Source: Dechloromonas sp. A34
Lineage (GTDB): Bacteria > Pseudomonadota > Gammaproteobacteria > Burkholderiales > Rhodocyclaceae
Direction of reading: 5' to 3'
NCBI RefSeq assembly: GCF_026261605.1
Contig: NZ_CP102486.1
Span: 4,340,001 to 4,404,000 of the forward strand
DNA: 64,000 nucleotides
Positions 1 through 64,000 of this stretch are shown in pieces. Within the stretch, counting starts at the first letter, position 1, and the number at the start of each line of letters is the position of its first letter. The translations under genes were made by a program, and so were the position numbers. The notes beneath the pieces were generated by a model, which saw nothing but the letters and a program-made list of their open reading frames with translations, ran no database searches and was not told the origin of the DNA.

Positions 1-1132
1 CCGGGGTGACGCCTTCGGTATGGCAGTCGTCGAGCGCCGTGTGGTCGAAGGTGCCAACCTGGCAACCGGCGTTGTAGTCGGCGACCGTACGGACGAAAGC
101 CGTCGCGTCGAGGCCGAGCTGACGGGCCAGTTCTTCCAGGGTATTGGCCTTGGCTCCCGGAAACACCGGTGGCATGAAACGGCCGACCGCCTTGGCGTCG
201 ATGACCGAATAACCGACCTGCCCCGGTTGCTGGGCGACCAGGCGACCCCAGATGGCATAGCGTTTCGGCCAGAAGTCCTCACCTTCGTCGTAGAAACGCT
301 GGGCGAACTTGTTGACCACGATACCCAGCGAGACGCAATCGATACGGGTACAGATGCCGCCATCGTAGAGTGGAGCGCGCGCGTCGATGGCAACGCAATG
401 CGATTGCGAAGGATCGCCGATGAAGTCGGCGCCAGCTGCCTGCATGGCCTTGAGCAGCACCCCCTGATTGAAACGGGTGCCGCGGATGGCAAAATTGTCG
501 GCCGGCCATTCGCCGTCCTCATTCTGCCCCCAGGCTTCACGCAGCCATTCGCGGTTGGACTCGAAGCCGCCGGCCGCCATGACGCAAGTTTTGGCGGTGA
601 TCCGTTGGCTACCGACCCAGGCTGCCTGGAACCGTCCATCAACGACTTCAATGCGGTCAACCGGCGATTCATAGCGAATTTCAACACCCAGCGCTTCGGC
701 GCTGCGATAGTAGGCGTTGACCAGCGCTTTACCGCCGCCCATGAAGAAGGCGTTGGTCCGGGACAACTGCAGCGTGCCTGACAGCGAGGGCTGGAAATGT
801 ACGCCGTGCCGGCGCATCCAGCCCCGGCACTTGGAGGATTCGCGGATTGCCAGGCGGGCCAGCTGTTCGTTGGTGTTGCCGCCGGTGACCTTGAGCAGGT
901 CCTGCCAGAACTCTTCCTCCGGATAGGCCTCGGTCAGCACATCCTGAGGTGCATCGTGCATGCAGCGCAGGTTGCGGGTATGGCTGGAATTGCCGCCCCG
1001 ACGATCGCGCGGCGCGGCTTCGAGCAGCAGCACCGAGGCGCCGGCCTCGCGTGCCATCAGGGCCGCGCACAGCGCCGCATTGCCGCCGCCGATGACCAGT
1101 ACATCGACGGCATTGGAATTGTTGTCACTCAT
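1..1132 (-). CDS. tcuA: FAD-dependent tricarballylate dehydrogenase (TcuA-like), 3' end beyond window
   Basis: A flavoprotein of the fumarate reductase/succinate dehydrogenase type. The open frame runs off the left edge after about 377 codons, so the C-terminus is missing. The N-terminus carries the FAD dinucleotide fold VLVIGGGNAALCAA followed by GGNSSHTRNLR, which resembles tricarballylate dehydrogenases. TcuA oxidises tricarballylate to cis-aconitate. Two adjacent ATGs are possible; the one at 1132 has GGAG six bases upstream and is preferred. It is the last visible gene of the minus-strand cluster. TcuA is reoxidised by TcuB, an Fe-S/heme membrane protein, which is not seen and may lie beyond the edge. 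Substrate is inferred from similarity; another unsaturated or saturated polycarboxylate is possible. Confidence 0.78.
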   Translation of the reverse strand, partial: MSDNNSNAVDVLVIGGGNAALCAALMAREAGASVLLLEAAPRDRRGGNSSHTRNLRCMHDAPQDVLTEAYPEEEFWQDLLKVTGGNTNEQLARLAIRESSKCRGWMRRHGVHFQPSLSGTLQLSRTNAFFMGGGKALVNAYYRSAEALGVEIRYESPVDRIEVVDGRFQAAWVGSQRITAKTCVMAAGGFESNREWLREAWGQNEDGEWPADNFAIRGTRFNQGVLLKAMQAAGADFIGDPSQSHCVAIDARAPLYDGGICTRIDCVSLGIVVNKFAQRFYDEGEDFWPKRYAIWGRLVAQQPGQVGYSVIDAKAVGRFMPPVFPGAKANTLEELARQLGLDATAFVRTVADYNAGCQVGTFDHTALDDCHTEGVTP

Positions 1133-1220
1133 CATTCGCTCCTTTTGAGCCCTTGTTGATTTCAGCGAAGACACTATCTCGCAACGGTGTGGCGATACCC
1201 CAAGCCGCTCCGACATCCCC

Positions 1221-2156
1221 CTATCTCGATTCGAGATGCCCCCGTGTGATGCCCTTCCAGCGGCCATCGTCAATCAGCTGTCCGACTACCTGACGGAGTA
1301 CGCCGCGGGTCGCCAACGCAGCTGGCGAGAGTTCGTCGTCGGACAGGCTGCACAGCAGGTTGCGCCGCGCGGTGCCGACGTCGGCAATTTCCGCCCAGCG
1401 CAGCCGGCTGCTCGCTTCCGGCTGGCGGGCCAGCGCCGACCACGGTTGCAAGGTAGCGGCCATGCCGGCCGCCACCATGTCCATCAGCACGGTCAGGGAA
1501 TCAACTTCGGCGACGATGTTGGCATTCCGGTTCAGGCTGCCAAAGGCGGCATCGATGACCCGACGCAGTCCGTGGCGATGAGTCGGCAGCACCAGCGCCG
1601 TATCGGCAACGCCAGCCAGCGTCGTCGGCAGTTGATCGATCCGGCTCTGGGCACCGCAGACGAAGAAGAGCCGTTCGTCGAGCAGGTGCTGGACGGTCCA
1701 GCGCCTGGCCTGATCGGCACCAAAAAGCACGGCGAGGTCGATTTCGCGGGCATTGAGCATCTGCCCGAGATGCCCCGACATCCCCTCGACCAGATGGATG
1801 CGGATATCCGGATACTGCACCTGCATTGCCTGCAGCAGCGGCACGCCGAGAACGCCCGCAGTGGTCGGCGCCAGGCCCAGGCCGACGACACCGGAAAGGC
1901 GCGACTGCCGTGCCGCCAGCATTGCCTCGTCGGCATGGCGTAAGGCGAGCTGGGCATGGGAGAGGAAGGCGATGCCGGCATCCGTCGGAATGATGCCGCT
2001 CGGCGTTCGCTGCAACAGGCGCGTCGCAAGTTCGCCTTCGAGACGCTGGATTTGCAGACTGACGGCAGACTGCGCCACACCCAGATCGAGCGCCGCCTGG
2101 CTGATGCTGCCCAGTTCGATGGTCCGCACTAGGTAACGCAGTTGCCGCAGTTCCAT
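1221..2156 (-). CDS. LysR-family transcriptional regulator inside the catabolic cluster
   Basis: A 311-residue LysR regulator. An N-terminal winged helix (MELRQLRYLV, then SISQAALDLGVAQSAVS, residues 1-60) is followed by a substrate-binding domain. The gene starts 12 bases after the lyase gene stops and is codirectional with tcuA, so it is probably co-transcribed rather than divergent from its target as is usual. In Salmonella a LysR protein, TcuR, sits next to tcuABC, so this may be its counterpart. The Nac/Cbl-like N-terminus does not settle which effector is bound. A second LysR gene lies at the other end of the cluster. Confidence 0.88.
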   Translation of the reverse strand: MELRQLRYLVRTIELGSISQAALDLGVAQSAVSLQIQRLEGELATRLLQRTPSGIIPTDAGIAFLSHAQLALRHADEAMLAARQSRLSGVVGLGLAPTTAGVLGVPLLQAMQVQYPDIRIHLVEGMSGHLGQMLNAREIDLAVLFGADQARRWTVQHLLDERLFFVCGAQSRIDQLPTTLAGVADTALVLPTHRHGLRRVIDAAFGSLNRNANIVAEVDSLTVLMDMVAAGMAATLQPWSALARQPEASSRLRWAEIADVGTARRNLLCSLSDDELSPAALATRGVLRQVVGQLIDDGRWKGITRGHLESR

Positions 2157-2168
2157 CGTAGCGCCCCT

Positions 2169-3524
2169 TTACTCTTGCCGAGCCTTGCGTTGCAGTACCT
2201 TGTCCACCATCACGCCAGCCTGGCCGAGATAGTTGGCCGGGTCGCAAAGCTTGGCCAACGCCGCCCGGTCGAGGTGGGGATTGATTTCCGGATGCTCGGC
2301 CAGCAGGTCGAGCAGCGGGCGGTTGCTCTTGATCGCCGTGCGGCACAGGTCATAGACCAGATCGTGGGCGTATTCGCGGCCGATGTAGGGGCCGAGGCCC
2401 ATCATCACGGCTTCCGACATGACCAGGCCGTTGGTCAGTTCGATATTGGCCATCATGGCGGCCGGATCGACTTCCAGACCTTCGAGCACGAAGCGCGTCT
2501 GTTTGAGGGCACCAGCGGTCAGACAGAAGGCTTCCGGCAGCGCGATCCACTCGATTTCCCAAGGGCCGGTCGAGCGTTCGTGGTCGGCGATCATGGCATC
2601 CATCAGGGCGGCGGCATGCTGGCGGACGACCGAAACAGCGGCATGAATGTAGCAACTCGAAATCGGGTTGCGCTTCTGCGGCATGGTGCTGCTCGAACCG
2701 CGTCCCGGCGCAAACGGCTCGAAGACCTCGGCCACCTCGTGCTGCATCATGAGCTTGACGTCCATCGCTATCTTGCCGAGCGAACCGCCGACCAGACCGA
2801 GGAATGCGCCGACTTCGGCAATCGTGTCGCGTACCGTATGCCAGGCAATGTCGGGCTGGGCGAGGCCGAGTTCGGCCATCAGGCCGGCCTGGGTTTCCAT
2901 GGCGCCGCGCTCGATCGAGGCCAGCGTGCCGCAGGCGCCGCCGAACTCGCCCATCAACACGCGCGGCCGCAGTTGCTGCAGGCGTTCGCGGTGGCGCTCC
3001 ATGCCGGCCAGGATGGCCGCCGTCTTGAAACCGAAAGTCACCGGAATCGCCTGCTGCAGATTGCTGCGGCCGATCACCGGGGTATCGCGGTAGCGCAGGG
3101 AAAGATCGGCCAGGGCGGCGCAGATGGCTTTCAGTTCAGCCTCGACCAGATCGAGGCCCTCGCGGATCTGCATGACGGTAGCAGTGTCGGTGATGTCCTG
3201 GGTCGTCGCGCCCCAGTGGCAATATTCGCCGAGGCGGTCGCGGCACAGCGCGTTCAGTTGCGAAACGACGCCCAACACCGGGTAGCCGATGCGCTCGGTC
3301 TGGGCGCGCAGCTTGTCCATGTCGATCTTGTCGATATCGCAGTTTCGGACAATCTCATCGGCCGCTTCCTGCGGAATGATGCCGAGGCGGCCCTGAACGA
3401 CGGCCAGCGCGCGCTCGATGTCGAGATATTTTTCCGTCCGGTTGCGGTCGGACCAGACCTGACGCATAGCGTCAGTGCTGAAGATGTTGCCGAAGATACT
3501 AGAGTCGATGATGCTCGCGCCCAT
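2169..3524 (-). CDS. Class II fumarase/aspartase superfamily enzyme, carboxymuconate-cycloisomerase-like; candidate trans-aconitate decarboxylase
   Basis: A 451-residue member of the fumarase/aspartase/adenylosuccinate lyase superfamily. Visible landmarks are HWGATTQDITDTA (103-115), GRSNLQQAIPVTFG (152-165) and the superfamily signature GSSSTMPQKRNP (276-287). The LQQA motif in place of the THxQ motif of ordinary lyases points to the 3-carboxy-cis,cis-muconate cycloisomerase (PcaB) branch. No other protocatechuate or beta-ketoadipate gene is present, so a role in aromatic breakdown is unlikely. The fungal trans-aconitate decarboxylase Tad1, which forms itaconate, belongs to the same branch, and itaconate-type genes lie directly upstream. 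I infer a decarboxylase or lyase acting on a C6 tricarboxylate. The purine-pathway purB is a different gene, at 35-36.6 kb. Confidence 0.8.
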   Translation of the reverse strand: MGASIIDSSIFGNIFSTDAMRQVWSDRNRTEKYLDIERALAVVQGRLGIIPQEAADEIVRNCDIDKIDMDKLRAQTERIGYPVLGVVSQLNALCRDRLGEYCHWGATTQDITDTATVMQIREGLDLVEAELKAICAALADLSLRYRDTPVIGRSNLQQAIPVTFGFKTAAILAGMERHRERLQQLRPRVLMGEFGGACGTLASIERGAMETQAGLMAELGLAQPDIAWHTVRDTIAEVGAFLGLVGGSLGKIAMDVKLMMQHEVAEVFEPFAPGRGSSSTMPQKRNPISSCYIHAAVSVVRQHAAALMDAMIADHERSTGPWEIEWIALPEAFCLTAGALKQTRFVLEGLEVDPAAMMANIELTNGLVMSEAVMMGLGPYIGREYAHDLVYDLCRTAIKSNRPLLDLLAEHPEINPHLDRAALAKLCDPANYLGQAGVMVDKVLQRKARQE

Positions 3525-3566
3525 GGCGATGTCTCCTGATTCAATGTTGGGAAATATAGCTGTGCT

Positions 3567-4400
3567 TTAGTTCGTTGTTTGGCGATGCGTTTTTGTCATG
3601 CTTCGCGCCATGATGGCTTCAGCCTTGAGCACCACCGGCCGATCCACCATTTTTCCGTCGACCTGGACGGCTCCCGATGAATCCTTGGCGGCGGCCAGAA
3701 CCTTTTCGGCCCAGATCACTTCCTGCTCGCTCGGTCGGCTCAGTCGCTCGACGACCTCGACCTGCTTGGGATGAATGCACAGCTTGGCGGTGCAACCAAA
3801 GGCTCGGGCAAAGGCAAAGTCGGCTTCGGTCCGCGCCAGATCGTCGAGATTGGGCGTGACGCCGGCAACCGGCGGCGCCAGTTCGGCCGAGCGGGAAGCG
3901 ATGGCGATCTTGCTGTAGGGGTAAATCAGGCCCTGCTCGTCGCCCGGGAGATTGAGGTCGGCGGCATAGTCGAGGGTGCCGAAGGCAATGCGCTGCACAC
4001 CCTCGGCCAGCGCAATCTGGTCGATGTTGTTGATGCCGCGGGCCGACTCGACCAGCGCCACGATGACAACCTCAGGATTCGTGGCCGCAATGGTCATTTT
4101 CACCTGCTCGGCGAATTCCGTTTTCGGTAGCATTACCTGCCTGATGCCGGCCGCCTTGATCATTGCCAGATCGTCGGCATACCAGGGCGACAGTGCATCG
4201 TTGATGCGCACCACCAGGCGCTCGGGCGCGACGCCGGCGCTAGCGACCCAGTCGGCGATGGCCTGCCGCGCCGCCGCCTTGTCGGCCGGTGCCACTGCAT
4301 CCTCGAGATCAAGGATGATCGCCCCTGCCCCGGCGGCCAGTGCCTTGGCGAAGCGCTCGGGGCGATTGCCGGGAACGAACAGGTAGCTGACCGGCAGCAT
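3567..4400 (-). CDS. ccl: CitE-family lyase, probable (S)-citramalyl-CoA lyase
   Basis: A 277-residue HpcH/HpaI aldolase/citrate lyase beta-subunit family protein. The N-terminus SYLFVPGNRPERF, the acidic motif AIILDLEDAV and the metal-binding region VALVESARGINNI are typical. These enzymes cleave 3-hydroxyacyl-CoAs such as citramalyl-CoA or malyl-CoA. The ATG overlaps the CoA-transferase stop by one base (TGATG), so the two are translationally coupled. A longer upstream reading frame exists but is only the shadow of the CoA-transferase gene. With a CoA-transferase and a MaoC hydratase beside it, the best reading is the last step of itaconate degradation: citramalyl-CoA to acetyl-CoA and pyruvate. 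A beta-methylmalyl-CoA or malyl-CoA substrate is the alternative. Confidence 0.85.
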   Translation of the reverse strand: MLPVSYLFVPGNRPERFAKALAAGAGAIILDLEDAVAPADKAAARQAIADWVASAGVAPERLVVRINDALSPWYADDLAMIKAAGIRQVMLPKTEFAEQVKMTIAATNPEVVIVALVESARGINNIDQIALAEGVQRIAFGTLDYAADLNLPGDEQGLIYPYSKIAIASRSAELAPPVAGVTPNLDDLARTEADFAFARAFGCTAKLCIHPKQVEVVERLSRPSEQEVIWAEKVLAAAKDSSGAVQVDGKMVDRPVVLKAEAIMARSMTKTHRQTTN

Positions 4401-5581
4401 CAGATGGCTCCAGCGGCACGCAGTTCGGCAACGTCGCCGGCCGTGTAGCCCAGCCCGCCGAGGATCGCCTCGGTATGCTGGCCGAGCGCCGGCACCGCAT
4501 CCATGCGCGGCTCGCATTCCGTCCACGAACCGGGCGGCAACAGCGCCGGCACCTTGCCGACCGCCGTGTCGATTTCGCGCCAGCGCTTGCGCCCCTTTAA
4601 CTGCGGGTGATTCCAGACGTCCTGCATGGTGTTGAGGTTGGCATTGGCGATCTGGGCAGTTTCCAGGCGCTCGATGACCTGCTCGGCAGTCAGCTGGGCG
4701 AAGGCATCGACGATGATCTGACGCAGTTCGTCGCGTGCCGCGCTGCGTTTCGAATTCGTCGAAAAACGCTCCTCCTTGGCCAGTTCGGGGCGCAGCAACA
4801 CCTTGTCGCAGAATCCCGCCCACTCCCGTTCGTTCTGCAAGCCAAGCATGACGTTCTTGCCGTCGCCGGCCGGGAACGGGCCGTAGGGATAGATCGTCGC
4901 GTGGCTGGCGCCGGTGCGGCGTGGCGGCGATGCGCCGTCGATCGAGTAGTAGAGCGGATAGTTCATCCATTCGACCAGGCTCTCCAGCATCGAAATATCG
5001 AGGTGCTGGCCACGTCCGGTGATCTGGCGTTGCAACAGCGCCGCCAGGATGTTGCTGTAGGCGTACATGCCGGCCGAAATGTCGGCGATCGACGGGCCAG
5101 CCTTCGAGGGCTCGTCCTCAGTGCCGGTCACCGAGACGAAGCCCGACTCGCTCTGGATCAGCAGGTCGTAGGCCTTCTTGTCGCGGTAGGGACCATCATT
5201 GCCGTAGCCCGAGATGTCGCAGACGATGATCTCCGGCTTGATCGCCGACAGCGCCTCGTACGACAGGCCCAGGCGTGCGGCAGCACCGGGCGCCAGATTC
5301 TGGACCAGGATGTCGGCCTCCTCGGCGACCAGGCGTTGCAGAATCTTCTGTGCCTCCGGATGCTTGACGTCGAGGGTCAGGCTTTCCTTCGAGCGGTTAG
5401 TCCACACGAAGTGCGAGGCCAGGCCATGCACGCGCTCGTCGTAGCCGCGGGCGAAGTCGCCAACACCGGGGCGCTCGACCTTGATGACGCGGGCGCCGAG
5501 GTCGGCCAGTTGACGGGTGGCGAACGGGCCGGCGATGGCGTGTTCGAGGGTGATGACGGTAATACCTTCCAGCGGTCTCAT
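4400..5581 (-). CDS. ict: Family III CoA-transferase, probable itaconate CoA-transferase
   Basis: A 393-residue CaiB/BaiF (class III) CoA-transferase. The N-terminus MRPLEGITVITLEHAIAGPF, the segment DLGARVIKVERPG and the catalytic aspartate in AYDLLIQ (about residue 139) are clear. Length is normal for the family. It would move CoA from a donor, usually succinyl-CoA, to a dicarboxylate. It starts 10 bases after the hydratase gene and overlaps the lyase gene by one base. The trio CoA-transferase, MaoC-type hydratase and CitE lyase next to a TRAP transporter matches the itaconate degradation locus of Pseudomonas aeruginosa, hence the assignment; mesaconate or another C5 acid is not excluded. 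Confidence 0.85.
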   Translation of the reverse strand: MRPLEGITVITLEHAIAGPFATRQLADLGARVIKVERPGVGDFARGYDERVHGLASHFVWTNRSKESLTLDVKHPEAQKILQRLVAEEADILVQNLAPGAAARLGLSYEALSAIKPEIIVCDISGYGNDGPYRDKKAYDLLIQSESGFVSVTGTEDEPSKAGPSIADISAGMYAYSNILAALLQRQITGRGQHLDISMLESLVEWMNYPLYYSIDGASPPRRTGASHATIYPYGPFPAGDGKNVMLGLQNEREWAGFCDKVLLRPELAKEERFSTNSKRSAARDELRQIIVDAFAQLTAEQVIERLETAQIANANLNTMQDVWNHPQLKGRKRWREIDTAVGKVPALLPPGSWTECEPRMDAVPALGQHTEAILGGLGYTAGDVAELRAAGAI

Positions 5582-5591
5582 GCTGCTTTCC

Positions 5592-6437
5592 TTATTTCAG
5601 TACGGCGGTGGCATCCATGGTCAGCCAGCCTTCATGGTCTTCGGCCCACAGGTGGATGGTCTTGCCATCGGCCTGCGGCGTCCCGTTTACGATGAAGTGA
5701 TTGATGTCGAAAGTCGGCCGCACGGCGCGGAATTCGAACTTCGCGACCTCGGCATCCGGCATCTTGTGGCGCAAGAGGTCGAGCAAGAGCGTGGCGATCA
5801 TCGGCCCATGGACGATCAGGCCGGGATAGCCCTCGACCTCGGTCACGTACTTGCGGTCGTAGTGGATGCGGTGGCCGTTGAAGGTCAGCGCCGAGTAGCG
5901 GAAAAGCAGCACGTCGTCGGGCACCCATTTCGTCCGCCAGACGGGGTCCGGATAGGTGGCCTTGGGCGGCGGCGCGACGTCGTTCGGACCGGCCGCTTCG
6001 CGATAGACGATGTCGTGGTACTCAGTCAGCGCGACGGCGCTCTCGCCGGCCCGGCGCAGTTCATGGCGAACCTTGACGAAAACCAGCGGACCGGTGCGGC
6101 CGCTCTTCTCGGTGACGTCATGGATGGTCGAGGTGCGGGTCACCGTTTCGCCGATATGCAGCGGGGCATGGAATTCGAACTGACTGCCCGCCCACATCCG
6201 GCGCGGCAGCGGCACCGGTGGCAGGAAACCGCCACGCTTGGCATGGCCGTCGGGGCCGATTTCGGATTGGCGGTGCAGCGGCAGGAAATACAGCCAGTGC
6301 CACAGTGCCGGCAGCGGCGTGCCGTTGGCTGGGCGCTCGGCCGGCCGGTCGAAGGTCGCCGACAGCGCGGCATAGGGGGTGGCCGTGAAGAGATCGGTAA
6401 CTTCTTCGGAACGGCCGATCCAGTCTTTGAGGTTCAT
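5592..6437 (-). CDS. ich: MaoC/FAS1-like double hot-dog hydratase, probable itaconyl-CoA hydratase
   Basis: A 281-residue protein of the mesaconyl-C4-CoA hydratase/HTD2 type, with two hot-dog folds. The C-terminal half shows the hydratase-2 style motif NGHRIHYD, followed by GLIVHGPM. The N-terminal half has a conserved tryptophan- and proline-rich stretch (LPALWHWLYFLP). Members hydrate itaconyl-CoA or mesaconyl-CoA to citramalyl-CoA. Position between the TRAP genes and the CoA-transferase, with a 10-base gap to the latter, supports one transcript. The exact substrate is inferred from neighbours. Confidence 0.84.
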   Translation of the reverse strand: MNLKDWIGRSEEVTDLFTATPYAALSATFDRPAERPANGTPLPALWHWLYFLPLHRQSEIGPDGHAKRGGFLPPVPLPRRMWAGSQFEFHAPLHIGETVTRTSTIHDVTEKSGRTGPLVFVKVRHELRRAGESAVALTEYHDIVYREAAGPNDVAPPPKATYPDPVWRTKWVPDDVLLFRYSALTFNGHRIHYDRKYVTEVEGYPGLIVHGPMIATLLLDLLRHKMPDAEVAKFEFRAVRPTFDINHFIVNGTPQADGKTIHLWAEDHEGWLTMDATAVLK

Positions 6438-6520
6438 CGTTGATGGCTCCAGGCTTCAGTACGAAATCAATGGTTTGGGGTGAGGATTGCGGCGCCCGAT
6501 GTTGGCGGCGCCGCAATCGG

Positions 6521-7804
6521 TCAGAGCATGCCGAGTTGCTGCGGCAGCCAGAGGGAGAGGCCGGGCCAGTAGGTGACGAGGCCGAGGAAGACGAGCATCG
6601 AGAGCAACCACGGCCAGACCGCGACGGTCAGCTCGGTGATCCCCATCTTGGTGATGCCCGACGCGACATAGAGGTTCAGACCGACCGGCGGGTGGCACAT
6701 GCCGATTTCCATATTGACCACCATCAGGATGCCGAAATGGATCGGGTGGATGCCCAGCGCGACAGCCACCGGGAAGAGCAGCGGCGCGAAGATCAGCACG
6801 ATCGACGACGGCTCCATGAAGTTGCCGGCGACGAGCAGGATGATATTGACCGCCAGCAGGAAGGTGATGACGCCGAAGCCCTGCCCCAGCATCCAGTCGG
6901 CCAGCGATTGCGGGATGCTCTCGTTAGTCATGATGAAGGAGAACAACACAGCGTTGGTGATGATGTAGAGCAGCATCGCCGACATGTTGGCCGAGTTGAG
7001 CAGTACCCTCGGCACGTCCTTGAGGCTCAAATCCTTGTAGATGAAAATGGCGCAGATGAAGGCGTAGACCGCGGACATGGCAGCCGCTTCGGTCGGGGTG
7101 AAGATGCCGGTGTAGATACCACCCATGACAACGACGATCAGCAGCAGGCCCCAGACCGACGCCCGGAAAGCCTTCCAGCGCTCGCCCCAGGTCGCCTTCG
7201 GCTGACGCGGGTAGTCAAATTTCCTGGCGCGATACCAGGTGACACCGCCGAGCACCGTGGCGAGAGCCAGCCCGGGAATGACGCCGGCCATGAACAGGGC
7301 GCCGACCGAAGTATTGGTCGCCACCGAGAACATCACCATGCAGATCGACGGCGGAATCAGGATCCCCAGAGCGCCGGAGGTCGTGATAACGCCAGCCCCG
7401 AAGCGCGGCGGGAAGCCGGCCTTGACCATCGCCGGCAGCAGGATCGAGCCGATGGCGACGACGGTTGCCGGGCTGGAACCCGAGACTGCGGCAAACAGCG
7501 CACAGGCCAACACACCGGCCAGGCCGAGACCGCCATACCAGTGTCCGACCATCGACGAGGCAAAATTGATCATCCGCTTCGCCACTCCGCCGTGAGTCAG
7601 GAAGTTGCCGGCCAGGATGAAGAACGGAATGGCCATGATCTCGAACTTCTCGATGCCGGTGAACAACTTCAGGGCAACCGACTCGAGCGGCACCTGGGTC
7701 ATCGTGAACAGGAAGGTAAGGACGGTCAGGCCGAGCGAAATCGAGATCGGCATACCGGTCAGCATGAGGACGGCCAGCAGGCCAAAAATTACCAGGGCGC
7801 TCAT
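6521..7804 (-). CDS. dctM: TRAP transporter large permease (DctM type)
   Basis: A 427-residue, highly hydrophobic protein of the DctM/TRAP large-subunit family with about 12 predicted membrane segments. The N-terminus (MSALVIFGLLAVLMLTGMPI) and the motif FFILAGNFLTHGGVAKRMI are typical. It forms the sodium-coupled translocation channel for carboxylates captured by DctP. Its ATG overlaps the dctQ stop (ATGA). It is followed 83 bases later by the hydratase gene. Paired with itaconate-type genes, it probably imports a C5 or C6 di- or tricarboxylate. Confidence 0.93.
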   Translation of the reverse strand: MSALVIFGLLAVLMLTGMPISISLGLTVLTFLFTMTQVPLESVALKLFTGIEKFEIMAIPFFILAGNFLTHGGVAKRMINFASSMVGHWYGGLGLAGVLACALFAAVSGSSPATVVAIGSILLPAMVKAGFPPRFGAGVITTSGALGILIPPSICMVMFSVATNTSVGALFMAGVIPGLALATVLGGVTWYRARKFDYPRQPKATWGERWKAFRASVWGLLLIVVVMGGIYTGIFTPTEAAAMSAVYAFICAIFIYKDLSLKDVPRVLLNSANMSAMLLYIITNAVLFSFIMTNESIPQSLADWMLGQGFGVITFLLAVNIILLVAGNFMEPSSIVLIFAPLLFPVAVALGIHPIHFGILMVVNMEIGMCHPPVGLNLYVASGITKMGITELTVAVWPWLLSMLVFLGLVTYWPGLSLWLPQQLGML

Positions 7805-8541
7805 TTCGGTTCTCCTCCGAGGTCATCCTTGCGGCGATCGACAGCCACCGGCTCGTCGTGCACGCGGCGGTCTTCGCCAATCACGTTGTGCTTCAGGTCC
7901 AGCGGATGCAGGTTGTCGTCGAGATCGAATTCATTGACCTCGACATCTCCCGACTCGTCGGTCAGGCCATCGACGTGGCCGTGGTCGTGGTGCGGCAGTT
8001 CGCCGGTACGGATAAACGAGACGCAGACCTGCAGAAAACGGAAACACATCAGCGAGGAGCCAAGCGGAATCGCGCTGTACACCACCCAGGTCTGCCACTC
8101 CAGGTCGGGCGTGGTCGGCCCTTCCATGACATCCGTAAGATCAAGACCCAAGAGGCTGTAGAAGGCGTAATGGGCGCCGTTTTCCCAGACGAAGTGGCCG
8201 CCCATGGTGGCGACGATGCCGGTAAAAGAGGCACCGGCAAGCAGGCCGAAAACGATGAACTTGAAACGATTGCTGTCGCTTAGACGATTGATCAGCACAT
8301 CGACCCCGACGTGGATGCCGGTGCGAACGCCGTAGGCAGCGCCAAACTTGGCCATCCAGACGAAAAGAATGATGGTCAGTTCTTGCGCCCAGCTCATGTT
8401 GATCGAGAGCAGCAGATCCTGCACGCCCGGGATGGCGAATCCGGACATGTAGCGATGAACCACTGCAAAGAAAGTGATGAGTGTCGCCACGCCGATCAGC
8501 AGCGTGATGAGCAGCTCTTCCAATTTATCGAGAAATCTCAT
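7801..8541 (-). CDS. dctQ: TRAP transporter small permease (DctQ type) with a long acidic C-terminal tail
   Basis: A 246-residue small TRAP subunit. Residues 1-177 hold the four-helix DctQ domain. The last 69 or so residues are hydrophilic and strongly charged, with a HHDHGH cluster and many Asp/Glu residues; this tail makes the protein longer than most DctQ subunits. The subunit joins DctM in the membrane. The tail's role is unknown; it could be cytoplasmic and bind metal or a partner. Overlap with dctM by four bases indicates translational coupling. Confidence 0.9.
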   Translation of the reverse strand: MRFLDKLEELLITLLIGVATLITFFAVVHRYMSGFAIPGVQDLLLSINMSWAQELTIILFVWMAKFGAAYGVRTGIHVGVDVLINRLSDSNRFKFIVFGLLAGASFTGIVATMGGHFVWENGAHYAFYSLLGLDLTDVMEGPTTPDLEWQTWVVYSAIPLGSSLMCFRFLQVCVSFIRTGELPHHDHGHVDGLTDESGDVEVNEFDLDDNLHPLDLKHNVIGEDRRVHDEPVAVDRRKDDLGGEPK

Positions 8542-8604
8542 GTTTCCCCCGTAGAGAGTAAAACTGGCCAGCAGCGTAGGAATCCTGCCGGCCGACGATG
8601 CGGA

Positions 8605-9600
8605 TTACTTGGCCTGGCCGGTTTCCTTGCGGATGGCGTCGATCAGTTCCTTGCCGATGCGGGGGGCCAGTTCGTCCTGGACCGGCAGCAGGGCCTTGAC
8701 CCAGCGTGCCTTTTCTTCGGCACTTGGCGTGTGGACGGTGCTCTTGCCGGAGGCCTTGATCGCAGCCAAGGACTTCGCTTCGTCTTCTTCGGCGACCTTG
8801 TCGTTGTAGGTCGTGGCATCCTGCATCGCGGCGCTGACTTCGGCCTTGATGTCCGCTGGCAGCTTGTCCCAGAAGGCCTTGTTGACCACGACGACGTAGC
8901 CGCTGTAGGTGTGGCGGGTTAGGGTGATGTGTTTCTGAACCTCATACTGCTTCTGGGTATAGAGGTTGGAAAGGTTGCCGTCAGCTCCATCGACAACGCC
9001 GGTCTGCAGCGCCTGGTAGACCTCGGAGAAGGCCATGGTCTGCGGCATGCCGCCGATCGCCTTGATGATGGCCTGGTTGACCTTGGAAGAATTGATGCGG
9101 ATCTTCTGACCCTTGGCCTCGTCCGGTGTGCGGATCGGCTTGTTTGAGCTCAGCACGCGGAAACCGGCATCCCAGTAGGAGAGGCCAACCATGCCCCGGG
9201 CTTCGAGCTTCTTCAGCAGCGCGGCGCCGATCGGGCCGCGCGTCACGCGGTGCAGCGCCGCTTCATCCGGGAAGATGTACGGCAGATCGAAAGCCTCGAA
9301 CTCCTTGACGCCGGCCGGACCGAACTTGCCGGCCACCGGAGCCAGCATCTGGACACTACCCATCTGCAGGGCTTCAAGCTCTTCCTTGTCCTTGTAGAGC
9401 GTCGAGTTGGCGAAGACCTCGACCTTGACGCGGCCCTTGGTGCGCTTTTCGACCTGCTGTTTGAAATGCTCTGCCGCCTGCCCTTTCGGCGTATCGATTG
9501 CGGCGACGTGCGAGAACTTGATCAGGATCGGCTCCTGGGCGTGCGACATGCCGGCGAAAGCCAGGCCGAGAATGGCGCTCAGAGTGATAATCGGTTTCAT
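8605..9600 (-). CDS. dctP: TRAP transporter substrate-binding protein (DctP type)
   Basis: A 331-residue periplasmic solute receptor. The start at 9600 is chosen because it gives a clean signal peptide (MKPIITLSAILGLAFAGMSHA) and has AGGAG nine bases upstream; a longer frame upstream is spurious. The mature protein shows DctP features such as LIKFSHVAAIDTPKGQAAEHF and GMVGLSYWDAGFRVLSS, including the Arg used to bind a carboxylate. It captures an organic acid in the periplasm for DctQM. It is the second gene of the cluster, after prpF. Confidence 0.93.
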   Translation of the reverse strand: MKPIITLSAILGLAFAGMSHAQEPILIKFSHVAAIDTPKGQAAEHFKQQVEKRTKGRVKVEVFANSTLYKDKEELEALQMGSVQMLAPVAGKFGPAGVKEFEAFDLPYIFPDEAALHRVTRGPIGAALLKKLEARGMVGLSYWDAGFRVLSSNKPIRTPDEAKGQKIRINSSKVNQAIIKAIGGMPQTMAFSEVYQALQTGVVDGADGNLSNLYTQKQYEVQKHITLTRHTYSGYVVVVNKAFWDKLPADIKAEVSAAMQDATTYNDKVAEEDEAKSLAAIKASGKSTVHTPSAEEKARWVKALLPVQDELAPRIGKELIDAIRKETGQAK

Positions 9601-9668
9601 GTGTTGTCTCCTCTTTAATGGAATGGGTGCCGGCAATGACCGGGCAATAGTGATAAAGGGTTGATGAA

Positions 9669-10784
9669 TCAGGCGGCCGCGGCGAGGTCGCTTTTCGCTT
9701 TGGCCTTCAGGCAGTGATCCGCGACGAAGACCTCCCCTGCAAGCAGGGGTCGGGCGGAGGTCAGCATTGCGGCGCCGACCAGTTTGGGGATGCCGGTCCA
9801 TGGGTCGGCCGACGAAACGATGTGGCAACTCATCTTGCCGCTCGGATGTTCGATGACGATCTGATGCGCCTCATTCTGGTTGAGGACAGCCAGTTCTTCG
9901 GCGATCGTGTCCGGTGTATGGCAGGCTGCGGCCAGCGCCATCGCACCGGTCGCGGCAAACGCCGGGTGACAGTTCGAGGGCACGAAGTAACGCGAGGCAA
10001 TGGTCCCACCGGCCCGCGGCGGCGCGATGATGGCGATCTTCGGAACACCCAGCCCCGGTGCATCGGCCAGGCCCATCAGGCGCGCCCCGGCCGCCCGCAC
10101 TGCTTCCAGGCGCTGCAGGAAGTTCGGATCGTTATCGAGTTCCTGCTTGCTCTCGTAGCCGCTCTTGCCCAGCGACTCGGCCTTGACCAGCACAATCGGG
10201 ATCGCAAAGTCGATGCAGGTGACTGGCATGCCTAAAATTTCGTCACGCGGCGAACCGGTGGGCAGCAGGCGGCCGGTCTTGGTGCCGGTCGGATCGAAGA
10301 ACTGTAGCGCGACCGGAGCGCATTTGCCGGGCACGCCATCGACTTCGAAGGTGCCGCTATAGGTTACCTGGCCGCCCGGCGTCTGAACGGTTGCTTCGAC
10401 GACTTTCTGGCTGTTGGTGTTGAGGATGCGCACCTTGGTCACCGGACTGCTCGCCTTGACGAGGCCGTGTTCGATGGCGAACGGGCCAACGCCGGCCAGC
10501 ATGTTGCCACTGTTGGGGAGCACATCGACCAGATCGCGGGCCACCGACACCTGGGCAAACAGGTATTCGACATCGGCATCGGGCTGGGACGACGGGCCAA
10601 CAATCACAACCTTGCTGCTATGATCGTTGCCGCCGCCCATGCCGTCGATCTGCCGGGCGTCGGGCGAGCCCATGGCGGCCAGCAGCATGCGGTCGCGGGC
10701 GGCAGCGTCGGCGGGCAGATCCTTCGCGAAGAAGAACAGGCCTTTTGACGAACCGCCTCGCATCAGGACGCAGGGAATGCGCAA
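9669..10784 (-). CDS. PrpF/GalD-family isomerase, candidate aconitate isomerase
   Basis: A 371-residue PrpF-family protein with the diaminopimelate-epimerase fold. The N-terminus RIPCVLMRGGSSKG and DARQIDGMGGGNDHSSK are close to 4-oxalomesaconate tautomerase (GalD). The start codon is TTG at 10784, with GGAG six bases upstream. Family members move a double bond in tricarboxylates: cis/trans-aconitate, 2-methylaconitate or oxalomesaconate. No gallate or methylcitrate genes are nearby, so an aconitate isomerase is favoured. Lys58 matches the catalytic lysine region, but NSGN stands where I expect NCGN in many relatives, so the cysteine appears to be a serine. It is the first gene of the operon. 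Confidence 0.82.
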   Translation of the reverse strand: MRIPCVLMRGGSSKGLFFFAKDLPADAAARDRMLLAAMGSPDARQIDGMGGGNDHSSKVVIVGPSSQPDADVEYLFAQVSVARDLVDVLPNSGNMLAGVGPFAIEHGLVKASSPVTKVRILNTNSQKVVEATVQTPGGQVTYSGTFEVDGVPGKCAPVALQFFDPTGTKTGRLLPTGSPRDEILGMPVTCIDFAIPIVLVKAESLGKSGYESKQELDNDPNFLQRLEAVRAAGARLMGLADAPGLGVPKIAIIAPPRAGGTIASRYFVPSNCHPAFAATGAMALAAACHTPDTIAEELAVLNQNEAHQIVIEHPSGKMSCHIVSSADPWTGIPKLVGAAMLTSARPLLAGEVFVADHCLKAKAKSDLAAAA

Positions 10785-10853
10785 TTGTGTCTCCTCAGTA
10801 GATTGGTGTTTTCCTGAGTTGAATAATAGGCAAATCGTTGCTCGGTTAGAAAT

Positions 10854-10876
10854 GCAATAAATTTGAAATTTATTGC
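10854..10876. promoter_or_regulatory. Perfect 23-bp palindrome between prpF-like gene and divergent lysR
   Basis: Arms GCAATAAATTT and AAATTTATTGC flank a single central G, with no mismatch. The element starts 70 bases upstream of the prpF TTG and ends about 108 bases upstream of the lysR ATG, in AT-rich DNA unlike its surroundings. It is probably an operator for the divergent LysR protein. The symmetric pair around the centre gives T-N13-A, not the classical T-N11-A, so a different class of regulator remains possible. Confidence 0.65.
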
Positions 10877-10984
10877 GATCTACGCATATATTCAGTGCAG
10901 TAGAATCGGACCAATTGACGGAACACGGCTGATATCGACAAGGCAGGCTCAGCCATGAGTGACGGATTGACGGAGACTGGGCAA

Positions 10985-11887
10985 ATGAAGATCGATTTTG
11001 ATGGCATTCAGGCGTTCGTGGTAATTGCGGAATTGGGCGGCTTCAATAAGGCCGCCGAACACCTGCACGTTACGCAGACGGCGCTAACCCGACGCGTCCA
11101 GAAACTCGAGTCTTATCTGGGATTGAAACTGCTTGACCGTACGACCCGCTATGTCGAACTGACGGCCGTCGGTCGTGACTTCCTGCCGCAGGCCAGGGCC
11201 ATCGTCGGCGAGATGACGGCTGCGGTCGGTCGCCTCAAGGACATGTCGAAAAATGCCCGAGGCAATTTCACGCTGGCCTGTGTACCGACGATGGCCGCCC
11301 AGATACTGCCCAAGCTGATGCGCGCATACGCCAATAGCTACCCGCGCAACCGGATTCGCCTACTCGATGCGACTTCATATGAAGTTCGCGACGCGGTCCT
11401 GAATAGCCAGGCCGAGTTGGGTATTGGGATACATGGAGAACACCATCCGGATCTGACCGAGATCCCACTGTTCGATGATCCATTGATGTTCTTCTGTCGC
11501 GAGTCGAATCCACTCAGCAATATGAAATCAGTAACCTGGTCCGACATGAGCGGAGCGGACCTCATTGTAGTTAGCAACCTGACGGCAACCCGGGTCTTCA
11601 TGGACTATCAACTCGCCAAGCGCGGCATCAGCCTGAGTGGCGCCTATGAAGTCCAACACCACGCAACGGCAATTAGTCTGGTTGCTGCCGGAGTCGGCTG
11701 CGCGATCCTGCCGGCATCGACGTTTCAGGAAGGTGACAGACCGGGCGTTCGCAGAATTCCGTTGATCAGTCCGGTCGTCAAACGCAAGGTCATTCTGGTC
11801 ACTCGAAAGAACTGCACCTTATCTCCGGCAGCAGAGGCTTTCTACGATTTAGTCAAGAAAACGCAATTTACAGATACCAATGCTTAA
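10985..11887 (+). CDS. LysR-family transcriptional regulator, divergent from the catabolic operon
   Basis: A 300-residue LysR protein. The N-terminus MKIDFDGIQAFVVIAELGGF and the helix-turn-helix FNKAAEHLHVTQTALTRRV are standard, followed by the periplasmic-binding-like effector domain. I prefer the ATG at 10985, with GGAG nine bases upstream, over the ATG at 10955, because it gives the usual family N-terminus. Divergence from prpF makes it the likely regulator of the whole cluster through the palindrome between them. It differs in sequence from the other LysR protein at 1.2-2.2 kb, so the cluster may have two inputs. Confidence 0.88.
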   Translation: MKIDFDGIQAFVVIAELGGFNKAAEHLHVTQTALTRRVQKLESYLGLKLLDRTTRYVELTAVGRDFLPQARAIVGEMTAAVGRLKDMSKNARGNFTLACVPTMAAQILPKLMRAYANSYPRNRIRLLDATSYEVRDAVLNSQAELGIGIHGEHHPDLTEIPLFDDPLMFFCRESNPLSNMKSVTWSDMSGADLIVVSNLTATRVFMDYQLAKRGISLSGAYEVQHHATAISLVAAGVGCAILPASTFQEGDRPGVRRIPLISPVVKRKVILVTRKNCTLSPAAEAFYDLVKKTQFTDTNA

Positions 11888-12422
11888 TCCCTATTCTGTG
11901 AGCCCCTAACTGGCTCCATTAGGTACCATTTGTGGCCCTACCTCGCCGATGAAAACCAGCATAAGCTGGCGCCACTTAGGTCAGGAAACCGCTGTTCATT
12001 CCGAGAACGCTGACTGGCAACTTTGGCCGAATTGTACGCGTAGGTCATCCGGCAGCCTTCAGGGTGAAGCTGCCTTTTGAGCGGCAGCTGTCCAGATGGA
12101 GGGAGCTTCTGCTGTCCACCAAATACCAGCCGCTCATTCTCAACAGGCTATACGTCCGCAATGGCCGAGTAGTTCGCGTAGGCCGTCCGGCAGCTCTCCG
12201 AGTACAGCGGTCGTTCAGGCGGCGGCTATCAGGAGAAGCCGTATGGCCGCAATTGGCCGCAAGGAGACTATTGACCGCCCAGGAAATGATTACGCCCCTT
12301 GCAAGCTTCGCAGGCAGCTTCAATCCAGAATGCTACGGTCGTCCGTTAAAAACGGCCAAAACCGAAATGCCGTTGCCCCTACTTCCCTCAAAGTACCGGC
12401 TGGCTTTATCCGAATGCGCTGA
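11888..12422. other. 535-base gene-free stretch
   Basis: No frame here has a convincing ribosome site, domain or codon pattern. The stretch separates the LysR gene from the convergent dctD-type gene. It contains two degenerate copies of a repeat (listed separately) and smaller related fragments such as GGCCGCAATTGGCCGC near 12245. It looks like decayed intergenic sequence. I see no clear terminator with a T run. Confidence 0.6.
11988..12194. repeat. Two degenerate direct copies of a repeat of about 65 bp
   Basis: Copy 1 (about 11990-12056) ends in cgcgtaggtcatccggcagc; copy 2 (about 12128-12194) ends in cgcgtaggccgtccggcagc, 18 of 20 identical and 138 bases apart. Upstream of these cores both copies share a weaker pattern, CGCT then TTCATTC or CTCATTC, then GGCCGA. 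This resembles eroded members of an intergenic repeat family rather than coding sequence. No transposase or terminal inverted repeat is visible. Confidence 0.55.
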
Positions 12423-13745
12423 TCAGATCAGCCCGTATTTTTTGAGCTTGTCGTGCAGCGTCGTCCGCGCCACTTTCAGCGCCTCGCTGGTGCGTGCGAT
12501 GTTGCCGTCCTGCTTGGTGAATTCGTTGGCGATCAGCACGCGCTCGTAGTTCTCGACCGCGTCGGTCAGCGATTGCGGCGTGCTGCCCAGGCCCGGCGTC
12601 GCCGCATCGCGGCCGATGCCCAGGGCGTGGCAGTCGGCGGCGTTGCGCAGTTCGCGGATATTGCCCGGCCAGTCCTGGGCCATCAGGCGGCGCAGGTATT
12701 CCGTGGTCAGCACCGGCGGCGGCCGGTTGTAGCGTTTGGCGGCCTGGAGCAGGAATTCGTCGTAGAGGGCCGGGATGTCCTCGCGCCGTTCGCGCAGGGC
12801 AGGCAGTTCGATGCGCACGACGTTCAGGCGGTAATAGAGGTCGGCGCGGAACTTGCCCTGATCGGACAGCGCCTTGAGGTCTTCCTTGCTTGCCGCGATG
12901 ACGCGGCAGGCGACCGGCACCAGCTGGTTCGAGCCGAGGCGCTCGATGACGCGCTCCTGCAGCACGCGCAGCAGCTTGATCTGCATGGCCATCGGCATCG
13001 ACTCGACCTCGTCGAGAAACAGCGTGCCGCCGCTGGCGTATTCGATCTTGCCGATGCGTCGCTTCTGCGCCCCGGTGAAAGCCCCCGGTTCGTGGCCGAA
13101 AAGCTCGCTGTCGAGCAGGTTGTCGGCCATGCCGCCGCAATTCAAAGCGACATAGGTTTCCGGCTTGGCGCCCGAGAGGTCGTGCAGGCAGCGCGCCACC
13201 ATCTCCTTGCCGGTGCCGGTTTCGCCGAAGATCAGCACATCGACCGCGGCATGGGCGACATCGAGGATCAACTGGCGGACCCGCGCCATCTGCGGCGAGC
13301 GGCCGAGCAACCGGGCTTCGAGGTCGTCGCGGTGATCGAGCCGGCGGCGCAGGGCTTCGACTTCGAGGACCAGTTCGCGCTTTTCCAGCGCCCGGCGGAC
13401 GACCTCGACCAGATCACCGGTCGAGAACGGTTTCTGCATGAAATCGTAGGCGCCGCGGCGCATCGCCTCGACCGCCAGGGTGACATCGCCGTGGCCGGTA
13501 ATGATGATCACCGGCAGATCGGCGTCGAGCTGGACGACCCAGCGCAGCAGGTCCATGCCGTCCATGCCGGGCAGCCGCATGTCGGTGACCACGATGCCGG
13601 GGTAGCCGGCCGCCAGGCGCTTCTGCGCCTCTTCCGCCGAGCCCACGGCATCGACCGCGATGCCGGCCAGTTGCATGGCCTGTTCGCAGCCGAGGCGGAC
13701 ATTGGGATCGTCTTCGACGAGCAGGACAGACAATTGCGGCTTCAT
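12423..13745 (-). CDS. Sigma-54-dependent response regulator (DctD/AauR family)
   Basis: A 440-residue NtrC-type regulator. Residues 1-120 are a receiver with phosphoacceptor Asp55 (VVTDMRLPG); the central AAA+ domain has Walker A GETGTGKE, the sigma-54 contact loop GAFTGA and the sensor region; the C-terminus has a Fis-type helix-turn-helix (NIARTSEALKVARTTLHDKL). It activates sigma-54 RNA polymerase. The start at 13745 overlaps the kinase stop (ATGA). A longer frame upstream is the kinase shadow. Being codirectional with gltIJKL, and with a sigma-54 promoter in front of gltI, it most likely controls acidic amino acid uptake, as AauR does in Pseudomonas. Confidence 0.93.
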   Translation of the reverse strand: MKPQLSVLLVEDDPNVRLGCEQAMQLAGIAVDAVGSAEEAQKRLAAGYPGIVVTDMRLPGMDGMDLLRWVVQLDADLPVIIITGHGDVTLAVEAMRRGAYDFMQKPFSTGDLVEVVRRALEKRELVLEVEALRRRLDHRDDLEARLLGRSPQMARVRQLILDVAHAAVDVLIFGETGTGKEMVARCLHDLSGAKPETYVALNCGGMADNLLDSELFGHEPGAFTGAQKRRIGKIEYASGGTLFLDEVESMPMAMQIKLLRVLQERVIERLGSNQLVPVACRVIAASKEDLKALSDQGKFRADLYYRLNVVRIELPALRERREDIPALYDEFLLQAAKRYNRPPPVLTTEYLRRLMAQDWPGNIRELRNAADCHALGIGRDAATPGLGSTPQSLTDAVENYERVLIANEFTKQDGNIARTSEALKVARTTLHDKLKKYGLI

Positions 13746-15670
13746 GGCGAACCCTTGGTACAGGCAGCGGTGGAAGAATCGGGTAGTGGCGGCAAGAGTA
13801 CGACAAAACGCGCCCCGCCGCCGGGAGCCGGGCCGGCCAGCAGTTCGCCGCCGAAATCGCGCAGGATGTCGCGCGAGATGGCGAGCCCGAGGCCGAGCCC
13901 CTCGCCCGGCTGCTTGGTCGTGAAGAAGGGCTCGAACAGGTGTTCCAGGGCCTTCTCCGAAAAACCGACGCCGCTGTCGCTGACGGCCAGCGCGACCTGC
14001 CCGGAACTGGCGCGTTCGGCGGAAAAGCTCAGGCGGCGCAGCGGCTCGTCGGCCATTGCATCGATGGCGTTGCCGATCAGATTGACCAGCACCTGCTGCA
14101 GGCGGTTGCGGTCGCACCAGGCGATCCAGGTCTCGGGGCCGAACTGCCGTTCGACCGTGACGTTCTGCTTGCGCAGGCGCTGGTCGAACAGGAACAGGGC
14201 GCTGTCGACCGCCTGCGCGACATCGACCGCTCCCGACACGGCCGGCGACTTGCGGGCGAAGGTCTTGAGCGGCGTGATGATGCCGCCGGCCTGCTCGGCC
14301 AGCTGGCCGACGATACCGAGATTCTTCTCGGCCGTGGCGAGGTCGCCGCGATGCATGAATTCGACGGCATTGGCCGCCAGCGTGCGGATCGCCCCCAGCG
14401 GCTGGCTGAGCTCGTGCGTGATGCCGGTCGCCATCTGGCCGAGCACGGCCATCTTGCCGGCCTGCACCAGTTCGTCCTGGGCGGCGCGCAGCGTCTGCTC
14501 GGCGCGCTGGCGCTCGACCACTTCGCGCTGCAGCCGGTCGACCGCTTCCGAGAGGTCGGCCGTGCGCTCGCCGACCTTGTGTTCGAGTTCCTGATTGGCG
14601 CGCTCCAGCATCGCCCGCGCCTCTTCGCGGCCGCGCGCCAGACGGCGGCGCTGCTTGGCGTAGAGGGCGCCGAGCAGCAGGCAGCCGAGCGCCGCAGCAG
14701 CCAGCGCGGCATGGGTCGCCGCCTGTTCGGCGACCGGCCGCAGATCGGAAAAGACGACGATGCGCCAGGCGGTGCCGGGCAGGTTACGGGCCAGCGCCAG
14801 ATAGCTGCGGCCACCGGCGGCCTGATTGACCGCGCCGCGCAGGTGCCGGGGCAGGCGGACGACGGCGCCCTCGTCGGCGCCGGCGAGCGCGATGTCGAGA
14901 CTGACCGTGCCCAGCGACTGGCCGGCGAACTGCTGGCGACTGAGTTGTTCCAGCTCCTCCCGCCCTTTCTGTTGCAGGGTGGCGTAGCGCCATTCCGGTG
15001 GCGAGGCGAGCAGTACGATGCCGTTGCTGTCGACGATCAGGGCCGGCGCCTCCTGGCCCAGCCAGCGCCGCTCCAGTTCGCGGATGCCGGACTTGACGAC
15101 GGCGACACCGATCACCCGCCAGTCCTGGCGCTCGTCGCGGATGGGCAGCGCGAAGTAGTAGCCCGGCTCGTGGCGGACATGGTCGACGGCGTAATGGCGG
15201 GCCGGGACGCCGGTCGCCGCATCGCTGAAGAAAGGCATGTAGGCCAGGTTGGCGCCGAGCAGGTTGTCGGAAAAGATCCAGTCGCTGGAGGCGACCACCC
15301 GGCCCTGGGTGTCGAGCACGAAAATCGCCGGCCCGCCGAGGTTGTCGTTCATCTGTTGCAGGAAACGGTTGGCGGGCCCCTGCAGGCTGTCCTGCTTGTC
15401 CTCCGGCGCCCGCAGCAGGGCGAGGACGTCGGGGCTCAACTGGATGGCAGCCGGGATCGCCGCATGCCGCGTCACTTCGCTGTCGATGGCGGCGGCCAGG
15501 ATGTCGAGCTGGTGGCTAGCTTCCTGGCGCATGTGGTCGATACCGTCGCGTTCGGAGCGGTGATAGACCAGCAGGCTGGCGAGGAGAAAAAGCACCAGCA
15601 GCAGGGCCAGGCCGAGCGCACGGTGCGGCCTGGGCAAGGATGAAGGAATCGGCGGGCTGGATTCAGGCAT
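13742..15670 (-). CDS. Membrane sensor histidine kinase (DctB/AauS family)
   Basis: A 642-residue sensor kinase. It has an N-terminal membrane segment (about 15-35), a large periplasmic Cache-type domain to about 300, a second membrane segment near 310-330, a coiled-coil linker (RANQELEHKVGERTADLSEAVDRL), the H-box with HELSQPLGAIR, and a HATPase_c domain with N and G boxes. This is the DctB layout, which senses dicarboxylates directly; here acidic amino acids are likelier given the glt genes. It is coupled to the downstream regulator by a four-base overlap and lies 68 bases after marC. Confidence 0.93.
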   Translation of the reverse strand: MPESSPPIPSSLPRPHRALGLALLLVLFLLASLLVYHRSERDGIDHMRQEASHQLDILAAAIDSEVTRHAAIPAAIQLSPDVLALLRAPEDKQDSLQGPANRFLQQMNDNLGGPAIFVLDTQGRVVASSDWIFSDNLLGANLAYMPFFSDAATGVPARHYAVDHVRHEPGYYFALPIRDERQDWRVIGVAVVKSGIRELERRWLGQEAPALIVDSNGIVLLASPPEWRYATLQQKGREELEQLSRQQFAGQSLGTVSLDIALAGADEGAVVRLPRHLRGAVNQAAGGRSYLALARNLPGTAWRIVVFSDLRPVAEQAATHAALAAAALGCLLLGALYAKQRRRLARGREEARAMLERANQELEHKVGERTADLSEAVDRLQREVVERQRAEQTLRAAQDELVQAGKMAVLGQMATGITHELSQPLGAIRTLAANAVEFMHRGDLATAEKNLGIVGQLAEQAGGIITPLKTFARKSPAVSGAVDVAQAVDSALFLFDQRLRKQNVTVERQFGPETWIAWCDRNRLQQVLVNLIGNAIDAMADEPLRRLSFSAERASSGQVALAVSDSGVGFSEKALEHLFEPFFTTKQPGEGLGLGLAISRDILRDFGGELLAGPAPGGGARFVVLLPPLPDSSTAACTKGSP

Positions 15671-15738
15671 GGCGTGGGCCGCAGGGCGAACGTCGCATTG
15701 TAACGTCCGGCAGGTGCCCCACTGCGGCGCTCACGGGC

Positions 15739-16383
15739 TCAGGCTCCGGCCATGAAACTGCGGATGCCCGAACCGACGAACTGGACGCCGATGCAGATCA
15801 GCAGAAAGCCGGTCAGGCGAGCCACGACATTGATGCCCTCGCTGCCCAGGCGGCGGGAAACCCAGCGCGCCGAACGCAGCACCAGCCAGATCAGCAGGCA
15901 GGTCGCGGCGATGCTGGCCACCGTCGCCGAATAGGCGATCAGACGCCGGACGCCGCCGGACAGTTCGGCGATCTCCGAGGAGATGCCGATCACCGTGGCC
16001 AGCGCGCCCGGCCCGGCGATGCCGGGCATGGCCAGTGGAAAGAAGGCAAAGCTGCCACTACCGCCGACCAAAGCGGCGTCGCCGGTGCCGAACAGCATGC
16101 GGTAGCCGATCAGCGCCACGGTCAGCCCGCCGGCGATGCGCAAGGCACCGAAGGAAATTCCGAAGGCTTCGAGGATGAAGACCCCGGCAAAGAGGCCGCC
16201 GGTGAGTAGCAGGAAGCCGTAGAAGCAGGCCCGCCGCGCTTCCAGCGAAGCTGCCGGAGCGGCGAGGTCGGCGGCCAGGGTCAGGAAGACCGGAATCTTC
16301 GAGAGGGGGTTGGTGATGGTCGCCAGACTGATCAAGCCGCCGAGAAAAAAACTGACCAGCAGCCGGTTCAGGCTGTCTTCCAT
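15739..16383 (-). CDS. MarC family integral membrane protein
   Basis: A 214-residue MarC/UPF0056 (NAAT family) protein with about six membrane helices. Typical segments are TITNPLSKIPVFL near residue 20 and FFPLAMPGIAGPGALATVIGI in the middle. The start at 16383 is chosen from family length; the longer frame adds an unrelated sequence. Function is not established for most members; amino acid transport has been suggested for some archaeal relatives. It lies 25 bases after gltL and before the kinase gene, so it probably belongs to the glutamate/aspartate transcript. Confidence 0.88.
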   Translation of the reverse strand: MEDSLNRLLVSFFLGGLISLATITNPLSKIPVFLTLAADLAAPAASLEARRACFYGFLLLTGGLFAGVFILEAFGISFGALRIAGGLTVALIGYRMLFGTGDAALVGGSGSFAFFPLAMPGIAGPGALATVIGISSEIAELSGGVRRLIAYSATVASIAATCLLIWLVLRSARWVSRRLGSEGINVVARLTGFLLICIGVQFVGSGIRSFMAGA

Positions 16384-16408
16384 GTGCGATGGGCTCCGCT
16401 GAAACCGC

Positions 16409-17137
16409 TTAGTGGTGCAGTATCTTGGCCAGGAACTGCTGCGCCCGTTCCGAACGCGGATTGGCGAAGAAGGCTTCCTTGCTGTCATCCTCGACGATGC
16501 GGCCCTGGTCCATGAAGATCACGCGATTGGCCACGCGCTTGGCGAAACCCATTTCGTGGGTGACGCACATCATGGTCATGCCTTCCTGGGCCAGTTCGGT
16601 CATCACGTCGAGCACCTCGTTGACCATTTCCGGGTCGAGGGCCGAGGTCGGCTCGTCGAACAGCATGCAGATCGGGTCCATGGCCAGGGCGCGGGCGATG
16701 GCGACGCGCTGCTGCTGGCCGCCGGAGAGCTGGCCGGGGAACTTGGCGGCTTGCGCTTTGAGGCCGACGCGGTCGAGCAGCTTGAGGCCCTTGTCCATTG
16801 CCTCGTCCTGGCTGCGACCGAGCACCTTGGTCTGGGCGATGGCCAGGTTCTGGGTAATGCTCATGTGCGGGAACAGCTCGAAGTTCTGAAAAACCATGCC
16901 GACATGGGCGCGCAGTTTCGACAGGTTGGTCTTCGGGTCGCCGACCGAGGTGCCATTGACGGTGATCTCGCCGGACTGGAAGGGTTCCAGGCCATTGACG
17001 CACTTGATCAGGGTCGACTTGCCGGAACCGGACGGCCCGCAGACGACGATGACCTCGCCCTTGCTGACGCTGGTGGTGCAATCGGTGAGGACCTGGAAGC
17101 TACCGTAATGTTTGCTGACGTTTGCAATCTTGATCAT
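16409..17137 (-). CDS. gltL: Glutamate/aspartate ABC transporter ATP-binding protein
   Basis: A 242-residue polar amino acid ABC ATPase. Walker A is GPSGSGKST (near residue 34), the signature is [15 protein letters not shown] and Walker B is [14 protein letters not shown]. Length and sequence match GltL. It powers import by GltJK of acidic amino acids bound by GltI. It follows gltK by 24 bases. Confidence 0.95.
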
Positions 17138-17161
17138 GGGATTTCTCCTGGCGGGCGGCGA

Positions 17162-17842
17162 TCAGGCCGGGTGGTATTTTTTCTGGAGACGCTTCACCAG
17201 TTGCGAAGCGGAGAAGCAGATGACGAAATAGACGGCGCCGGCGAAGAGCAGCATTTCGACCAGGCGGCCGTCGCGGTCGCCGACCTTGTAGGCGGCACCG
17301 AAGAAGTCGGCCAAGGCCGAGACGTAGACCAGCGAGGTGTCCTGAAAAAGGATGATCCCTTGCGTCAGGAGCAGCGGCACCATGTTGCGGAAGGCCTGCG
17401 GCAGCACGACGAGGCGCATGGCCTGGCCGTAGGTCATGCCCAGCGCGTAGGAAGCGGCCATCTGCCCCTTGGGGACGCTCTGGATGCCGGCCCGGATGAT
17501 TTCCGAGTAGTAGGCCGCTTCGAACAAGGCAAAACCGGCCATGGCCGAAGACAAACGCAAGTCCGTCCCCTTCGGAATGTTGAACAGCTGCCCGACGAAT
17601 TCCGGCACGATCAGGAAGAACCAGAGCAGCACCATGACCAGCGGCACGGCCCGGAACAGGTTGACGTAGCCGGCGGCAAACCAGGACAGCGCCTTGATCG
17701 GCGACAGCCGCATCATGGCCAGCAAGGTACCCCAGACGATGCCAACGAGCACGGCCTGGAAGGTGATGACCAGGGAGATCTTCATGCCGTCCCAGAGGAA
17801 GGGCAAGGCGCCGGGGATAGAGGACCAGTCGAATTCGTACAT
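17162..17842 (-). CDS. gltK: Glutamate/aspartate ABC transporter permease
   Basis: A 226-residue HisM/GltK-type permease with about five membrane helices and the EAA loop region ([22 protein letters not shown]). The ATG at 17842 has GGAGG eight bases upstream, lying inside the last codons of gltJ, and starts one base after the gltJ stop. A start 15 bases further up would overlap gltJ and has no ribosome site, so it was rejected. Confidence 0.94.
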
Positions 17843-17843
17843 G

Positions 17844-18581
17844 TTATTTGCCTCCAATGTAGCCAGGGACGGCGATGCGCTTTTCGAACTTGTGCATCAG
17901 GGTCATCACGGTGACGTTGATGATGATGTAGGACAGGGTCACGGCGATGAAGGACTCGAAGGGCTGCGCCGTGTAATCGACTAGCTGGCGGCCCTGGGCG
18001 GCGAGTTCGAGGAGGCCGATGGTGGAGCAGACGGCGGAGTTCTTGAAGATGTTCAGGAACTCGGAGGTCAGCGGCGGCACGACCAGGCGGAAGGCCATCG
18101 GCAGCATCACGTAGCGGTAGGTCTGGGGCAGCGTGAAGCCGAGCGCCAGGCCGGCGTTCTTCTGGCCCCGGGGCAGCGAATTGATGCCGGAGCGGACCTG
18201 CTCGGCGACCCGGGCGCTGGTAAACAACGCGAGACAGATCATCGAAGCGAGGAATTGCTGCATGATCGGGTTCGACTGCTTGTAGGCGTCGCCGATACTC
18301 GCCGGCAACAGTTCGGGCAGCACGAAGTACCAGATGAAGAGCTGGACGAGCAGCGGAATATTGCGGAACAGCTCGACGTAGGCGGTGGCGATGCCGGCCA
18401 GCGCCTTGTTCGGCACCGTGCGCAGGACGCCGACCAGGGCGCCGAGCAGCAGCGCAATGACCCAGGCGCTCAGCGACAGCCCGATGGTCATCTTGAAGCC
18501 GGCGAACATCCAGCCGAGATAGGTGTCGTCACCGGTCGCGGACGGCTGCAAAAAGACGCCCCAGTTCCATTGGTAACCCAT
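17844..18581 (-). CDS. gltJ: Glutamate/aspartate ABC transporter permease
   Basis: A 245-residue permease. The N-terminus [10 protein letters not shown] and the EAA motif region ([20 protein letters not shown]) match GltJ. It pairs with GltK in the inner membrane. It is separated from gltI by 149 bases that hold a strong stem-loop, consistent with lower expression of permease than of binding protein. Confidence 0.95.
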
Positions 18582-18608
18582 ATTGAATCCCTCCTTTGGT
18601 TGATCTTC

Positions 18609-18636
18609 CCGGGGCCGCCCGGAAAACAGGCCCCGG
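18609..18636 (-). other. Stem-loop between gltI and gltJ
   Basis: Perfect 8-bp arms CCGGGGCC and GGCCCCGG with a 12-base loop. There is no T run after the stem on the minus strand, so it is more likely an RNA-stabilising or processing hairpin that raises binding protein over permease than a full terminator. This is common in ABC operons. Confidence 0.6.
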
Positions 18637-18730
18637 TGTTTCAGTCGCTCAGCATTCCCAGAAGATGCGCTGGAGATCCTTGCTGTCCTGCGTCCTGGTC
18701 ATTCGGCGGCTCGCGTCCGGTTCTCGTCGA

Positions 18731-19630
18731 TTACTCGAAAGCCTTGTCGTTCGGAGCCTTGTACAGCGCCTTCATTTCATCCGACAGCGGCATGTTGAGG
18801 TTCAGTCCCTTGGGCGGGATCGGGTTCATGAACCACTTGGCGTAGATCTTTTCGGCTTCGCCCGAGGTCATCGCCTTGGTCAGTGCCGCATCGACCACCT
18901 TCTTGAAGCCCGGGTCGTCCTTGCGCAGCATGCAGCCATAGGCTTCCTTCGATTGCGCCGTACCGACCACGGCCCAGTCGCCGGCTTTCTTGGCCTTGGC
19001 CATTTCGCCGTAGAGCAGCGCGTCGTCCATCATGAAGGCGACGGCACGGCCGGTTTCCAGGGTCAGGAAGGATTCGCCATGATCCTTGGCCGAGATGATG
19101 CTCATGCCCATCTTCTTGTCTTCGTTCATCTTGCGGATCAGGCGCTCGGAAGTGGTGCCGGCGGTGGTGACGACGTTCTTGCCGGCAAGGTCGGCGAAGT
19201 CGTTGATCCCGGAACCCTTCTTGGTCAGCAGCTTGGTGCCGATGACGAAGATGGTGGTCGAGAAGCCGACCTGCTTCTGGCGTTCGAGGTTGTTGGTGGT
19301 CGAGCCGCATTCGATATCGACGGTGCCGTTCTGGACCAGGGTGATGCGGTTGGCCGAAGTGACCGGCATCAGCTTGGTTTCGATCTTGGCCAGCTTGAGT
19401 TCGCTTTTGATGCCATCGACCACTTTGAGCATCAGTTCGTGCGAATAGCCGATGACCTGCTGCTTGTCGTCGTAATAGGAGAAGGGAATCGAGGATTCGC
19501 GGTGGCCGAGGGTGATCGTGCCGGTGTCCTTGATCTTCTTCAGGGTCAGGGATTCCTGCGCCTGAACCGGGGTCGTGGCGGTCGCGCAGAGAGCGGAAGC
19601 AAGGGCAGTGGCGATGGCAATTCTTTTCAT
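18731..19630 (-). CDS. gltI: Glutamate/aspartate ABC transporter periplasmic binding protein
   Basis: A 299-residue family 3 solute-binding protein. A signal peptide (MKRIAIATALASALCATATTP, cleaved near VQAQE) precedes a mature domain with typical GltI segments, including GTITLGHRESSIPFSYYDD and ECGSTTNNLERQKQV. It binds glutamate or aspartate in the periplasm. A ribosome site AGGAG lies six bases upstream of the ATG. It is the first gene of the transcript that runs through gltJKL, marC and probably the two-component genes; the promoter looks sigma-54 dependent. Confidence 0.95.
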   Translation of the reverse strand: MKRIAIATALASALCATATTPVQAQESLTLKKIKDTGTITLGHRESSIPFSYYDDKQQVIGYSHELMLKVVDGIKSELKLAKIETKLMPVTSANRITLVQNGTVDIECGSTTNNLERQKQVGFSTTIFVIGTKLLTKKGSGINDFADLAGKNVVTTAGTTSERLIRKMNEDKKMGMSIISAKDHGESFLTLETGRAVAFMMDDALLYGEMAKAKKAGDWAVVGTAQSKEAYGCMLRKDDPGFKKVVDAALTKAMTSGEAEKIYAKWFMNPIPPKGLNLNMPLSDEMKALYKAPNDKAFE

Positions 19631-19680
19631 GTTGTCTCCTGAAGGTGTAGAAGCCAGCTTGGCTTCGGCAGGAAAGACAA

Positions 19681-19696
19681 CGCAGGGGCCGTGCCA
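19681..19696 (-). promoter_or_regulatory. Sigma-54 (-24/-12) promoter of gltI
   Basis: Reading the minus strand, TGGCACGGCCCCTGCG fits the RpoN consensus TGGCACG-N4-TTGC with one change, with GG and GC exactly ten bases apart. It ends about 50 bases upstream of the gltI ATG, giving a short leader. The nearby IHF match and paired upstream repeats, and the sigma-54 activator gene in the same transcript, support it. Confidence 0.85.
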
Positions 19697-19722
19697 GCCG
19701 GCTGCAGCCCGAAACAGAACAC

Positions 19723-19735
19723 CAAATTATTGATT
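19723..19735 (-). promoter_or_regulatory. IHF binding site between enhancer and gltI promoter
   Basis: Minus strand AATCAATAATTTG is a full match to the IHF consensus WATCAANNNNTTR. It lies between the -24/-12 element and the upstream repeat pair, the usual place for DNA bending at sigma-54 promoters. Confidence 0.7.
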
Positions 19736-19772
19736 TAATAAGCTTTTGCGAAAGCGCAGCAAGCATGGCCGC

Positions 19773-19823
19773 CGGATTTCCGATACCCGGCCAGATTCAG
19801 CCATCGGATTTCCGACACCCGGC
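19773..19823. promoter_or_regulatory. Paired 19-bp repeats, candidate enhancer for the DctD/AauR-type activator
   Basis: CGGATTTCCGATACCCGGC (19773-19791) and CGGATTTCCGACACCCGGC (19805-19823) differ at one base and are 32 bp apart, three helical turns. Each holds the inverted pair CGGA-TT-TCCG. They lie about 77-142 bases upstream of the sigma-54 element, in the correct range for an upstream activator, and end just after the nirH stop codon. Confidence 0.75.
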
Positions 19824-19824
19824 G

Positions 19825-20295
19825 CTAGATACGCAGGCCGCTCTTCTTCAGGATGCGTGTCGAGAACAGCACATCGCGCGCCCGGCAGTGCTCGCCGAGC
19901 AACCGACTGATGACTTCGGCCTTGGCGCGCACTTCATCGCGGCTGCTGCCATGAACCATGGCGAACAGGTTGTAGGGCCAGGCCGGCAGGGCGCGCGGCC
20001 GGCGGTAGCAGTGGGTGACGAAATCCAGCGCGCCGACCGCTTCCCCGAGCCGGTCGACCGCCTCGTCGGCGACATCCCAGACCGTCATGCCGTTGGCCGT
20101 CCAGCCGATGGCGTAGTGATTGGGCACGGCGCCGATGCGGCGGATGATGCCGGCCTCAAGCAGGGCCTGCAGGCGGCGCATGACCTCGTCGGCCGACCAG
20201 CCGAGCCGCTCGGCCAGCGCCCGGTAGGGCCGGGCGACCAGCGGCAGCCCTTCCTGGGTGGCGACGATCAGGGCGCGGTCGCGGTCGTCGATCAT
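19825..20295 (-). CDS. nirH: Siroheme decarboxylase subunit NirH (heme d1 biosynthesis)
   Basis: A 156-residue Lrp/AsnC-like protein. An N-terminal winged helix (PYRALAERLGWSADEVMRRL) is followed by the RAM-like domain with the heme d1 family motif CYRRPRALPAWPYNLFAMVHG. NirD, L, G and H together decarboxylate siroheme to didecarboxysiroheme. The start overlaps the nirG stop (ATGA). It is the last gene of the nirS-directed transcript. It resembles the C-terminal half of NirDL more than NirG. Confidence 0.88.
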   Translation of the reverse strand: MIDDRDRALIVATQEGLPLVARPYRALAERLGWSADEVMRRLQALLEAGIIRRIGAVPNHYAIGWTANGMTVWDVADEAVDRLGEAVGALDFVTHCYRRPRALPAWPYNLFAMVHGSSRDEVRAKAEVISRLLGEHCRARDVLFSTRILKKSGLRI

Positions 20296-20750
20296 GCGCG
20301 GACCGCCAGCTTCATCTCGACGAAATACTCGCGTTCCTTGGGAAAGGCGTGCACCGGCAGTCCCGTGTCACGCTCGATGCGGGCGATCGCCTCGGCGATG
20401 CCGGCCGGGGCTTCGGTGGCGAGAACGAACCACATGTTCAACAGGTGCTCGCGCCGGTAGTTGTGGGCGACCTGGGGCAGCGCATTGACCAGCGCGGCGA
20501 CCGTCTCGTAGCGCTCTTCGGGCACGGCCAGGGCGGCGAGCACGAAGGCGCCGCCCATGCGTTCGATCTGCATCATCGGGCCGAAGCGGGTCAGCACCTT
20601 GTCGGCGAGCAGGCGTTCCAGGCGCTGCAGCAACTCGTCCTCGGCGATGCCGAGCTGGCCTGCGACCGCGGCATAGGGGTGCTCGCAGATCGGGAAGCCG
20701 CCCTGCCAGTGGTTGATGATCTGGCGGTCGACGGCGTCCAGTTCAGGCAT
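20292..20750 (-). CDS. nirG: Siroheme decarboxylase subunit NirG
   Basis: A 152-residue Lrp-like protein with a winged helix (PYAAVAGQLGIAEDELLQRLERL) and the motif HNYRREHLLNMWFVLAT, as in NirD/NirG-type subunits. It acts with NirDL and NirH on siroheme in heme d1 synthesis. It overlaps nirDL by eight bases and nirH by four, so the subunits are made together. Confidence 0.87.
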   Translation of the reverse strand: MPELDAVDRQIINHWQGGFPICEHPYAAVAGQLGIAEDELLQRLERLLADKVLTRFGPMMQIERMGGAFVLAALAVPEERYETVAALVNALPQVAHNYRREHLLNMWFVLATEAPAGIAEAIARIERDTGLPVHAFPKEREYFVEMKLAVRA

Positions 20751-21711
20751 AGCGGGCGCCGTTCTGCTTGAAACGGGTCAGCGAGAACAGCACGTCGTGG
20801 GCGCAATCGGCCAGGCCGTGGCGCTGACGCAGGTCGGCGATGATCTCTTCAACCTCGGCCCGCTCGCGGCCGTGGATCATGCAGAACAGGTTGTACGGCC
20901 AGTCCGGCAGGTGACGCGGCCGGCGGTAGCACAGCGTCACGGCCGGCTCCTCGGCGAGCGCCCGGCCGATCTCGCCGACCTGGTCGTCCGGAATGTCGTG
21001 GACCAGCATTGCGTTGGCGGTATAGCCCAGTTCGCGGTGGCGGACGACGACGCCGAAACGCTTGATCGCGCCCTCTTCCAGCCAGCGCCGGATGCGCCCG
21101 AGGACTTCGGGCTCCGAGGCGCCGATCCGCTCGGCGATCAGCGCGAAAGGCCGGATGAACAGCGGCAGCCCTTCCTGCAGCACCGAGACCAGGCGCCGCT
21201 CGGCCTCGTCAATCGGCGACACCGGGTGCACCGGACGGACCTCGACCGTTTTCTTGGCAGCGCCGCCGGACAACGCGAAGCCGAGGTCGATGTGGAATTC
21301 CTCGACCAGCGGCAGCGCCAGCAGCGGATGCCCCGCCGCCTGCTCGATCGCCCGCAGCGTCGCCTGCAGGCGGCCTTCGCTGGCGGCGGTGACGACGAAC
21401 CACAGGTTGTAGCGATGTTCGCGTTCGTAGTTGTGATTGACCTCTGGGAAGCGGTTGACCGCCGCCGCCACGGCTTCCAGCTGTTCCGGCGCCACCGCCA
21501 TCGCGGCCAGGGTCGAGGCGCCGATCCGCTTCGGGGCGAAGACGGCGCCGACCCGCGAGATCTTGCCTTCGCGGCGCAGCTTTTCGAGGCTGCTCAGCAC
21601 CCGCTTCTCGGCGACGCCGAGGCGCGCCGCCAGTTCGGCGAACGGCGCCGGGCAGAGCGGGAAGTCGCGCTGGAATTCGTTGAGCAGGCGGAATTCGAAG
21701 GTGTCGGTCAT
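20743..21711 (-). CDS. nirDL: Fused siroheme decarboxylase subunits NirD-NirL
   Basis: A 322-residue protein with two Lrp-like modules. Residues 1 to about 148 are NirD-like (PFAELAARLGVAEKRVLSSLEKL and HNYEREHRYNLWFVV); residues from about 170 are NirL-like (ALIAERIGASEPEVLGRIRRWL and CYRRPRHLPDWPYNLFCMIHG). The linker is Lys/Val/Pro-rich. Fusion of nirD and nirL is known in several denitrifiers. Its stop overlaps nirG, and its ATG overlaps the nirF stop by one base. Confidence 0.9.
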   Translation of the reverse strand: MTDTFEFRLLNEFQRDFPLCPAPFAELAARLGVAEKRVLSSLEKLRREGKISRVGAVFAPKRIGASTLAAMAVAPEQLEAVAAAVNRFPEVNHNYEREHRYNLWFVVTAASEGRLQATLRAIEQAAGHPLLALPLVEEFHIDLGFALSGGAAKKTVEVRPVHPVSPIDEAERRLVSVLQEGLPLFIRPFALIAERIGASEPEVLGRIRRWLEEGAIKRFGVVVRHRELGYTANAMLVHDIPDDQVGEIGRALAEEPAVTLCYRRPRHLPDWPYNLFCMIHGRERAEVEEIIADLRQRHGLADCAHDVLFSLTRFKQNGARYA

Positions 21712-22874
21712 CAGAAGCCTATGCGTGCAGCCCGGGAGGTGAAGAAGATGCCGGAAGGATTATCTGCCGAAATATCACCCAATTTCGCAAAGCTGTCTGT
21801 GTCATAGATCAATACTTTGTGGTCGTCGCGAGCCGAGAGCCAGACATTTTCGCCGCGAGGCGCGAATTCCATGTGCAGGATGCCCTTGCCTGGCGCCATC
21901 TGCTGAACGACCTTGCCGGCCAGGGTGTCGATCACATCGAGCTTGCCGTTGTCGGGGAAGGCGAAATTGACCCAGACCTGACGACCGTCGGGGCGGGCCA
22001 TGACGAAGACCGGCTGGCCGCGCACCGCAATGCGCCCGACTTCCTTCCAGGTCGCGACATCGACGACCAGCACCTCGTGGCGGCCGATCGCCGGCAGATA
22101 GGCCTTGCCCTGGGCCACCGACCAGCCGCGCAGGTGGGGCATCTTGAAGACCGGCAGCTTCTGCTCGCCGCGGCCATAGTTTTCGAGAATTTTGCGGGCG
22201 CCCTTCTCCGGCTGCCAGAGATCGAGCATCGCCACGCCATCCTCGCCGAACAGGCCGGCCAGGAAATAGCGGCCGTCCGGCGTCACCAGACCATCGTAGG
22301 GCTGGAGGCCGGCGGGGTAGCGCTGCGTCTTCGGCTGCCGCGGATTGCTGAAATCGCTGACCCAGATTTCGCCGCCGTCGAACAGCGCGTAGGCGAACTT
22401 GTTGCCCGGTACGTCGGCCAGCCCGACGACCTTGGAGAACTTGCCGGGCGCGTATTCGGCCGGCACTTCGGACAGCAGTTCCAGCGTCTCGGCATCGAAA
22501 GCCTTGATGCCGCCCGGCGTGTAGTTCTGGGCGACAACGATGCGCCCGTCCTGCGAGATCGAGCCGCCGATGGCGTTGCCCGACTGCATGACGCGCTTGA
22601 CGATCTTCGCTTCCAGCAGATCGATCTTGGTCAGCCCGCCGTCGCGGCCGAAGACGAAGGCGTAGCGGCCATCCCGTGAATAGACGGCGGAGGCGTGCGA
22701 GAGGTCGCCCAGGCCTTCGATCCGGGCATAGGACTGGCGCGCAGTGGTATTGACCAGCGTCACGTGGCCGCTGGCGCGCTCGATGATCAGCCCGAGATCG
22801 CCGGTGCCGCGCAGTTGCGGCGCGGCGCAGGCGTTGAGCAGCAGGACCAGCAGGAAACTCAGGAGCAGACGCAT
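21711..22874 (-). CDS. nirF: Heme d1 biosynthesis protein NirF, lipoprotein
   Basis: A 387-residue beta-propeller protein related to the d1 domain of NirS. The N-terminus MRLLLSFLLVLLLNACAAP is a lipoprotein signal with Cys16 as the lipid site, placing it in the periplasm, membrane anchored. It binds and processes a late heme d1 precursor. It lies seven bases after nirC and overlaps nirDL by one base. Confidence 0.92.
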   Translation of the reverse strand: MRLLLSFLLVLLLNACAAPQLRGTGDLGLIIERASGHVTLVNTTARQSYARIEGLGDLSHASAVYSRDGRYAFVFGRDGGLTKIDLLEAKIVKRVMQSGNAIGGSISQDGRIVVAQNYTPGGIKAFDAETLELLSEVPAEYAPGKFSKVVGLADVPGNKFAYALFDGGEIWVSDFSNPRQPKTQRYPAGLQPYDGLVTPDGRYFLAGLFGEDGVAMLDLWQPEKGARKILENYGRGEQKLPVFKMPHLRGWSVAQGKAYLPAIGRHEVLVVDVATWKEVGRIAVRGQPVFVMARPDGRQVWVNFAFPDNGKLDVIDTLAGKVVQQMAPGKGILHMEFAPRGENVWLSARDDHKVLIYDTDSFAKLGDISADNPSGIFFTSRAARIGF

Positions 22875-22881
22875 GGCAGCC

Positions 22882-23196
22882 TCACTTGGGGAATTCGGTC
22901 ATCAGTTTTTCGACAATCCAGCTCGCCTCTGCTTCCGAGATGAACTGCTGCCAAGGCGGCATCGGCGTTCCCGGGCGGCCGTAGACGATGGTCGCCATCA
23001 GCCCCTCGGCCGGCTTGTCGCGCAGATTGGCCGGCAGCAGGGCCGGGCCGAGGCCGCCCTGCAGGGTCATGCCGTGGCAGGAGCCGCAATCCTGGCGGAC
23101 CAGACGCACCAGTTCCTGTTGCCGCGCGGCATCGGGTTCGGCAGCCAGAGCAGTGGACGACATCAAAAGAAGGGCAAGCAGCAGCCTACTCGACAA
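22882..23196 (-). CDS. nirC: Small periplasmic cytochrome c, NirC
   Basis: A 104-residue monoheme cytochrome c. After a signal peptide (ending ALAAEP) comes the heme motif CGSCH near residue 37, and the methionine ligand is probably in GTPMPPW. NirC can give electrons to NirS. It is between the cupredoxin gene, which it overlaps by 11 bases, and nirF. Confidence 0.88.
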   Translation of the reverse strand: MSSRLLLALLLMSSTALAAEPDAARQQELVRLVRQDCGSCHGMTLQGGLGPALLPANLRDKPAEGLMATIVYGRPGTPMPPWQQFISEAEASWIVEKLMTEFPK

Positions 23197-23533
23197 GGAT
23201 TACCCCTTTCATTTCCGGGTGCGGGCCGCAGTGGTATTCGTAACGTCCGGCCTTTTCGAAACGACGCGTCCAGCTTTCATCGGGAAACAGGCGTTCCGAC
23301 TCCAGTCCGCCTTCGGCCGGGAAGACTACCGAGTGACTAGTCCGCTTTTCGTGGTTGCTCCAGCGCACGCTCTCGCCGGCGCGGACGCGGACTTCCGGCG
23401 GCCGGAACTGGTAGGCCTCGATGCGCACCTCGCTCGTTTCCTGTGCCGGGGCCGCGAATGAAAAGAGCGCCAATACCACCGGCGCCGCTTTCCAGAGCCG
23501 CCATTCGCCAGACGCGATGACAGCACGCTTCAT
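23186..23533 (-). CDS. Periplasmic cupredoxin (plastocyanin/pseudoazurin-like) in the nir operon
   Basis: A 115-residue exported type 1 copper protein. The N-terminal signal region ends near FAAPAQE. Copper ligands are visible: His in RTSHSVVF, then Cys, His and Met in YHCGPHPEMKG. It starts with ATG seven bases after AAGG. It could carry electrons to NirS or NirC, like azurin or pseudoazurin in other denitrifiers. Such a gene inside the nir operon is unusual; the electron partner is not shown by sequence. Confidence 0.85.
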   Translation of the reverse strand: MKRAVIASGEWRLWKAAPVVLALFSFAAPAQETSEVRIEAYQFRPPEVRVRAGESVRWSNHEKRTSHSVVFPAEGGLESERLFPDESWTRRFEKAGRYEYHCGPHPEMKGVILVE

Positions 23534-23542
23534 GATGCGGCC

Positions 23543-24379
23543 TTACTGCTTGACGGCCTTGACGTCGCCATCCGTCCCCAGGCCGATGGTCTGGTTGAAG
23601 GAGACGTGGTGGAAGCGTCCGCCGGCATTGTCGGCATGGATGGCGACCCCAAAGGTCACGGCCTTGCCGGCGGCCAGCGTGGCATTGCCAGCCAGCTTGC
23701 GAGTGAAGGTTACGGTGTAGACGTCGCCCGCCTTGGCGCCTTCGGCCGTTGCTCCGGCCTTGCCGCCTTCCATGTTGCGCTTGTCGGTGACCGATCCGTC
23801 GACCACCTTGCCGCTGCTCTTCCACTGCATCAGGTCCATCGCACCCGGCGTGGCGTACTTGGTCTTCTTGTCGTCGGCACCCGGCATGGTGCGGACATCC
23901 TTGTGGCAGGTCGCCCAGCAACCGGCCTGCTCGCCCAGCGGCACCTTGTCGTTGGGGAACATCAGAGTGGCCTTGACTTCGTTGTCCTTGTCCGACTTGT
24001 CGAAGCCGCCGGCCGGTGCCTTGAAGGTCAAGCGCACGTAGAGGTTGCTGGCATCGTAGGCGGCCTGGACACCGACCGGGAAGGCGCCGGTTTTTGGCGC
24101 ACCCTTGGGTTCCAGTTCCTTGCTGGCCAGACGCTTGGTGTCGAGGCTCAGCTTGCCGTCCTCGATGTGGCAGCCGGCGCAGGTTTCGCCCTTCTTCAGG
24201 CCGCTGGCACCGCTGTGTTCGCCCTTGCCCTGCACCCACTCGATCGGCGTCGCGCCGGGATGGAAGACATGGATATCCTTCTTCGGCACCTTGCTCCAGT
24301 CGGGTGCGGCGACGGCCGCTGTCGCGCCCAGTGCCAGCAGGGCACCGGTCACGGCGAAGGAAATGAGCTTCTGATTCAC
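23543..24379 (-). CDS. Exported multiheme-type cytochrome with ethylbenzene-dehydrogenase-related heme domain
   Basis: A 278-residue exported protein (signal peptide to about residue 25). It has one classical heme motif CAGCH and a second site CWATCH, which is a CX3CH pattern. The rest resembles the heme-binding domain of ethylbenzene dehydrogenase gamma subunits (EB_dh family), with repeated beta segments such as YDASNLYVRLTFKAP. It follows nirS directly and starts 10 bases before the cupredoxin, so an electron-transfer role in nitrite respiration is likely. The second heme site is uncertain. Confidence 0.75.
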   Translation of the reverse strand: MNQKLISFAVTGALLALGATAAVAAPDWSKVPKKDIHVFHPGATPIEWVQGKGEHSGASGLKKGETCAGCHIEDGKLSLDTKRLASKELEPKGAPKTGAFPVGVQAAYDASNLYVRLTFKAPAGGFDKSDKDNEVKATLMFPNDKVPLGEQAGCWATCHKDVRTMPGADDKKTKYATPGAMDLMQWKSSGKVVDGSVTDKRNMEGGKAGATAEGAKAGDVYTVTFTRKLAGNATLAAGKAVTFGVAIHADNAGGRFHHVSFNQTIGLGTDGDVKAVKQ

Positions 24380-24400
24380 GTTTTATCTCCTAGGTGATGC

Positions 24401-24426
24401 CAGACGGAGGCTGGCGCCCCCGTCTG
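24401..24426 (-). other. Stem-loop between nirS and the next gene
   Basis: Arms CAGACGG and CCGTCTG, 7 bp, with further G-C pairs inside past a bulged base. No T run follows. It may stabilise the nirS message or reduce read-through, so that nirS is made in excess over the assembly genes. Confidence 0.5.
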
Positions 24427-24456
24427 CTTGACTGCTTCCGGAACTGCAATCCAGGA

Positions 24457-26142
24457 TCAGTAGATGTCGTGCTGCGTGTTGTAGACGTTGAACTTGCCGG
24501 TCGGCGTGATCATCTTCGGATCGGTGATCACCTTCTTCAGGGCGAGCGTGGCATCGTCATAGACGACGATCGCCGACTGGTCGGCCTTGCCGCCCCACAG
24601 CGAGATCCAGACTTCCTTGCCGTCGGCACTGTATTCCGGATGCACGGCACGACGGGTAGCCTTGGTCACCGGCAGGCCGGAATCCTTGGCGACGTTGATG
24701 ACCTTCTTCGGCTTGGACAGATCGGCCATATCCCAGACGGCAACCGATTCAGCCAGTTCCTTGTCCGGATTCTGCGGCGAGTCGGCCCACAGGTTCTTGG
24801 ACTTCGGATGGGTCTTGACGAAGAGGTTGCCCGGCACGTGCTTGACTTCCTGCACGACCTTCCAGTTGTACTCCTTGAACTTGGCGTTCTTCTTGTCATC
24901 CGATGGTGTGCTGATCAGGGTCAGCACGTCGGCCCCGAGGTGACCCGTCGTCCACACCGGACCGAATTTCGGATGGGTGAAGTTGGCGCCACGCCCCGGA
25001 TGCGGCAGTTTGGCGACATCGACCAGGGCGGCCAGCTTGCCGGTCTTGGTGTCGACCGCGGCGATCTTGTTGGAAGCGTTGGCCGCCACCAGGAAGTAGC
25101 GCTTGGACGCATCCCAGCCGCCGTCATGCAGGAACTTGGCGGAACCGACGGTGGTCGTCTTGAGGTTTTCGATATCGGAGTAATCGACCAGCAGGATCTG
25201 ACCGGTTTCCTTGATGTTGATGACCCATTCCGGCTTGATGAAGGAAGCCACGATGGAAGCGACGCGCGGTTCCGGATGGTATTCGCCATCCACCGTCATG
25301 CCGCGGGTGGAGACCACCTTGCGCGGCTTCAGCGTGTCGCCATCCATGATCACGTACTGGGGCGGCCAGTAGGAGCCGGCCACCGCATACTTGTCTTCGA
25401 AGCCCTTGAACTTGGAGGTATCGACCGAGCGAGCATCGAAACCGATCTTGACTTCAGCAACTACCGCCGGCTTTTCCATCCAGAGGTCGATCAGCGACAG
25501 GCGGCCGTCGCGGCCGATTACGTAAACGTAGCGTCCGGAAGCGGACAGGCGCGAAATGTGAACCGCGTAGCCGGTCTTGACGATGCTGCGGATTTCCTTG
25601 GTATCGCCGTCGATCAGGGCCACTTCGCCGGTATCGCGCAGGGTCACCGAGAACATGTTCTTCAGGTTGTACTTGTTCATCTGCTTGGTCGGACGATCCT
25701 TGACCGGCACGATGACCTTCCACGAATCCATGGTGTCCTTGAAGCTGTACTCGGGCGGCACATCCGGCGTGTTCTGGATGTACTTGGCCATCAGCGACAA
25801 CTCTTCCTTGGTCAGGATGTCGTCGAAATTGACCATGCCACCGTCGGTGCCGTAGCCGATGATCTTTTCCAGACGGTTCTGGCCGAGCTTGAGCGTGCCG
25901 CCCTCGGTGACGTTGCCGTCCTTGTCCTTCTTCGACCAGTGCGGCTCGAGGTTCTTACCGGTGGCGCCCTTGCGCAGCACGCCGTGACAACCGGCACAGC
26001 GCTCGAAGTAGATCTTCTTGGCCTGCTCTTTTTCCTGGGCCGTCAGGGTCGGCGCCGTCTTGACGTCGTCCTGGGCAAAGGCGGAACCCATGGCGACCGC
26101 CATGGCACTCATTGCAAGCATCCCCACTACAGTTTTATTCAT
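24457..26142 (-). CDS. nirS: Cytochrome cd1 nitrite reductase precursor
   Basis: A 561-residue periplasmic enzyme that reduces nitrite to nitric oxide. The signal peptide ends at SAFAQ. The heme c motif CAGCH is at residues 49-53. The d1 propeller follows, with heme d1 and active-site histidines in AVHISRLSASGRY, EYHPEPRVASIV and FLHDGGWDAS, all as in characterised NirS. The ATG at 26142 is preceded by AGGAGAGG; a longer frame upstream adds non-signal sequence and was rejected. It is the first gene of a transcript with cytochrome, cupredoxin, nirC, F, DL, G and H. A perfect FNR/Dnr box lies 90 bases upstream. Confidence 0.97.
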   Translation of the reverse strand: MNKTVVGMLAMSAMAVAMGSAFAQDDVKTAPTLTAQEKEQAKKIYFERCAGCHGVLRKGATGKNLEPHWSKKDKDGNVTEGGTLKLGQNRLEKIIGYGTDGGMVNFDDILTKEELSLMAKYIQNTPDVPPEYSFKDTMDSWKVIVPVKDRPTKQMNKYNLKNMFSVTLRDTGEVALIDGDTKEIRSIVKTGYAVHISRLSASGRYVYVIGRDGRLSLIDLWMEKPAVVAEVKIGFDARSVDTSKFKGFEDKYAVAGSYWPPQYVIMDGDTLKPRKVVSTRGMTVDGEYHPEPRVASIVASFIKPEWVINIKETGQILLVDYSDIENLKTTTVGSAKFLHDGGWDASKRYFLVAANASNKIAAVDTKTGKLAALVDVAKLPHPGRGANFTHPKFGPVWTTGHLGADVLTLISTPSDDKKNAKFKEYNWKVVQEVKHVPGNLFVKTHPKSKNLWADSPQNPDKELAESVAVWDMADLSKPKKVINVAKDSGLPVTKATRRAVHPEYSADGKEVWISLWGGKADQSAIVVYDDATLALKKVITDPKMITPTGKFNVYNTQHDIY

Positions 26143-26225
26143 GTTTCCTCTCCTGGTTCGAAAAAGCACGCGCCCAAGTCCCAACGCGATTGCCGAGAGG
26201 TTGAACCTCGGCCTTGCCGACATCC

Positions 26226-26239
26226 TTGATACCCATCAA
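26226..26239. promoter_or_regulatory. FNR/Dnr-type box between nirS and nirE
   Basis: TTGATACCCATCAA is a perfect TTGAT-N4-ATCAA palindrome. Its centre is 90 bases from the nirS ATG and 159 from the nirE ATG. Dnr/FNR proteins activate nirS under low oxygen and nitric oxide; this one could serve both divergent genes. Confidence 0.88.
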
Positions 26240-26298
26240 TCTTTTCCAATTGAAATTCGTTATGATTCATTGGCTTATATTTACAAATGACTAGCCAC

Positions 26299-26316
26299 CT
26301 AGTTCCTTGGAACTAG
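26299..26316. promoter_or_regulatory. Inverted repeat upstream of nirE
   Basis: CTAGTTCCTTGGAACTAG has perfect 8-bp arms with a two-base centre. It lies between the FNR-type box and the nirE start, about 75 bases upstream of the ATG. Too short-spaced for a terminator and without a T run, it looks like an operator. The cognate regulator is unknown. A further short palindrome GCCAATTGGC follows at about 26321. Confidence 0.5.
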
Positions 26317-26391
26317 CGTCGCCAATTGGCCACCCAAACCTGTTGGCAGGCGCAGATTCCCGCATTAGGATGGCCGCCCAAGGGGAGAAGC

Positions 26392-27156
26392 ATGAGCAAA
26401 GCGAACACACTGGAAGGCGGCAAGGTCTGGCTGGTCGGAGCCGGCCCGGGCGACCCGGAACTGCTGACAATCAAGGCCGCCCGCCTGATCGGACAGGCCG
26501 ACGCCCTGGTCTACGACCATCTGGTCGGCAAGGGCATCATCGATCTGGCCCGGCCCGAAGCGCGCCGCATTTATGCCGGCAAGGAAGCTTCCAAGCACAC
26601 CATGCCGCAGGGCGATATCAACCAGTTGCTGGTCGAACTGGCGCAGGAAGGTCTCTCCGTCGTTCGCCTCAAAGGTGGCGACCCCTTCATCTTCGGGCGC
26701 GGTGGCGAGGAACTGGAAACCCTGGTCGCCTCCGGCATCCCCTTCGAAGTCGTCCCCGGCGTCACTGCCGCCGCCGGCTGTGGCGCCTACTCCGGCTTCC
26801 CGCTGACCCATCGCGACCACGCCCAGGCCGTCACTTTCGTTACCGGCCACCTCAAGGACGGCACGGTCAATCTCGACTGGCCGGCGCTGGCCCGTCCCAA
26901 TCACACCGTCGTCTTCTACATGGGCATCGGCGCCGCCGGCGAAATCTGCCGCCAGATGATCAATCACGGACTGCCCTCGATGACACCGGTCGCCGTCGTC
27001 CGCAACGGCACCCAGCCCGATCAGCAGACCTTGCTCGCCACGCTGGGGAGCCTGCCGCACCGGCTGGCCGAATCCGGCATCAAGCCGCCAGCACTGATCG
27101 TCGTCGGCAGCGTCGTCGGCCTGCACGAAAAACTCAACTGGTTCGAAAAATCATGA
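26392..27156 (+). CDS. nirE: Uroporphyrinogen-III C-methyltransferase NirE
   Basis: A 254-residue SAM-dependent methyltransferase of the CobA/NirE family. Family motifs are VGAGPGDPELLTIKA at the N-terminus, VRLKGGDPFIFGRGGEE and the VVPGVTAA segment. It makes precorrin-2, the start of heme d1 synthesis. The ATG at 26392 has GGGGAG upstream; the frame extends further but without support. It is divergent from nirS and shares its regulatory region. It is assigned NirE over CobA/SirA by location and the lack of siroheme or cobalamin neighbours. Confidence 0.9.
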   Translation: MSKANTLEGGKVWLVGAGPGDPELLTIKAARLIGQADALVYDHLVGKGIIDLARPEARRIYAGKEASKHTMPQGDINQLLVELAQEGLSVVRLKGGDPFIFGRGGEELETLVASGIPFEVVPGVTAAAGCGAYSGFPLTHRDHAQAVTFVTGHLKDGTVNLDWPALARPNHTVVFYMGIGAAGEICRQMINHGLPSMTPVAVVRNGTQPDQQTLLATLGSLPHRLAESGIKPPALIVVGSVVGLHEKLNWFEKS

Positions 27157-27554
27157 AATTTCTCTGGCTGCTCGCCGCCCTCTTCGCGACCCAGGCCCAT
27201 GCCTACAGCAGCACGGAGTTGCGCGGCGACTGCGTGGCCGCCGACGAGCTCTACAACCAGCAAAAGAGCAGCGACCCACTGCATTCGATCCGCAGCGCCC
27301 GCTGCATCGCCTACGTCGCGGGCTTTGCCGACGGTTACGCGGTCAGCGACTACCTGGCCGAGAAGGTCGGGGTCAGGCTGAACGCCTTCTGCCTGCCCAA
27401 GGACGACGCCAACCTCTCGCCCCGCCTGGTGCGTTCGGTGCTCGCCCATCTCGACCGCCAGGGCCCGAATCCCACGGCCAGCACGGCGATGCTGGTCGCC
27501 GGCGCGCTGGCCAAATCCTTCCCTTGCGCCGATACGCTTGAACCGAAGAAGTGA
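27153..27554 (+). CDS. Small exported Rap1a/Tai-like protein downstream of nirE
   Basis: A 133-residue protein with a signal peptide (MKFLWLLAALFATQAHA). The mature part has four cysteines and the segment CIAYVAGFADGYAVSDYL, which resembles the Rap1a/Tai domain family of small periplasmic proteins, some of which are immunity proteins. No toxin gene is nearby. It overlaps nirE (ATGA), so it is co-expressed with heme d1 synthesis. Its role is unknown. Confidence 0.7.
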   Translation: MKFLWLLAALFATQAHAYSSTELRGDCVAADELYNQQKSSDPLHSIRSARCIAYVAGFADGYAVSDYLAEKVGVRLNAFCLPKDDANLSPRLVRSVLAHLDRQGPNPTASTAMLVAGALAKSFPCADTLEPKK

Positions 27555-27579
27555 TTCGTGGATAATCCGCCCTCCGATT

Positions 27580-27664
27580 GCCCCGGTGGCGGAATCGGTA
27601 GACGCAGCGGATTCAAAATCCGCCGCCGAAAGGTGTGCCGGTTCGAGTCCGGCCCGGGGCACCA
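27580..27664 (+). tRNA. tRNA-Leu(CAA)
   Basis: An 85-base cloverleaf with 7-bp acceptor stem GCCCCGG/CCGGGGC, D-arm, anticodon stem GCGGA/TCCGC with loop TTCAAAA (anticodon CAA at 27614-27616), a long variable arm as in class II tRNAs, T-arm CCGGTTCGAGTCCGG and an encoded CCA end. It reads UUG codons. Confidence 0.97.
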
Positions 27665-27672
27665 ATAATTGC

Positions 27673-27704
27673 AAAACGGCTTTCCTGACGGAAGGCCGTT
27701 TTTG
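27673..27704 (+). terminator. Rho-independent terminator after tRNA-Leu
   Basis: Arms ACGGCTTTCC and GGAAGGCCGT with a TGAC loop and one G-U pair, followed by TTTTTG. It lies directly after the tRNA and before queA. Confidence 0.8.
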
Positions 27705-27728
27705 TTTATCACCTATGGATTCCTGCCC

Positions 27729-29874
<2,146 letters not shown>

Positions 29875-29916
29875 TAGAATCCACGTTTTGTTTTTTCGCA
29901 TTCAGGAGTTTTTCCG

Positions 29917-30240
29917 ATGATTAGTCTTGCCCACGCCCAAACCGCCGGCGCCGCCGACCCCACGGGCGGCTTCATGCAGCTGCTGCCGATGATCCTGATG
30001 TTCGTCGTGCTCTGGTTCCTGATGATTCGCCCGCAAATGAAGAAGGCCAAGGAACACAAGGCGCTGATCGCCGCGCTGGCCAAGGGCGATGAAGTCGTCA
30101 CTGGCGGCGGTCTGGTCGGCAAGGTCGTCAAGGTCGGCGACAGCTATGTCACCGTCGAGATCGCCGAAGGTACCGAAGTCGTCGTGCAGAAGCCGTCGAT
30201 CGGCCTGGTTCTGCCCAAGGGCACGCTGAAGTCGCTGTAA
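29917..30240 (+). CDS. yajC: Sec translocase accessory subunit YajC
   Basis: A 107-residue protein with one membrane helix (LLPMILMFVVLWFLMIRPQ) and a cytoplasmic tail (KEHKALIAALAKGDEVVTGGG), the standard YajC pattern. It associates with SecDF. AGGAG lies eight bases before the ATG. A hairpin follows before secD. Confidence 0.95.
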   Translation: MISLAHAQTAGAADPTGGFMQLLPMILMFVVLWFLMIRPQMKKAKEHKALIAALAKGDEVVTGGGLVGKVVKVGDSYVTVEIAEGTEVVVQKPSIGLVLPKGTLKSL

Positions 30241-30249
30241 TCACCCCAG

Positions 30250-30273
30250 AAGGCGGCCGCTGGCCGCCTTTTT
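30250..30273 (+). terminator. Hairpin with T run between yajC and secD
   Basis: Arms AAGGCGGCC and GGCCGCCTT with a GCT loop, followed by TTT. It has the shape of a terminator inside the yajC-secDF operon, so it may act as a partial one, leaving secDF at lower level. Confidence 0.7.
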
Positions 30274-30288
30274 AGCTTTAAAGCCACT

Positions 30289-32166
30289 ATGAATCGCTAC
30301 CCCCTCTGGAAGTACATCATCGTCGCGCTCGCGCTGGTGCTGGGCTTCGTCTACACCCTGCCCAATTTCTTCGGCGAGTCGCCGGCGGTGCAGGTTTCCA
30401 GCGCAAAAGCGACGATCAAGGTCGACGACAAGGCCAAGGCCCGCGTCGAAGACTCCCTGAAGACCGCCGGCATCACGCACGACGGCATCCAGCTCGACAA
30501 CGTCGGCGTCAAGGTCCGCCTGAAGGATACCGATACCCAGTTGAAGGCCAAGGACGTCCTGGAGAAGACCTTCAATCCAGATGCCGCCGACCCGCAATAC
30601 GTCGTCGCCCTCAACCTGCTGACTGCCTCGCCACAATGGCTGACTTCGCTGCATGCCTTGCCGATGTATCTCGGCCTCGACCTGCGCGGCGGCGTGCACT
30701 TCCTGCTCCAGGTCGACATGAAAGGCGCGCTGACCAAGCGCCTCGACTCGACTTCGGGTGACCTGCGTACCGTGCTGCGCGACAAGAACCTGCGCCACAG
30801 CGGCATCAATCGCGAAGGCGACCGCCTGGTCATCCGCTTCCGTGAACTCGAAACTCGCGACAAGGCCAAGAACGCCATTGCCGACAGCCAGCCCGACCTG
30901 CTGCTGGTCGAACAGGGTGACGCCAGCGACCTGCGCCTGGTCGCCACGCTGAAGCCAGAAGCCCAGAAAAAGATCGGCGAATTCGCCCTGAAGCAGAACA
31001 TCACGACCCTGCACAACCGGATCAACGAACTCGGCGTCGCCGAACCGGTGATCCAGCAGCAAGGCGCCGACCGCATCGTCGTTCAGTTGCCAGGCGTGCA
31101 GGACACGGCCAAGGCCAAGGACATCCTGGGCCGTACCGCGACCCTGGAGATTCGCATGGTGGATGACTCCGCTGGTTCGCTGGAAGCGGCGCTGGCCGGC
31201 AACCCGCCGTTCGGCACCGAGGTCTACAACGAGCGCGGCGGCCAGCCGCTGCTGGTCAAGAAGCAGGTCGTGCTGACCGGCGACCGCTTGACCGACGCCC
31301 AGCCCGGCTTCGACAACCAGACCCAGGAACCGGCCGTGCACCTGACGCTGGACTCGGCTGGCGCCCGCATCTTCAAGGATGTCACCCGCGAGAACGTCAA
31401 CAAGCGGATGGCCATCCTGTTGATCGAAAAGGGCAAGGGCGAAGTCGTCACCGCACCGGTCATCCGGACCGAGATCGCCGGCGGCCGCGTGCAGATTTCC
31501 GGCCGCATGACCACCACCGAAGCCAACGATACCGCGCTGCTGCTGCGCGCCGGCTCGCTGGCCGCACCGATGGACATCATCGAAGAGCGGACCATCGGCC
31601 CCAGCCTCGGCGCCGACAACATCAAGAAGGGTTTCCACTCGACGATGTGGGGCTTTGCCGCGATCGCAGTGTTCATGATCCTCTATTACCAGATATTCGG
31701 TGTCGTCTCGGTGCTTGCCCTGGCCTCCAACCTGCTCTTCCTGATCGCCCTGCTCTCGATGCTGCAAGCGACGCTGACCCTGCCAGGCATTGCCGCTATC
31801 GCCCTGACCCTAGGTATGGCGATCGATGCCAACGTGCTAATCAATGAGCGCATCCGCGAGGAACTGCGGGCCGGTATGCCTCCGCAGGCGGCGATTTCGG
31901 AGGGTTACGAACGGGCCTTCGGGACCATTCTCGACTCCAACATCACCACCCTGATTGCCGGCCTTGCCCTGCTCATCTTCGGCTCTGGCCCGGTGCGCGG
32001 CTTCGCAGTGGTCCATTGCCTGGGCATTCTGACCTCGATCTTCTCTTCAGTCGTCGTCTCGCGCGCCCTGGTCAACCTGATCTACGGCCGCAAGAAAAAG
32101 CTGGCCAAGGTCGCCATCGGCCAGATCTGGAAGCCCGGCATCGCCGCTACCAGCGCTCAGAAATAA
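30289..32166 (+). CDS. secD: Protein translocase subunit SecD
   Basis: A 625-residue RND-type protein. One membrane helix at the N-terminus (YIIVALALVLGFVYTLPNFF), the signature LGLDLRGGVHFLLQVD, a large periplasmic domain, then five C-terminal helices including LGMAIDANVLINERIREELR. With SecF it uses proton motive force to pull exported proteins across the inner membrane. Length is normal. Confidence 0.97.
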   Translation: MNRYPLWKYIIVALALVLGFVYTLPNFFGESPAVQVSSAKATIKVDDKAKARVEDSLKTAGITHDGIQLDNVGVKVRLKDTDTQLKAKDVLEKTFNPDAADPQYVVALNLLTASPQWLTSLHALPMYLGLDLRGGVHFLLQVDMKGALTKRLDSTSGDLRTVLRDKNLRHSGINREGDRLVIRFRELETRDKAKNAIADSQPDLLLVEQGDASDLRLVATLKPEAQKKIGEFALKQNITTLHNRINELGVAEPVIQQQGADRIVVQLPGVQDTAKAKDILGRTATLEIRMVDDSAGSLEAALAGNPPFGTEVYNERGGQPLLVKKQVVLTGDRLTDAQPGFDNQTQEPAVHLTLDSAGARIFKDVTRENVNKRMAILLIEKGKGEVVTAPVIRTEIAGGRVQISGRMTTTEANDTALLLRAGSLAAPMDIIEERTIGPSLGADNIKKGFHSTMWGFAAIAVFMILYYQIFGVVSVLALASNLLFLIALLSMLQATLTLPGIAAIALTLGMAIDANVLINERIREELRAGMPPQAAISEGYERAFGTILDSNITTLIAGLALLIFGSGPVRGFAVVHCLGILTSIFSSVVVSRALVNLIYGRKKKLAKVAIGQIWKPGIAATSAQK

Positions 32167-32178
32167 GGAATAGCGACC

Positions 32179-33123
32179 ATGGAATTTTTCCGCATCCACA
32201 AAGACATTCCCTTCATGCGCCATGCGCTGAAGTTCAACATCATTTCGCTGCTGACTTTCCTGCTGGCCGTGGTGTTTCTCTTCAGCAAGGGCCTGCACCT
32301 GTCGGTCGAATTCACCGGCGGCACGCTGATCGAGGTCGCCTACACACAAGCAGCCGACCTCGAGAAGATCCGCGGCTCGCTCGGCAAGTCGGGCTTTACC
32401 GACTATTCGGTGCAGAACTTCGGTTCCTCGCAGGACGTGATGATCCGCCTGCCGCTCAAGGGCGACCAGAACACTGCTCAGCTCGGCGAAGCGGTGATGA
32501 AGTCGCTGGAAGCCGACGCCCCGGGCGCCCAGTTGCGGCGCGTCGAGTTCGTCGGCCCGCAGGTCGGCAAGGAACTCGCCGAGAACGGGGCGATGGCCCT
32601 GCTGGTCGTCATCATCGGCATCATGATCTACCTCGCCTTCCGCTTCGAGTGGCGCTTCTCGGTCTCGGCGATCATCGCCAACCTGCACGACGTGATCATC
32701 ATCCTCGGCTTCTTCGCCTTCTTCCAGTGGGAATTCTCGCTCTCGGTGCTGGCCGCGGTGCTCGCCGTGCTCGGCTACTCGGTCAATGAATCGGTCGTCG
32801 TCTTCGACCGCGTACGCGAAACCTTCAAGAAGGTGCGCGGCCTGACCACGCCGCAGGTCCTCGACCACGCCATCACCAGCACGATCAGCCGGACCATCAT
32901 CACCCACGGCAGCACGCAGCTGATGGTGCTCTCGATGCTGATCTTCGGCGGCGAGACGCTCTATTACTTCTCGCTGGCACTGACCATTGGCATCTGCTTC
33001 GGCATCTACTCCTCGGTGCTGGTCGCCAGCCCGCTGGTCATGTGGCTGGGCGTTTCGCGCGAGCAATTCGCCAAGCCGAAGAAGGTCATCGAAGGGGCCA
33101 ACGAAGAAGGCGCCGTCGTCTGA
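32179..33123 (+). CDS. secF: Protein translocase subunit SecF
   Basis: A 314-residue SecF. Near the N-terminus comes LSVEFTGGTLIEVAY; the C-terminal helices include GYSVNESVVVFDRVRE. It pairs with SecD. AAGGA lies nine bases before the ATG, 12 bases after secD. A strong terminator follows. Confidence 0.97.
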   Translation: MEFFRIHKDIPFMRHALKFNIISLLTFLLAVVFLFSKGLHLSVEFTGGTLIEVAYTQAADLEKIRGSLGKSGFTDYSVQNFGSSQDVMIRLPLKGDQNTAQLGEAVMKSLEADAPGAQLRRVEFVGPQVGKELAENGAMALLVVIIGIMIYLAFRFEWRFSVSAIIANLHDVIIILGFFAFFQWEFSLSVLAAVLAVLGYSVNESVVVFDRVRETFKKVRGLTTPQVLDHAITSTISRTIITHGSTQLMVLSMLIFGGETLYYFSLALTIGICFGIYSSVLVASPLVMWLGVSREQFAKPKKVIEGANEEGAVV

Positions 33124-33143
33124 TCCATCGGCTACCGACCATG

Positions 33144-33169
33144 AAAAAGCCGCCAACTGGCGGCTTTTT
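33144..33169 (+). terminator. Terminator after secF
   Basis: AAAAAGCCGCC and GGCGGCTTTTT flank an AACT loop. The A and T runs on both sides make it usable from either strand, so it may also end the convergent cytochrome b gene. Confidence 0.9.
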
Positions 33170-33201
33170 CTTTGCCTGTTCCCGGACTCGCCCGCCCGCG
33201 A

Positions 33202-33894
33202 TCACCAGCTGGGCGTTTCAGCCGCCGGCGCCGGCGGAGGCGGCTCCGGCAGCCAGATGCCGCTGGCGCCGTACACAGCGCCACAGGCCAGCGCCAGTGA
33301 CAAGACCAGGGCAAGCAGACCACCACCCCGGGCGTGCTCGCCGTGCTCGGTCTCTTTCCAGCCGGTCAGCATGGGCTTGAGCAGATTGTCTTTCTTGACA
33401 TGAACATAGTAGGCAATCGCCACCAGATGCAGGCCGATCAGCGCGAACAGCAGATTGGCGGCGAAATGATGGAGGCCGGTCAGGCGGTTGCTCAAATTTT
33501 TGTCGACCAGATCGAAGAGCGGCCCGACGAAGGCGATATCGTCGTTGGCAAACAGGCCGCTGAGCGCCTGCACGGCAATCAGGCCGAGCAGTCCGAATAC
33601 CGAAAGCGCGCCGAGCGGGTTATGGCCCGGGCCTTTCCACTCACCTTTCAAATAGGCTTTGACTTTGGCGGCGGTCGGGAAGAAATGGCCGAATCGGGCA
33701 TAGGTCGACCCCAGGAGCCCCCAAACCAGACGGAAGACAATCAGCCCGATGATCAGCAGGCCGATCCGCCCATGCCATTCCAGCAGGTTACCGCCGATCT
33801 GGCCGCTGACGATCGCCCCGATCACGCCCAGCGCGAGCAGCCAGTGAAACAGGCGGGTAGGTAGGTCCCAAAGGCGGATCTGTTTGCGCTTCAT
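33202..33894 (-). CDS. Cytochrome b561-type membrane protein
   Basis: A 230-residue di-heme cytochrome b family protein. Helices with likely heme histidines are LFHWLLALGVIGAIV, EWHGRIGLLIIGLIVFRLVWGLLGS, and LHHFAANLLFALIGLHLVAIAYYVH. It probably moves electrons between quinol and a periplasmic cytochrome. A Pro-rich tail (PEPPPPAPAAE) ends the protein. The start at 33894 matches the usual N-terminus (IRLWDLPTRLFHW). Its neighbour, cytochrome c', lies upstream in the same direction; a terminator lies between them, so they may be separate transcripts. Confidence 0.9.
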   Translation of the reverse strand: MKRKQIRLWDLPTRLFHWLLALGVIGAIVSGQIGGNLLEWHGRIGLLIIGLIVFRLVWGLLGSTYARFGHFFPTAAKVKAYLKGEWKGPGHNPLGALSVFGLLGLIAVQALSGLFANDDIAFVGPLFDLVDKNLSNRLTGLHHFAANLLFALIGLHLVAIAYYVHVKKDNLLKPMLTGWKETEHGEHARGGGLLALVLSLALACGAVYGASGIWLPEPPPPAPAAETPSW

Positions 33895-33919
33895 GAATAT
33901 CCTTGTCGATGACCAACGA

Positions 33920-33947
33920 AAAACAGGCACCCGAGGGTGCCTGTTTT
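33920..33947. terminator. Bidirectional-type hairpin between cytochrome c' and cytochrome b genes
   Basis: CAGGCACC and GGTGCCTG arms with a four-base loop, flanked by AAAA and TTTT. On the minus strand it sits between the cytochrome c' stop and the cytochrome b start, so it would end or attenuate the former. Confidence 0.8.
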
Positions 33948-33963
33948 ATCCCGAAATAGGTAG

Positions 33964-34422
33964 TTATTTCTTGATTTTGAAATCGTCGTGGCAACCCTTG
34001 CAGGAAGCGCTCAGCTTGCCGAACTGCTCCTTGGCGGCGGCGGCATCGCCGGTCGCGGCAACCTTGGCCATTTCGTTGGCTTCCTTGACGAAGGTCCCGG
34101 CAACCTTGCCGACACCTTCCTTGTTGGTAAACAGTTCCGGCTTGACGCGGGTGTCTTCCCAGCCCTTGCCCTTGTCGGTGCCCGGCAGGTAGAGCGCGCC
34201 CATGCCGGAACCGGCGACGGCCTGGATGGCGTTGGCGGCCTTGATCACCTCGTCCTTGTTGTAGGTACCTTCGAGGTTTGCCTTGATGCGGCCCATGTTC
34301 CAGGCCATGAAGGTATATCCGGACTGGCGGAACTTGATGGCGTCTTCCGGCTTGATTTCGGCAGCGGCGGCAGTACCGACCAGGGTGATCGAAAGCAGGG
34401 CAAGGGCGAGTTTCATTTTCAT
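33964..34422 (-). CDS. cycP: Cytochrome c' (class II cytochrome c)
   Basis: A 152-residue periplasmic protein: signal peptide ending near GTAAAAE, four-helix-bundle sequence and the C-terminal heme motif CKGCH at about residue 142, the hallmark of cytochromes c'. These bind nitric oxide and protect denitrifiers from it. Ribosome site GGAG is eight bases before the ATG. The upstream region has several inverted repeats, listed separately. Confidence 0.93.
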   Translation of the reverse strand: MKMKLALALLSITLVGTAAAAEIKPEDAIKFRQSGYTFMAWNMGRIKANLEGTYNKDEVIKAANAIQAVAGSGMGALYLPGTDKGKGWEDTRVKPELFTNKEGVGKVAGTFVKEANEMAKVAATGDAAAAKEQFGKLSASCKGCHDDFKIKK

Positions 34423-34499
34423 TGTTGATTCTCCGTATCAGGTTGGAAACACATCTGCGAACATCTGCAGCAGGGTATACGCATCAGCGCCGTGAATTA

Positions 34500-34590
34500 T
34501 TCCAAAGAAATGGGAGACAACGACAATCATCATCTCCCAAGTTGGAACACTCTACGCCTCCGGCCCCATGCGGAAAGTGACGTAGGTCAC
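34500..34590. promoter_or_regulatory. Inverted repeats upstream of the cytochrome c' gene
   Basis: Nested arms TTCCAA...TTGGAA (34500-34547) and TGGGAGA...TCTCCCA (34511-34539) form a long imperfect hairpin that could end the purB-side transcript. GTGACGTAGGTCAC (34577-34590) has a perfect GTGA-N6-TCAC core like a CRP/FNR-superfamily site. It is about 155 bases upstream of the cytochrome c' ATG, far for direct activation. Which gene each element serves is unclear. Confidence 0.4.
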
Positions 34591-34618
34591 CCAGGGCCTT
34601 GCGTTTCCCGCCCGTCGA

Positions 34619-34936
34619 TCAGATCGCGAAGACGTGCTTGACGCGCAGTGCCGGCTGGCCCGCTTCGACGGCGATCAGGCGGTCGATATTCGGGTGTTTG
34701 CCGGCGTGCAGGCGTGCATCGTCGGTATGCTCGGCGAAGATTTCCAGGCCTTTCCTGGCCGCTTCGCCATTGATCGAACCATAAGTCTGGGCCAGGTGGT
34801 TGTACACTGCCAGCGACCCCTGGCTACCCTGCTTGTTCTCGATGCTGGCGACGACATTGCCCTCGGCATCGAGCAGGTTGATGGCGGCCAGATGGGAAAT
34901 CCCCGGCAACTTTTTCAGGTTTTCGGCAAAAGACAT
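34619..34936 (-). CDS. Small conserved protein, DUF2322-like
   Basis: A 105-residue soluble protein. Its sequence (FAENLKKLPGISHLAAINLLD, ENKQGSQGSLAVYNHL, FAEHTDDARLHAGKHPNIDRL) fits my memory of the DUF2322 family; function is unknown. Its ATG follows the stop of the zinc-ribbon gene with no gap, so the two are coupled and probably follow purB. Confidence 0.75.
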   Translation of the reverse strand: MSFAENLKKLPGISHLAAINLLDAEGNVVASIENKQGSQGSLAVYNHLAQTYGSINGEAARKGLEIFAEHTDDARLHAGKHPNIDRLIAVEAGQPALRVKHVFAI

Positions 34937-35212
34937 TTATTTCCAGTTTCGTTTGGCTTTGACCAAGCCGATGATCAGCCCGGTGGTGAAGGTAGCGACC
35001 GGCACGGCGAAGGCGATCGCCTTGATGCCGCGCTCGGCGCCATAGTGGGAGAGCATCCAGACCATGGGCAGCAGGCCGAGAAAGAGGCCTTTCAAGCCGC
35101 CCGCGATACCGCCGCGAATCAGTTCGCGATCCGTGGTCTTGCCATCACCAGTGCAGTGCGGACAGTAGATGGCGTCCGCCGGCACTTCCTGCCCGCACTT
35201 GCTGCATTTCAT
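34937..35212 (-). CDS. Zinc-ribbon membrane protein
   Basis: A 91-residue protein. Cys3, Cys6, Cys17 and Cys20 form an N-terminal zinc ribbon (MKCSKCGQEV and YCPHC). A glycine-rich hydrophobic region follows with about two membrane helices (GLKGLFLGLLPMVWML and AFAVPVATFTTGLIIGLV). It lies four bases after purB. Function is unknown. Confidence 0.75.
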   Translation of the reverse strand: MKCSKCGQEVPADAIYCPHCTGDGKTTDRELIRGGIAGGLKGLFLGLLPMVWMLSHYGAERGIKAIAFAVPVATFTTGLIIGLVKAKRNWK

Positions 35213-35216
35213 GGCG

Positions 35217-36653
<1,437 letters not shown>

Positions 36654-36680
36654 TCAACTCCCCAAATCAGAGTGCATGCG

Positions 36681-37289
36681 ATGAAGCTGATCGGCTCCCA
36701 CACCAGTCCGTTTGCGCGCAAAGTGCGCATCGTGCTGGCCGAGAAAAAGATCGAATACGAGTTCGTAATCGATTCACCATGGTTTGAAGACAGCAAGGTG
36801 CCCGAGATCAATCCGCTCGGGAAAATCCCCGTCCTGGTGCTCGATGACGAAACCCCGCTCTTCGATTCCCGCGTGATCGTCGAATACATCGACAACGTCA
36901 CCCCGAACAGCAAGCTCTTCCCCGCCCCCAACCGCGAGCGGACCGAGGTCAAGCGCTGGGAGGCACTGGCCGACGGCATCTGCGACGCCGCCGCCTCCGC
37001 CTTCCTCGAAGCCAAGCGCCCGAAGGCACAGAGGAGCGACGACTGGATCGAGCGTCAGCGCGGCAAGATCATGCGCAGCCTGGAATTCATGGCTGAGGAA
37101 CTGGGCGAAAAGACCTTCTGCATGGGCACCCACATCTCGATGGCCGATATCGCTACCGGCACGGCGCTGGGTTATCTCTGTTTCCGCTTTGCCGACATCA
37201 ACTGGCAGGAAAGTCACCCCAACCTGGCCAAGCTCTACGCGAAGCTGATGCAACGCTCCTCGTTCGCCGATACCGTACCGAAAGACTGA
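36681..37289 (+). CDS. Glutathione S-transferase family protein
   Basis: A 202-residue GST. An N-terminal thioredoxin-like domain (MKLIGSHTSPFARKVRIVLAEK, then NPLGKIPVLVLDDETPLFDSRVIVEYID) is followed by an all-helical domain. The SPFARKVRI motif is like the YfcF/YibF-type bacterial GSTs, with Ser as the probable active residue. Substrate is unknown. It is divergent from purB and ends at a strong terminator. Confidence 0.92.
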   Translation: MKLIGSHTSPFARKVRIVLAEKKIEYEFVIDSPWFEDSKVPEINPLGKIPVLVLDDETPLFDSRVIVEYIDNVTPNSKLFPAPNRERTEVKRWEALADGICDAAASAFLEAKRPKAQRSDDWIERQRGKIMRSLEFMAEELGEKTFCMGTHISMADIATGTALGYLCFRFADINWQESHPNLAKLYAKLMQRSSFADTVPKD

Positions 37290-37314
37290 GCAAGGCCAAT
37301 GCCGCCAGATCTCG

Positions 37315-37342
37315 GGGGTGCCTTTGGGCACCCCTTCTTTTT
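37315..37342 (+). terminator. Terminator after the GST gene
   Basis: GGGGTGCC and GGCACCCC with a TTTG loop, followed by TTCTTTTT. Confidence 0.88.
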
Positions 37343-37436
37343 GTACCGTGCGGAATGAACCCGCCGCCAGATTCGGCTGTCTATGCCTCAGAGGCTGGAT
37401 TCAGGTGATTTAATGCCCAGATCAAAGGGAGTTTCC

Positions 37437-38015
37437 ATGGAGAGTGTCGCTCGATCCTTGACTGTCGCACTTGGCGAACGGGACACCCACACCCGCGTTC
37501 ATTGCGAACGCGTGGTTCAGCTTGCCGAAGAACTGGGTCGGCATATCGAGCTATCGACCGCGGAAATCGAGTTGCTGACTCTGGGTGCGCAATTCCACGA
37601 CATCGGCAAGATCGGCATTCCGGACAATGTGTTGCGCAAGCCGGCGCCCTTTGAGCGCGAGGAATGGGAATGCATGAAACAGCACACCCTGATCGGCGAA
37701 CGCATCATCTTGGCGATTGGCGCCGAGCACTCAGCAGAGCTCGGCCGCATCGTTCGCCATCATCATGAAAACTTTGATGGTTCGGGTTATCCGGACCAAC
37801 TCAAAAACAACGATATCCCGTTGCTTTCAAGGATCATCTCACTGACTGACAACTACGATGCAATGGCGGCCAGCCGCCCCTACCATAAGGCGCGTCGGCA
37901 CCAAGCCGTAATGGATATCCTGTCCAGCGAAGAAGGGATCAAGCACGACCCCGACCTTCTCCACGCCTTTTGCACCGTCATCGAAAAATCGGAGATGCGG
38001 TGCAGCGATAGCTGA
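37437..38015 (+). CDS. HD-GYP domain protein, probable cyclic di-GMP phosphodiesterase
   Basis: A 192-residue stand-alone HD-GYP domain. It has the HD pair in FHDIGKIGIPD, the second metal site in KQHTLIGERI and the GYP motif HHENFDGSGYP. It would cleave cyclic di-GMP in the cytoplasm. The ATG at 37437 has GGGAG five bases upstream; earlier in-frame ATGs at 37383 and 37413 lack one. No receiver or sensor domain is present, so the activating signal must come from elsewhere. Confidence 0.88.
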   Translation: MESVARSLTVALGERDTHTRVHCERVVQLAEELGRHIELSTAEIELLTLGAQFHDIGKIGIPDNVLRKPAPFEREEWECMKQHTLIGERIILAIGAEHSAELGRIVRHHHENFDGSGYPDQLKNNDIPLLSRIISLTDNYDAMAASRPYHKARRHQAVMDILSSEEGIKHDPDLLHAFCTVIEKSEMRCSDS

Positions 38016-38021
38016 CTGCGC

Positions 38022-39119
38022 CTAGCGGATGACCCCGCCGCCGAGGCAAACCCGGCTTTCGTAGAGCACCACCGACTGCCCGGGGGTCAATGCCCACTGC
38101 GCTTCCGCGAAATTGATCGCGCAACTGTCGCCATCGACCCGCTCGACTTCGCAGGGCTGATCGGATGTCCGATAGCGCGGCTTGGCGGTATAAACCCAGT
38201 GCGGGTGCGGCGCGCGGCCCGAGACCCAGGACAGTTGCTCGGCCACTAGGTCATTTCGCTGCAGCGCCGGATGGTCGTGCCCCTGCACGACGTAGAGCAC
38301 ATTCTTCGCCATGTCCTTGCCGGCGACGAACCAGGCGTCGTGATCACCGCCACCGGGCACGCCCTTTTCCTTGATGCCCCCGATATGCAGCCCCTTGCGC
38401 TGGCCGATGGTATGGAACATCAGACCGTCGTGCTCGCCCATGAGCTTGCCGTCGTCGAGACGGCGGATTTCGCCCTTCTTCGGCGGCAGATAACGGGCCA
38501 GGAAGTCCTTGAACGGGCGCTCGCCGATAAAGCAGATGCCGGTCGAATCCTTCTTGGTCGCCACATGCAGGCCTTCGGCCTCGGCGATCTTGCGCACCTC
38601 GCGCTTGTAGAGATCGGCCAGCGGGAACAGCGTCTTCGACAACTGCGACTGGTTCAGCCGATAGAGGAAGTAACTCTGGTCCTTGGTGCCGTCTTCGGCC
38701 TTCAGCAACTGGAATTCGCCATTGAACTCACGGACGCCGGCATAGTGGCCGGTGGCGATCTTGTCGGCACCGAGTTGCAGGGCGTGATCGAGGAAGGCCT
38801 TGAACTTGATCTCGGAATTGCACAGGATGTCCGGATTCGGCGTCCGCCCGGCCTGGTATTCGCGCAGGAATTCGGCAAACACCCGCTCGCGGTATTCGGC
38901 CGCGAAATTAACCACCTCGACGTCGATGCCGATGCGGTCGGCGACGCTCATGACATCGATCAGGTCCTGGCGCGAGGAGCAATACTCCTCGGTATCGTCG
39001 TCTTCCCAGTTCTTCATGAACAGGCCGATCACCTTCCAGCCCTGGCGCTTCAGCAACAACGCTGCGACGGAGGAATCGACACCGCCGGACAAGCCGACCA
39101 CCACAGTTTTTTCAGACAT
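38022..39119 (-). CDS. mnmA: tRNA-specific 2-thiouridylase
   Basis: A 365-residue MnmA, which puts the sulfur on U34 of tRNAs for Lys, Glu and Gln. The PP-loop is SGGVDSS near residue 11. Catalytic cysteines are in ILCNSEIKF and [11 protein letters not shown]. It overlaps the gene upstream by eight bases. nudJ two genes upstream matches the nudJ-mnmA order of E. coli. Confidence 0.97.
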
Positions 39120-39666
39120 CGGGCCCAGCCCCCTTCTTCCAGTCAGCCAGCGGCAAAATCACCGCCGGCTCTCCATTATCGACAAACCAGCTATCGACGG
39201 CGAAGCGCCGGGCTTCGTCATCGCGTCCTTCTTCAATCACCGCCGAGTAGTGCGCGGGAAACACATAGCCCCAGTGCCGGACATCCGGCTCCAGCACACG
39301 GTGGAAGCGGAGGGCACCCTGCGCCTCGAGCACGCGCAACAAGCGTGTCGTCGACGTCGCGTGATCAATGCAATCCATCTTGCCGGGCTCGTTGCCGTCG
39401 GCAAAATTGCCACCGCGGTCACTATGGATATCCGACTGCTGACCAGCCCAACCATACATTTTCCCGATAACCTGGGCGAGGATTTCCCGCTCTTCACCGG
39501 CATCCGCCGCAGCATTAAGCAGATAAGCCGCAGTTGCCAGATGTACCTCGCTATAGCGCACCTCGGCAAAGGACTGGCAACCATAGCCATAGCACAGGCT
39601 GACCGTCTCATCCGCCGGGGCATTGCCCGCCAGCAGAACAAGCACAGCCGCCAGCCAGTGCCGCAT
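39112..39666 (-). CDS. Exported protein of unknown function between nudJ and mnmA
   Basis: A 184-residue protein with a short signal peptide ([18 protein letters not shown]). The mature part holds CYGYGCQSF and [14 protein letters not shown], where the Cys-Asp-His spacing hints at a transglutaminase-like or other cysteine protease fold, then [13 protein letters not shown] and [14 protein letters not shown]. It is coupled at both ends (one-base overlap with nudJ, eight with mnmA). I do not recognise a characterised family. Confidence 0.7.
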
Positions 39667-40112
39667 CAAGCGTAATGCACCAGCAGGTCGAGCGGGTAGG
39701 ATTTGCCGGCAATCAGATCCTCGATGCAACGCAGGATCAATGGGCTGCGATGGCGCGCCTGGGTGGCCTTGACCTCATCCAGGGTCAGCCAGCGGGCGGC
39801 GATGATGCCATCGTCGAGCTTGCGCTCGGCCTCGTAGCCGCGCAACTCACCACCAAAAGCAAAGCGCAGGTAGGTCACATCCTTGGCCGGATGCTTCCAG
39901 TTGTAAATCCCGATCAGATGCGTCGGCTTGAAGTGATAGGCGGTTTCTTCCAGCGCCTCGCGGACGACCGCGTCGATCAGCGCTTCGCCTTCTTCGAGAT
40001 GCCCGGCCGGCTGGTTGAAAGCGAGGCCGGCATCGGTCTCTTCCTCGACCAGCAAAAATTTGCCGTCACGCTGGACAACAGCGGCTACGGTCACATGGGG
40101 TTTCCAGATCAT
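39666..40112 (-). CDS. nudJ: Nudix hydrolase, NudJ-type phosphatase
   Basis: A 148-residue Nudix protein. The Nudix box GHLEEGEALIDAVVREALEE is intact. The N-terminus MIWKPHVTVAAVV matches E. coli NudJ, which hydrolyses HMP-pyrophosphate and nucleoside di- and triphosphates. I chose the ATG at 40112 for this match; a TTG four codons upstream has no better ribosome site. Position before mnmA is conserved. Confidence 0.9.
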   Translation of the reverse strand: MIWKPHVTVAAVVQRDGKFLLVEEETDAGLAFNQPAGHLEEGEALIDAVVREALEETAYHFKPTHLIGIYNWKHPAKDVTYLRFAFGGELRGYEAERKLDDGIIAARWLTLDEVKATQARHRSPLILRCIEDLIAGKSYPLDLLVHYA

Positions 40113-40201
40113 GGCAAGGCTCAATCGGCAAAAGCGTTATTTTAACGTCTGAATTCGGCTAGAATTGTGCGCTTTGATACGCGCAACACGGAGAAATGAC
40201 C

Positions 40202-41122
40202 ATGTCCATGTCGGACCGCGACGGCTTTATTTGGCAGGATGGCAAGCTTGTGCCCTGGCGCGAGGCGACCACCCACGTCCTCACCCATTCCCTGCACTAC
40301 GGCATGAGTGTCTTCGAGGGCGTCCGTGCCTACAAGACCGAGCGTGGCACCGCCATCTTCCGCCTGGAAGACCACACCGACCGCCTGTTCAACTCCGCCC
40401 ACATCTTCCAGATGGCCATGCCTTACGACAAGGCGACCATCAACGAAGCACACAAGGAAGTGCTGCGCGCCAACAAGCTCGAATCCGGCTACCTGCGCCC
40501 GATCGCCTTCTACGGCTCGGAAAAGATGGGCGTTTCCCCGAAGGGTGCCCAGGTCCATGTCGCCATCGCCGCCTGGCCCTGGGGTGCCTACCTCGGCGAG
40601 GAAGGCATGGAGCGCGGCATCCGCGTCAAGGTCTCGAGCTACACCCGCCACCATGTGAATATTTCCATGGTGCGCGCCAAGGCGTCCGGCCACTACATCA
40701 ATTCAATTCTGGCCAATAACGAAGTGACCAACGAAGGTTACGACGAAGCCATGTTGCTGGACCCCGAAGGCTACGTCGCCGAAGGCGCTGGCGAGAACCT
40801 CTTCATCGTCAAGAAGGGCAAGCTGTACACGCCGGACCTGACCTCCTGCCTGGAAGGCATCACCCGCGCCACGGTGCTGCAGATTGCCGAGGAACTGGGC
40901 CTTTCCGTTCAGGAAAAGCGCATCACCCGCGACGAGGTTTATACCTGCGACGAGGCCTTCTTCACCGGCACCGCCGCCGAAGTCACCCCGATCCGCGAAC
41001 TCGACGGCCGCCAGATCGGCATCGGCCGCCGCGGCCCGATCACCGCGCAGATCCAGGCCAAGTATTTCGATGTGGTCTATGGCCGCTCGACCCAGCACGA
41101 CAACTGGCTGGCCTACATCTAA
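40202..41122 (+). CDS. ilvE: Branched-chain amino acid aminotransferase
   Basis: A 306-residue class IV PLP aminotransferase. Family features are FEGVRAYKT, the PLP lysine in SMVRAKASGHYINS, and EGAGENLFIVKKGKLYTP. It transfers amino groups for Leu, Ile and Val. Of two close ATGs, the one at 40202 has GGAG eight bases upstream, while the first is only two bases from it. It is followed 19 bases later by a small zinc protein gene. Confidence 0.96.
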   Translation: MSMSDRDGFIWQDGKLVPWREATTHVLTHSLHYGMSVFEGVRAYKTERGTAIFRLEDHTDRLFNSAHIFQMAMPYDKATINEAHKEVLRANKLESGYLRPIAFYGSEKMGVSPKGAQVHVAIAAWPWGAYLGEEGMERGIRVKVSSYTRHHVNISMVRAKASGHYINSILANNEVTNEGYDEAMLLDPEGYVAEGAGENLFIVKKGKLYTPDLTSCLEGITRATVLQIAEELGLSVQEKRITRDEVYTCDEAFFTGTAAEVTPIRELDGRQIGIGRRGPITAQIQAKYFDVVYGRSTQHDNWLAYI

Positions 41123-41141
41123 GAAGCTCAGGGAAAACACG

Positions 41142-41330
41142 ATGTCCGACAACAAGACCATTGAAGTCACCGCCCACGACCTGCCCTTGCATTGCCCGCA
41201 ACCGGGCGCCGAACTCTGGGCCCAGCATCCGCGCGTCTTCCTTGACGTGCTGAAGACGGGCGAGGTCACCTGCCCGTACTGCAGTGCCAAGTACGTCTTC
41301 AAGGGCGAAGCGCCCAAGGGCCATCACTAA
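41142..41330 (+). CDS. Small CHCC zinc-finger protein
   Basis: A 62-residue protein of the zf-CHCC type (related to the NDUFS6 zinc site): Cys18, His29, Cys44 and Cys47 are the probable ligands (LHCPQPG, AQHPRVFL, TCPYCSAKY). Ribosome site AGGGA precedes it. It follows ilvE, an order common in betaproteobacteria. Function is unknown. Confidence 0.88.
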   Translation: MSDNKTIEVTAHDLPLHCPQPGAELWAQHPRVFLDVLKTGEVTCPYCSAKYVFKGEAPKGHH

Positions 41331-41337
41331 GTCTCGG

Positions 41338-41363
41338 GCGGCGGGCCAGAAGCCCGCCGCTTT
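41338..41363 (+). terminator. Strong hairpin between ilvE unit and waaF
   Basis: Perfect 9-bp arms GCGGCGGGC and GCCCGCCGC with a CAGAA loop, followed by TTT. It ends four bases before the waaF ATG, so it takes the place of any ribosome site. It may end the ilvE transcript, and may limit waaF translation if read through. Confidence 0.7.
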
Positions 41364-41366
41364 CGC

Positions 41367-42380
41367 ATGAAGAGAGCCCTGATCGTCGCCCCCTCCTGGA
41401 TCGGTGACACCATCATGGCGCAGCCGTTGTTCGCACGGCTGCACGCCAAATATCCCGGGTTGCAGCTTGATGCCCTCGCGCCGCGCTGGGTGGCCCCGGT
41501 TCTGCACCGGATGGCCGAGATCGGCGAGGTCATCGACAGCCCGTTCGGCCACGGCCAGCTGTCGCTGAAGGCCCGCTGGCGCTTGGCCCGGCAGTTGGCA
41601 GAAGGCGGCTACGACGCCGTCTATGTCCTGCCCAATTCGCTGAAATCAGCGCTGACGCCCTTCCTGGCCGGCATTCCGCAACGCATCGGTTTCATCGGCG
41701 AATCCCGTTACGGCCTGATCAACGTTCGCCACCGCCTCGACAAGGCGGCCCTGCCCTTGATGGTCGAGCGTTTTGCGCAATTGGCCGAAGCTCCCGGCGC
41801 TGCGTTGCCCAAGCCGATCGCCTACCCGAAAATCCGCTCGACGGCAGCCGACCAGCAAAAAACCCTGGACGAACTCGATCTTGAACGCCCAGCCCGCATC
41901 GTCGCCTTCTGCCCCGGTGCCGAATACGGTCCGGCCAAACGCTGGCCGGCTGCCCATTTCGCCGCCTTGGCCAGAAAACTGGCTGCCGACGGCTACGCCA
42001 TCTGGCTCTTCGGCTCCGCCAAGGACCACGCCGTCGCCGAAGAAATCTCGCAACTGGCTCCCGGCCTCTGCCACAACCTGTGCGGCACCACCTCGCTAGC
42101 CCAGGCCGTCGACCTGCTGGCCCTGACCGACCTGGTGGTCTGCAACGACTCCGGCCTGATGCATGTCGCCGCCGCGCTCGACCGCCCTCTGGTTACCCTT
42201 TACGGTTCCTCGTCGCCCGGTTTCACTCCGCCGCTCTCCGACCAGGCCGACATCCTCAGTCTCAATCTTGATTGCAGCCCCTGCTTCAAGCGCGAATGCC
42301 CGCTCGGCCACTTCGACTGCCTGAACAAGCTGTCGCCCGAGCAGGTTCTGGCAGCCTCCCTGAAAAGAATCGCAGCATGA
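41367..42380 (+). CDS. waaF: ADP-heptose:LPS heptosyltransferase II
   Basis: A 337-residue glycosyltransferase family 9 protein. N-terminus APSWIGDTIMAQPLF, the ADP-heptose site region GAEYGPAKRWPAAHFAAL, and NDSGLMHVAAALDRP match WaaF. It adds the second heptose to the LPS inner core. The start is fixed by family alignment although no ribosome site is visible ahead of it. It overlaps the next gene (ATGA). Confidence 0.94.
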   Translation: MKRALIVAPSWIGDTIMAQPLFARLHAKYPGLQLDALAPRWVAPVLHRMAEIGEVIDSPFGHGQLSLKARWRLARQLAEGGYDAVYVLPNSLKSALTPFLAGIPQRIGFIGESRYGLINVRHRLDKAALPLMVERFAQLAEAPGAALPKPIAYPKIRSTAADQQKTLDELDLERPARIVAFCPGAEYGPAKRWPAAHFAALARKLAADGYAIWLFGSAKDHAVAEEISQLAPGLCHNLCGTTSLAQAVDLLALTDLVVCNDSGLMHVAAALDRPLVTLYGSSSPGFTPPLSDQADILSLNLDCSPCFKRECPLGHFDCLNKLSPEQVLAASLKRIAA

Positions 42381-42808
42381 GCCAAGCCAACAACTTTGCC
42401 TCGCCTGAAGAAGTCGAACATGCCTTCTACGACGCCATCGTCAAAGGCGATGCCGATCTGCTGATCCAGATCTGGGCCGACGACGAGGAAACGCTGTGCG
42501 TCCATCCAACCGGCGTTCGGCTGACCGGCATCGTGCCGATCCGCGAAAGCTGGCGCAACATTTTCGCCACAGCCAAGATTCGCGTCCAGCCCGAGCAGGT
42601 CGCTCACTGGCAGGGCTCGGTGCTGGCCATCCATCACCTGACCGAAGTGCTCTTCGTCGGCGACGACCCCAGCCCGCACGGCCCGCTGCATGTGACCCAC
42701 GTCTATGCGCGCGGCGCCCATGGCTGGCGCCTGGTCAGCCGCCACGCCTCGGCCGCCGACGACAGCCATCAGGCGATGGTCGACTCGGTTCCCCACACGC
42801 TGCATTGA
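42377..42808 (+). CDS. SnoaL-like/NTF2-fold protein
   Basis: A 143-residue single-domain protein with an NTF2-like fold (EEVEHAFYDAIVKGDADLLIQIWADDEETLCVHPTG, the start of many SnoaL_3/DUF4440 proteins). Function is not known; it may bind a small ligand. It overlaps waaF by four bases and the hydrolase gene by four bases, so all three are co-translated. Confidence 0.8.
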   Translation: MSQANNFASPEEVEHAFYDAIVKGDADLLIQIWADDEETLCVHPTGVRLTGIVPIRESWRNIFATAKIRVQPEQVAHWQGSVLAIHHLTEVLFVGDDPSPHGPLHVTHVYARGAHGWRLVSRHASAADDSHQAMVDSVPHTLH

Positions 42809-43761
42809 AACCCTACCGCGCCCCGGCCTGGTTGCCCGGTGGCCACGCCCAGACCATCTGGCCGTTGCTAATCAAACCTCAGCCGCTCCAATTGCGGCGC
42901 GAGCGCTGGACCACCCCGGATGGCGACTTCATCGACGTCGACCACCTCGACGGCCCGACCAACGCTCCCTTGCTGGTCCTGTTTCACGGCCTCGAAGGCA
43001 GCGCCCACAGCCATTACGCCATCTCGACCGCCCACGCCTGCAAGAAAGCCGGTTGGCGGCTGGCCCTGCCACACTTTCGCGGCTGTTCCGGCGAACTGAA
43101 TCGCCGCCCGCGCGCCTACCACTCCGGCGACTCGGAAGAAATCGACTGGATCCTGCGCCGCCTGCACGCCGCCAACGGTGGCCGCCAGTTGCATGCCGCC
43201 GGCGTCTCGCTCGGCGGCAATGCCCTGCTCAAATGGGCCGGCGAACGCGGCCCGGCGGCCGCCGAACTGGTCACCGGCGTCGTCGCGATGTGCGCTCCGG
43301 TCGACCTCGCCGCCTGTGGTCACCATCTGGCCCGCGGGTTCAATCGCGTCTACACGCGACATTTTCTCAATACCCTGAAAGCCATCTCGGCTGCCCGTCT
43401 GCGCCAGTTCCCCGGTCTTTTCGACGCGACCCGGATGCAGCAGGCGATCAACCTCTACCAGTTCGACGATGCCGTCACCGCCCCGGTCCACGGCTTTGCC
43501 GGCGCTGACGACTACTGGCAGCGGGCCTCGGCCAAGCCGTGGCTCAAATCGATTGCCGTGCCGACCCTTGCCGTCAACCCGAAAAACGATCCCTTCCTGC
43601 CCGCCGCCTACCTGCCAACCATGGCTGACGTCGCCCCCCGGGTCCGCCTCGAACAGCCTGCCGGAGGCGGTCACGTCGGCTTCGTCAGCGGTGCCTTTCC
43701 GGGACATCTGGACTGGCTACCGCAAAGGCTCCTACACTTCTTTCTTTTCGAAACGTCATAA
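42805..43761 (+). CDS. YheT-family alpha/beta hydrolase
   Basis: A 318-residue hydrolase. Typical N-terminal motif WLPGGHAQTIWP, oxyanion region LFHGLEGSAHSHY, nucleophile in GVSLGGNALLKW, a late Asp in NPKNDPFLP and catalytic His in GGHVGF. The start is TTG at 42805, which overlaps the previous stop (TTGA) and gives the usual family N-terminus. Probably a carboxylesterase; substrate unknown. Confidence 0.88.
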   Translation: MKPYRAPAWLPGGHAQTIWPLLIKPQPLQLRRERWTTPDGDFIDVDHLDGPTNAPLLVLFHGLEGSAHSHYAISTAHACKKAGWRLALPHFRGCSGELNRRPRAYHSGDSEEIDWILRRLHAANGGRQLHAAGVSLGGNALLKWAGERGPAAAELVTGVVAMCAPVDLAACGHHLARGFNRVYTRHFLNTLKAISAARLRQFPGLFDATRMQQAINLYQFDDAVTAPVHGFAGADDYWQRASAKPWLKSIAVPTLAVNPKNDPFLPAAYLPTMADVAPRVRLEQPAGGGHVGFVSGAFPGHLDWLPQRLLHFFLFETS

Positions 43762-43770
43762 AGGCCAAGC

Positions 43771-45147
43771 ATGAGCCAACTCCCAGCTGAAATCTTCAAG
43801 GCCTACGACATCCGGGGCATCGTCAACAAGTCGCTGACCGCCGCCGTCGTCCGCCAGATCGGCCATGCCCTCGGCTCACTGGCCATCGAGCAGGGTCAGA
43901 CGGCGATCGCCGTCGGCCGCGACGGCCGCCTTTCCGGCCCGGAACTGGCCGGGGCGTTGATGGACGGCATCTGCGCCGCCGGCATCGACGCCATCGACAT
44001 CGGCTGCGTGCCGACCCCGGTCACCTATTTCGCCGCCTACGAACTGGGCTGCCATTCCTGCGTCTCGGTCACCGGCAGCCACAACCCGCCGGACTACAAC
44101 GGTCTGAAGATGGTGATCGGCGGCACGACGCTGGCCCTCGACGCGATCCAGAACCTGAAGAAACGTATCGAGGCCGACGACCTGAAATACGGCCAGGGCC
44201 AACGCCGCAGCGCCGATGTCCTTGACGCCTACGTCGAGCGCATCGTCGGCGACGTCAAACTGGCTCGCCCGCTGAAGATCGTCATGGATTGCGGCAACGG
44301 CGTCGCCGGCGCGATCGCCCCCGAACTGTTCAAGCGCCTGGGCTGTGAGATCGTGCCCTTGTTCTGTGAGGTCGATGGCAATTTCCCGAACCATCACCCG
44401 GACCCGTCGAAGCCGGAAAACCTGGCCGACGTCATCCGGGCGCTCAAGGAAACCGATGCCGAAATTGGCATTGCCTTCGACGGCGACGGCGACCGTCTCG
44501 GCGTCGTCACCAAAGATGGCGAAATCATCTTTCCCGACCGCCAGCTGATGCTCTTCGCCGCCGACGTGCTGGCGCGCGTCCCGGGCGGCACCATCATCTA
44601 CGACGTCAAGTGCACGCGCCTGCTGGCGCCGTGGATCAAGCAGCATGGCGGCGTACCGCTGATGTGGAACACCGGCCACGCGCTGGTCAAGGCCAAGCTC
44701 AAGGAAACCGGCGCCCCGCTGGCCGGCGAGATGAGCGGCCACTGTTTCTTCAAGGAACGTTGGTACGGTTTCGACGACGGCCTATACACCGGCGCCCGCC
44801 TACTCGAAATCCTGTCACGAGCTGCGGATGGCAATGCGGTTCTGCGCGGCCTGCCCAATTCGCCATCGACCCCTGAACTCAATATCAAGATGGCCGAAGG
44901 CGAGCCGTTCACGCTGATCGACAAGTTGAAAGCTGAAGGCCAGTTCCCCGGCGCTGAGGAAATCATCACCATCGACGGCCTGCGGGTCGAATACGCCGAC
45001 GGTTTTGGTCTCGCCCGCCCGTCGAACACCACGCCCGTCGTCGTCCTGCGCTTCGAAGCCGACAATGCGGCCGCTCTCAAACGTATCCAGAACGGATTTC
45101 GGCAAGCGCTGAATGCCGTCTGGCCCGGCATCCAGCTGCCGTTTTAA
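43771..45147 (+). CDS. algC: Phosphomannomutase/phosphoglucomutase
   Basis: A 458-residue alpha-D-phosphohexomutase. The phosphoserine loop is [11 protein letters not shown], the metal loop FDGDGDRLG and the sugar loop GEMSGHCFF. The N-terminus [10 protein letters not shown] matches AlgC/ManB. It supplies mannose-1-P or glucose-1-P for LPS and exopolysaccharide, fitting waaF nearby. It follows the hydrolase by nine bases. Confidence 0.94.
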
Positions 45148-45156
45148 GGGACTCTG

Positions 45157-45228
45157 GTGAGCGAAACCGCCGTCCAGACCGAGGCCCTGCATTGGGCCAA
45201 CACTATCGAAAAGGAAGCCCCGTGCTGA
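45157..45228 (+). CDS. Possible 23-codon ORF in front of ybjQ
   Basis: A GTG start with AAGGG a few bases upstream opens a 23-codon frame ([20 protein letters not shown] near its start) whose TGA overlaps an ATG of ybjQ. It could be a coupling peptide or leader, or a chance frame. It is too short to judge by codon use. Confidence 0.3.
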
Positions 45229-45545
45229 TGACCACCACCCCTGGCGTCGAAGGCCACAACGTTCGCGAATATCACGGCGTCGTCACCGGCGAAGCCATCA
45301 TCGGTGCCAACTTTCTCAAGGACATGTTCGCCGCTGTTCGCGACTTCGTCGGCGGCCGCGCCGGCGCCTACGAAAAAACCCTGCGTGCCGCCCGCGAGAC
45401 CGCCTTCGCAGAAATGGCCGAAGCCGCCAGCCGTCTGGGGGCCAACGCCATCGTCGGCATCGATATCGACTATGAGGTACTCGGTGAAAAGAATGGCATG
45501 CTGATGGTCGCGGTAAGCGGCACGGCCGTCACGCTCGCCCCGTAG
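45222..45545 (+). CDS. ybjQ: YbjQ/UPF0145 family protein
   Basis: A 107-residue protein with the family's conserved core: [35 protein letters not shown] and [13 protein letters not shown]. The start is GTG at 45222, with AAGGA six bases upstream; an ATG two codons later overlaps the TGA of a small upstream frame and is an alternative. Function is not known. Confidence 0.88.
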
Positions 45546-45664
45546 ATTCGCCGGTTTGCTTACGGACGGTCACAAATTTCGACAGGCGCCGCACAGACAA
45601 GCGATCAAAAGTCGGGCACGCTTGACACTCCCTGCCACCACATTCGCCCCCATCGAGAAGCCCC

Positions 45665-46012
45665 ATGACTTTCAATACCAATGCCGAGGACGACTTGTCA
45701 TTGAACCAGCAAAAATCCCGTTATTCCGCTCACAGCAGCCGACAAGCCCGCGGCCCGCTAGAAAAGCTGCTGGCCTTCGTACTGAGTGCCGGACTTGTCG
45801 TTCTCGCCATCATGTTTTCGCTGGCCGCCCTGGCGGTGATCGCCATCGCCGGCCTGGTGTTTGCCGGCTGGTTCTGGTGGAAGACGCGCACCTTGCGCCA
45901 ACAGGTCAAGGGAGCCACCACCGGCAGCGCTTACCGCAGCGGCCACATCATTGAGGGCGAAGTCGTGCGCACAACCGACGCCACGCCCGACACAGGCAGA
46001 CGATTGCCCTGA
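45665..46012 (+). CDS. Small membrane protein of unknown function
   Basis: A 115-residue protein. A polar N-terminus precedes two hydrophobic segments (LLAFVLSAGLVVLAIMFSLAAL and VIAIAGLVFAGWFWW, about residues 34-72) and a polar tail ending in EGEVVRTTD. No clear ribosome site. Related short proteins with a conserved I-x-G-E-V motif occur in betaproteobacteria as far as I recall; function unknown. A terminator follows. Confidence 0.6.
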   Translation: MTFNTNAEDDLSLNQQKSRYSAHSSRQARGPLEKLLAFVLSAGLVVLAIMFSLAALAVIAIAGLVFAGWFWWKTRTLRQQVKGATTGSAYRSGHIIEGEVVRTTDATPDTGRRLP

Positions 46013-46020
46013 TCAAAAAA

Positions 46021-46045
46021 AGGGGTGCCCCCTTGGCACCCCTTT
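46021..46045. terminator. Hairpin between the small membrane protein and ompW
   Basis: AGGGGTGCC and GGCACCCCT with a CCCTT loop. An A run before and a TT after suit use from both convergent genes. Confidence 0.8.
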
Positions 46046-46067
46046 GTCGAACCGCGTTTCTAAGCGC

Positions 46068-46688
46068 TCAGAAACGATAGCCGATACCGATACCGGCAGT
46101 CACCGGGCTCAGGTCAAGTGTACCGAGCTTGGCACCATCCAGTTTCACCTTGGTATCCATCGTGATGTACTTGACATCGACGTTCAGAGACCAATTCTTG
46201 GTGAGCATGAAATCCGCACCAAGCTGAGCGACAGCACCGATCGAATCATTATCGACGGAAATCTTGCCCAGGGCGGTATTAAAACTCTTCTTCGTAAAGA
46301 TCGAATAGTTCAGACCGACACCGACATAGGGCTTGAACATGCCGAGATTGGTGAAGTGATACTGCAGTACGAGAGAAGGCGGCAGGACATCGACATGACC
46401 GATCTTGCCGAGAGCGGACGTACGGATGTCGACTTGTTGCGGATAGGTCAGGACCAGTTCGAGCGCCAGGTTCTTGGTCATGAAGTAGCTGAAATCGACT
46501 TCGGGAATCCAGAGGTCTTCGGCGGATACCTTGCCAACACCAACCTTATCCAAACCATCCTTATTCGAATTGTCGAAAGCAAGATTGACCGCACGCGCAC
46601 GGACCATGAAGTTGCCTTCTTCGGCCTGCACATTGGCCGAAACGAAACCGGCAACAGCCAGCGCAGCAACAAGAATCTTCTTTTGCAT
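46068..46688 (-). CDS. ompW: OmpW family outer membrane protein
   Basis: A 206-residue outer membrane beta-barrel. Signal peptide MQKKILVAALAVAGFVSANVQA; alternating strands; conserved PPSLVLQYHF and the C-terminal aromatic residue (GYRF) needed for barrel assembly. GGAGG lies eight bases before the ATG. OmpW is a small channel for hydrophobic compounds and is induced under low oxygen in enterobacteria; here an FNR-like site lies about 68 bases upstream. Confidence 0.92.
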   Translation of the reverse strand: MQKKILVAALAVAGFVSANVQAEEGNFMVRARAVNLAFDNSNKDGLDKVGVGKVSAEDLWIPEVDFSYFMTKNLALELVLTYPQQVDIRTSALGKIGHVDVLPPSLVLQYHFTNLGMFKPYVGVGLNYSIFTKKSFNTALGKISVDNDSIGAVAQLGADFMLTKNWSLNVDVKYITMDTKVKLDGAKLGTLDLSPVTAGIGIGYRF

Positions 46689-46749
46689 AAACACTCCCTC
46701 CATTTGCCATTGAAAGAAAGCGATGCTAAAGACTCAGACGAAAGTCATA

Positions 46750-46797
46750 TTGACTCAGATCAATATAACCATATTATTTGTACGGTTATATTGATCT
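46750..46797. promoter_or_regulatory. FNR-like site joined to a 14-bp inverted repeat upstream of ompW
   Basis: TTGACTCAGATCAA (46750-46763) matches the FNR consensus at nine of ten defined bases. It overlaps the left arm of a perfect inverted repeat: AGATCAATATAACC (46757-46770) and GGTTATATTGATCT (46784-46797), with a 13-base AT-rich spacer. The region lies between ompW and the convergent-side small gene and suggests anaerobic control of ompW plus a second regulator. Confidence 0.65.
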
Positions 46798-46835
46798 ATA
46801 TTGGATACCGATTCAGCGCTGGGGAGCTGGAGAAA

Positions 46836-47140
46836 TCAGCGCAGTTTTGGATTCAGCGACCCCCGGTTATAGTCCTTGTCGCCAGGCATGATGACCCGAC
46901 CGACACTGCCGAATACGCCGCCCTGGGCATCGAGCGGACGGGTCTTGTTTTCGGGGTATTGCGCGGCAAGCTGCTGCGCCGACGCCGCCTTGGCGGCATC
47001 GACGTATTCCCATCGACCATTCGGAAACAGCCGCACCTTCTGACCATCGGCTGTCTGCGCTTCCAGCGGCGTGCGATCAAGTTCGCTGGCCAGAACCGGT
47101 CCGGCCAGCAGCACACAGAGTAACGCGAATACCCGGGCTT

Positions 47141-47144
<4 letters not shown>
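46836..47144 (-). CDS. Small exported protein after alaS
   Basis: A 102-residue protein read from a GTG that overlaps the alaS stop (GTGA). The signal peptide ([18 protein letters not shown]) is clear. The mature part contains [19 protein letters not shown], a short pattern seen in small betaproteobacterial periplasmic proteins, and ends [15 protein letters not shown]. Function is unknown. An upstream in-frame ATG inside alaS would give no signal peptide start and was rejected. Confidence 0.7.
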
Positions 47145-49773
<2,629 letters not shown>

Positions 49774-49882
49774 TCAGAGGCGTTGAATTCGAAAGGCGTG
49801 ATTTTAAATGAAAGCCATAGGGTTCAGTGAACGCTCATGTCGGCAAGCCTGTCCTGCAATGACAATGCCGAGGCCGGAACAA

Positions 49883-49904
49883 AAAACCCGCCGGGTGGCG
49901 GGTC
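49883..49904 (-). terminator. Terminator of the small secreted protein gene
   Basis: CCCGCC and GGCGGG arms with a four-base loop; on the minus strand a run of six T follows. Confidence 0.75.
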
Positions 49905-49927
49905 TTGGGGGGCGGAACCAGGCGCTC

Positions 49928-50281
49928 CTAGCGACGGCGCGGACGGTCGACGCGACCGTTGTGGTTGTAATCGTGCTGACGATCGTGTTTTTGCGCGTAA
50001 ATACGGCGGTTTTGGACGTCCTGAGCCTGGTGCAGGCGAACGCGCTCCTGACGCGTCACTACGCCATCCGCCTTGGCGCGGCTTTCCATGTTCGCGACAT
50101 GCTGCTGGCCACGTTCGAGGCGATTGGCCTCGCGCTGCGTCAGACTCCCCGAAGCGACGCCCTGGTCGATACGCTGTTCCTGATTGGCCTGGCGCTGATC
50201 GACACGCGGCGTATTGGCCTGGGCAAAGGCCAGGACAGGCAACGAGAGCGCAACGGCGGCAAGCATTTTGAAGTTTTTCAT
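49928..50281 (-). CDS. Small secreted Gln/Arg-rich protein
   Basis: A 117-residue protein. Signal peptide MKNFKMLAAVALSLPVLAFAQA. The mature part is polar, rich in Gln, Arg and His, with short related units: RVDQRQANQEQRIDQGVASG, LTQREANRLERGQQ and VTRQERVRLHQAQD. It ends HDYNHNGRVDRPRRR, where the DYNHNGRVD piece looks like a calcium-binding EF-hand-like loop. Function unknown. Its own terminator follows. AGGAGG is seen just upstream. Confidence 0.75.
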   Translation of the reverse strand: MKNFKMLAAVALSLPVLAFAQANTPRVDQRQANQEQRIDQGVASGSLTQREANRLERGQQHVANMESRAKADGVVTRQERVRLHQAQDVQNRRIYAQKHDRQHDYNHNGRVDRPRRR

Positions 50282-50344
50282 TTTTTCCTCCTGGATGACG
50301 GGTGGATTCCCTGGCCGCCATTTAAAGACGAATCCTGAAAGAAA

Positions 50345-51088
50345 TCAGCCGCCTAAATGCAAGCCTTTGTAAGCAGTTGTTGCCGGCGGAAAAAGGTCAA
50401 GGCGATCGGTAAACAGGGCGCTGACCCCGCGCCCGAAAAGCGCAATCGCCTTCTCCGGCGCATTGACCGTGTAACAGAGCACGGGAATCCCCTGCCCCCG
50501 GGCTTCGGCCAGCACCGGGTCAGTCAGCAGGTCGCCATCGCAATGCAGGGAAACCGCCTGGAGACGTTGTATTTCGCTCAGCCAGTTGGCAGGGACCGCC
50601 TCAAACAGCACGCCCCGTTCGATTTCCGGCGCCAGATCACGCGCAATTTCCAGCGCTTCCAGCGAGAATGAGGAAAGCAGGGGCTGAACCGGCGCTCCGC
50701 GCCACAACTCAGCAGTCAGCCGGCCAACCGCTTCAGCCGTTGGCCTCTCATACCCGCTCGCCGGCTTGATTTCAACATTGGCCAGCAAGCCAAGCTCGCG
50801 GCACAAAGCCGCCGCTTCGGCAAAGCGGGGAATACGCTCGCCGCCACCGGCATCGAGCGCGAAAAGAATGGCGTCAGATGTCGTCGCAACCGGACCGCGA
50901 CCGCTGGTCGTCCGCTCCAGCGTTTCGTCGTGGATCAGAACCGGAGTACCGTCGCCGCTCAACATGACGTCGAACTCGACCGCCCGGAAGCCCAGGCGCG
51001 CCGCCAGACGGATACCAGCCAGGGTATTTTCAGGCGCCAGCGAGCCGCCACCGCGATGAGCTATCCAGCGCGGCAGCGGCACCAACAT
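50345..51088 (-). CDS. ugpQ: Glycerophosphodiester phosphodiesterase
   Basis: A 247-residue GDPD with the catalytic motif HRGGGSLAPENT, the metal residues in EFDVMLSGDGTPVLIHDETLERT and NVEIKP. It has no signal peptide, so it is cytoplasmic, like UgpQ. It cleaves glycerophosphodiesters to sn-glycerol-3-phosphate. One-base overlap with ugpB upstream supports a shared role. Confidence 0.93.
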   Translation of the reverse strand: MLVPLPRWIAHRGGGSLAPENTLAGIRLAARLGFRAVEFDVMLSGDGTPVLIHDETLERTTSGRGPVATTSDAILFALDAGGGERIPRFAEAAALCRELGLLANVEIKPASGYERPTAEAVGRLTAELWRGAPVQPLLSSFSLEALEIARDLAPEIERGVLFEAVPANWLSEIQRLQAVSLHCDGDLLTDPVLAEARGQGIPVLCYTVNAPEKAIALFGRGVSALFTDRLDLFPPATTAYKGLHLGG

Positions 51089-52389
51089 CAGAAGGGCTGC
51101 GCCTTCTTCAGGGCCGGCTTAGCGGCAAGCACCGCGTTGCCACGGCTGACCGACGTGTCGAGCGCAGCTTTGGCCGGCTTCTTGTTCTCCCAGACCGTTT
51201 CCAGTTCCTCGTCAGCAACTACGCGTACCGGATCGATGTTGGCCACGCGCAGGGCCGGCTTGCTGCCGCTACCGTTCAGCGAGGCGTAGGCAATTTCCAG
51301 CGTACGGTCGGCGTCATCCTTGAGCAGCTTGCTGCGCGTAGCGGCACGGGCAGCGGCAGTTAGCGGCAGACCACCGTGCTTGCGCACCATTTCAAGCTGA
51401 ATCTCCGGCGACAGCAGGAAGGAAACAAACTTTGCCGCCTGCTTGTACTCGGCTGCCGAGTGACCCGCCCCAACCCACAGGGAAGCGCCATCGGCCAAGG
51501 AGGACTGGCGACCGCCATAGACATCATCGTGATAGGGCAAGGGGGCGACGCCCAGATCGACGCCCTTGGCGTCATGGAAATCGACATGCTCGCGTGAATC
51601 CGTAGTCAGCATCGCGCATTCACCTTCATGGAACTTCGCGCTGGCTTCATTGCGCCGACCAAACTGTCGGAAATACCCGGCCTTGGTCCACGTCGCCATC
51701 ATGGCAATGTGCTTGACTTGGGGCAGGCCGTTGAAATTCAGCAGGCCCTTGTCGGTGGTCGCCGGTACACCGGAAAGGGCGCTGACGTTGTCGATATGCA
51801 CCCAGACCGGCCAGGAAGAGGCGTAGGGACAGGCATAGCCGGCATCCTGCAGCTTGTCGAGCACACCTTGCATCTCGAACCAGGTCTTCGGCGGCTGCTC
51901 CGGATCAAGCTTGGCCTTGCGGAACGCATTCTTGTTGTAGAACAGTACCGGCGTCGAATAAAGAACGGGCAGCGCTACCAGACGGCCCTTGGCATCAACC
52001 ACACCCGCCTTGAGATCACCCGACAATTCCCCGAACTTCAGCGGCTGGCGGGCCTTGGTCATCATTTCATGGAGCGGGATGAACTGCTTCGGCTGGCTCA
52101 ACACCTCACTCACATCGTAGCGACGAATCAGGTTGAGGCCGGCCGGCTTGTCGCCTTTTTCCAGGCGCACCAGCTTGAGATTGCCAGCATTTTCCTTGTT
52201 GAAGCGATCGACCATCGCCTGCAAACGCTCCTCGCCCAGGGGGCCGAGATTATGCGCAAGTTCAAAATCAGCCGCCGCAACCGGGGCCGGAGCAGGCTTG
52301 GCGGCCGACTTGGCGGGTTTGGCCGCTTGCACCGAAAAGGCAAGGCCCAAACCAATGGCAGCGAGCAGAAAACGGGAATGATGCGGCAT
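51088..52389 (-). CDS. ugpB: Extracellular solute-binding protein, UgpB-like
   Basis: A 433-residue family 1 solute-binding protein with a signal peptide (MPHHSRFLLAAIGLGLAFSVQA), followed by an unusual Ala/Lys/Pro-rich linker to about residue 40. Core segments such as LPVLYSTPVLFYNKNAFRKA and GASLWVGAG match UgpB, the receptor for sn-glycerol-3-phosphate and its diesters. The UgpAEC membrane and ATPase genes are not adjacent; they must lie elsewhere or the protein has another partner. Confidence 0.85.
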   Translation of the reverse strand: MPHHSRFLLAAIGLGLAFSVQAAKPAKSAAKPAPAPVAAADFELAHNLGPLGEERLQAMVDRFNKENAGNLKLVRLEKGDKPAGLNLIRRYDVSEVLSQPKQFIPLHEMMTKARQPLKFGELSGDLKAGVVDAKGRLVALPVLYSTPVLFYNKNAFRKAKLDPEQPPKTWFEMQGVLDKLQDAGYACPYASSWPVWVHIDNVSALSGVPATTDKGLLNFNGLPQVKHIAMMATWTKAGYFRQFGRRNEASAKFHEGECAMLTTDSREHVDFHDAKGVDLGVAPLPYHDDVYGGRQSSLADGASLWVGAGHSAAEYKQAAKFVSFLLSPEIQLEMVRKHGGLPLTAAARAATRSKLLKDDADRTLEIAYASLNGSGSKPALRVANIDPVRVVADEELETVWENKKPAKAALDTSVSRGNAVLAAKPALKKAQPF

Positions 52390-52484
52390 ATGTACTCCAG
52401 CAATTCAGAAAGACGCTGATTATAACGTTGGCGCCGCACTCCCGCCTTCGCCACATTTTTCATGAATGTGCGAGAATTCGCGCC

Positions 52485-52892
52485 ATGATCACCCGCCTTA
52501 TCCTCGTCTTCGTTGCCTTGCTGCCCCTCACCGGCTGCGATCAGGTCAATCAGAAACTCGGTCTCGAGGATCCGGCCAAGAAGGAAGCGCGACTCGAAGC
52601 CGAGGCCAAGGCAGTCGGCAGCGCCTGCCGACATTCCGGCCGGGCCATCGAAGATTGCTACTCGATCTACGGCTGGCTACCCAAGGCAGGTGTCTATGCC
52701 GGTTGGCGCGAAATGGACGAATACATGCGGGCCAACCAGATCGAGACGATCACCCCGCAATTGCCGCCGGCGGAACCGCCGGGCACCAAAAAGAAAAAGC
52801 CAGCCGTCGCGCCGGAAGCCAGCAGCGCAAGCCCCCCCGTCAAGGAAGAAACGGCAGCCAAGGCCCCAGGAAAAAGCGCCGAAAAACCCTGA
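52485..52892 (+). CDS. Lipoprotein of unknown function
   Basis: A 135-residue protein with a lipobox (MITRLILVFVALLPLTGCDQ), so a membrane lipoprotein. The middle has two cysteines (ACRHSGRAIEDCYSIYGWLPKAGVYAGWREMDEYM), and the end is Pro/Lys/Ala-rich. It precedes the kinase gene by 83-92 bases and might be co-transcribed. The longer upstream frame lacks a signal peptide start. Confidence 0.75.
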   Translation: MITRLILVFVALLPLTGCDQVNQKLGLEDPAKKEARLEAEAKAVGSACRHSGRAIEDCYSIYGWLPKAGVYAGWREMDEYMRANQIETITPQLPPAEPPGTKKKKPAVAPEASSASPPVKEETAAKAPGKSAEKP

Positions 52893-52975
52893 CTCGACGA
52901 AAAACATGTTTGGTCGGGTCACCCTCGAATCCGGAGTCGGCGTCGAATTGATCCTCACCATCCACTTATTCCTGG

Positions 52976-55141
52976 ATGCCGAATATGGCTGAACGCAACG
53001 CCGGCCAACTGAAGCTGGGCACCATCCTCTACCCCCTGCTGCTGTTCGTAACCCTCGGGCTGGGTTGCGAATTCGCCGTGCGCGAACTGACGTTGCGCAC
53101 CCTTGGCGAACAACGCCTGGAAGCACAGGCCAAGGCCGGCGCCATCCGCGCCGTCCTCGAATCCGAACTCAACGCCACCGTGTTTCTGACCAGCGGCGTC
53201 GAGTCCTACATCATCGCCCGCCAGGGCCGGATCGACAAACGCGAAATCGAGGAGATGCTCGGCCTGATCTACAAACAGGGCCGCCATTTCCGCAACCTGG
53301 GAATCGCCCCCGGCAACCGTCTGCAGCACGTTTTCCCCCTTGCCGGCAATGAGGGCGCCATCGGGCTTTACTACCCTGACAACAAGGTGCAATGGCCCGC
53401 CGTCGAACGCACGATCCGCGAGCGCAAAACATTCCTTGCCGGCCCAATCAAACTGGTCCAGGGCGGCGAGGCACTGATTTACCGCACCCCGGTTTTCATC
53501 GCGGGCGCCTATTGGGGCCTGATCAGCACGGTAATCGATACCGCCAGTCTTTTTCGTGCACTGGAACCGCTGACGACGCACGGCGACACCCGGATCGCGT
53601 TGCGCGGACGCGACGGTAGCGGCGCCATAGGGGAAATCTTTTTCGGCGACCCGGAACTCTTTGCCGGTCACGGTCCATTCATGGACATCAGCATCCCCGG
53701 CGGCACCTGGCAACTGGCGCTAGCCCAGCCCGAAGCCCCGAGCCGCCACCCCATGCTGATCCGCAGCCTCGGCTGGTCGCTGGCCGGCGTCTTCGCCTTT
53801 CTGGTTTTTTTCCTGTTGCGCGCCCTGCGTCATCAGTCAGCACTGATGGATCGACAAGGGCAGATGCTGGAAGATCTACGGCGAACCGAGGGCGCCCTGC
53901 AAGCGCATCGTGACGAACTGGAAGGCATCGTCAAGACACGGACCGCCGAACTGACCCAGGTCAACCACGCCCTAAATCAGGCCAAAGAAGTCGCCGAAGC
54001 GGCGAATCGGGCGAAGAGCGCCTTTATCGCCAACATGAGCCACGAGATCCGCACACCGATGAATGCCGTCATCGGCCTGACCCATGTCCTGCAACGAGCC
54101 GGCCCGCGGCCCGACCAGACCGAACGGCTGAACAAGATCGGGACCGCGGCCAGCCATCTGCTAGGCATCCTCAACGATATTCTCGATCTCTCCAAGATCG
54201 AAGCCGGCAAGCTCGAGCTGAGCACCGACGAATGCCGCCCGCAGGATCTGCAGACCCGACTCGAAGCCCTGTTTGCCGATCAGGCGCGGCAGAAAGGCCT
54301 CGGCCTGAGCATCGATTTCTCCGCCTTGCCGCCCTGCCTGGCCGGCGACGCGACGCGGATCGGGCAGTTGCTGATCAACTATGTCGGCAATGCCCTCAAA
54401 TTCACTGCCCACGGCGCAATCGCGGTCGATGCCGCCGTTGTCGACCAGGATCAGCACAGTTTGCTGGTCCGTTTTGCGGTCCGCGACACCGGCATCGGAC
54501 TGACCCAGGAAGACGCCGCCCGCGTCTTCGACGCCTTCGAGCAGGCGGACAACTCGAGCACCCGACGCCATGGCGGCACCGGCCTCGGTCTCGCCATCAA
54601 CCGCCGACTGGCTGGACTGATGGGCGGTGAAACCGGCGTCGACAGCGCGCCCGGCCTCGGCAGTACCTTCTGGTTCACCGCCCGACTCGGCAAACTGGAC
54701 GGCCAAGCGCCGGCTGCAGCATCAGCTCCGGCTGCCGACCTCGAACTGACGGCCCGCCACGCCGGCAAGCGGATACTGCTGGTCGAAGATAACCTGATCA
54801 ACCGCGAAGTAGCCATCGAACAACTGGAAAGCGTCGGAATCTGCGTCGATATCGCGGAAAATGGTGCCCAGGCGGTGGACATGGCGGGATCTGTGGAATA
54901 CGACCTGATCCTGATGGATATCCAGATGCCGGTGATGAATGGCATCGAAGCGACCATTCGCATTCGTCGCGACCCGGCCGGCAAGCACGTTCCGATTCTG
55001 GCGATGACCGCCAACGTCTACGACGAAGACCGGAAAGCCTGCCTAGCGGCCGGAATGAACGACCATATCGGCAAACCGGTCGCCCCCGATGTTCTCTACG
55101 CCAAACTTCTGAGCTGGCTGGATCAGACAGCAAAGCCCTGA
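52976..55141 (+). CDS. CHASE-domain hybrid sensor histidine kinase
   Basis: A 721-residue kinase. N-terminal membrane helix ([20 protein letters not shown]), CHASE-like periplasmic domain to about residue 250, second helix ([19 protein letters not shown]), coiled coil, HisKA with [16 protein letters not shown], HATPase_c with [18 protein letters not shown], and a C-terminal receiver ([14 protein letters not shown], Asp in [13 protein letters not shown]). No output domain or partner regulator is adjacent. The ATG at 52985 is an equally possible start. Confidence 0.93.
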
Positions 55142-55171
55142 ACTGCGGCCCGGGGGGTATAATCCGGCCCC

Positions 55172-56695
55172 ATGTCTGAAATCAATACCTTAGCCGGCGA
55201 AAACGCCATAATCATCGCTGCCGACGTAGCGCCCGAAATCACCTTCGCCGACCTCGGTCTGGCGCCGGAGTTGCTCCGCGCCGTTCTCGACGAAGGCTAC
55301 ACCAAGCCGACGCCAATCCAGGCCCAAGCCATTCCGCTGATCATCAGCGGGCAGGACATCATGGGCGGCGCCCAGACCGGCACCGGCAAGACGGCCGCCT
55401 TCACGCTGCCCATCCTGCAACGCATCCTGCCCTTCGCGAGCAGCAGCCCGTCGCCGGCCAAGCACCCTGTACGCGCTCTGATCCTCGCCCCGACCCGCGA
55501 ACTGGCCATGCAGGTTTACGAGTCGGTCAAAACCTACAGCAAGCACACGCCGATCCGCGCCATGTGCGCCTTCGGTGGCGTCGATATCCGGCCGCAGATC
55601 GCCGAACTAAAAAAAGGCGTCGAAATCCTCGTCGCCACCCCTGGCCGCCTGCTTGACCACGTCGAGAACAAGAGCGTCAGCTTCAACTCCGTCCAGGCCT
55701 TGGTTCTCGACGAAGCCGACCGCATGCTCGACATGGGCTTCGTACCCGACGTCACGCGCATCCTCAACATGCTGCCGGCGCAACGGCAAAGCCTGCTCTT
55801 CTCGGCCACCTTCTCGGAAGAAATCAAGAAGCTGGCCGACAAGATGCTCAAGTCGCCGATCCTCATCGAGGTCGCCCGCCGCAATCAGGTCTCGGAAAAC
55901 ATCACCCATCGCGTCCATCCGGTTTCCGAATTCGGCAAACGTGGCCTGTTGATCAAGCTGTTGAAATCGGCCGAAATCCGCCAGTGTCTCGTTTTCATGC
56001 GTACCAAGCAGGGCTGCTCGCGCCTGACCCGCGAACTGCAGCGCGCCGGCATCAAAGCTGACGCCATCCACGGCGACAAGAGCCAGCTCGAACGCATCAA
56101 GGCCCTCGAATCCTTCAAGAGCGGCGAAACCGACGCCCTGATCGCCACCGACGTCGCCGCCCGCGGCCTGGACGTTGACGACCTGCCCTACGTCATCAAT
56201 TACGAGCTGCCGCACACGCCGGAAGACTACGTGCACCGGATCGGCCGTACCGGTCGCGCCGGCAAGCTGGGCAACGCCATCTCGCTGGTCAGCGCCCGCG
56301 AAGTCGTCTATCTGGTCGATATTGAAAAGCTCATCAAGCGGCCGATCGAACAGGTCGAAGTAGTCGGTTTCGAACCGGAAGCGGAATACGAATACCCGCC
56401 GGGCAACAAGAAGAAGCGCAGCGCAGCGCCAATCAAGGCTCCGGTCGCCCATCGTCCCGAGCGTTCGGAACGTTCGGAGCGCCCGGAGCGGGCTGAACGC
56501 GGCGAGCGTTCGGAACGTCGTCCACCGCGCCGCAACCCGATGGTCGCTGCCGACGGCTTCGACTTCAGCAAGCCTTACGAAGACATCACGCCGCGCGGCG
56601 AAGTGCCGGATTCGCCGAACGCCCCGGCCAAGGTCGACCCGCACAAGCCGAAACGCGTTGTCGCCGCACTGCTCGGCGGCCTCGGTCGCAAGTAG
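55172..56695 (+). CDS. rhlE: DEAD-box RNA helicase, RhlE type
   Basis: A 507-residue RNA helicase. Q motif near GYTKPTPIQAQAIP, Walker A AQTGTGKTAAFTLP, DEAD box VLDEADRMLDMGF, SAT motif and HRIGRTGRAG. The C-terminal 110 residues are low complexity and basic, with repeated RSE/RPE/RGE units, as in RhlE RNA-binding tails. It unwinds RNA in ribosome assembly or decay. A terminator follows. Confidence 0.95.
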   Translation: MSEINTLAGENAIIIAADVAPEITFADLGLAPELLRAVLDEGYTKPTPIQAQAIPLIISGQDIMGGAQTGTGKTAAFTLPILQRILPFASSSPSPAKHPVRALILAPTRELAMQVYESVKTYSKHTPIRAMCAFGGVDIRPQIAELKKGVEILVATPGRLLDHVENKSVSFNSVQALVLDEADRMLDMGFVPDVTRILNMLPAQRQSLLFSATFSEEIKKLADKMLKSPILIEVARRNQVSENITHRVHPVSEFGKRGLLIKLLKSAEIRQCLVFMRTKQGCSRLTRELQRAGIKADAIHGDKSQLERIKALESFKSGETDALIATDVAARGLDVDDLPYVINYELPHTPEDYVHRIGRTGRAGKLGNAISLVSAREVVYLVDIEKLIKRPIEQVEVVGFEPEAEYEYPPGNKKKRSAAPIKAPVAHRPERSERSERPERAERGERSERRPPRRNPMVAADGFDFSKPYEDITPRGEVPDSPNAPAKVDPHKPKRVVAALLGGLGRK

Positions 56696-56713
56696 ATTCC
56701 CGCACCGGAAAGC

Positions 56714-56740
56714 AAAACGGCACCTGACGGTGCCGTTTTT
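56714..56740 (+). terminator. Terminator after rhlE
   Basis: AAAACGGCACC and GGTGCCGTTTTT flank a TGAC loop; usable from both strands and so also for the convergent phosphatase gene. Confidence 0.9.
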
Positions 56741-56755
56741 CATGGCGGGCAGCGA

Positions 56756-57553
56756 TTACGTTGGTAGCTGCGGCCCGAAACCGGTCGGCAATTTCGGTTT
56801 CTCCGGCAAGGCTTCCTGGAGCTTGATGATCGCCAGCGATACGTTATCGCCACTGCCGGCGCCCCGTTGGCGCGCCTTTTCGATCAGCGTCTCACAGGCG
56901 TTGCGGGCCGAATTGTCGGCCACCAGGCCGGCCATTTCGACATCGTCAAAATAGGCCCAGAGGCCGTCCGAACAGAGGACGAAGGCATCGCCGGCAATCA
57001 GGTCCTCGGTATCGGCGAAATCGAACTTGGGTTCCTCCTGACCGCCCAGCGAGGTCAACAGCACATTGCGATTGGGATGGGTCAGCGCCTGCTCCGGAGT
57101 GATTTTTCCCGTCGCCACCAGATGCTCGACGTAGGAGTGGTCGACGGTGCGTTCCACCAACTGCTTGCCGCGAAAATGGTAGAGCCGGCTGTCGCCGCAG
57201 TGCGCCCAGGTCACGCGACCGGGTTGCAACAGAAGCATGACGGCCGTGCTGTGCGGATCCTTTTCGTTCATGAAGCGCGACGCCTTGATCATCGTATGCG
57301 CCTCGCGCATGCTATTTTCCAGCATGCACTGCGGACTTTCGTCGGCCGGTGAGAAATGGTCGAGATTGTTCTTGGCGGTATGAATTACCTGCTCGGCCGC
57401 CAGGGCGCCCCCGGTATGCCCGCCCATGCCATCGGCGACAACTGCCAGCGCCACCCCGCGTTTCCGGGAATGCGGCAGGATGGCTACGCGATCCTGCTGT
57501 TCCTTGCGGTCCCCCTGATGCTGCGCGGCGCAGGCATCGATTGTTATCGCCAT
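56756..57553 (-). CDS. PP2C-type serine/threonine protein phosphatase
   Basis: A 265-residue PPM phosphatase. Metal-binding motifs QDRVAILP, VVADGMGGHTGG and CSDGLWAYFDD are present; the end has GSGDNVSLAII. Soluble, single domain. It probably reverses Ser/Thr kinase phosphorylation, but no such kinase is in the window. Convergent with rhlE. Confidence 0.92.
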   Translation of the reverse strand: MAITIDACAAQHQGDRKEQQDRVAILPHSRKRGVALAVVADGMGGHTGGALAAEQVIHTAKNNLDHFSPADESPQCMLENSMREAHTMIKASRFMNEKDPHSTAVMLLLQPGRVTWAHCGDSRLYHFRGKQLVERTVDHSYVEHLVATGKITPEQALTHPNRNVLLTSLGGQEEPKFDFADTEDLIAGDAFVLCSDGLWAYFDDVEMAGLVADNSARNACETLIEKARQRGAGSGDNVSLAIIKLQEALPEKPKLPTGFGPQLPT

Positions 57554-57640
57554 TCTTCCTCCTTGAGGGCGGAGAGATTATCACGAAAGGAATGCTGCCG
57601 CCTTGACCCCAATCCGCTGTTCGTGAGGCGAGGACTGCGG

Positions 57641-58528
57641 CTAGGAGCAGCCACTGAAACGGTCGAGGATGATGTCGACAAACTCCGGCAAATCGTCTTC
57701 CGAGATATCCAACTCGGCCCGGACATCGGCCTTGACTCGATCCCATTCCGGATTAGGCACCAGCAGGGAACGGTGATAGATCTCGATCGCCAGTTGCAGC
57801 ATGGCGCCCATGCTGCGGGCAGCCGCCGAGATGCCCGGCTCGGCGAGAGCATGGTGGTAACGAATGGCGTCGCAGATGAAATCCGGCAAGCGCCAATGCC
57901 GCGCCACCAGATAGCCGACGACGCAGTGGTCGGCGTTGAACTTGCGGTCCTCCTCGGCGAGATCGGGCCAGCTGCCGTCGATGCCCAGCTTCATCTCGGC
58001 ACAGTAGCTGGGGAAGCGCTGCATCAGCAGCGGCACGCCGCAATCGTGGAAGATGCCGACCAGATAGGCCTGGTCGGGAAAGATGTTGCAGTCGGCGCCG
58101 CGTTCGTCGGCAATCAGCATGGCCAGCTGACCGATGGCCTGCGAACGGGCCCAGAAAGCTTCGTATACCTGGCGATTCTTGCGGATGTCGCCGGCGCTGA
58201 TCAGGGCGATGGCCTGGACCAGGTTGTAGGTCTGGCGCACCCCGACGGCGTGCAAGATCTGGTCGACCGAAGCGAAAGGCTGGTGCTGGCGATAGGCGGC
58301 ATTGGCCACCACCTTGAAGAGCAGCGCGGTCAGCCCGGGATCCTGGTTGATCACCTTGGCCAGCAGACGGACATCGAGTTCCTCGCGCAGCATCAGCTTG
58401 CTCAGCTCCTCAAGCACCCGGGGCTGGGCCGGGATCTTGATGCCGCCTTCAAGCAGACGCTTGACCCGCCCCGCGTCGTCCTCGCCGAGGGACTGGGTAA
58501 TCGCATAAACCGATGCTGCTGTACTCAC
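57641..58528 (-). CDS. HDOD domain protein at the end of the glycolate operon
   Basis: A 295-residue protein. HDOD domain from about residue 25 (IPAQPRVLEELSKLM, then LTALLFKVVANAAYRQ and VGIFHDCGVPLLMQRFP). HDOD proteins act in signalling and lack the metal-binding HD residues. The start is GTG at 58528, overlapping the glcF stop (GTGA); a longer frame upstream is the glcF shadow. Coupling to glcF is notable, as HDOD genes are not part of known glycolate operons. Confidence 0.85.
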   Translation of the reverse strand: MSTAASVYAITQSLGEDDAGRVKRLLEGGIKIPAQPRVLEELSKLMLREELDVRLLAKVINQDPGLTALLFKVVANAAYRQHQPFASVDQILHAVGVRQTYNLVQAIALISAGDIRKNRQVYEAFWARSQAIGQLAMLIADERGADCNIFPDQAYLVGIFHDCGVPLLMQRFPSYCAEMKLGIDGSWPDLAEEDRKFNADHCVVGYLVARHWRLPDFICDAIRYHHALAEPGISAAARSMGAMLQLAIEIYHRSLLVPNPEWDRVKADVRAELDISEDDLPEFVDIILDRFSGCS

Positions 58529-59757
58529 GTCAATACCTCGTCGATCAATTCTATCCAGTGCCGGACCGGCAGCAGGCTGCCAGCCTGCAAGTGCGTCAGG
58601 CAGCCGATGTTGGCCGTCGCGATCGCCTGCGGCGCACCGGCATTGAGCGCGGCCAGCTTGTTGTGGCGCAGCCGGCCGGACAACTCCGGCTGCAAGACCG
58701 CATAAGTCCCGGCCGAGCCGCAGCACAGATGGCCATCGGCCACCGGCGTCAGAGTGTAGCCGGCCGCCCAGAGAAATTCCTCGATGGCGCCGCGAATTTT
58801 CAGGCCATGCTGCAGGGTGCACGGTGAATGAAAGGCCAGCTTGCCACGCGAGCCGCCGGGGAACAGGCCGAGCAGGCGGTCGCGCTCGGCGACCAGGATT
58901 TCCGACGGGTCGCGACACAGCGCGCTGATCCGCGCTGCCTTCACGGCGTAGGCCGCATCGTGGGCCAGCGCATGGCCGTACTCCCTGACCTGGACGCCGC
59001 AACCGGAAGCCGTGACGACGATCGCCTCGACGCCAGCCTCGACGTGCGGCCACCAGGCGTCGATATTGCGCCGCATGTCGTCCTTAGCAGCCGCCTGGTC
59101 GTTCAGGTGGAAACGCAGCGCGCCGCAGCATGCCGCCTTCCTTTCCTCGAACAATTCGATGCCCAGGCGGTCGAGCACCCGCGCCGTCGCGGCGTTGATG
59201 TTGGGCGCCAGTTCCGGCTGGACGCAACCGGCCAACGCCAGCATGCGGCGGGCGCGGCCGGCGGCGGTCGGCCACGGCTTGTTATTGACCGCGGCGGCGG
59301 GTGGCAGCTTGTCGGCCAGCGCCGTCGGAAGCAGCGGCCGCAGGATGCGGGCGAGCTTGACGGCCGGGCCGAAGACGGCCGGACGCGGCAGGGCCTCGCG
59401 CAAGGCGAAACGGGTCAGGGCATCCCCTGCCGGGCGCGGCAATTTCTCCTCGACCACCTGGCGCCCGATGTCGAGCAGGTGAGCGTACTGGACACCGGAC
59501 GGACAGGTCGTTTCGCAGGAGCGGCAGGTCAGGCAGCGATCGAGATGCAGGCGAGTCTTCTCGGTCACCGGCTGGCCTTCGAGCACCTGCTTGATCAGGT
59601 AGATGCGGCCGCGCGGGCCGTCCAGTTCGTCGCCCAGCAACTGGTAGGTCGGGCAGGTCGCCGTGCAGAAGCCGCAATGCACGCAACTGCGCAGAATCCT
59701 CTCGGCCTCCTGGCCGGCCGGGGTATCGCGGATGAAATCGGCGAGTCGGGTATCCAT
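58525..59757 (-). CDS. glcF: Glycolate oxidase iron-sulfur subunit
   Basis: A 410-residue protein with two 4Fe-4S motifs near the N-terminus (CVHCGFCTATCP and CLTCRSCETTCP) and two CCG domains later (ACCGALRFH and LCCGSAGTYAVL). It passes electrons from GlcDE to the quinone pool. Overlaps glcE by one base and the HDOD gene by four. Confidence 0.96.
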   Translation of the reverse strand: MDTRLADFIRDTPAGQEAERILRSCVHCGFCTATCPTYQLLGDELDGPRGRIYLIKQVLEGQPVTEKTRLHLDRCLTCRSCETTCPSGVQYAHLLDIGRQVVEEKLPRPAGDALTRFALREALPRPAVFGPAVKLARILRPLLPTALADKLPPAAAVNNKPWPTAAGRARRMLALAGCVQPELAPNINAATARVLDRLGIELFEERKAACCGALRFHLNDQAAAKDDMRRNIDAWWPHVEAGVEAIVVTASGCGVQVREYGHALAHDAAYAVKAARISALCRDPSEILVAERDRLLGLFPGGSRGKLAFHSPCTLQHGLKIRGAIEEFLWAAGYTLTPVADGHLCCGSAGTYAVLQPELSGRLRHNKLAALNAGAPQAIATANIGCLTHLQAGSLLPVRHWIELIDEVLT

Positions 59758-60842
59758 TAGAGCTCCGCGTAGAGACGGCCGGGGTTCAGGATGCCCAGAG
59801 GATCGAAGCGCTTTTTCAGGCGACGATGCAAGGCGAGCAGGGGCGGGGCCAGCGGCGCGAAAGCCCCTTCCAGACAGCGCAGCGACTCCGCAGCACGGTA
59901 AAGCACGGCATGCCCGCCCGCCTTGGCCGCCAGTTCGCGGACGCCGTCACCCTCCCCGGCATACCAGCGCAGCGCGCCGCCCCATTCGATGGAGCACAGC
60001 CCGTCGAGGCCGAGCGCCGGCGTCGTCGACGGCAGGGCCAGCCGCCAGAGCGGGGTTCCGGCAAAGGCCTGGTGGGTCTGTTCGCGAACCGCTAGCCAGT
60101 GCCGTTCGCCGTCCGCTACGGCCGTGCCGCCGAGCTTGTCGCTGGCCGCGGCGACCGCCGCCCGTGCCCCGGAGAGGCGCAGCCAAAGCTTGCCCTCGTG
60201 CCAGAACGAAGCGGAGATCGGCAAGGGCTGGCCGGCCCACTGGTTGAGCCGGGCGATGGCCCCGGCCTCGTCGATGGCAAAGACCAGGGTCCGTTCGGCC
60301 ACCGGCTTCGGCAACACCTTCAGCGTGACCTCGGCGAGCACGCCCAGGGTGCCCAGACTGCCGGCCAGCAGGCGCGAGACGTCGTAGCCGGCGACGTTCT
60401 TCATGACCTGGCCGCCGAAATCGAGGACCTGCCCGGTGCCGTCGATCAGTTTCACGCCGAGCACGAAATCGCGCACCGCCCCGGCCTGCAGCCGACGCGG
60501 GCCGGAGAGCCCGGCGGCGACGCAGCCGCCGAGCGTCGCCATATCGAAATGCGGCGGCTCGAAGGCCAGCATCTGGCCCCGCTCGGCCAGCGCCGCCTCG
60601 ATCTCGGCCAGCGGCGTGCCGCAGCGCGCCGTGATGTAGAGCTCGGTCGGCTCGTAGGCGACAATGCCGCGATAGGCGCCGACATCGAGCACCTCGCCAG
60701 CCAGCATGCCGCCGTAGAAATCCTTGCTGCCGCCACCGCGGATGCGCAGCGCCACCCGACTGTCCAGCGGAGCTTGCAGCGCGGCCTCGTATGCGGCCCC
60801 GATCGCGGTGACCAGTTCGTCGAGTCCCGACAAATGCGGCAT
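59757..60842 (-). CDS. glcE: Glycolate oxidase FAD-binding subunit
   Basis: A 361-residue PCMH-type FAD protein. FAD segments include LRIRGGGSKDFYG, MATLGGCVAAGLSGPRR, and GYDVSRLLAGSLGTLGVLAEVTLKVLP. It is smaller than GlcD and forms the GlcDEF complex. The start at 60842 overlaps the glcD stop (TGATG). Confidence 0.95.
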   Translation of the reverse strand: MPHLSGLDELVTAIGAAYEAALQAPLDSRVALRIRGGGSKDFYGGMLAGEVLDVGAYRGIVAYEPTELYITARCGTPLAEIEAALAERGQMLAFEPPHFDMATLGGCVAAGLSGPRRLQAGAVRDFVLGVKLIDGTGQVLDFGGQVMKNVAGYDVSRLLAGSLGTLGVLAEVTLKVLPKPVAERTLVFAIDEAGAIARLNQWAGQPLPISASFWHEGKLWLRLSGARAAVAAASDKLGGTAVADGERHWLAVREQTHQAFAGTPLWRLALPSTTPALGLDGLCSIEWGGALRWYAGEGDGVRELAAKAGGHAVLYRAAESLRCLEGAFAPLAPPLLALHRRLKKRFDPLGILNPGRLYAEL

Positions 60843-62335
60843 CAGAATCGCTCCAGTTCGGGAAACTTCAGGTCGCCCTGATGGACATGCATGCGGCCGT
60901 ATTCGGCGCAGCGATGCAGACTGGGTACGGCCTTGCCGGGGTTGAGCAGGCCCGTTTCGTCGAAAGCCGCCTTGATGCCGCGAAAGGCGTCGAGCTCCGG
61001 CGTCTTGTATTGCACGCACATCTGGTTGATCTTTTCGATGCCGACCCCGTGTTCGCCGGTGATCGAGCCGCCGAGCGCCACCGACAATTCAAGGATCTCG
61101 GCGCCGAAGGCTTCGGCCCGCGCCCATTCGCCGGGCTGGGCGGCGTCGTACATGATCAGCGGGTGGAGGTTGCCGTCGCCGGCATGGAAGACGTTGGCGC
61201 AGCGCAACCCGTACTTCTTTTCCATGGCGGCGATGGCGGACAGCATCTCGGCCAGCCGTTTGCGCGGGATGGTGCCGTCCATGCAGTAATAATCCGGGGT
61301 GATCCGCCCGACCGCCGGGAAGGCCGCCTTGCGCCCGGCCCAGAAGCGCAGACGTTCGGCCTCCGACTGCGAGACGCGGATGTCGCTGGCCCCGGCTTCG
61401 CGCAGCACCGTCGTGACGCGGGCGATTTCCTCGGCGACCTCCTCGGGCGTGCCGTCCGCCTCGCAGAGCAGTATGGCCGCGGCATTCAGGTCGTAACCGG
61501 CCTTGACGTAGGGCTCGACGGCGGCAGTCGCCGCCTTGTCCATCATTTCCAGCCCGGCCGGAATGATGCCGGCGGCGATGATTGCCGCCACCGCATCGCC
61601 GGCCTGGCCGACGTCGGCGAACGATGCCATGACGACCTGGGCCAGTTCCGGCTTGGGGACCAGCTTGACGGTGACTTCGGTGACCACGCCGAGCATGCCC
61701 TCGGAACCGATCAACAGCGCCAACAGGTCGTAGCCCGGCGCATCCGGCGCTGCCGAGCCGATCTCGAAAATCTCGCCTTCGATGCTGACCACCCGCAGGC
61801 GCAGCACGTTGTGCACGGTCAGCCCGTATTTCAGGCAATGCACGCCGCCCGAGTTCTCGGCGACGTTGCCGCCCAGCGTGCAGGCGATCTGCGACGAGGG
61901 ATCGGGCGCGTAGTAGAGGCCGTAGGGCGCCGCCGCTTCCGACACCGCCAGATTGCGCACGCCCGGTTGGACCACGGCGAGCCGGGCGTCGCGGTCGAGA
62001 CGCAGGATCTTGTTGAAGCGGGCCAGCGACAGCACGACGCCCTGGGCATGCGGCATCGCGCCGCCCGAGAGGCCGGTGCCGGCGCCGCGGGCGACGACCG
62101 GCACGCCGAGGCTGTGGCAGGTGCGCAGGACGTCGACGACCTGCGCTTCGCTTTCCGGCAGGCAGACGGCGAGCGGCATTTCGCGGTAGGCGGTGAGGCC
62201 GTCGCATTCGTAGGGGCGAAGATCCTCGTCGTCGCTGAGCAGGCAATGCGCCGGGAGAAGCAGTTTGAGGCACGCTACCAGCTGACGGCGGTCGGTCTGA
62301 AAGCTGGGTTCGGCGTTCGGCATGATCGGACTCAT
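60842..62335 (-). CDS. glcD: Glycolate oxidase FAD-linked catalytic subunit
   Basis: A 497-residue GlcD that oxidises glycolate to glyoxylate. FAD motifs VVARGAGTGLSGGAMP and CTLGGNVAENSGGVHCLKYG, and catalytic C-terminal segments FHAGDGNLHPLIMY and GSITGEHGVGIEK. The start at 62335 overlaps the kinase stop (ATGA) with GGGG upstream; the longer frame in the track of this region is the kinase shadow. Confidence 0.96.
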   Translation of the reverse strand: MSPIMPNAEPSFQTDRRQLVACLKLLLPAHCLLSDDEDLRPYECDGLTAYREMPLAVCLPESEAQVVDVLRTCHSLGVPVVARGAGTGLSGGAMPHAQGVVLSLARFNKILRLDRDARLAVVQPGVRNLAVSEAAAPYGLYYAPDPSSQIACTLGGNVAENSGGVHCLKYGLTVHNVLRLRVVSIEGEIFEIGSAAPDAPGYDLLALLIGSEGMLGVVTEVTVKLVPKPELAQVVMASFADVGQAGDAVAAIIAAGIIPAGLEMMDKAATAAVEPYVKAGYDLNAAAILLCEADGTPEEVAEEIARVTTVLREAGASDIRVSQSEAERLRFWAGRKAAFPAVGRITPDYYCMDGTIPRKRLAEMLSAIAAMEKKYGLRCANVFHAGDGNLHPLIMYDAAQPGEWARAEAFGAEILELSVALGGSITGEHGVGIEKINQMCVQYKTPELDAFRGIKAAFDETGLLNPGKAVPSLHRCAEYGRMHVHQGDLKFPELERF

Positions 62336-63594
62336 TCCATCCCCACGAAAATGGCGCGGAAGTCGTTGACGTTGGTCCTCGTCGGACCGGTGACCAGCAG
62401 GTCGCCGAGGGCCGAGAAATAACCCCAGGCGTCGTTGGCGGCCAAATGCCGCTGAATATCCACACCCTGCTCCCAGGCCCGGGCCAGCGTCTCCGGCCCG
62501 ACGAAGGCGCCGGCATTGTTCTCGCTGCCGTCGATGCCGTCGGTGTCGGCGGCCAGGGCGTGGATGCCCGGCGCACCGTCGAGAGCCTGGGCCAGACCGA
62601 GCAGGAATTCGGTGTTGCGCCCGCCCCGCCCTTCGCCTTTCAAGGTCACCGTCGTTTCGCCGCCGGAGAGCAGCACGCCCGGCGCCCGCAGCGGGAAGCC
62701 GTGGCGCGCGCAGGAAAGGGCGATCCCGGCCAGGACCTTGCCGACTTCGCGGGCCTCGCCTTCGATCGCATCGCCGAGGATCAGCGGCGTCAGGCCCATT
62801 TGCAGCGCCGCTTCGGCCGCCGCCTCGAGCATCTGGCGCGGACTGGCGACCAGCCGGAAAGTGCTGCGCGTCAGGTGCGGATCGCCCGCCTTGGGCGTTT
62901 CCAGTTCGCCCTCTTCGAGTTGGCAACGCAGGGATTGGGGCAGATCGATGGCGTAGGAATCGAGCACGTTCAGCGCATCGAGCGCCGTGCTCGGATCGGC
63001 CACCGTCGGGCCGGAAGCGATCACCGCCGGGTCGTCGCCCGGCACGTCGGAAATCGCCAGGGTCAGCACCGACGCCGGCCAGGCGGCGACGGCCAGCCGA
63101 CCACCCTTGATCGCCGAAAGGTGTTTGCGCACGCAGTTGATCTCGCCGATGCTCGCCCCGGAGCGCAGCAGGCTCGAGGTGATGGCGCGCTTCTCGGCCA
63201 GCGTGATGCCGGCGGCCGGCGCCGCCAGCAAGGCCGAGCCGCCACCGGAAATCAGCGCCAGCACGCGGTCGCTTTCGCTCAGCCCGCGCACCTTGTCGAG
63301 GATGCGCTGCGCCGCCAGTTCGCCGGCCACGTCCGGCACCGGGTGCGCCGCTTCGACGATTTCGATGCGCTCGCAAGGCACACCGTGACCGTAACGCGTG
63401 ACCACAAGGCCATCGAGCGGGCCCGACCACTGTCGCTCGACGGCCTGCGCCATGGCCGCCGAGGCCTTGCCGGCACCGATCACGATCAGCCGGCCGCCAT
63501 CGTCCGGCGGCAGGCAGGGCGGTACGCAGCGCGCCGGGTCGGCGGCGGCGATGGCCGCGTCGAACAGCGCACGGAGCATTGCGCGCGGCATCAT
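62332..63594 (-). CDS. ttuD: Glycerate 2-kinase/hydroxypyruvate reductase-type protein (TtuD/GckA)
   Basis: A 420-residue MOFRL/DUF4147 family protein. Motifs IVIGAGKASAAMAQAVE, ALISGGGSALL and the C-terminal LLSGGETTVTLKGEGRGGRNTEF are typical. TtuD was named a hydroxypyruvate reductase, but this fold is a glycerate kinase. It makes 2-phosphoglycerate from glycerate formed from glyoxylate. Start at 63594 overlaps the hyi stop (ATGA). Confidence 0.9.
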   Translation of the reverse strand: MMPRAMLRALFDAAIAAADPARCVPPCLPPDDGGRLIVIGAGKASAAMAQAVERQWSGPLDGLVVTRYGHGVPCERIEIVEAAHPVPDVAGELAAQRILDKVRGLSESDRVLALISGGGSALLAAPAAGITLAEKRAITSSLLRSGASIGEINCVRKHLSAIKGGRLAVAAWPASVLTLAISDVPGDDPAVIASGPTVADPSTALDALNVLDSYAIDLPQSLRCQLEEGELETPKAGDPHLTRSTFRLVASPRQMLEAAAEAALQMGLTPLILGDAIEGEAREVGKVLAGIALSCARHGFPLRAPGVLLSGGETTVTLKGEGRGGRNTEFLLGLAQALDGAPGIHALAADTDGIDGSENNAGAFVGPETLARAWEQGVDIQRHLAANDAWGYFSALGDLLVTGPTRTNVNDFRAIFVGME

Positions 63595-64000
63595 TTGGGC
63601 ATCCAGCCGAGGCCGGCCTCGGTGGTCGTCAGCGGCTTGTATTCGCAGCCGACCCAGCCGTCGTAGCCGAGCCGGTCGAGGCAATCAAAGAGGAAGGGGT
63701 AATTGATTTCGCCGGTGCCCGGCTCATGGCGCCCGGGATTGTCGGCGATCTGGATATGGCCGATGTGGTGAAGGTTGGCTTCGAGGGTGCGCGCCAGATC
63801 GCCGGCGATGATCTGGGCGTGATAGATGTCGTACTGCAATTTGACATTGCTGCGATCGATCGCCTCGAGCAGGCGGAAGCCCTTGGCGACGTCGTCCAGC
63901 CAGTAGCCCGGCATGTCGATCCGGCTGTTGATCGGCTCGATCATCACCGTGGCGCCGATGGTCGCGAAGCGGTCGGCGGCATGGCGCAGGTTGGCGATGT
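63591..64000 (-). CDS. hyi: Hydroxypyruvate isomerase, 5' end beyond window
   Basis: The C-terminal 136 codons of a TIM-barrel sugar isomerase of the Hyi type; the frame is open to the window edge. IEPINSRIDMPGYWL, YDIYHAQIIAGDLARTL, GHIQIADNPGRHEPGTGEINY and the final GCEYKPLTTTEAGLGW match Hyi. It converts tartronate semialdehyde to hydroxypyruvate and back. It is upstream of ttuD in the glycolate operon; glyoxylate carboligase may lie beyond the edge. Confidence 0.9.
   Translation of the reverse strand, partial: IANLRHAADRFATIGATVMIEPINSRIDMPGYWLDDVAKGFRLLEAIDRSNVKLQYDIYHAQIIAGDLARTLEANLHHIGHIQIADNPGRHEPGTGEINYPFLFDCLDRLGYDGWVGCEYKPLTTTEAGLGWMPK

Follow-up and report, generated by a model that had tools for sequence, protein, structure and literature searches.

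The window analysed here, a stretch of 64,000 nucleotides from Dechloromonas sp. A34, begins with a run of genes in which a lyase carrying the database names carboxymuconate cycloisomerase or adenylosuccinate lyase family is found together with homologs of itaconate-degradation enzymes and a tricarballylate dehydrogenase. This raises the question of what such a lyase does in this setting and which compound the run as a whole consumes. The original prediction was that seven gene classes lie collinearly in a single run and form a route from tricarballylate or aconitate through itaconate; all seven were found on the minus strand between positions 1 and 10784. Our main reading, to which we assign a probability of roughly 0.7, is that the run is an operon whose products use tricarballylate and/or aconitate by way of itaconate.

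Organisation of the gene run

The features of the run are as follows.

1..1135, minus strand: tcuA, tricarballylate dehydrogenase, N-terminal part; the gene exits the window on the left and tcuB is next, outside the window
1221..2156, minus strand: LysR-type regulator within the run (HTH_1 and LysR_substrate above the Pfam cut-off)
2169..3524, minus strand: predicted trans-aconitate decarboxylase, Tad (Tad1 540 bits; clade support 100/100; S277 and R317; fold match 9h3i)
3567..4400, minus strand: CitE-type lyase, predicted citramalyl-CoA lyase, Ccl-like (HpcH_HpaI above cut-off; 8khl 171 bits)
4400..5581, minus strand: class III CoA-transferase, predicted itaconate CoA-transferase, Ict-like (CoA_transf_3 363 bits)
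5592..6437, minus strand: predicted itaconyl-CoA hydratase, Ich-like (8khg 245 bits)
6521..7804, minus strand: TRAP large permease DctM (TIGR00786 518 bits, cut-off 268)
7801..8541, minus strand: TRAP small permease DctQ (PF04290 68 bits, cut-off 28)
8605..9600, minus strand: TRAP substrate-binding protein DctP, altered pocket (TIGR00787 314 bits; pocket compared with IctP)
9669..10784, minus strand: PrpF-family isomerase, Ser replacing the PrpF cysteine (PrpF 375 bits; NF033377 455 bits, cut-off 440; PNSGN motif)
10955..11887, plus strand: LysR-type regulator, divergent from the run (HTH_1 and LysR_substrate above the Pfam cut-off)

The genome is one contig of 4.76 Mb, of which the window covers positions 4340001-4404000, and the neighbouring stretch (L004) contains the complete tcuA with tcuB directly after it, followed further to the left by an MFS gene, a 2-hydroxyacid dehydrogenase gene and a second, split PrpF gene. 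From PrpF to TcuB the adjacent genes overlap or lie at most about 85 bases apart, as judged from their coordinates, and the LysR gene at 1221-2156 (minus strand) sits between the lyase and tcuA. This gene order is more than chance, recurring in relatives (e.g. L006, L007, L009, L012 and L013), of which L009 belongs to Aromatoleum toluolicum. No clear island edge was apparent from base composition, a promoter scan was at chance level, and a terminator scan (13, against 8.5 +/- 2.6 in shuffled sequence) led nowhere.

Assignment of the lyase and the downstream steps

Among solved structures the lyase matches Tad1 of Ustilago first (540 bits), followed by the Mesorhizobium “fumarate lyase” 3c8t (453 bits) and PcaB of Pseudomonas putida (371 bits). 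Phylogenetic analysis of 66 rows, with five long rows omitted, placed the lyase and Tad1 in one clade of 48 rows (support 100/100), outside which the PcaGH-linked PcaB proteins are located, and a quick tree of 71 rows agrees with this grouping. Within the tree the fungal Tad1 is placed among bacterial proteins. A protein search with Tad1 as query gave, among the matches listed, an identical protein of 516 residues, a Pseudozyma hubeiensis protein and a fragment at 89% identity; these were followed by proteins at 60-64% identity, several of them named bacterial and many labelled carboxymuconate cycloisomerase. The lyase has a fold match to 9h3i; P. putida PcaB shares the fold, with 40-42% identity to the lyase in its structural match. 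Fold comparison tells Tad1 and PcaB apart poorly.

The lyase residues S277 and R317 are the equivalents of S320 and R360 in Tad1, both of which were mutated by the depositors of the Tad1 structure; we infer from the existence of their mutant that S320 is catalytic. Serine occupies the S277 column in all 48 clade rows and at all 80 loci retained for neighbourhood analysis, whereas the 23 other rows have Gly or Ala without exception, Gly being the residue in PcaB. R317 is kept in 71 of 71 rows, and hence both inside and outside the Tad clade. Tad1 has 13 of 22 columns in common, the 22 having been picked without the fungi. The lyase also falls under both curated PcaB cut-offs, clearly for NF006554 (497.5 of 595 bits) and narrowly for TIGR02426 (354.1 of 355.75). 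No second lyase of this group was found in the genome, and a genome-wide search for intradiol dioxygenases (PF00775) gave a single match, far from the run.

Of 251 lyase relatives confirmed in named genomes 80 were kept, and the 55 flanked on each side by 6 kb or more were counted after setting aside 25 with short flanks; each reading frame received one label, and fused PrpF-TctC frames were counted once. Ich lies no more than 6 kb from the lyase in 51 of the 55, CaiB in 50 and CitE in 45, with all three present in 43 and at least one in 52. The corresponding numbers across all 80 loci are 68, 68, 61, 55 and 74, and no member of the trio is present at L031, L051 or L068. Within 10 kb, PrpF is present in 42 of the 55, TctA/TctC parts in 30, TcuA in 17, and DctM and a sodium:dicarboxylate symporter in 12 each, while PcaGH is present in none. 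Among 32 further lyase regions from additional genomes 11 have PcaGH, and Ich occurs in none of these 11.

The proposal that this “carboxymuconate cycloisomerase”-like lyase is a trans-aconitate decarboxylase stands up well on homology, active-site residues (S277/R317) and a neighbourhood of Ich, Ict and Ccl types, and an identity as the PcaB of protocatechuate breakdown was put aside on the clade, the residues and neighbours without PcaGH. A broader form of this objection, that the lyase is after all a genuine carboxymuconate cycloisomerase, or some other superfamily member (acting, for example, on another substituted succinate), and that the trio degrades the different C5 acid it releases, could draw on the database names, the score barely under TIGR02426 and a PrpF that passes a 4-oxalomesaconate tautomerase model. 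We regard it as very improbable given the clade, S277 and N155, the lack of PcaGH near any of the 55 relatives and the lone intradiol-dioxygenase match. A gallate/4-oxalomesaconate role of the cluster was put aside, PrpF alone pointing to it.

The three enzymes that would act after the lyase are recognised to differing degrees. The hydratase has just two strong solved relatives, the better being 8khg, “Itaconyl-CoA hydratase” (245 bits over residues 5-266), and the next, unrelated match is at E 0.3. For the CitE-type lyase the best solved relative is 8khl, “Probable acyl-CoA lyase beta chain” (171 bits); its top-scoring NCBIfam family is RipC_Ccl, yet at 144 bits the cut-off of 375 is not reached. 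The CoA-transferase belongs to the class III family (CoA_transf_3, 363 bits), as does Ict of P. aeruginosa; it passes no cut-off among the NCBIfam equivalogs, models that do not give the substrate.

In the main reading, the TRAP system would import a tri- or dicarboxylate, and TcuAB, identified by curated models, would oxidise tricarballylate to cis-aconitate, the reaction known from Salmonella. A PrpF-type isomerase would then convert cis- to trans-aconitate, which is the weakest step, and the lyase would decarboxylate trans-aconitate to itaconate, as the clade, residues and fold common to Tad1 suggest. Relatives and conserved linkage point to the remaining reactions, in which itaconate would be converted to itaconyl-CoA by the CoA-transferase and to citramalyl-CoA by the hydratase, before cleavage to acetyl-CoA and pyruvate by the CitE-type lyase. 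Carbon would arrive at these products without aconitase, an enzyme inhibited by both trans-aconitate and tricarballylate. This by-pass follows only if the proposed route holds, and the genome carries aconitase-family genes too. According to the portions consulted of the Ustilago study (PMC4720413), Tad1 produces itaconate from trans-aconitate and not from cis-aconitate.

Isomerisation and substrate entry

The isomerase lies well within the PrpF family (PF04303 375 bits, cut-off 27) and above the 4-oxalomesaconate tautomerase model NF033377 (455 bits, cut-off 440). However, the cysteine equivalent to PrpF C107 is absent from the window's protein and from 15 relatives of it, all of which have Ser in the motif PNSGN; the second PrpF has Cys, and is split in this genome and whole in relatives. 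In Shewanella, as reported in the parts of PMC5690661 that were consulted, cells with PrpF C107S/A failed to grow when propionate was the only substrate and grew more slowly on mixed medium, and the activity of purified C107S was undetectable. Because Ser replaces Cys and the second PrpF is split, it may be that the window's PrpF works without the cysteine, that it has another substrate or that isomerisation takes place elsewhere. A PrpF/GalD isomerase acting on aconitate was thus correctly anticipated as to family, and is weaker than claimed as to the cysteine.

Both dehydrogenase components are above their curated cut-offs, TcuA as the whole gene in L004 (NF006130, 763 bits, cut-off 369) and TcuB at 696 bits (NF011607, cut-off 524). 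Among the 399 genomes sampled from the order, 88 have a TcuA above cut-off; the protein is therefore not rare there, yet it adjoins the lyase in several differing arrangements (the L006 type; L060, L077 and L080; L029; L084; L150 and L151). The TcuA-like dehydrogenase foreseen for the cluster is accordingly present by the curated model, although the count of relatives with TcuA near the lyase makes it an optional input.

This count bears on the natural substrate. There is about an even chance that the same Tad-itaconate module serves environmental trans-aconitate, with tricarballylate entering as a secondary input only where a cluster has tcuAB, and with PrpF linking cis- and trans-aconitate. 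The scarcity of TcuA beside the lyase relative to Ich would fit this, as would the TctC/TctA parts near more than half of the relatives and the 31 of 80 loci in which the PrpF frame continues in frame into a TctC receptor; against it are the tcuAB genes within the same run in the window and the several arrangements in which TcuA adjoins the lyase.

The transporter provides a further indication. DctP belongs to a receptor family for C4/C5-dicarboxylates and keeps the carboxylate clamp described for IctP (K41, K94, R169, N213 and Y236), but differs at five of the twelve pocket positions (Ala35, Val91, Asn171, Gly209 and Ser234), so that the IctP pocket with V234 is not found in DctP; this comparison follows the pocket as given in the consulted portions of PMC12599236. 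Of the 13 receptors compared, 11, among them the window's DctP, share exactly this altered set, and L026 and L065 lack it. Because of the set, DctP is suggested to bind something other than succinate or itaconate. At seven loci (L018-L023 and L080) TctC and TctA take the place of the TRAP system. Taken together, the altered pocket, this exchange and the PrpF-TctC frames favour a tricarboxylate as the imported substrate; since TctC-type receptors bind many ligands, it is favoured and not proven.

The same observations weigh on the idea that the operon takes up and degrades itaconate and related C5-dicarboxylates, as in P. aeruginosa, with the lyase in a side role. The P. aeruginosa set, to the extent that this is described in the consulted parts of PMC12599236 and PMC9875883, has genes similar to those for Ich, the Ccl-like lyase and the TRAP system, and the receptor family would suit such a ligand. 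We nevertheless consider this unlikely, as it leaves the lyase and TcuAB unexplained, and a plain itaconate import operon was put aside for the receptor pocket and the transporter exchange.

Distribution, known systems and significance

The Tad clade is uncommon in the sampled genomes. In the order sample (399 genomes) 62 lyase places were listed, of which six belong to the Tad clade (at least 76% identity). When the two lists of positions were matched by eye, Ich was found at most about 2 kb from the lyase in five of these six (the exception being G451) and within 10 kb in none of the 56 other places. Neither the lyase nor Ich was found, at the thresholds used, in five other genomes of the genus and seven from the rest of the family, and the best TcuA matches in these 12 (E 1e-12 or weaker) were far under the cut-off. 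In the class sample the clade was present in one of 274 genomes, the best other match having 37% identity, and a Tad1 query of the phylum sample gave nothing closer than the window's lyase (57%), others being at most 48%. Named carriers include Aromatoleum, Azoarcus, Denitromonas, Variovorax, Hydrogenophaga, Massilia, Azospirillum and a Granulosicoccus. The pathway is probably patchy, mobile and accessory.

Several known systems contain parts of this arrangement. The Ustilago maydis itaconate cluster, in the sections of PMC4720413 consulted, has a PrpF-family protein (Adi1) and a Tad-clade lyase (Tad1) with the same key residues; there itaconate is made and exported, whereas in the window the lyase accompanies degradation genes, TcuAB and an importer. 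The ict-ich-ccl and IctPQM genes of P. aeruginosa provide relatives of the hydratase and CitE-type lyase, a class III type CoA-transferase and a TRAP system of the same family, but no lyase, PrpF or TcuAB is described there in the consulted parts of PMC12599236 and PMC9875883. Bacillus velezensis tarAB also concerns trans-aconitate as food; TarA converts it to cis-aconitate, and the words “itaconate” and “decarboxylase” are absent from the main text of PMC11495376 as consulted. The likeness to Salmonella tcuAB lies in TcuA and TcuB themselves. In Salmonella cis-aconitate joins the TCA cycle through aconitase, whereas the window offers an itaconate route.

As originally supposed, no described bacterial operon with all these parts was found in the portions of the open-licence literature consulted, nor was a bacterial trans-aconitate decarboxylase or a tricarballylate-itaconate route. 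Each enzyme class has been described before; what appears to be new is the bacterial Tad, together with the combination. We consider the odds slightly better than even that this is an unrecognised route across several proteobacterial orders, by which tricarballylate and aconitate are eaten through itaconate by a Tad mislabelled as PcaB, avoiding aconitase, and that the fungal Tad1 is bacterial in origin, an eating pathway having been turned into a making one. If so, itaconate, known as a fungal product and as an immune metabolite of animals, would also be made by bacteria as an everyday intermediate in the use of food, and bacteria would have a means of feeding on acids toxic to aconitase. A group of proteins now annotated as “PcaB” would be renamed, and bacterial trans-aconitate decarboxylases would become available to itaconate producers.

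Distribution of the cluster and genes beside it

The Tcu-Tad cluster, which comprises positions 1-11887 of the window together with the stretch to its left (L004) that completes tcuA and carries tcuB, was wholly absent from the sampled genomes of the genus (five others) and of the family (seven). Adjoining it in the window, inspection by eye of the list of open reading frames picked out the following genes:

window 12423-19630, putative pair of a sensor kinase with a sigma-54-type regulator, and after it a putative amino-acid-type ABC transporter

Split and joined PrpF genes

Two genes of this genome are represented by pieces that lie in different frames:

L004:13328-14116 and an adjoining piece, second PrpF gene, left of the window
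G000:C1:1655873-1657230, aconitase-family gene, matching as two pieces

The second PrpF contains the Cys motif, which is absent from the PrpF encoded in the window, and relatives carry this second gene unbroken. Genuine decay could account for both interruptions, as could erroneous bases in the assembled sequence. Among the 80 loci compared, a single open reading frame containing both PrpF and a TctC-type receptor is found at L079:14743-16890 and in 30 others, an unusual arrangement whereby an isomerase is joined to a periplasmic-type receptor.

Relatives of the lyase and the origin of fungal Tad1

Sister-group lyases (50-55% identity) are encoded at five loci (L130, L131, L132, L135 and L136), where a gene for a GntR regulator adjoins the lyase in every case, TctC lies nearby in four, and fumarase-type genes are present in two (L130 and L135). 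Ich was not found beside the lyase at any of the five, and these proteins are perhaps another tricarboxylate-related lyase.

In a tree in which P0121 and P0122 can be compared with the database proteins nearest to Tad1 (P0124-P0240), the fungal Tad1 clusters with one of the latter, P0130 (support 100/99), and the remainder of the surrounding clade consists of database and bacterial proteins. This nested position of the fungal sequence suggests that the Tad1 of smut fungi was acquired from bacteria by transfer.
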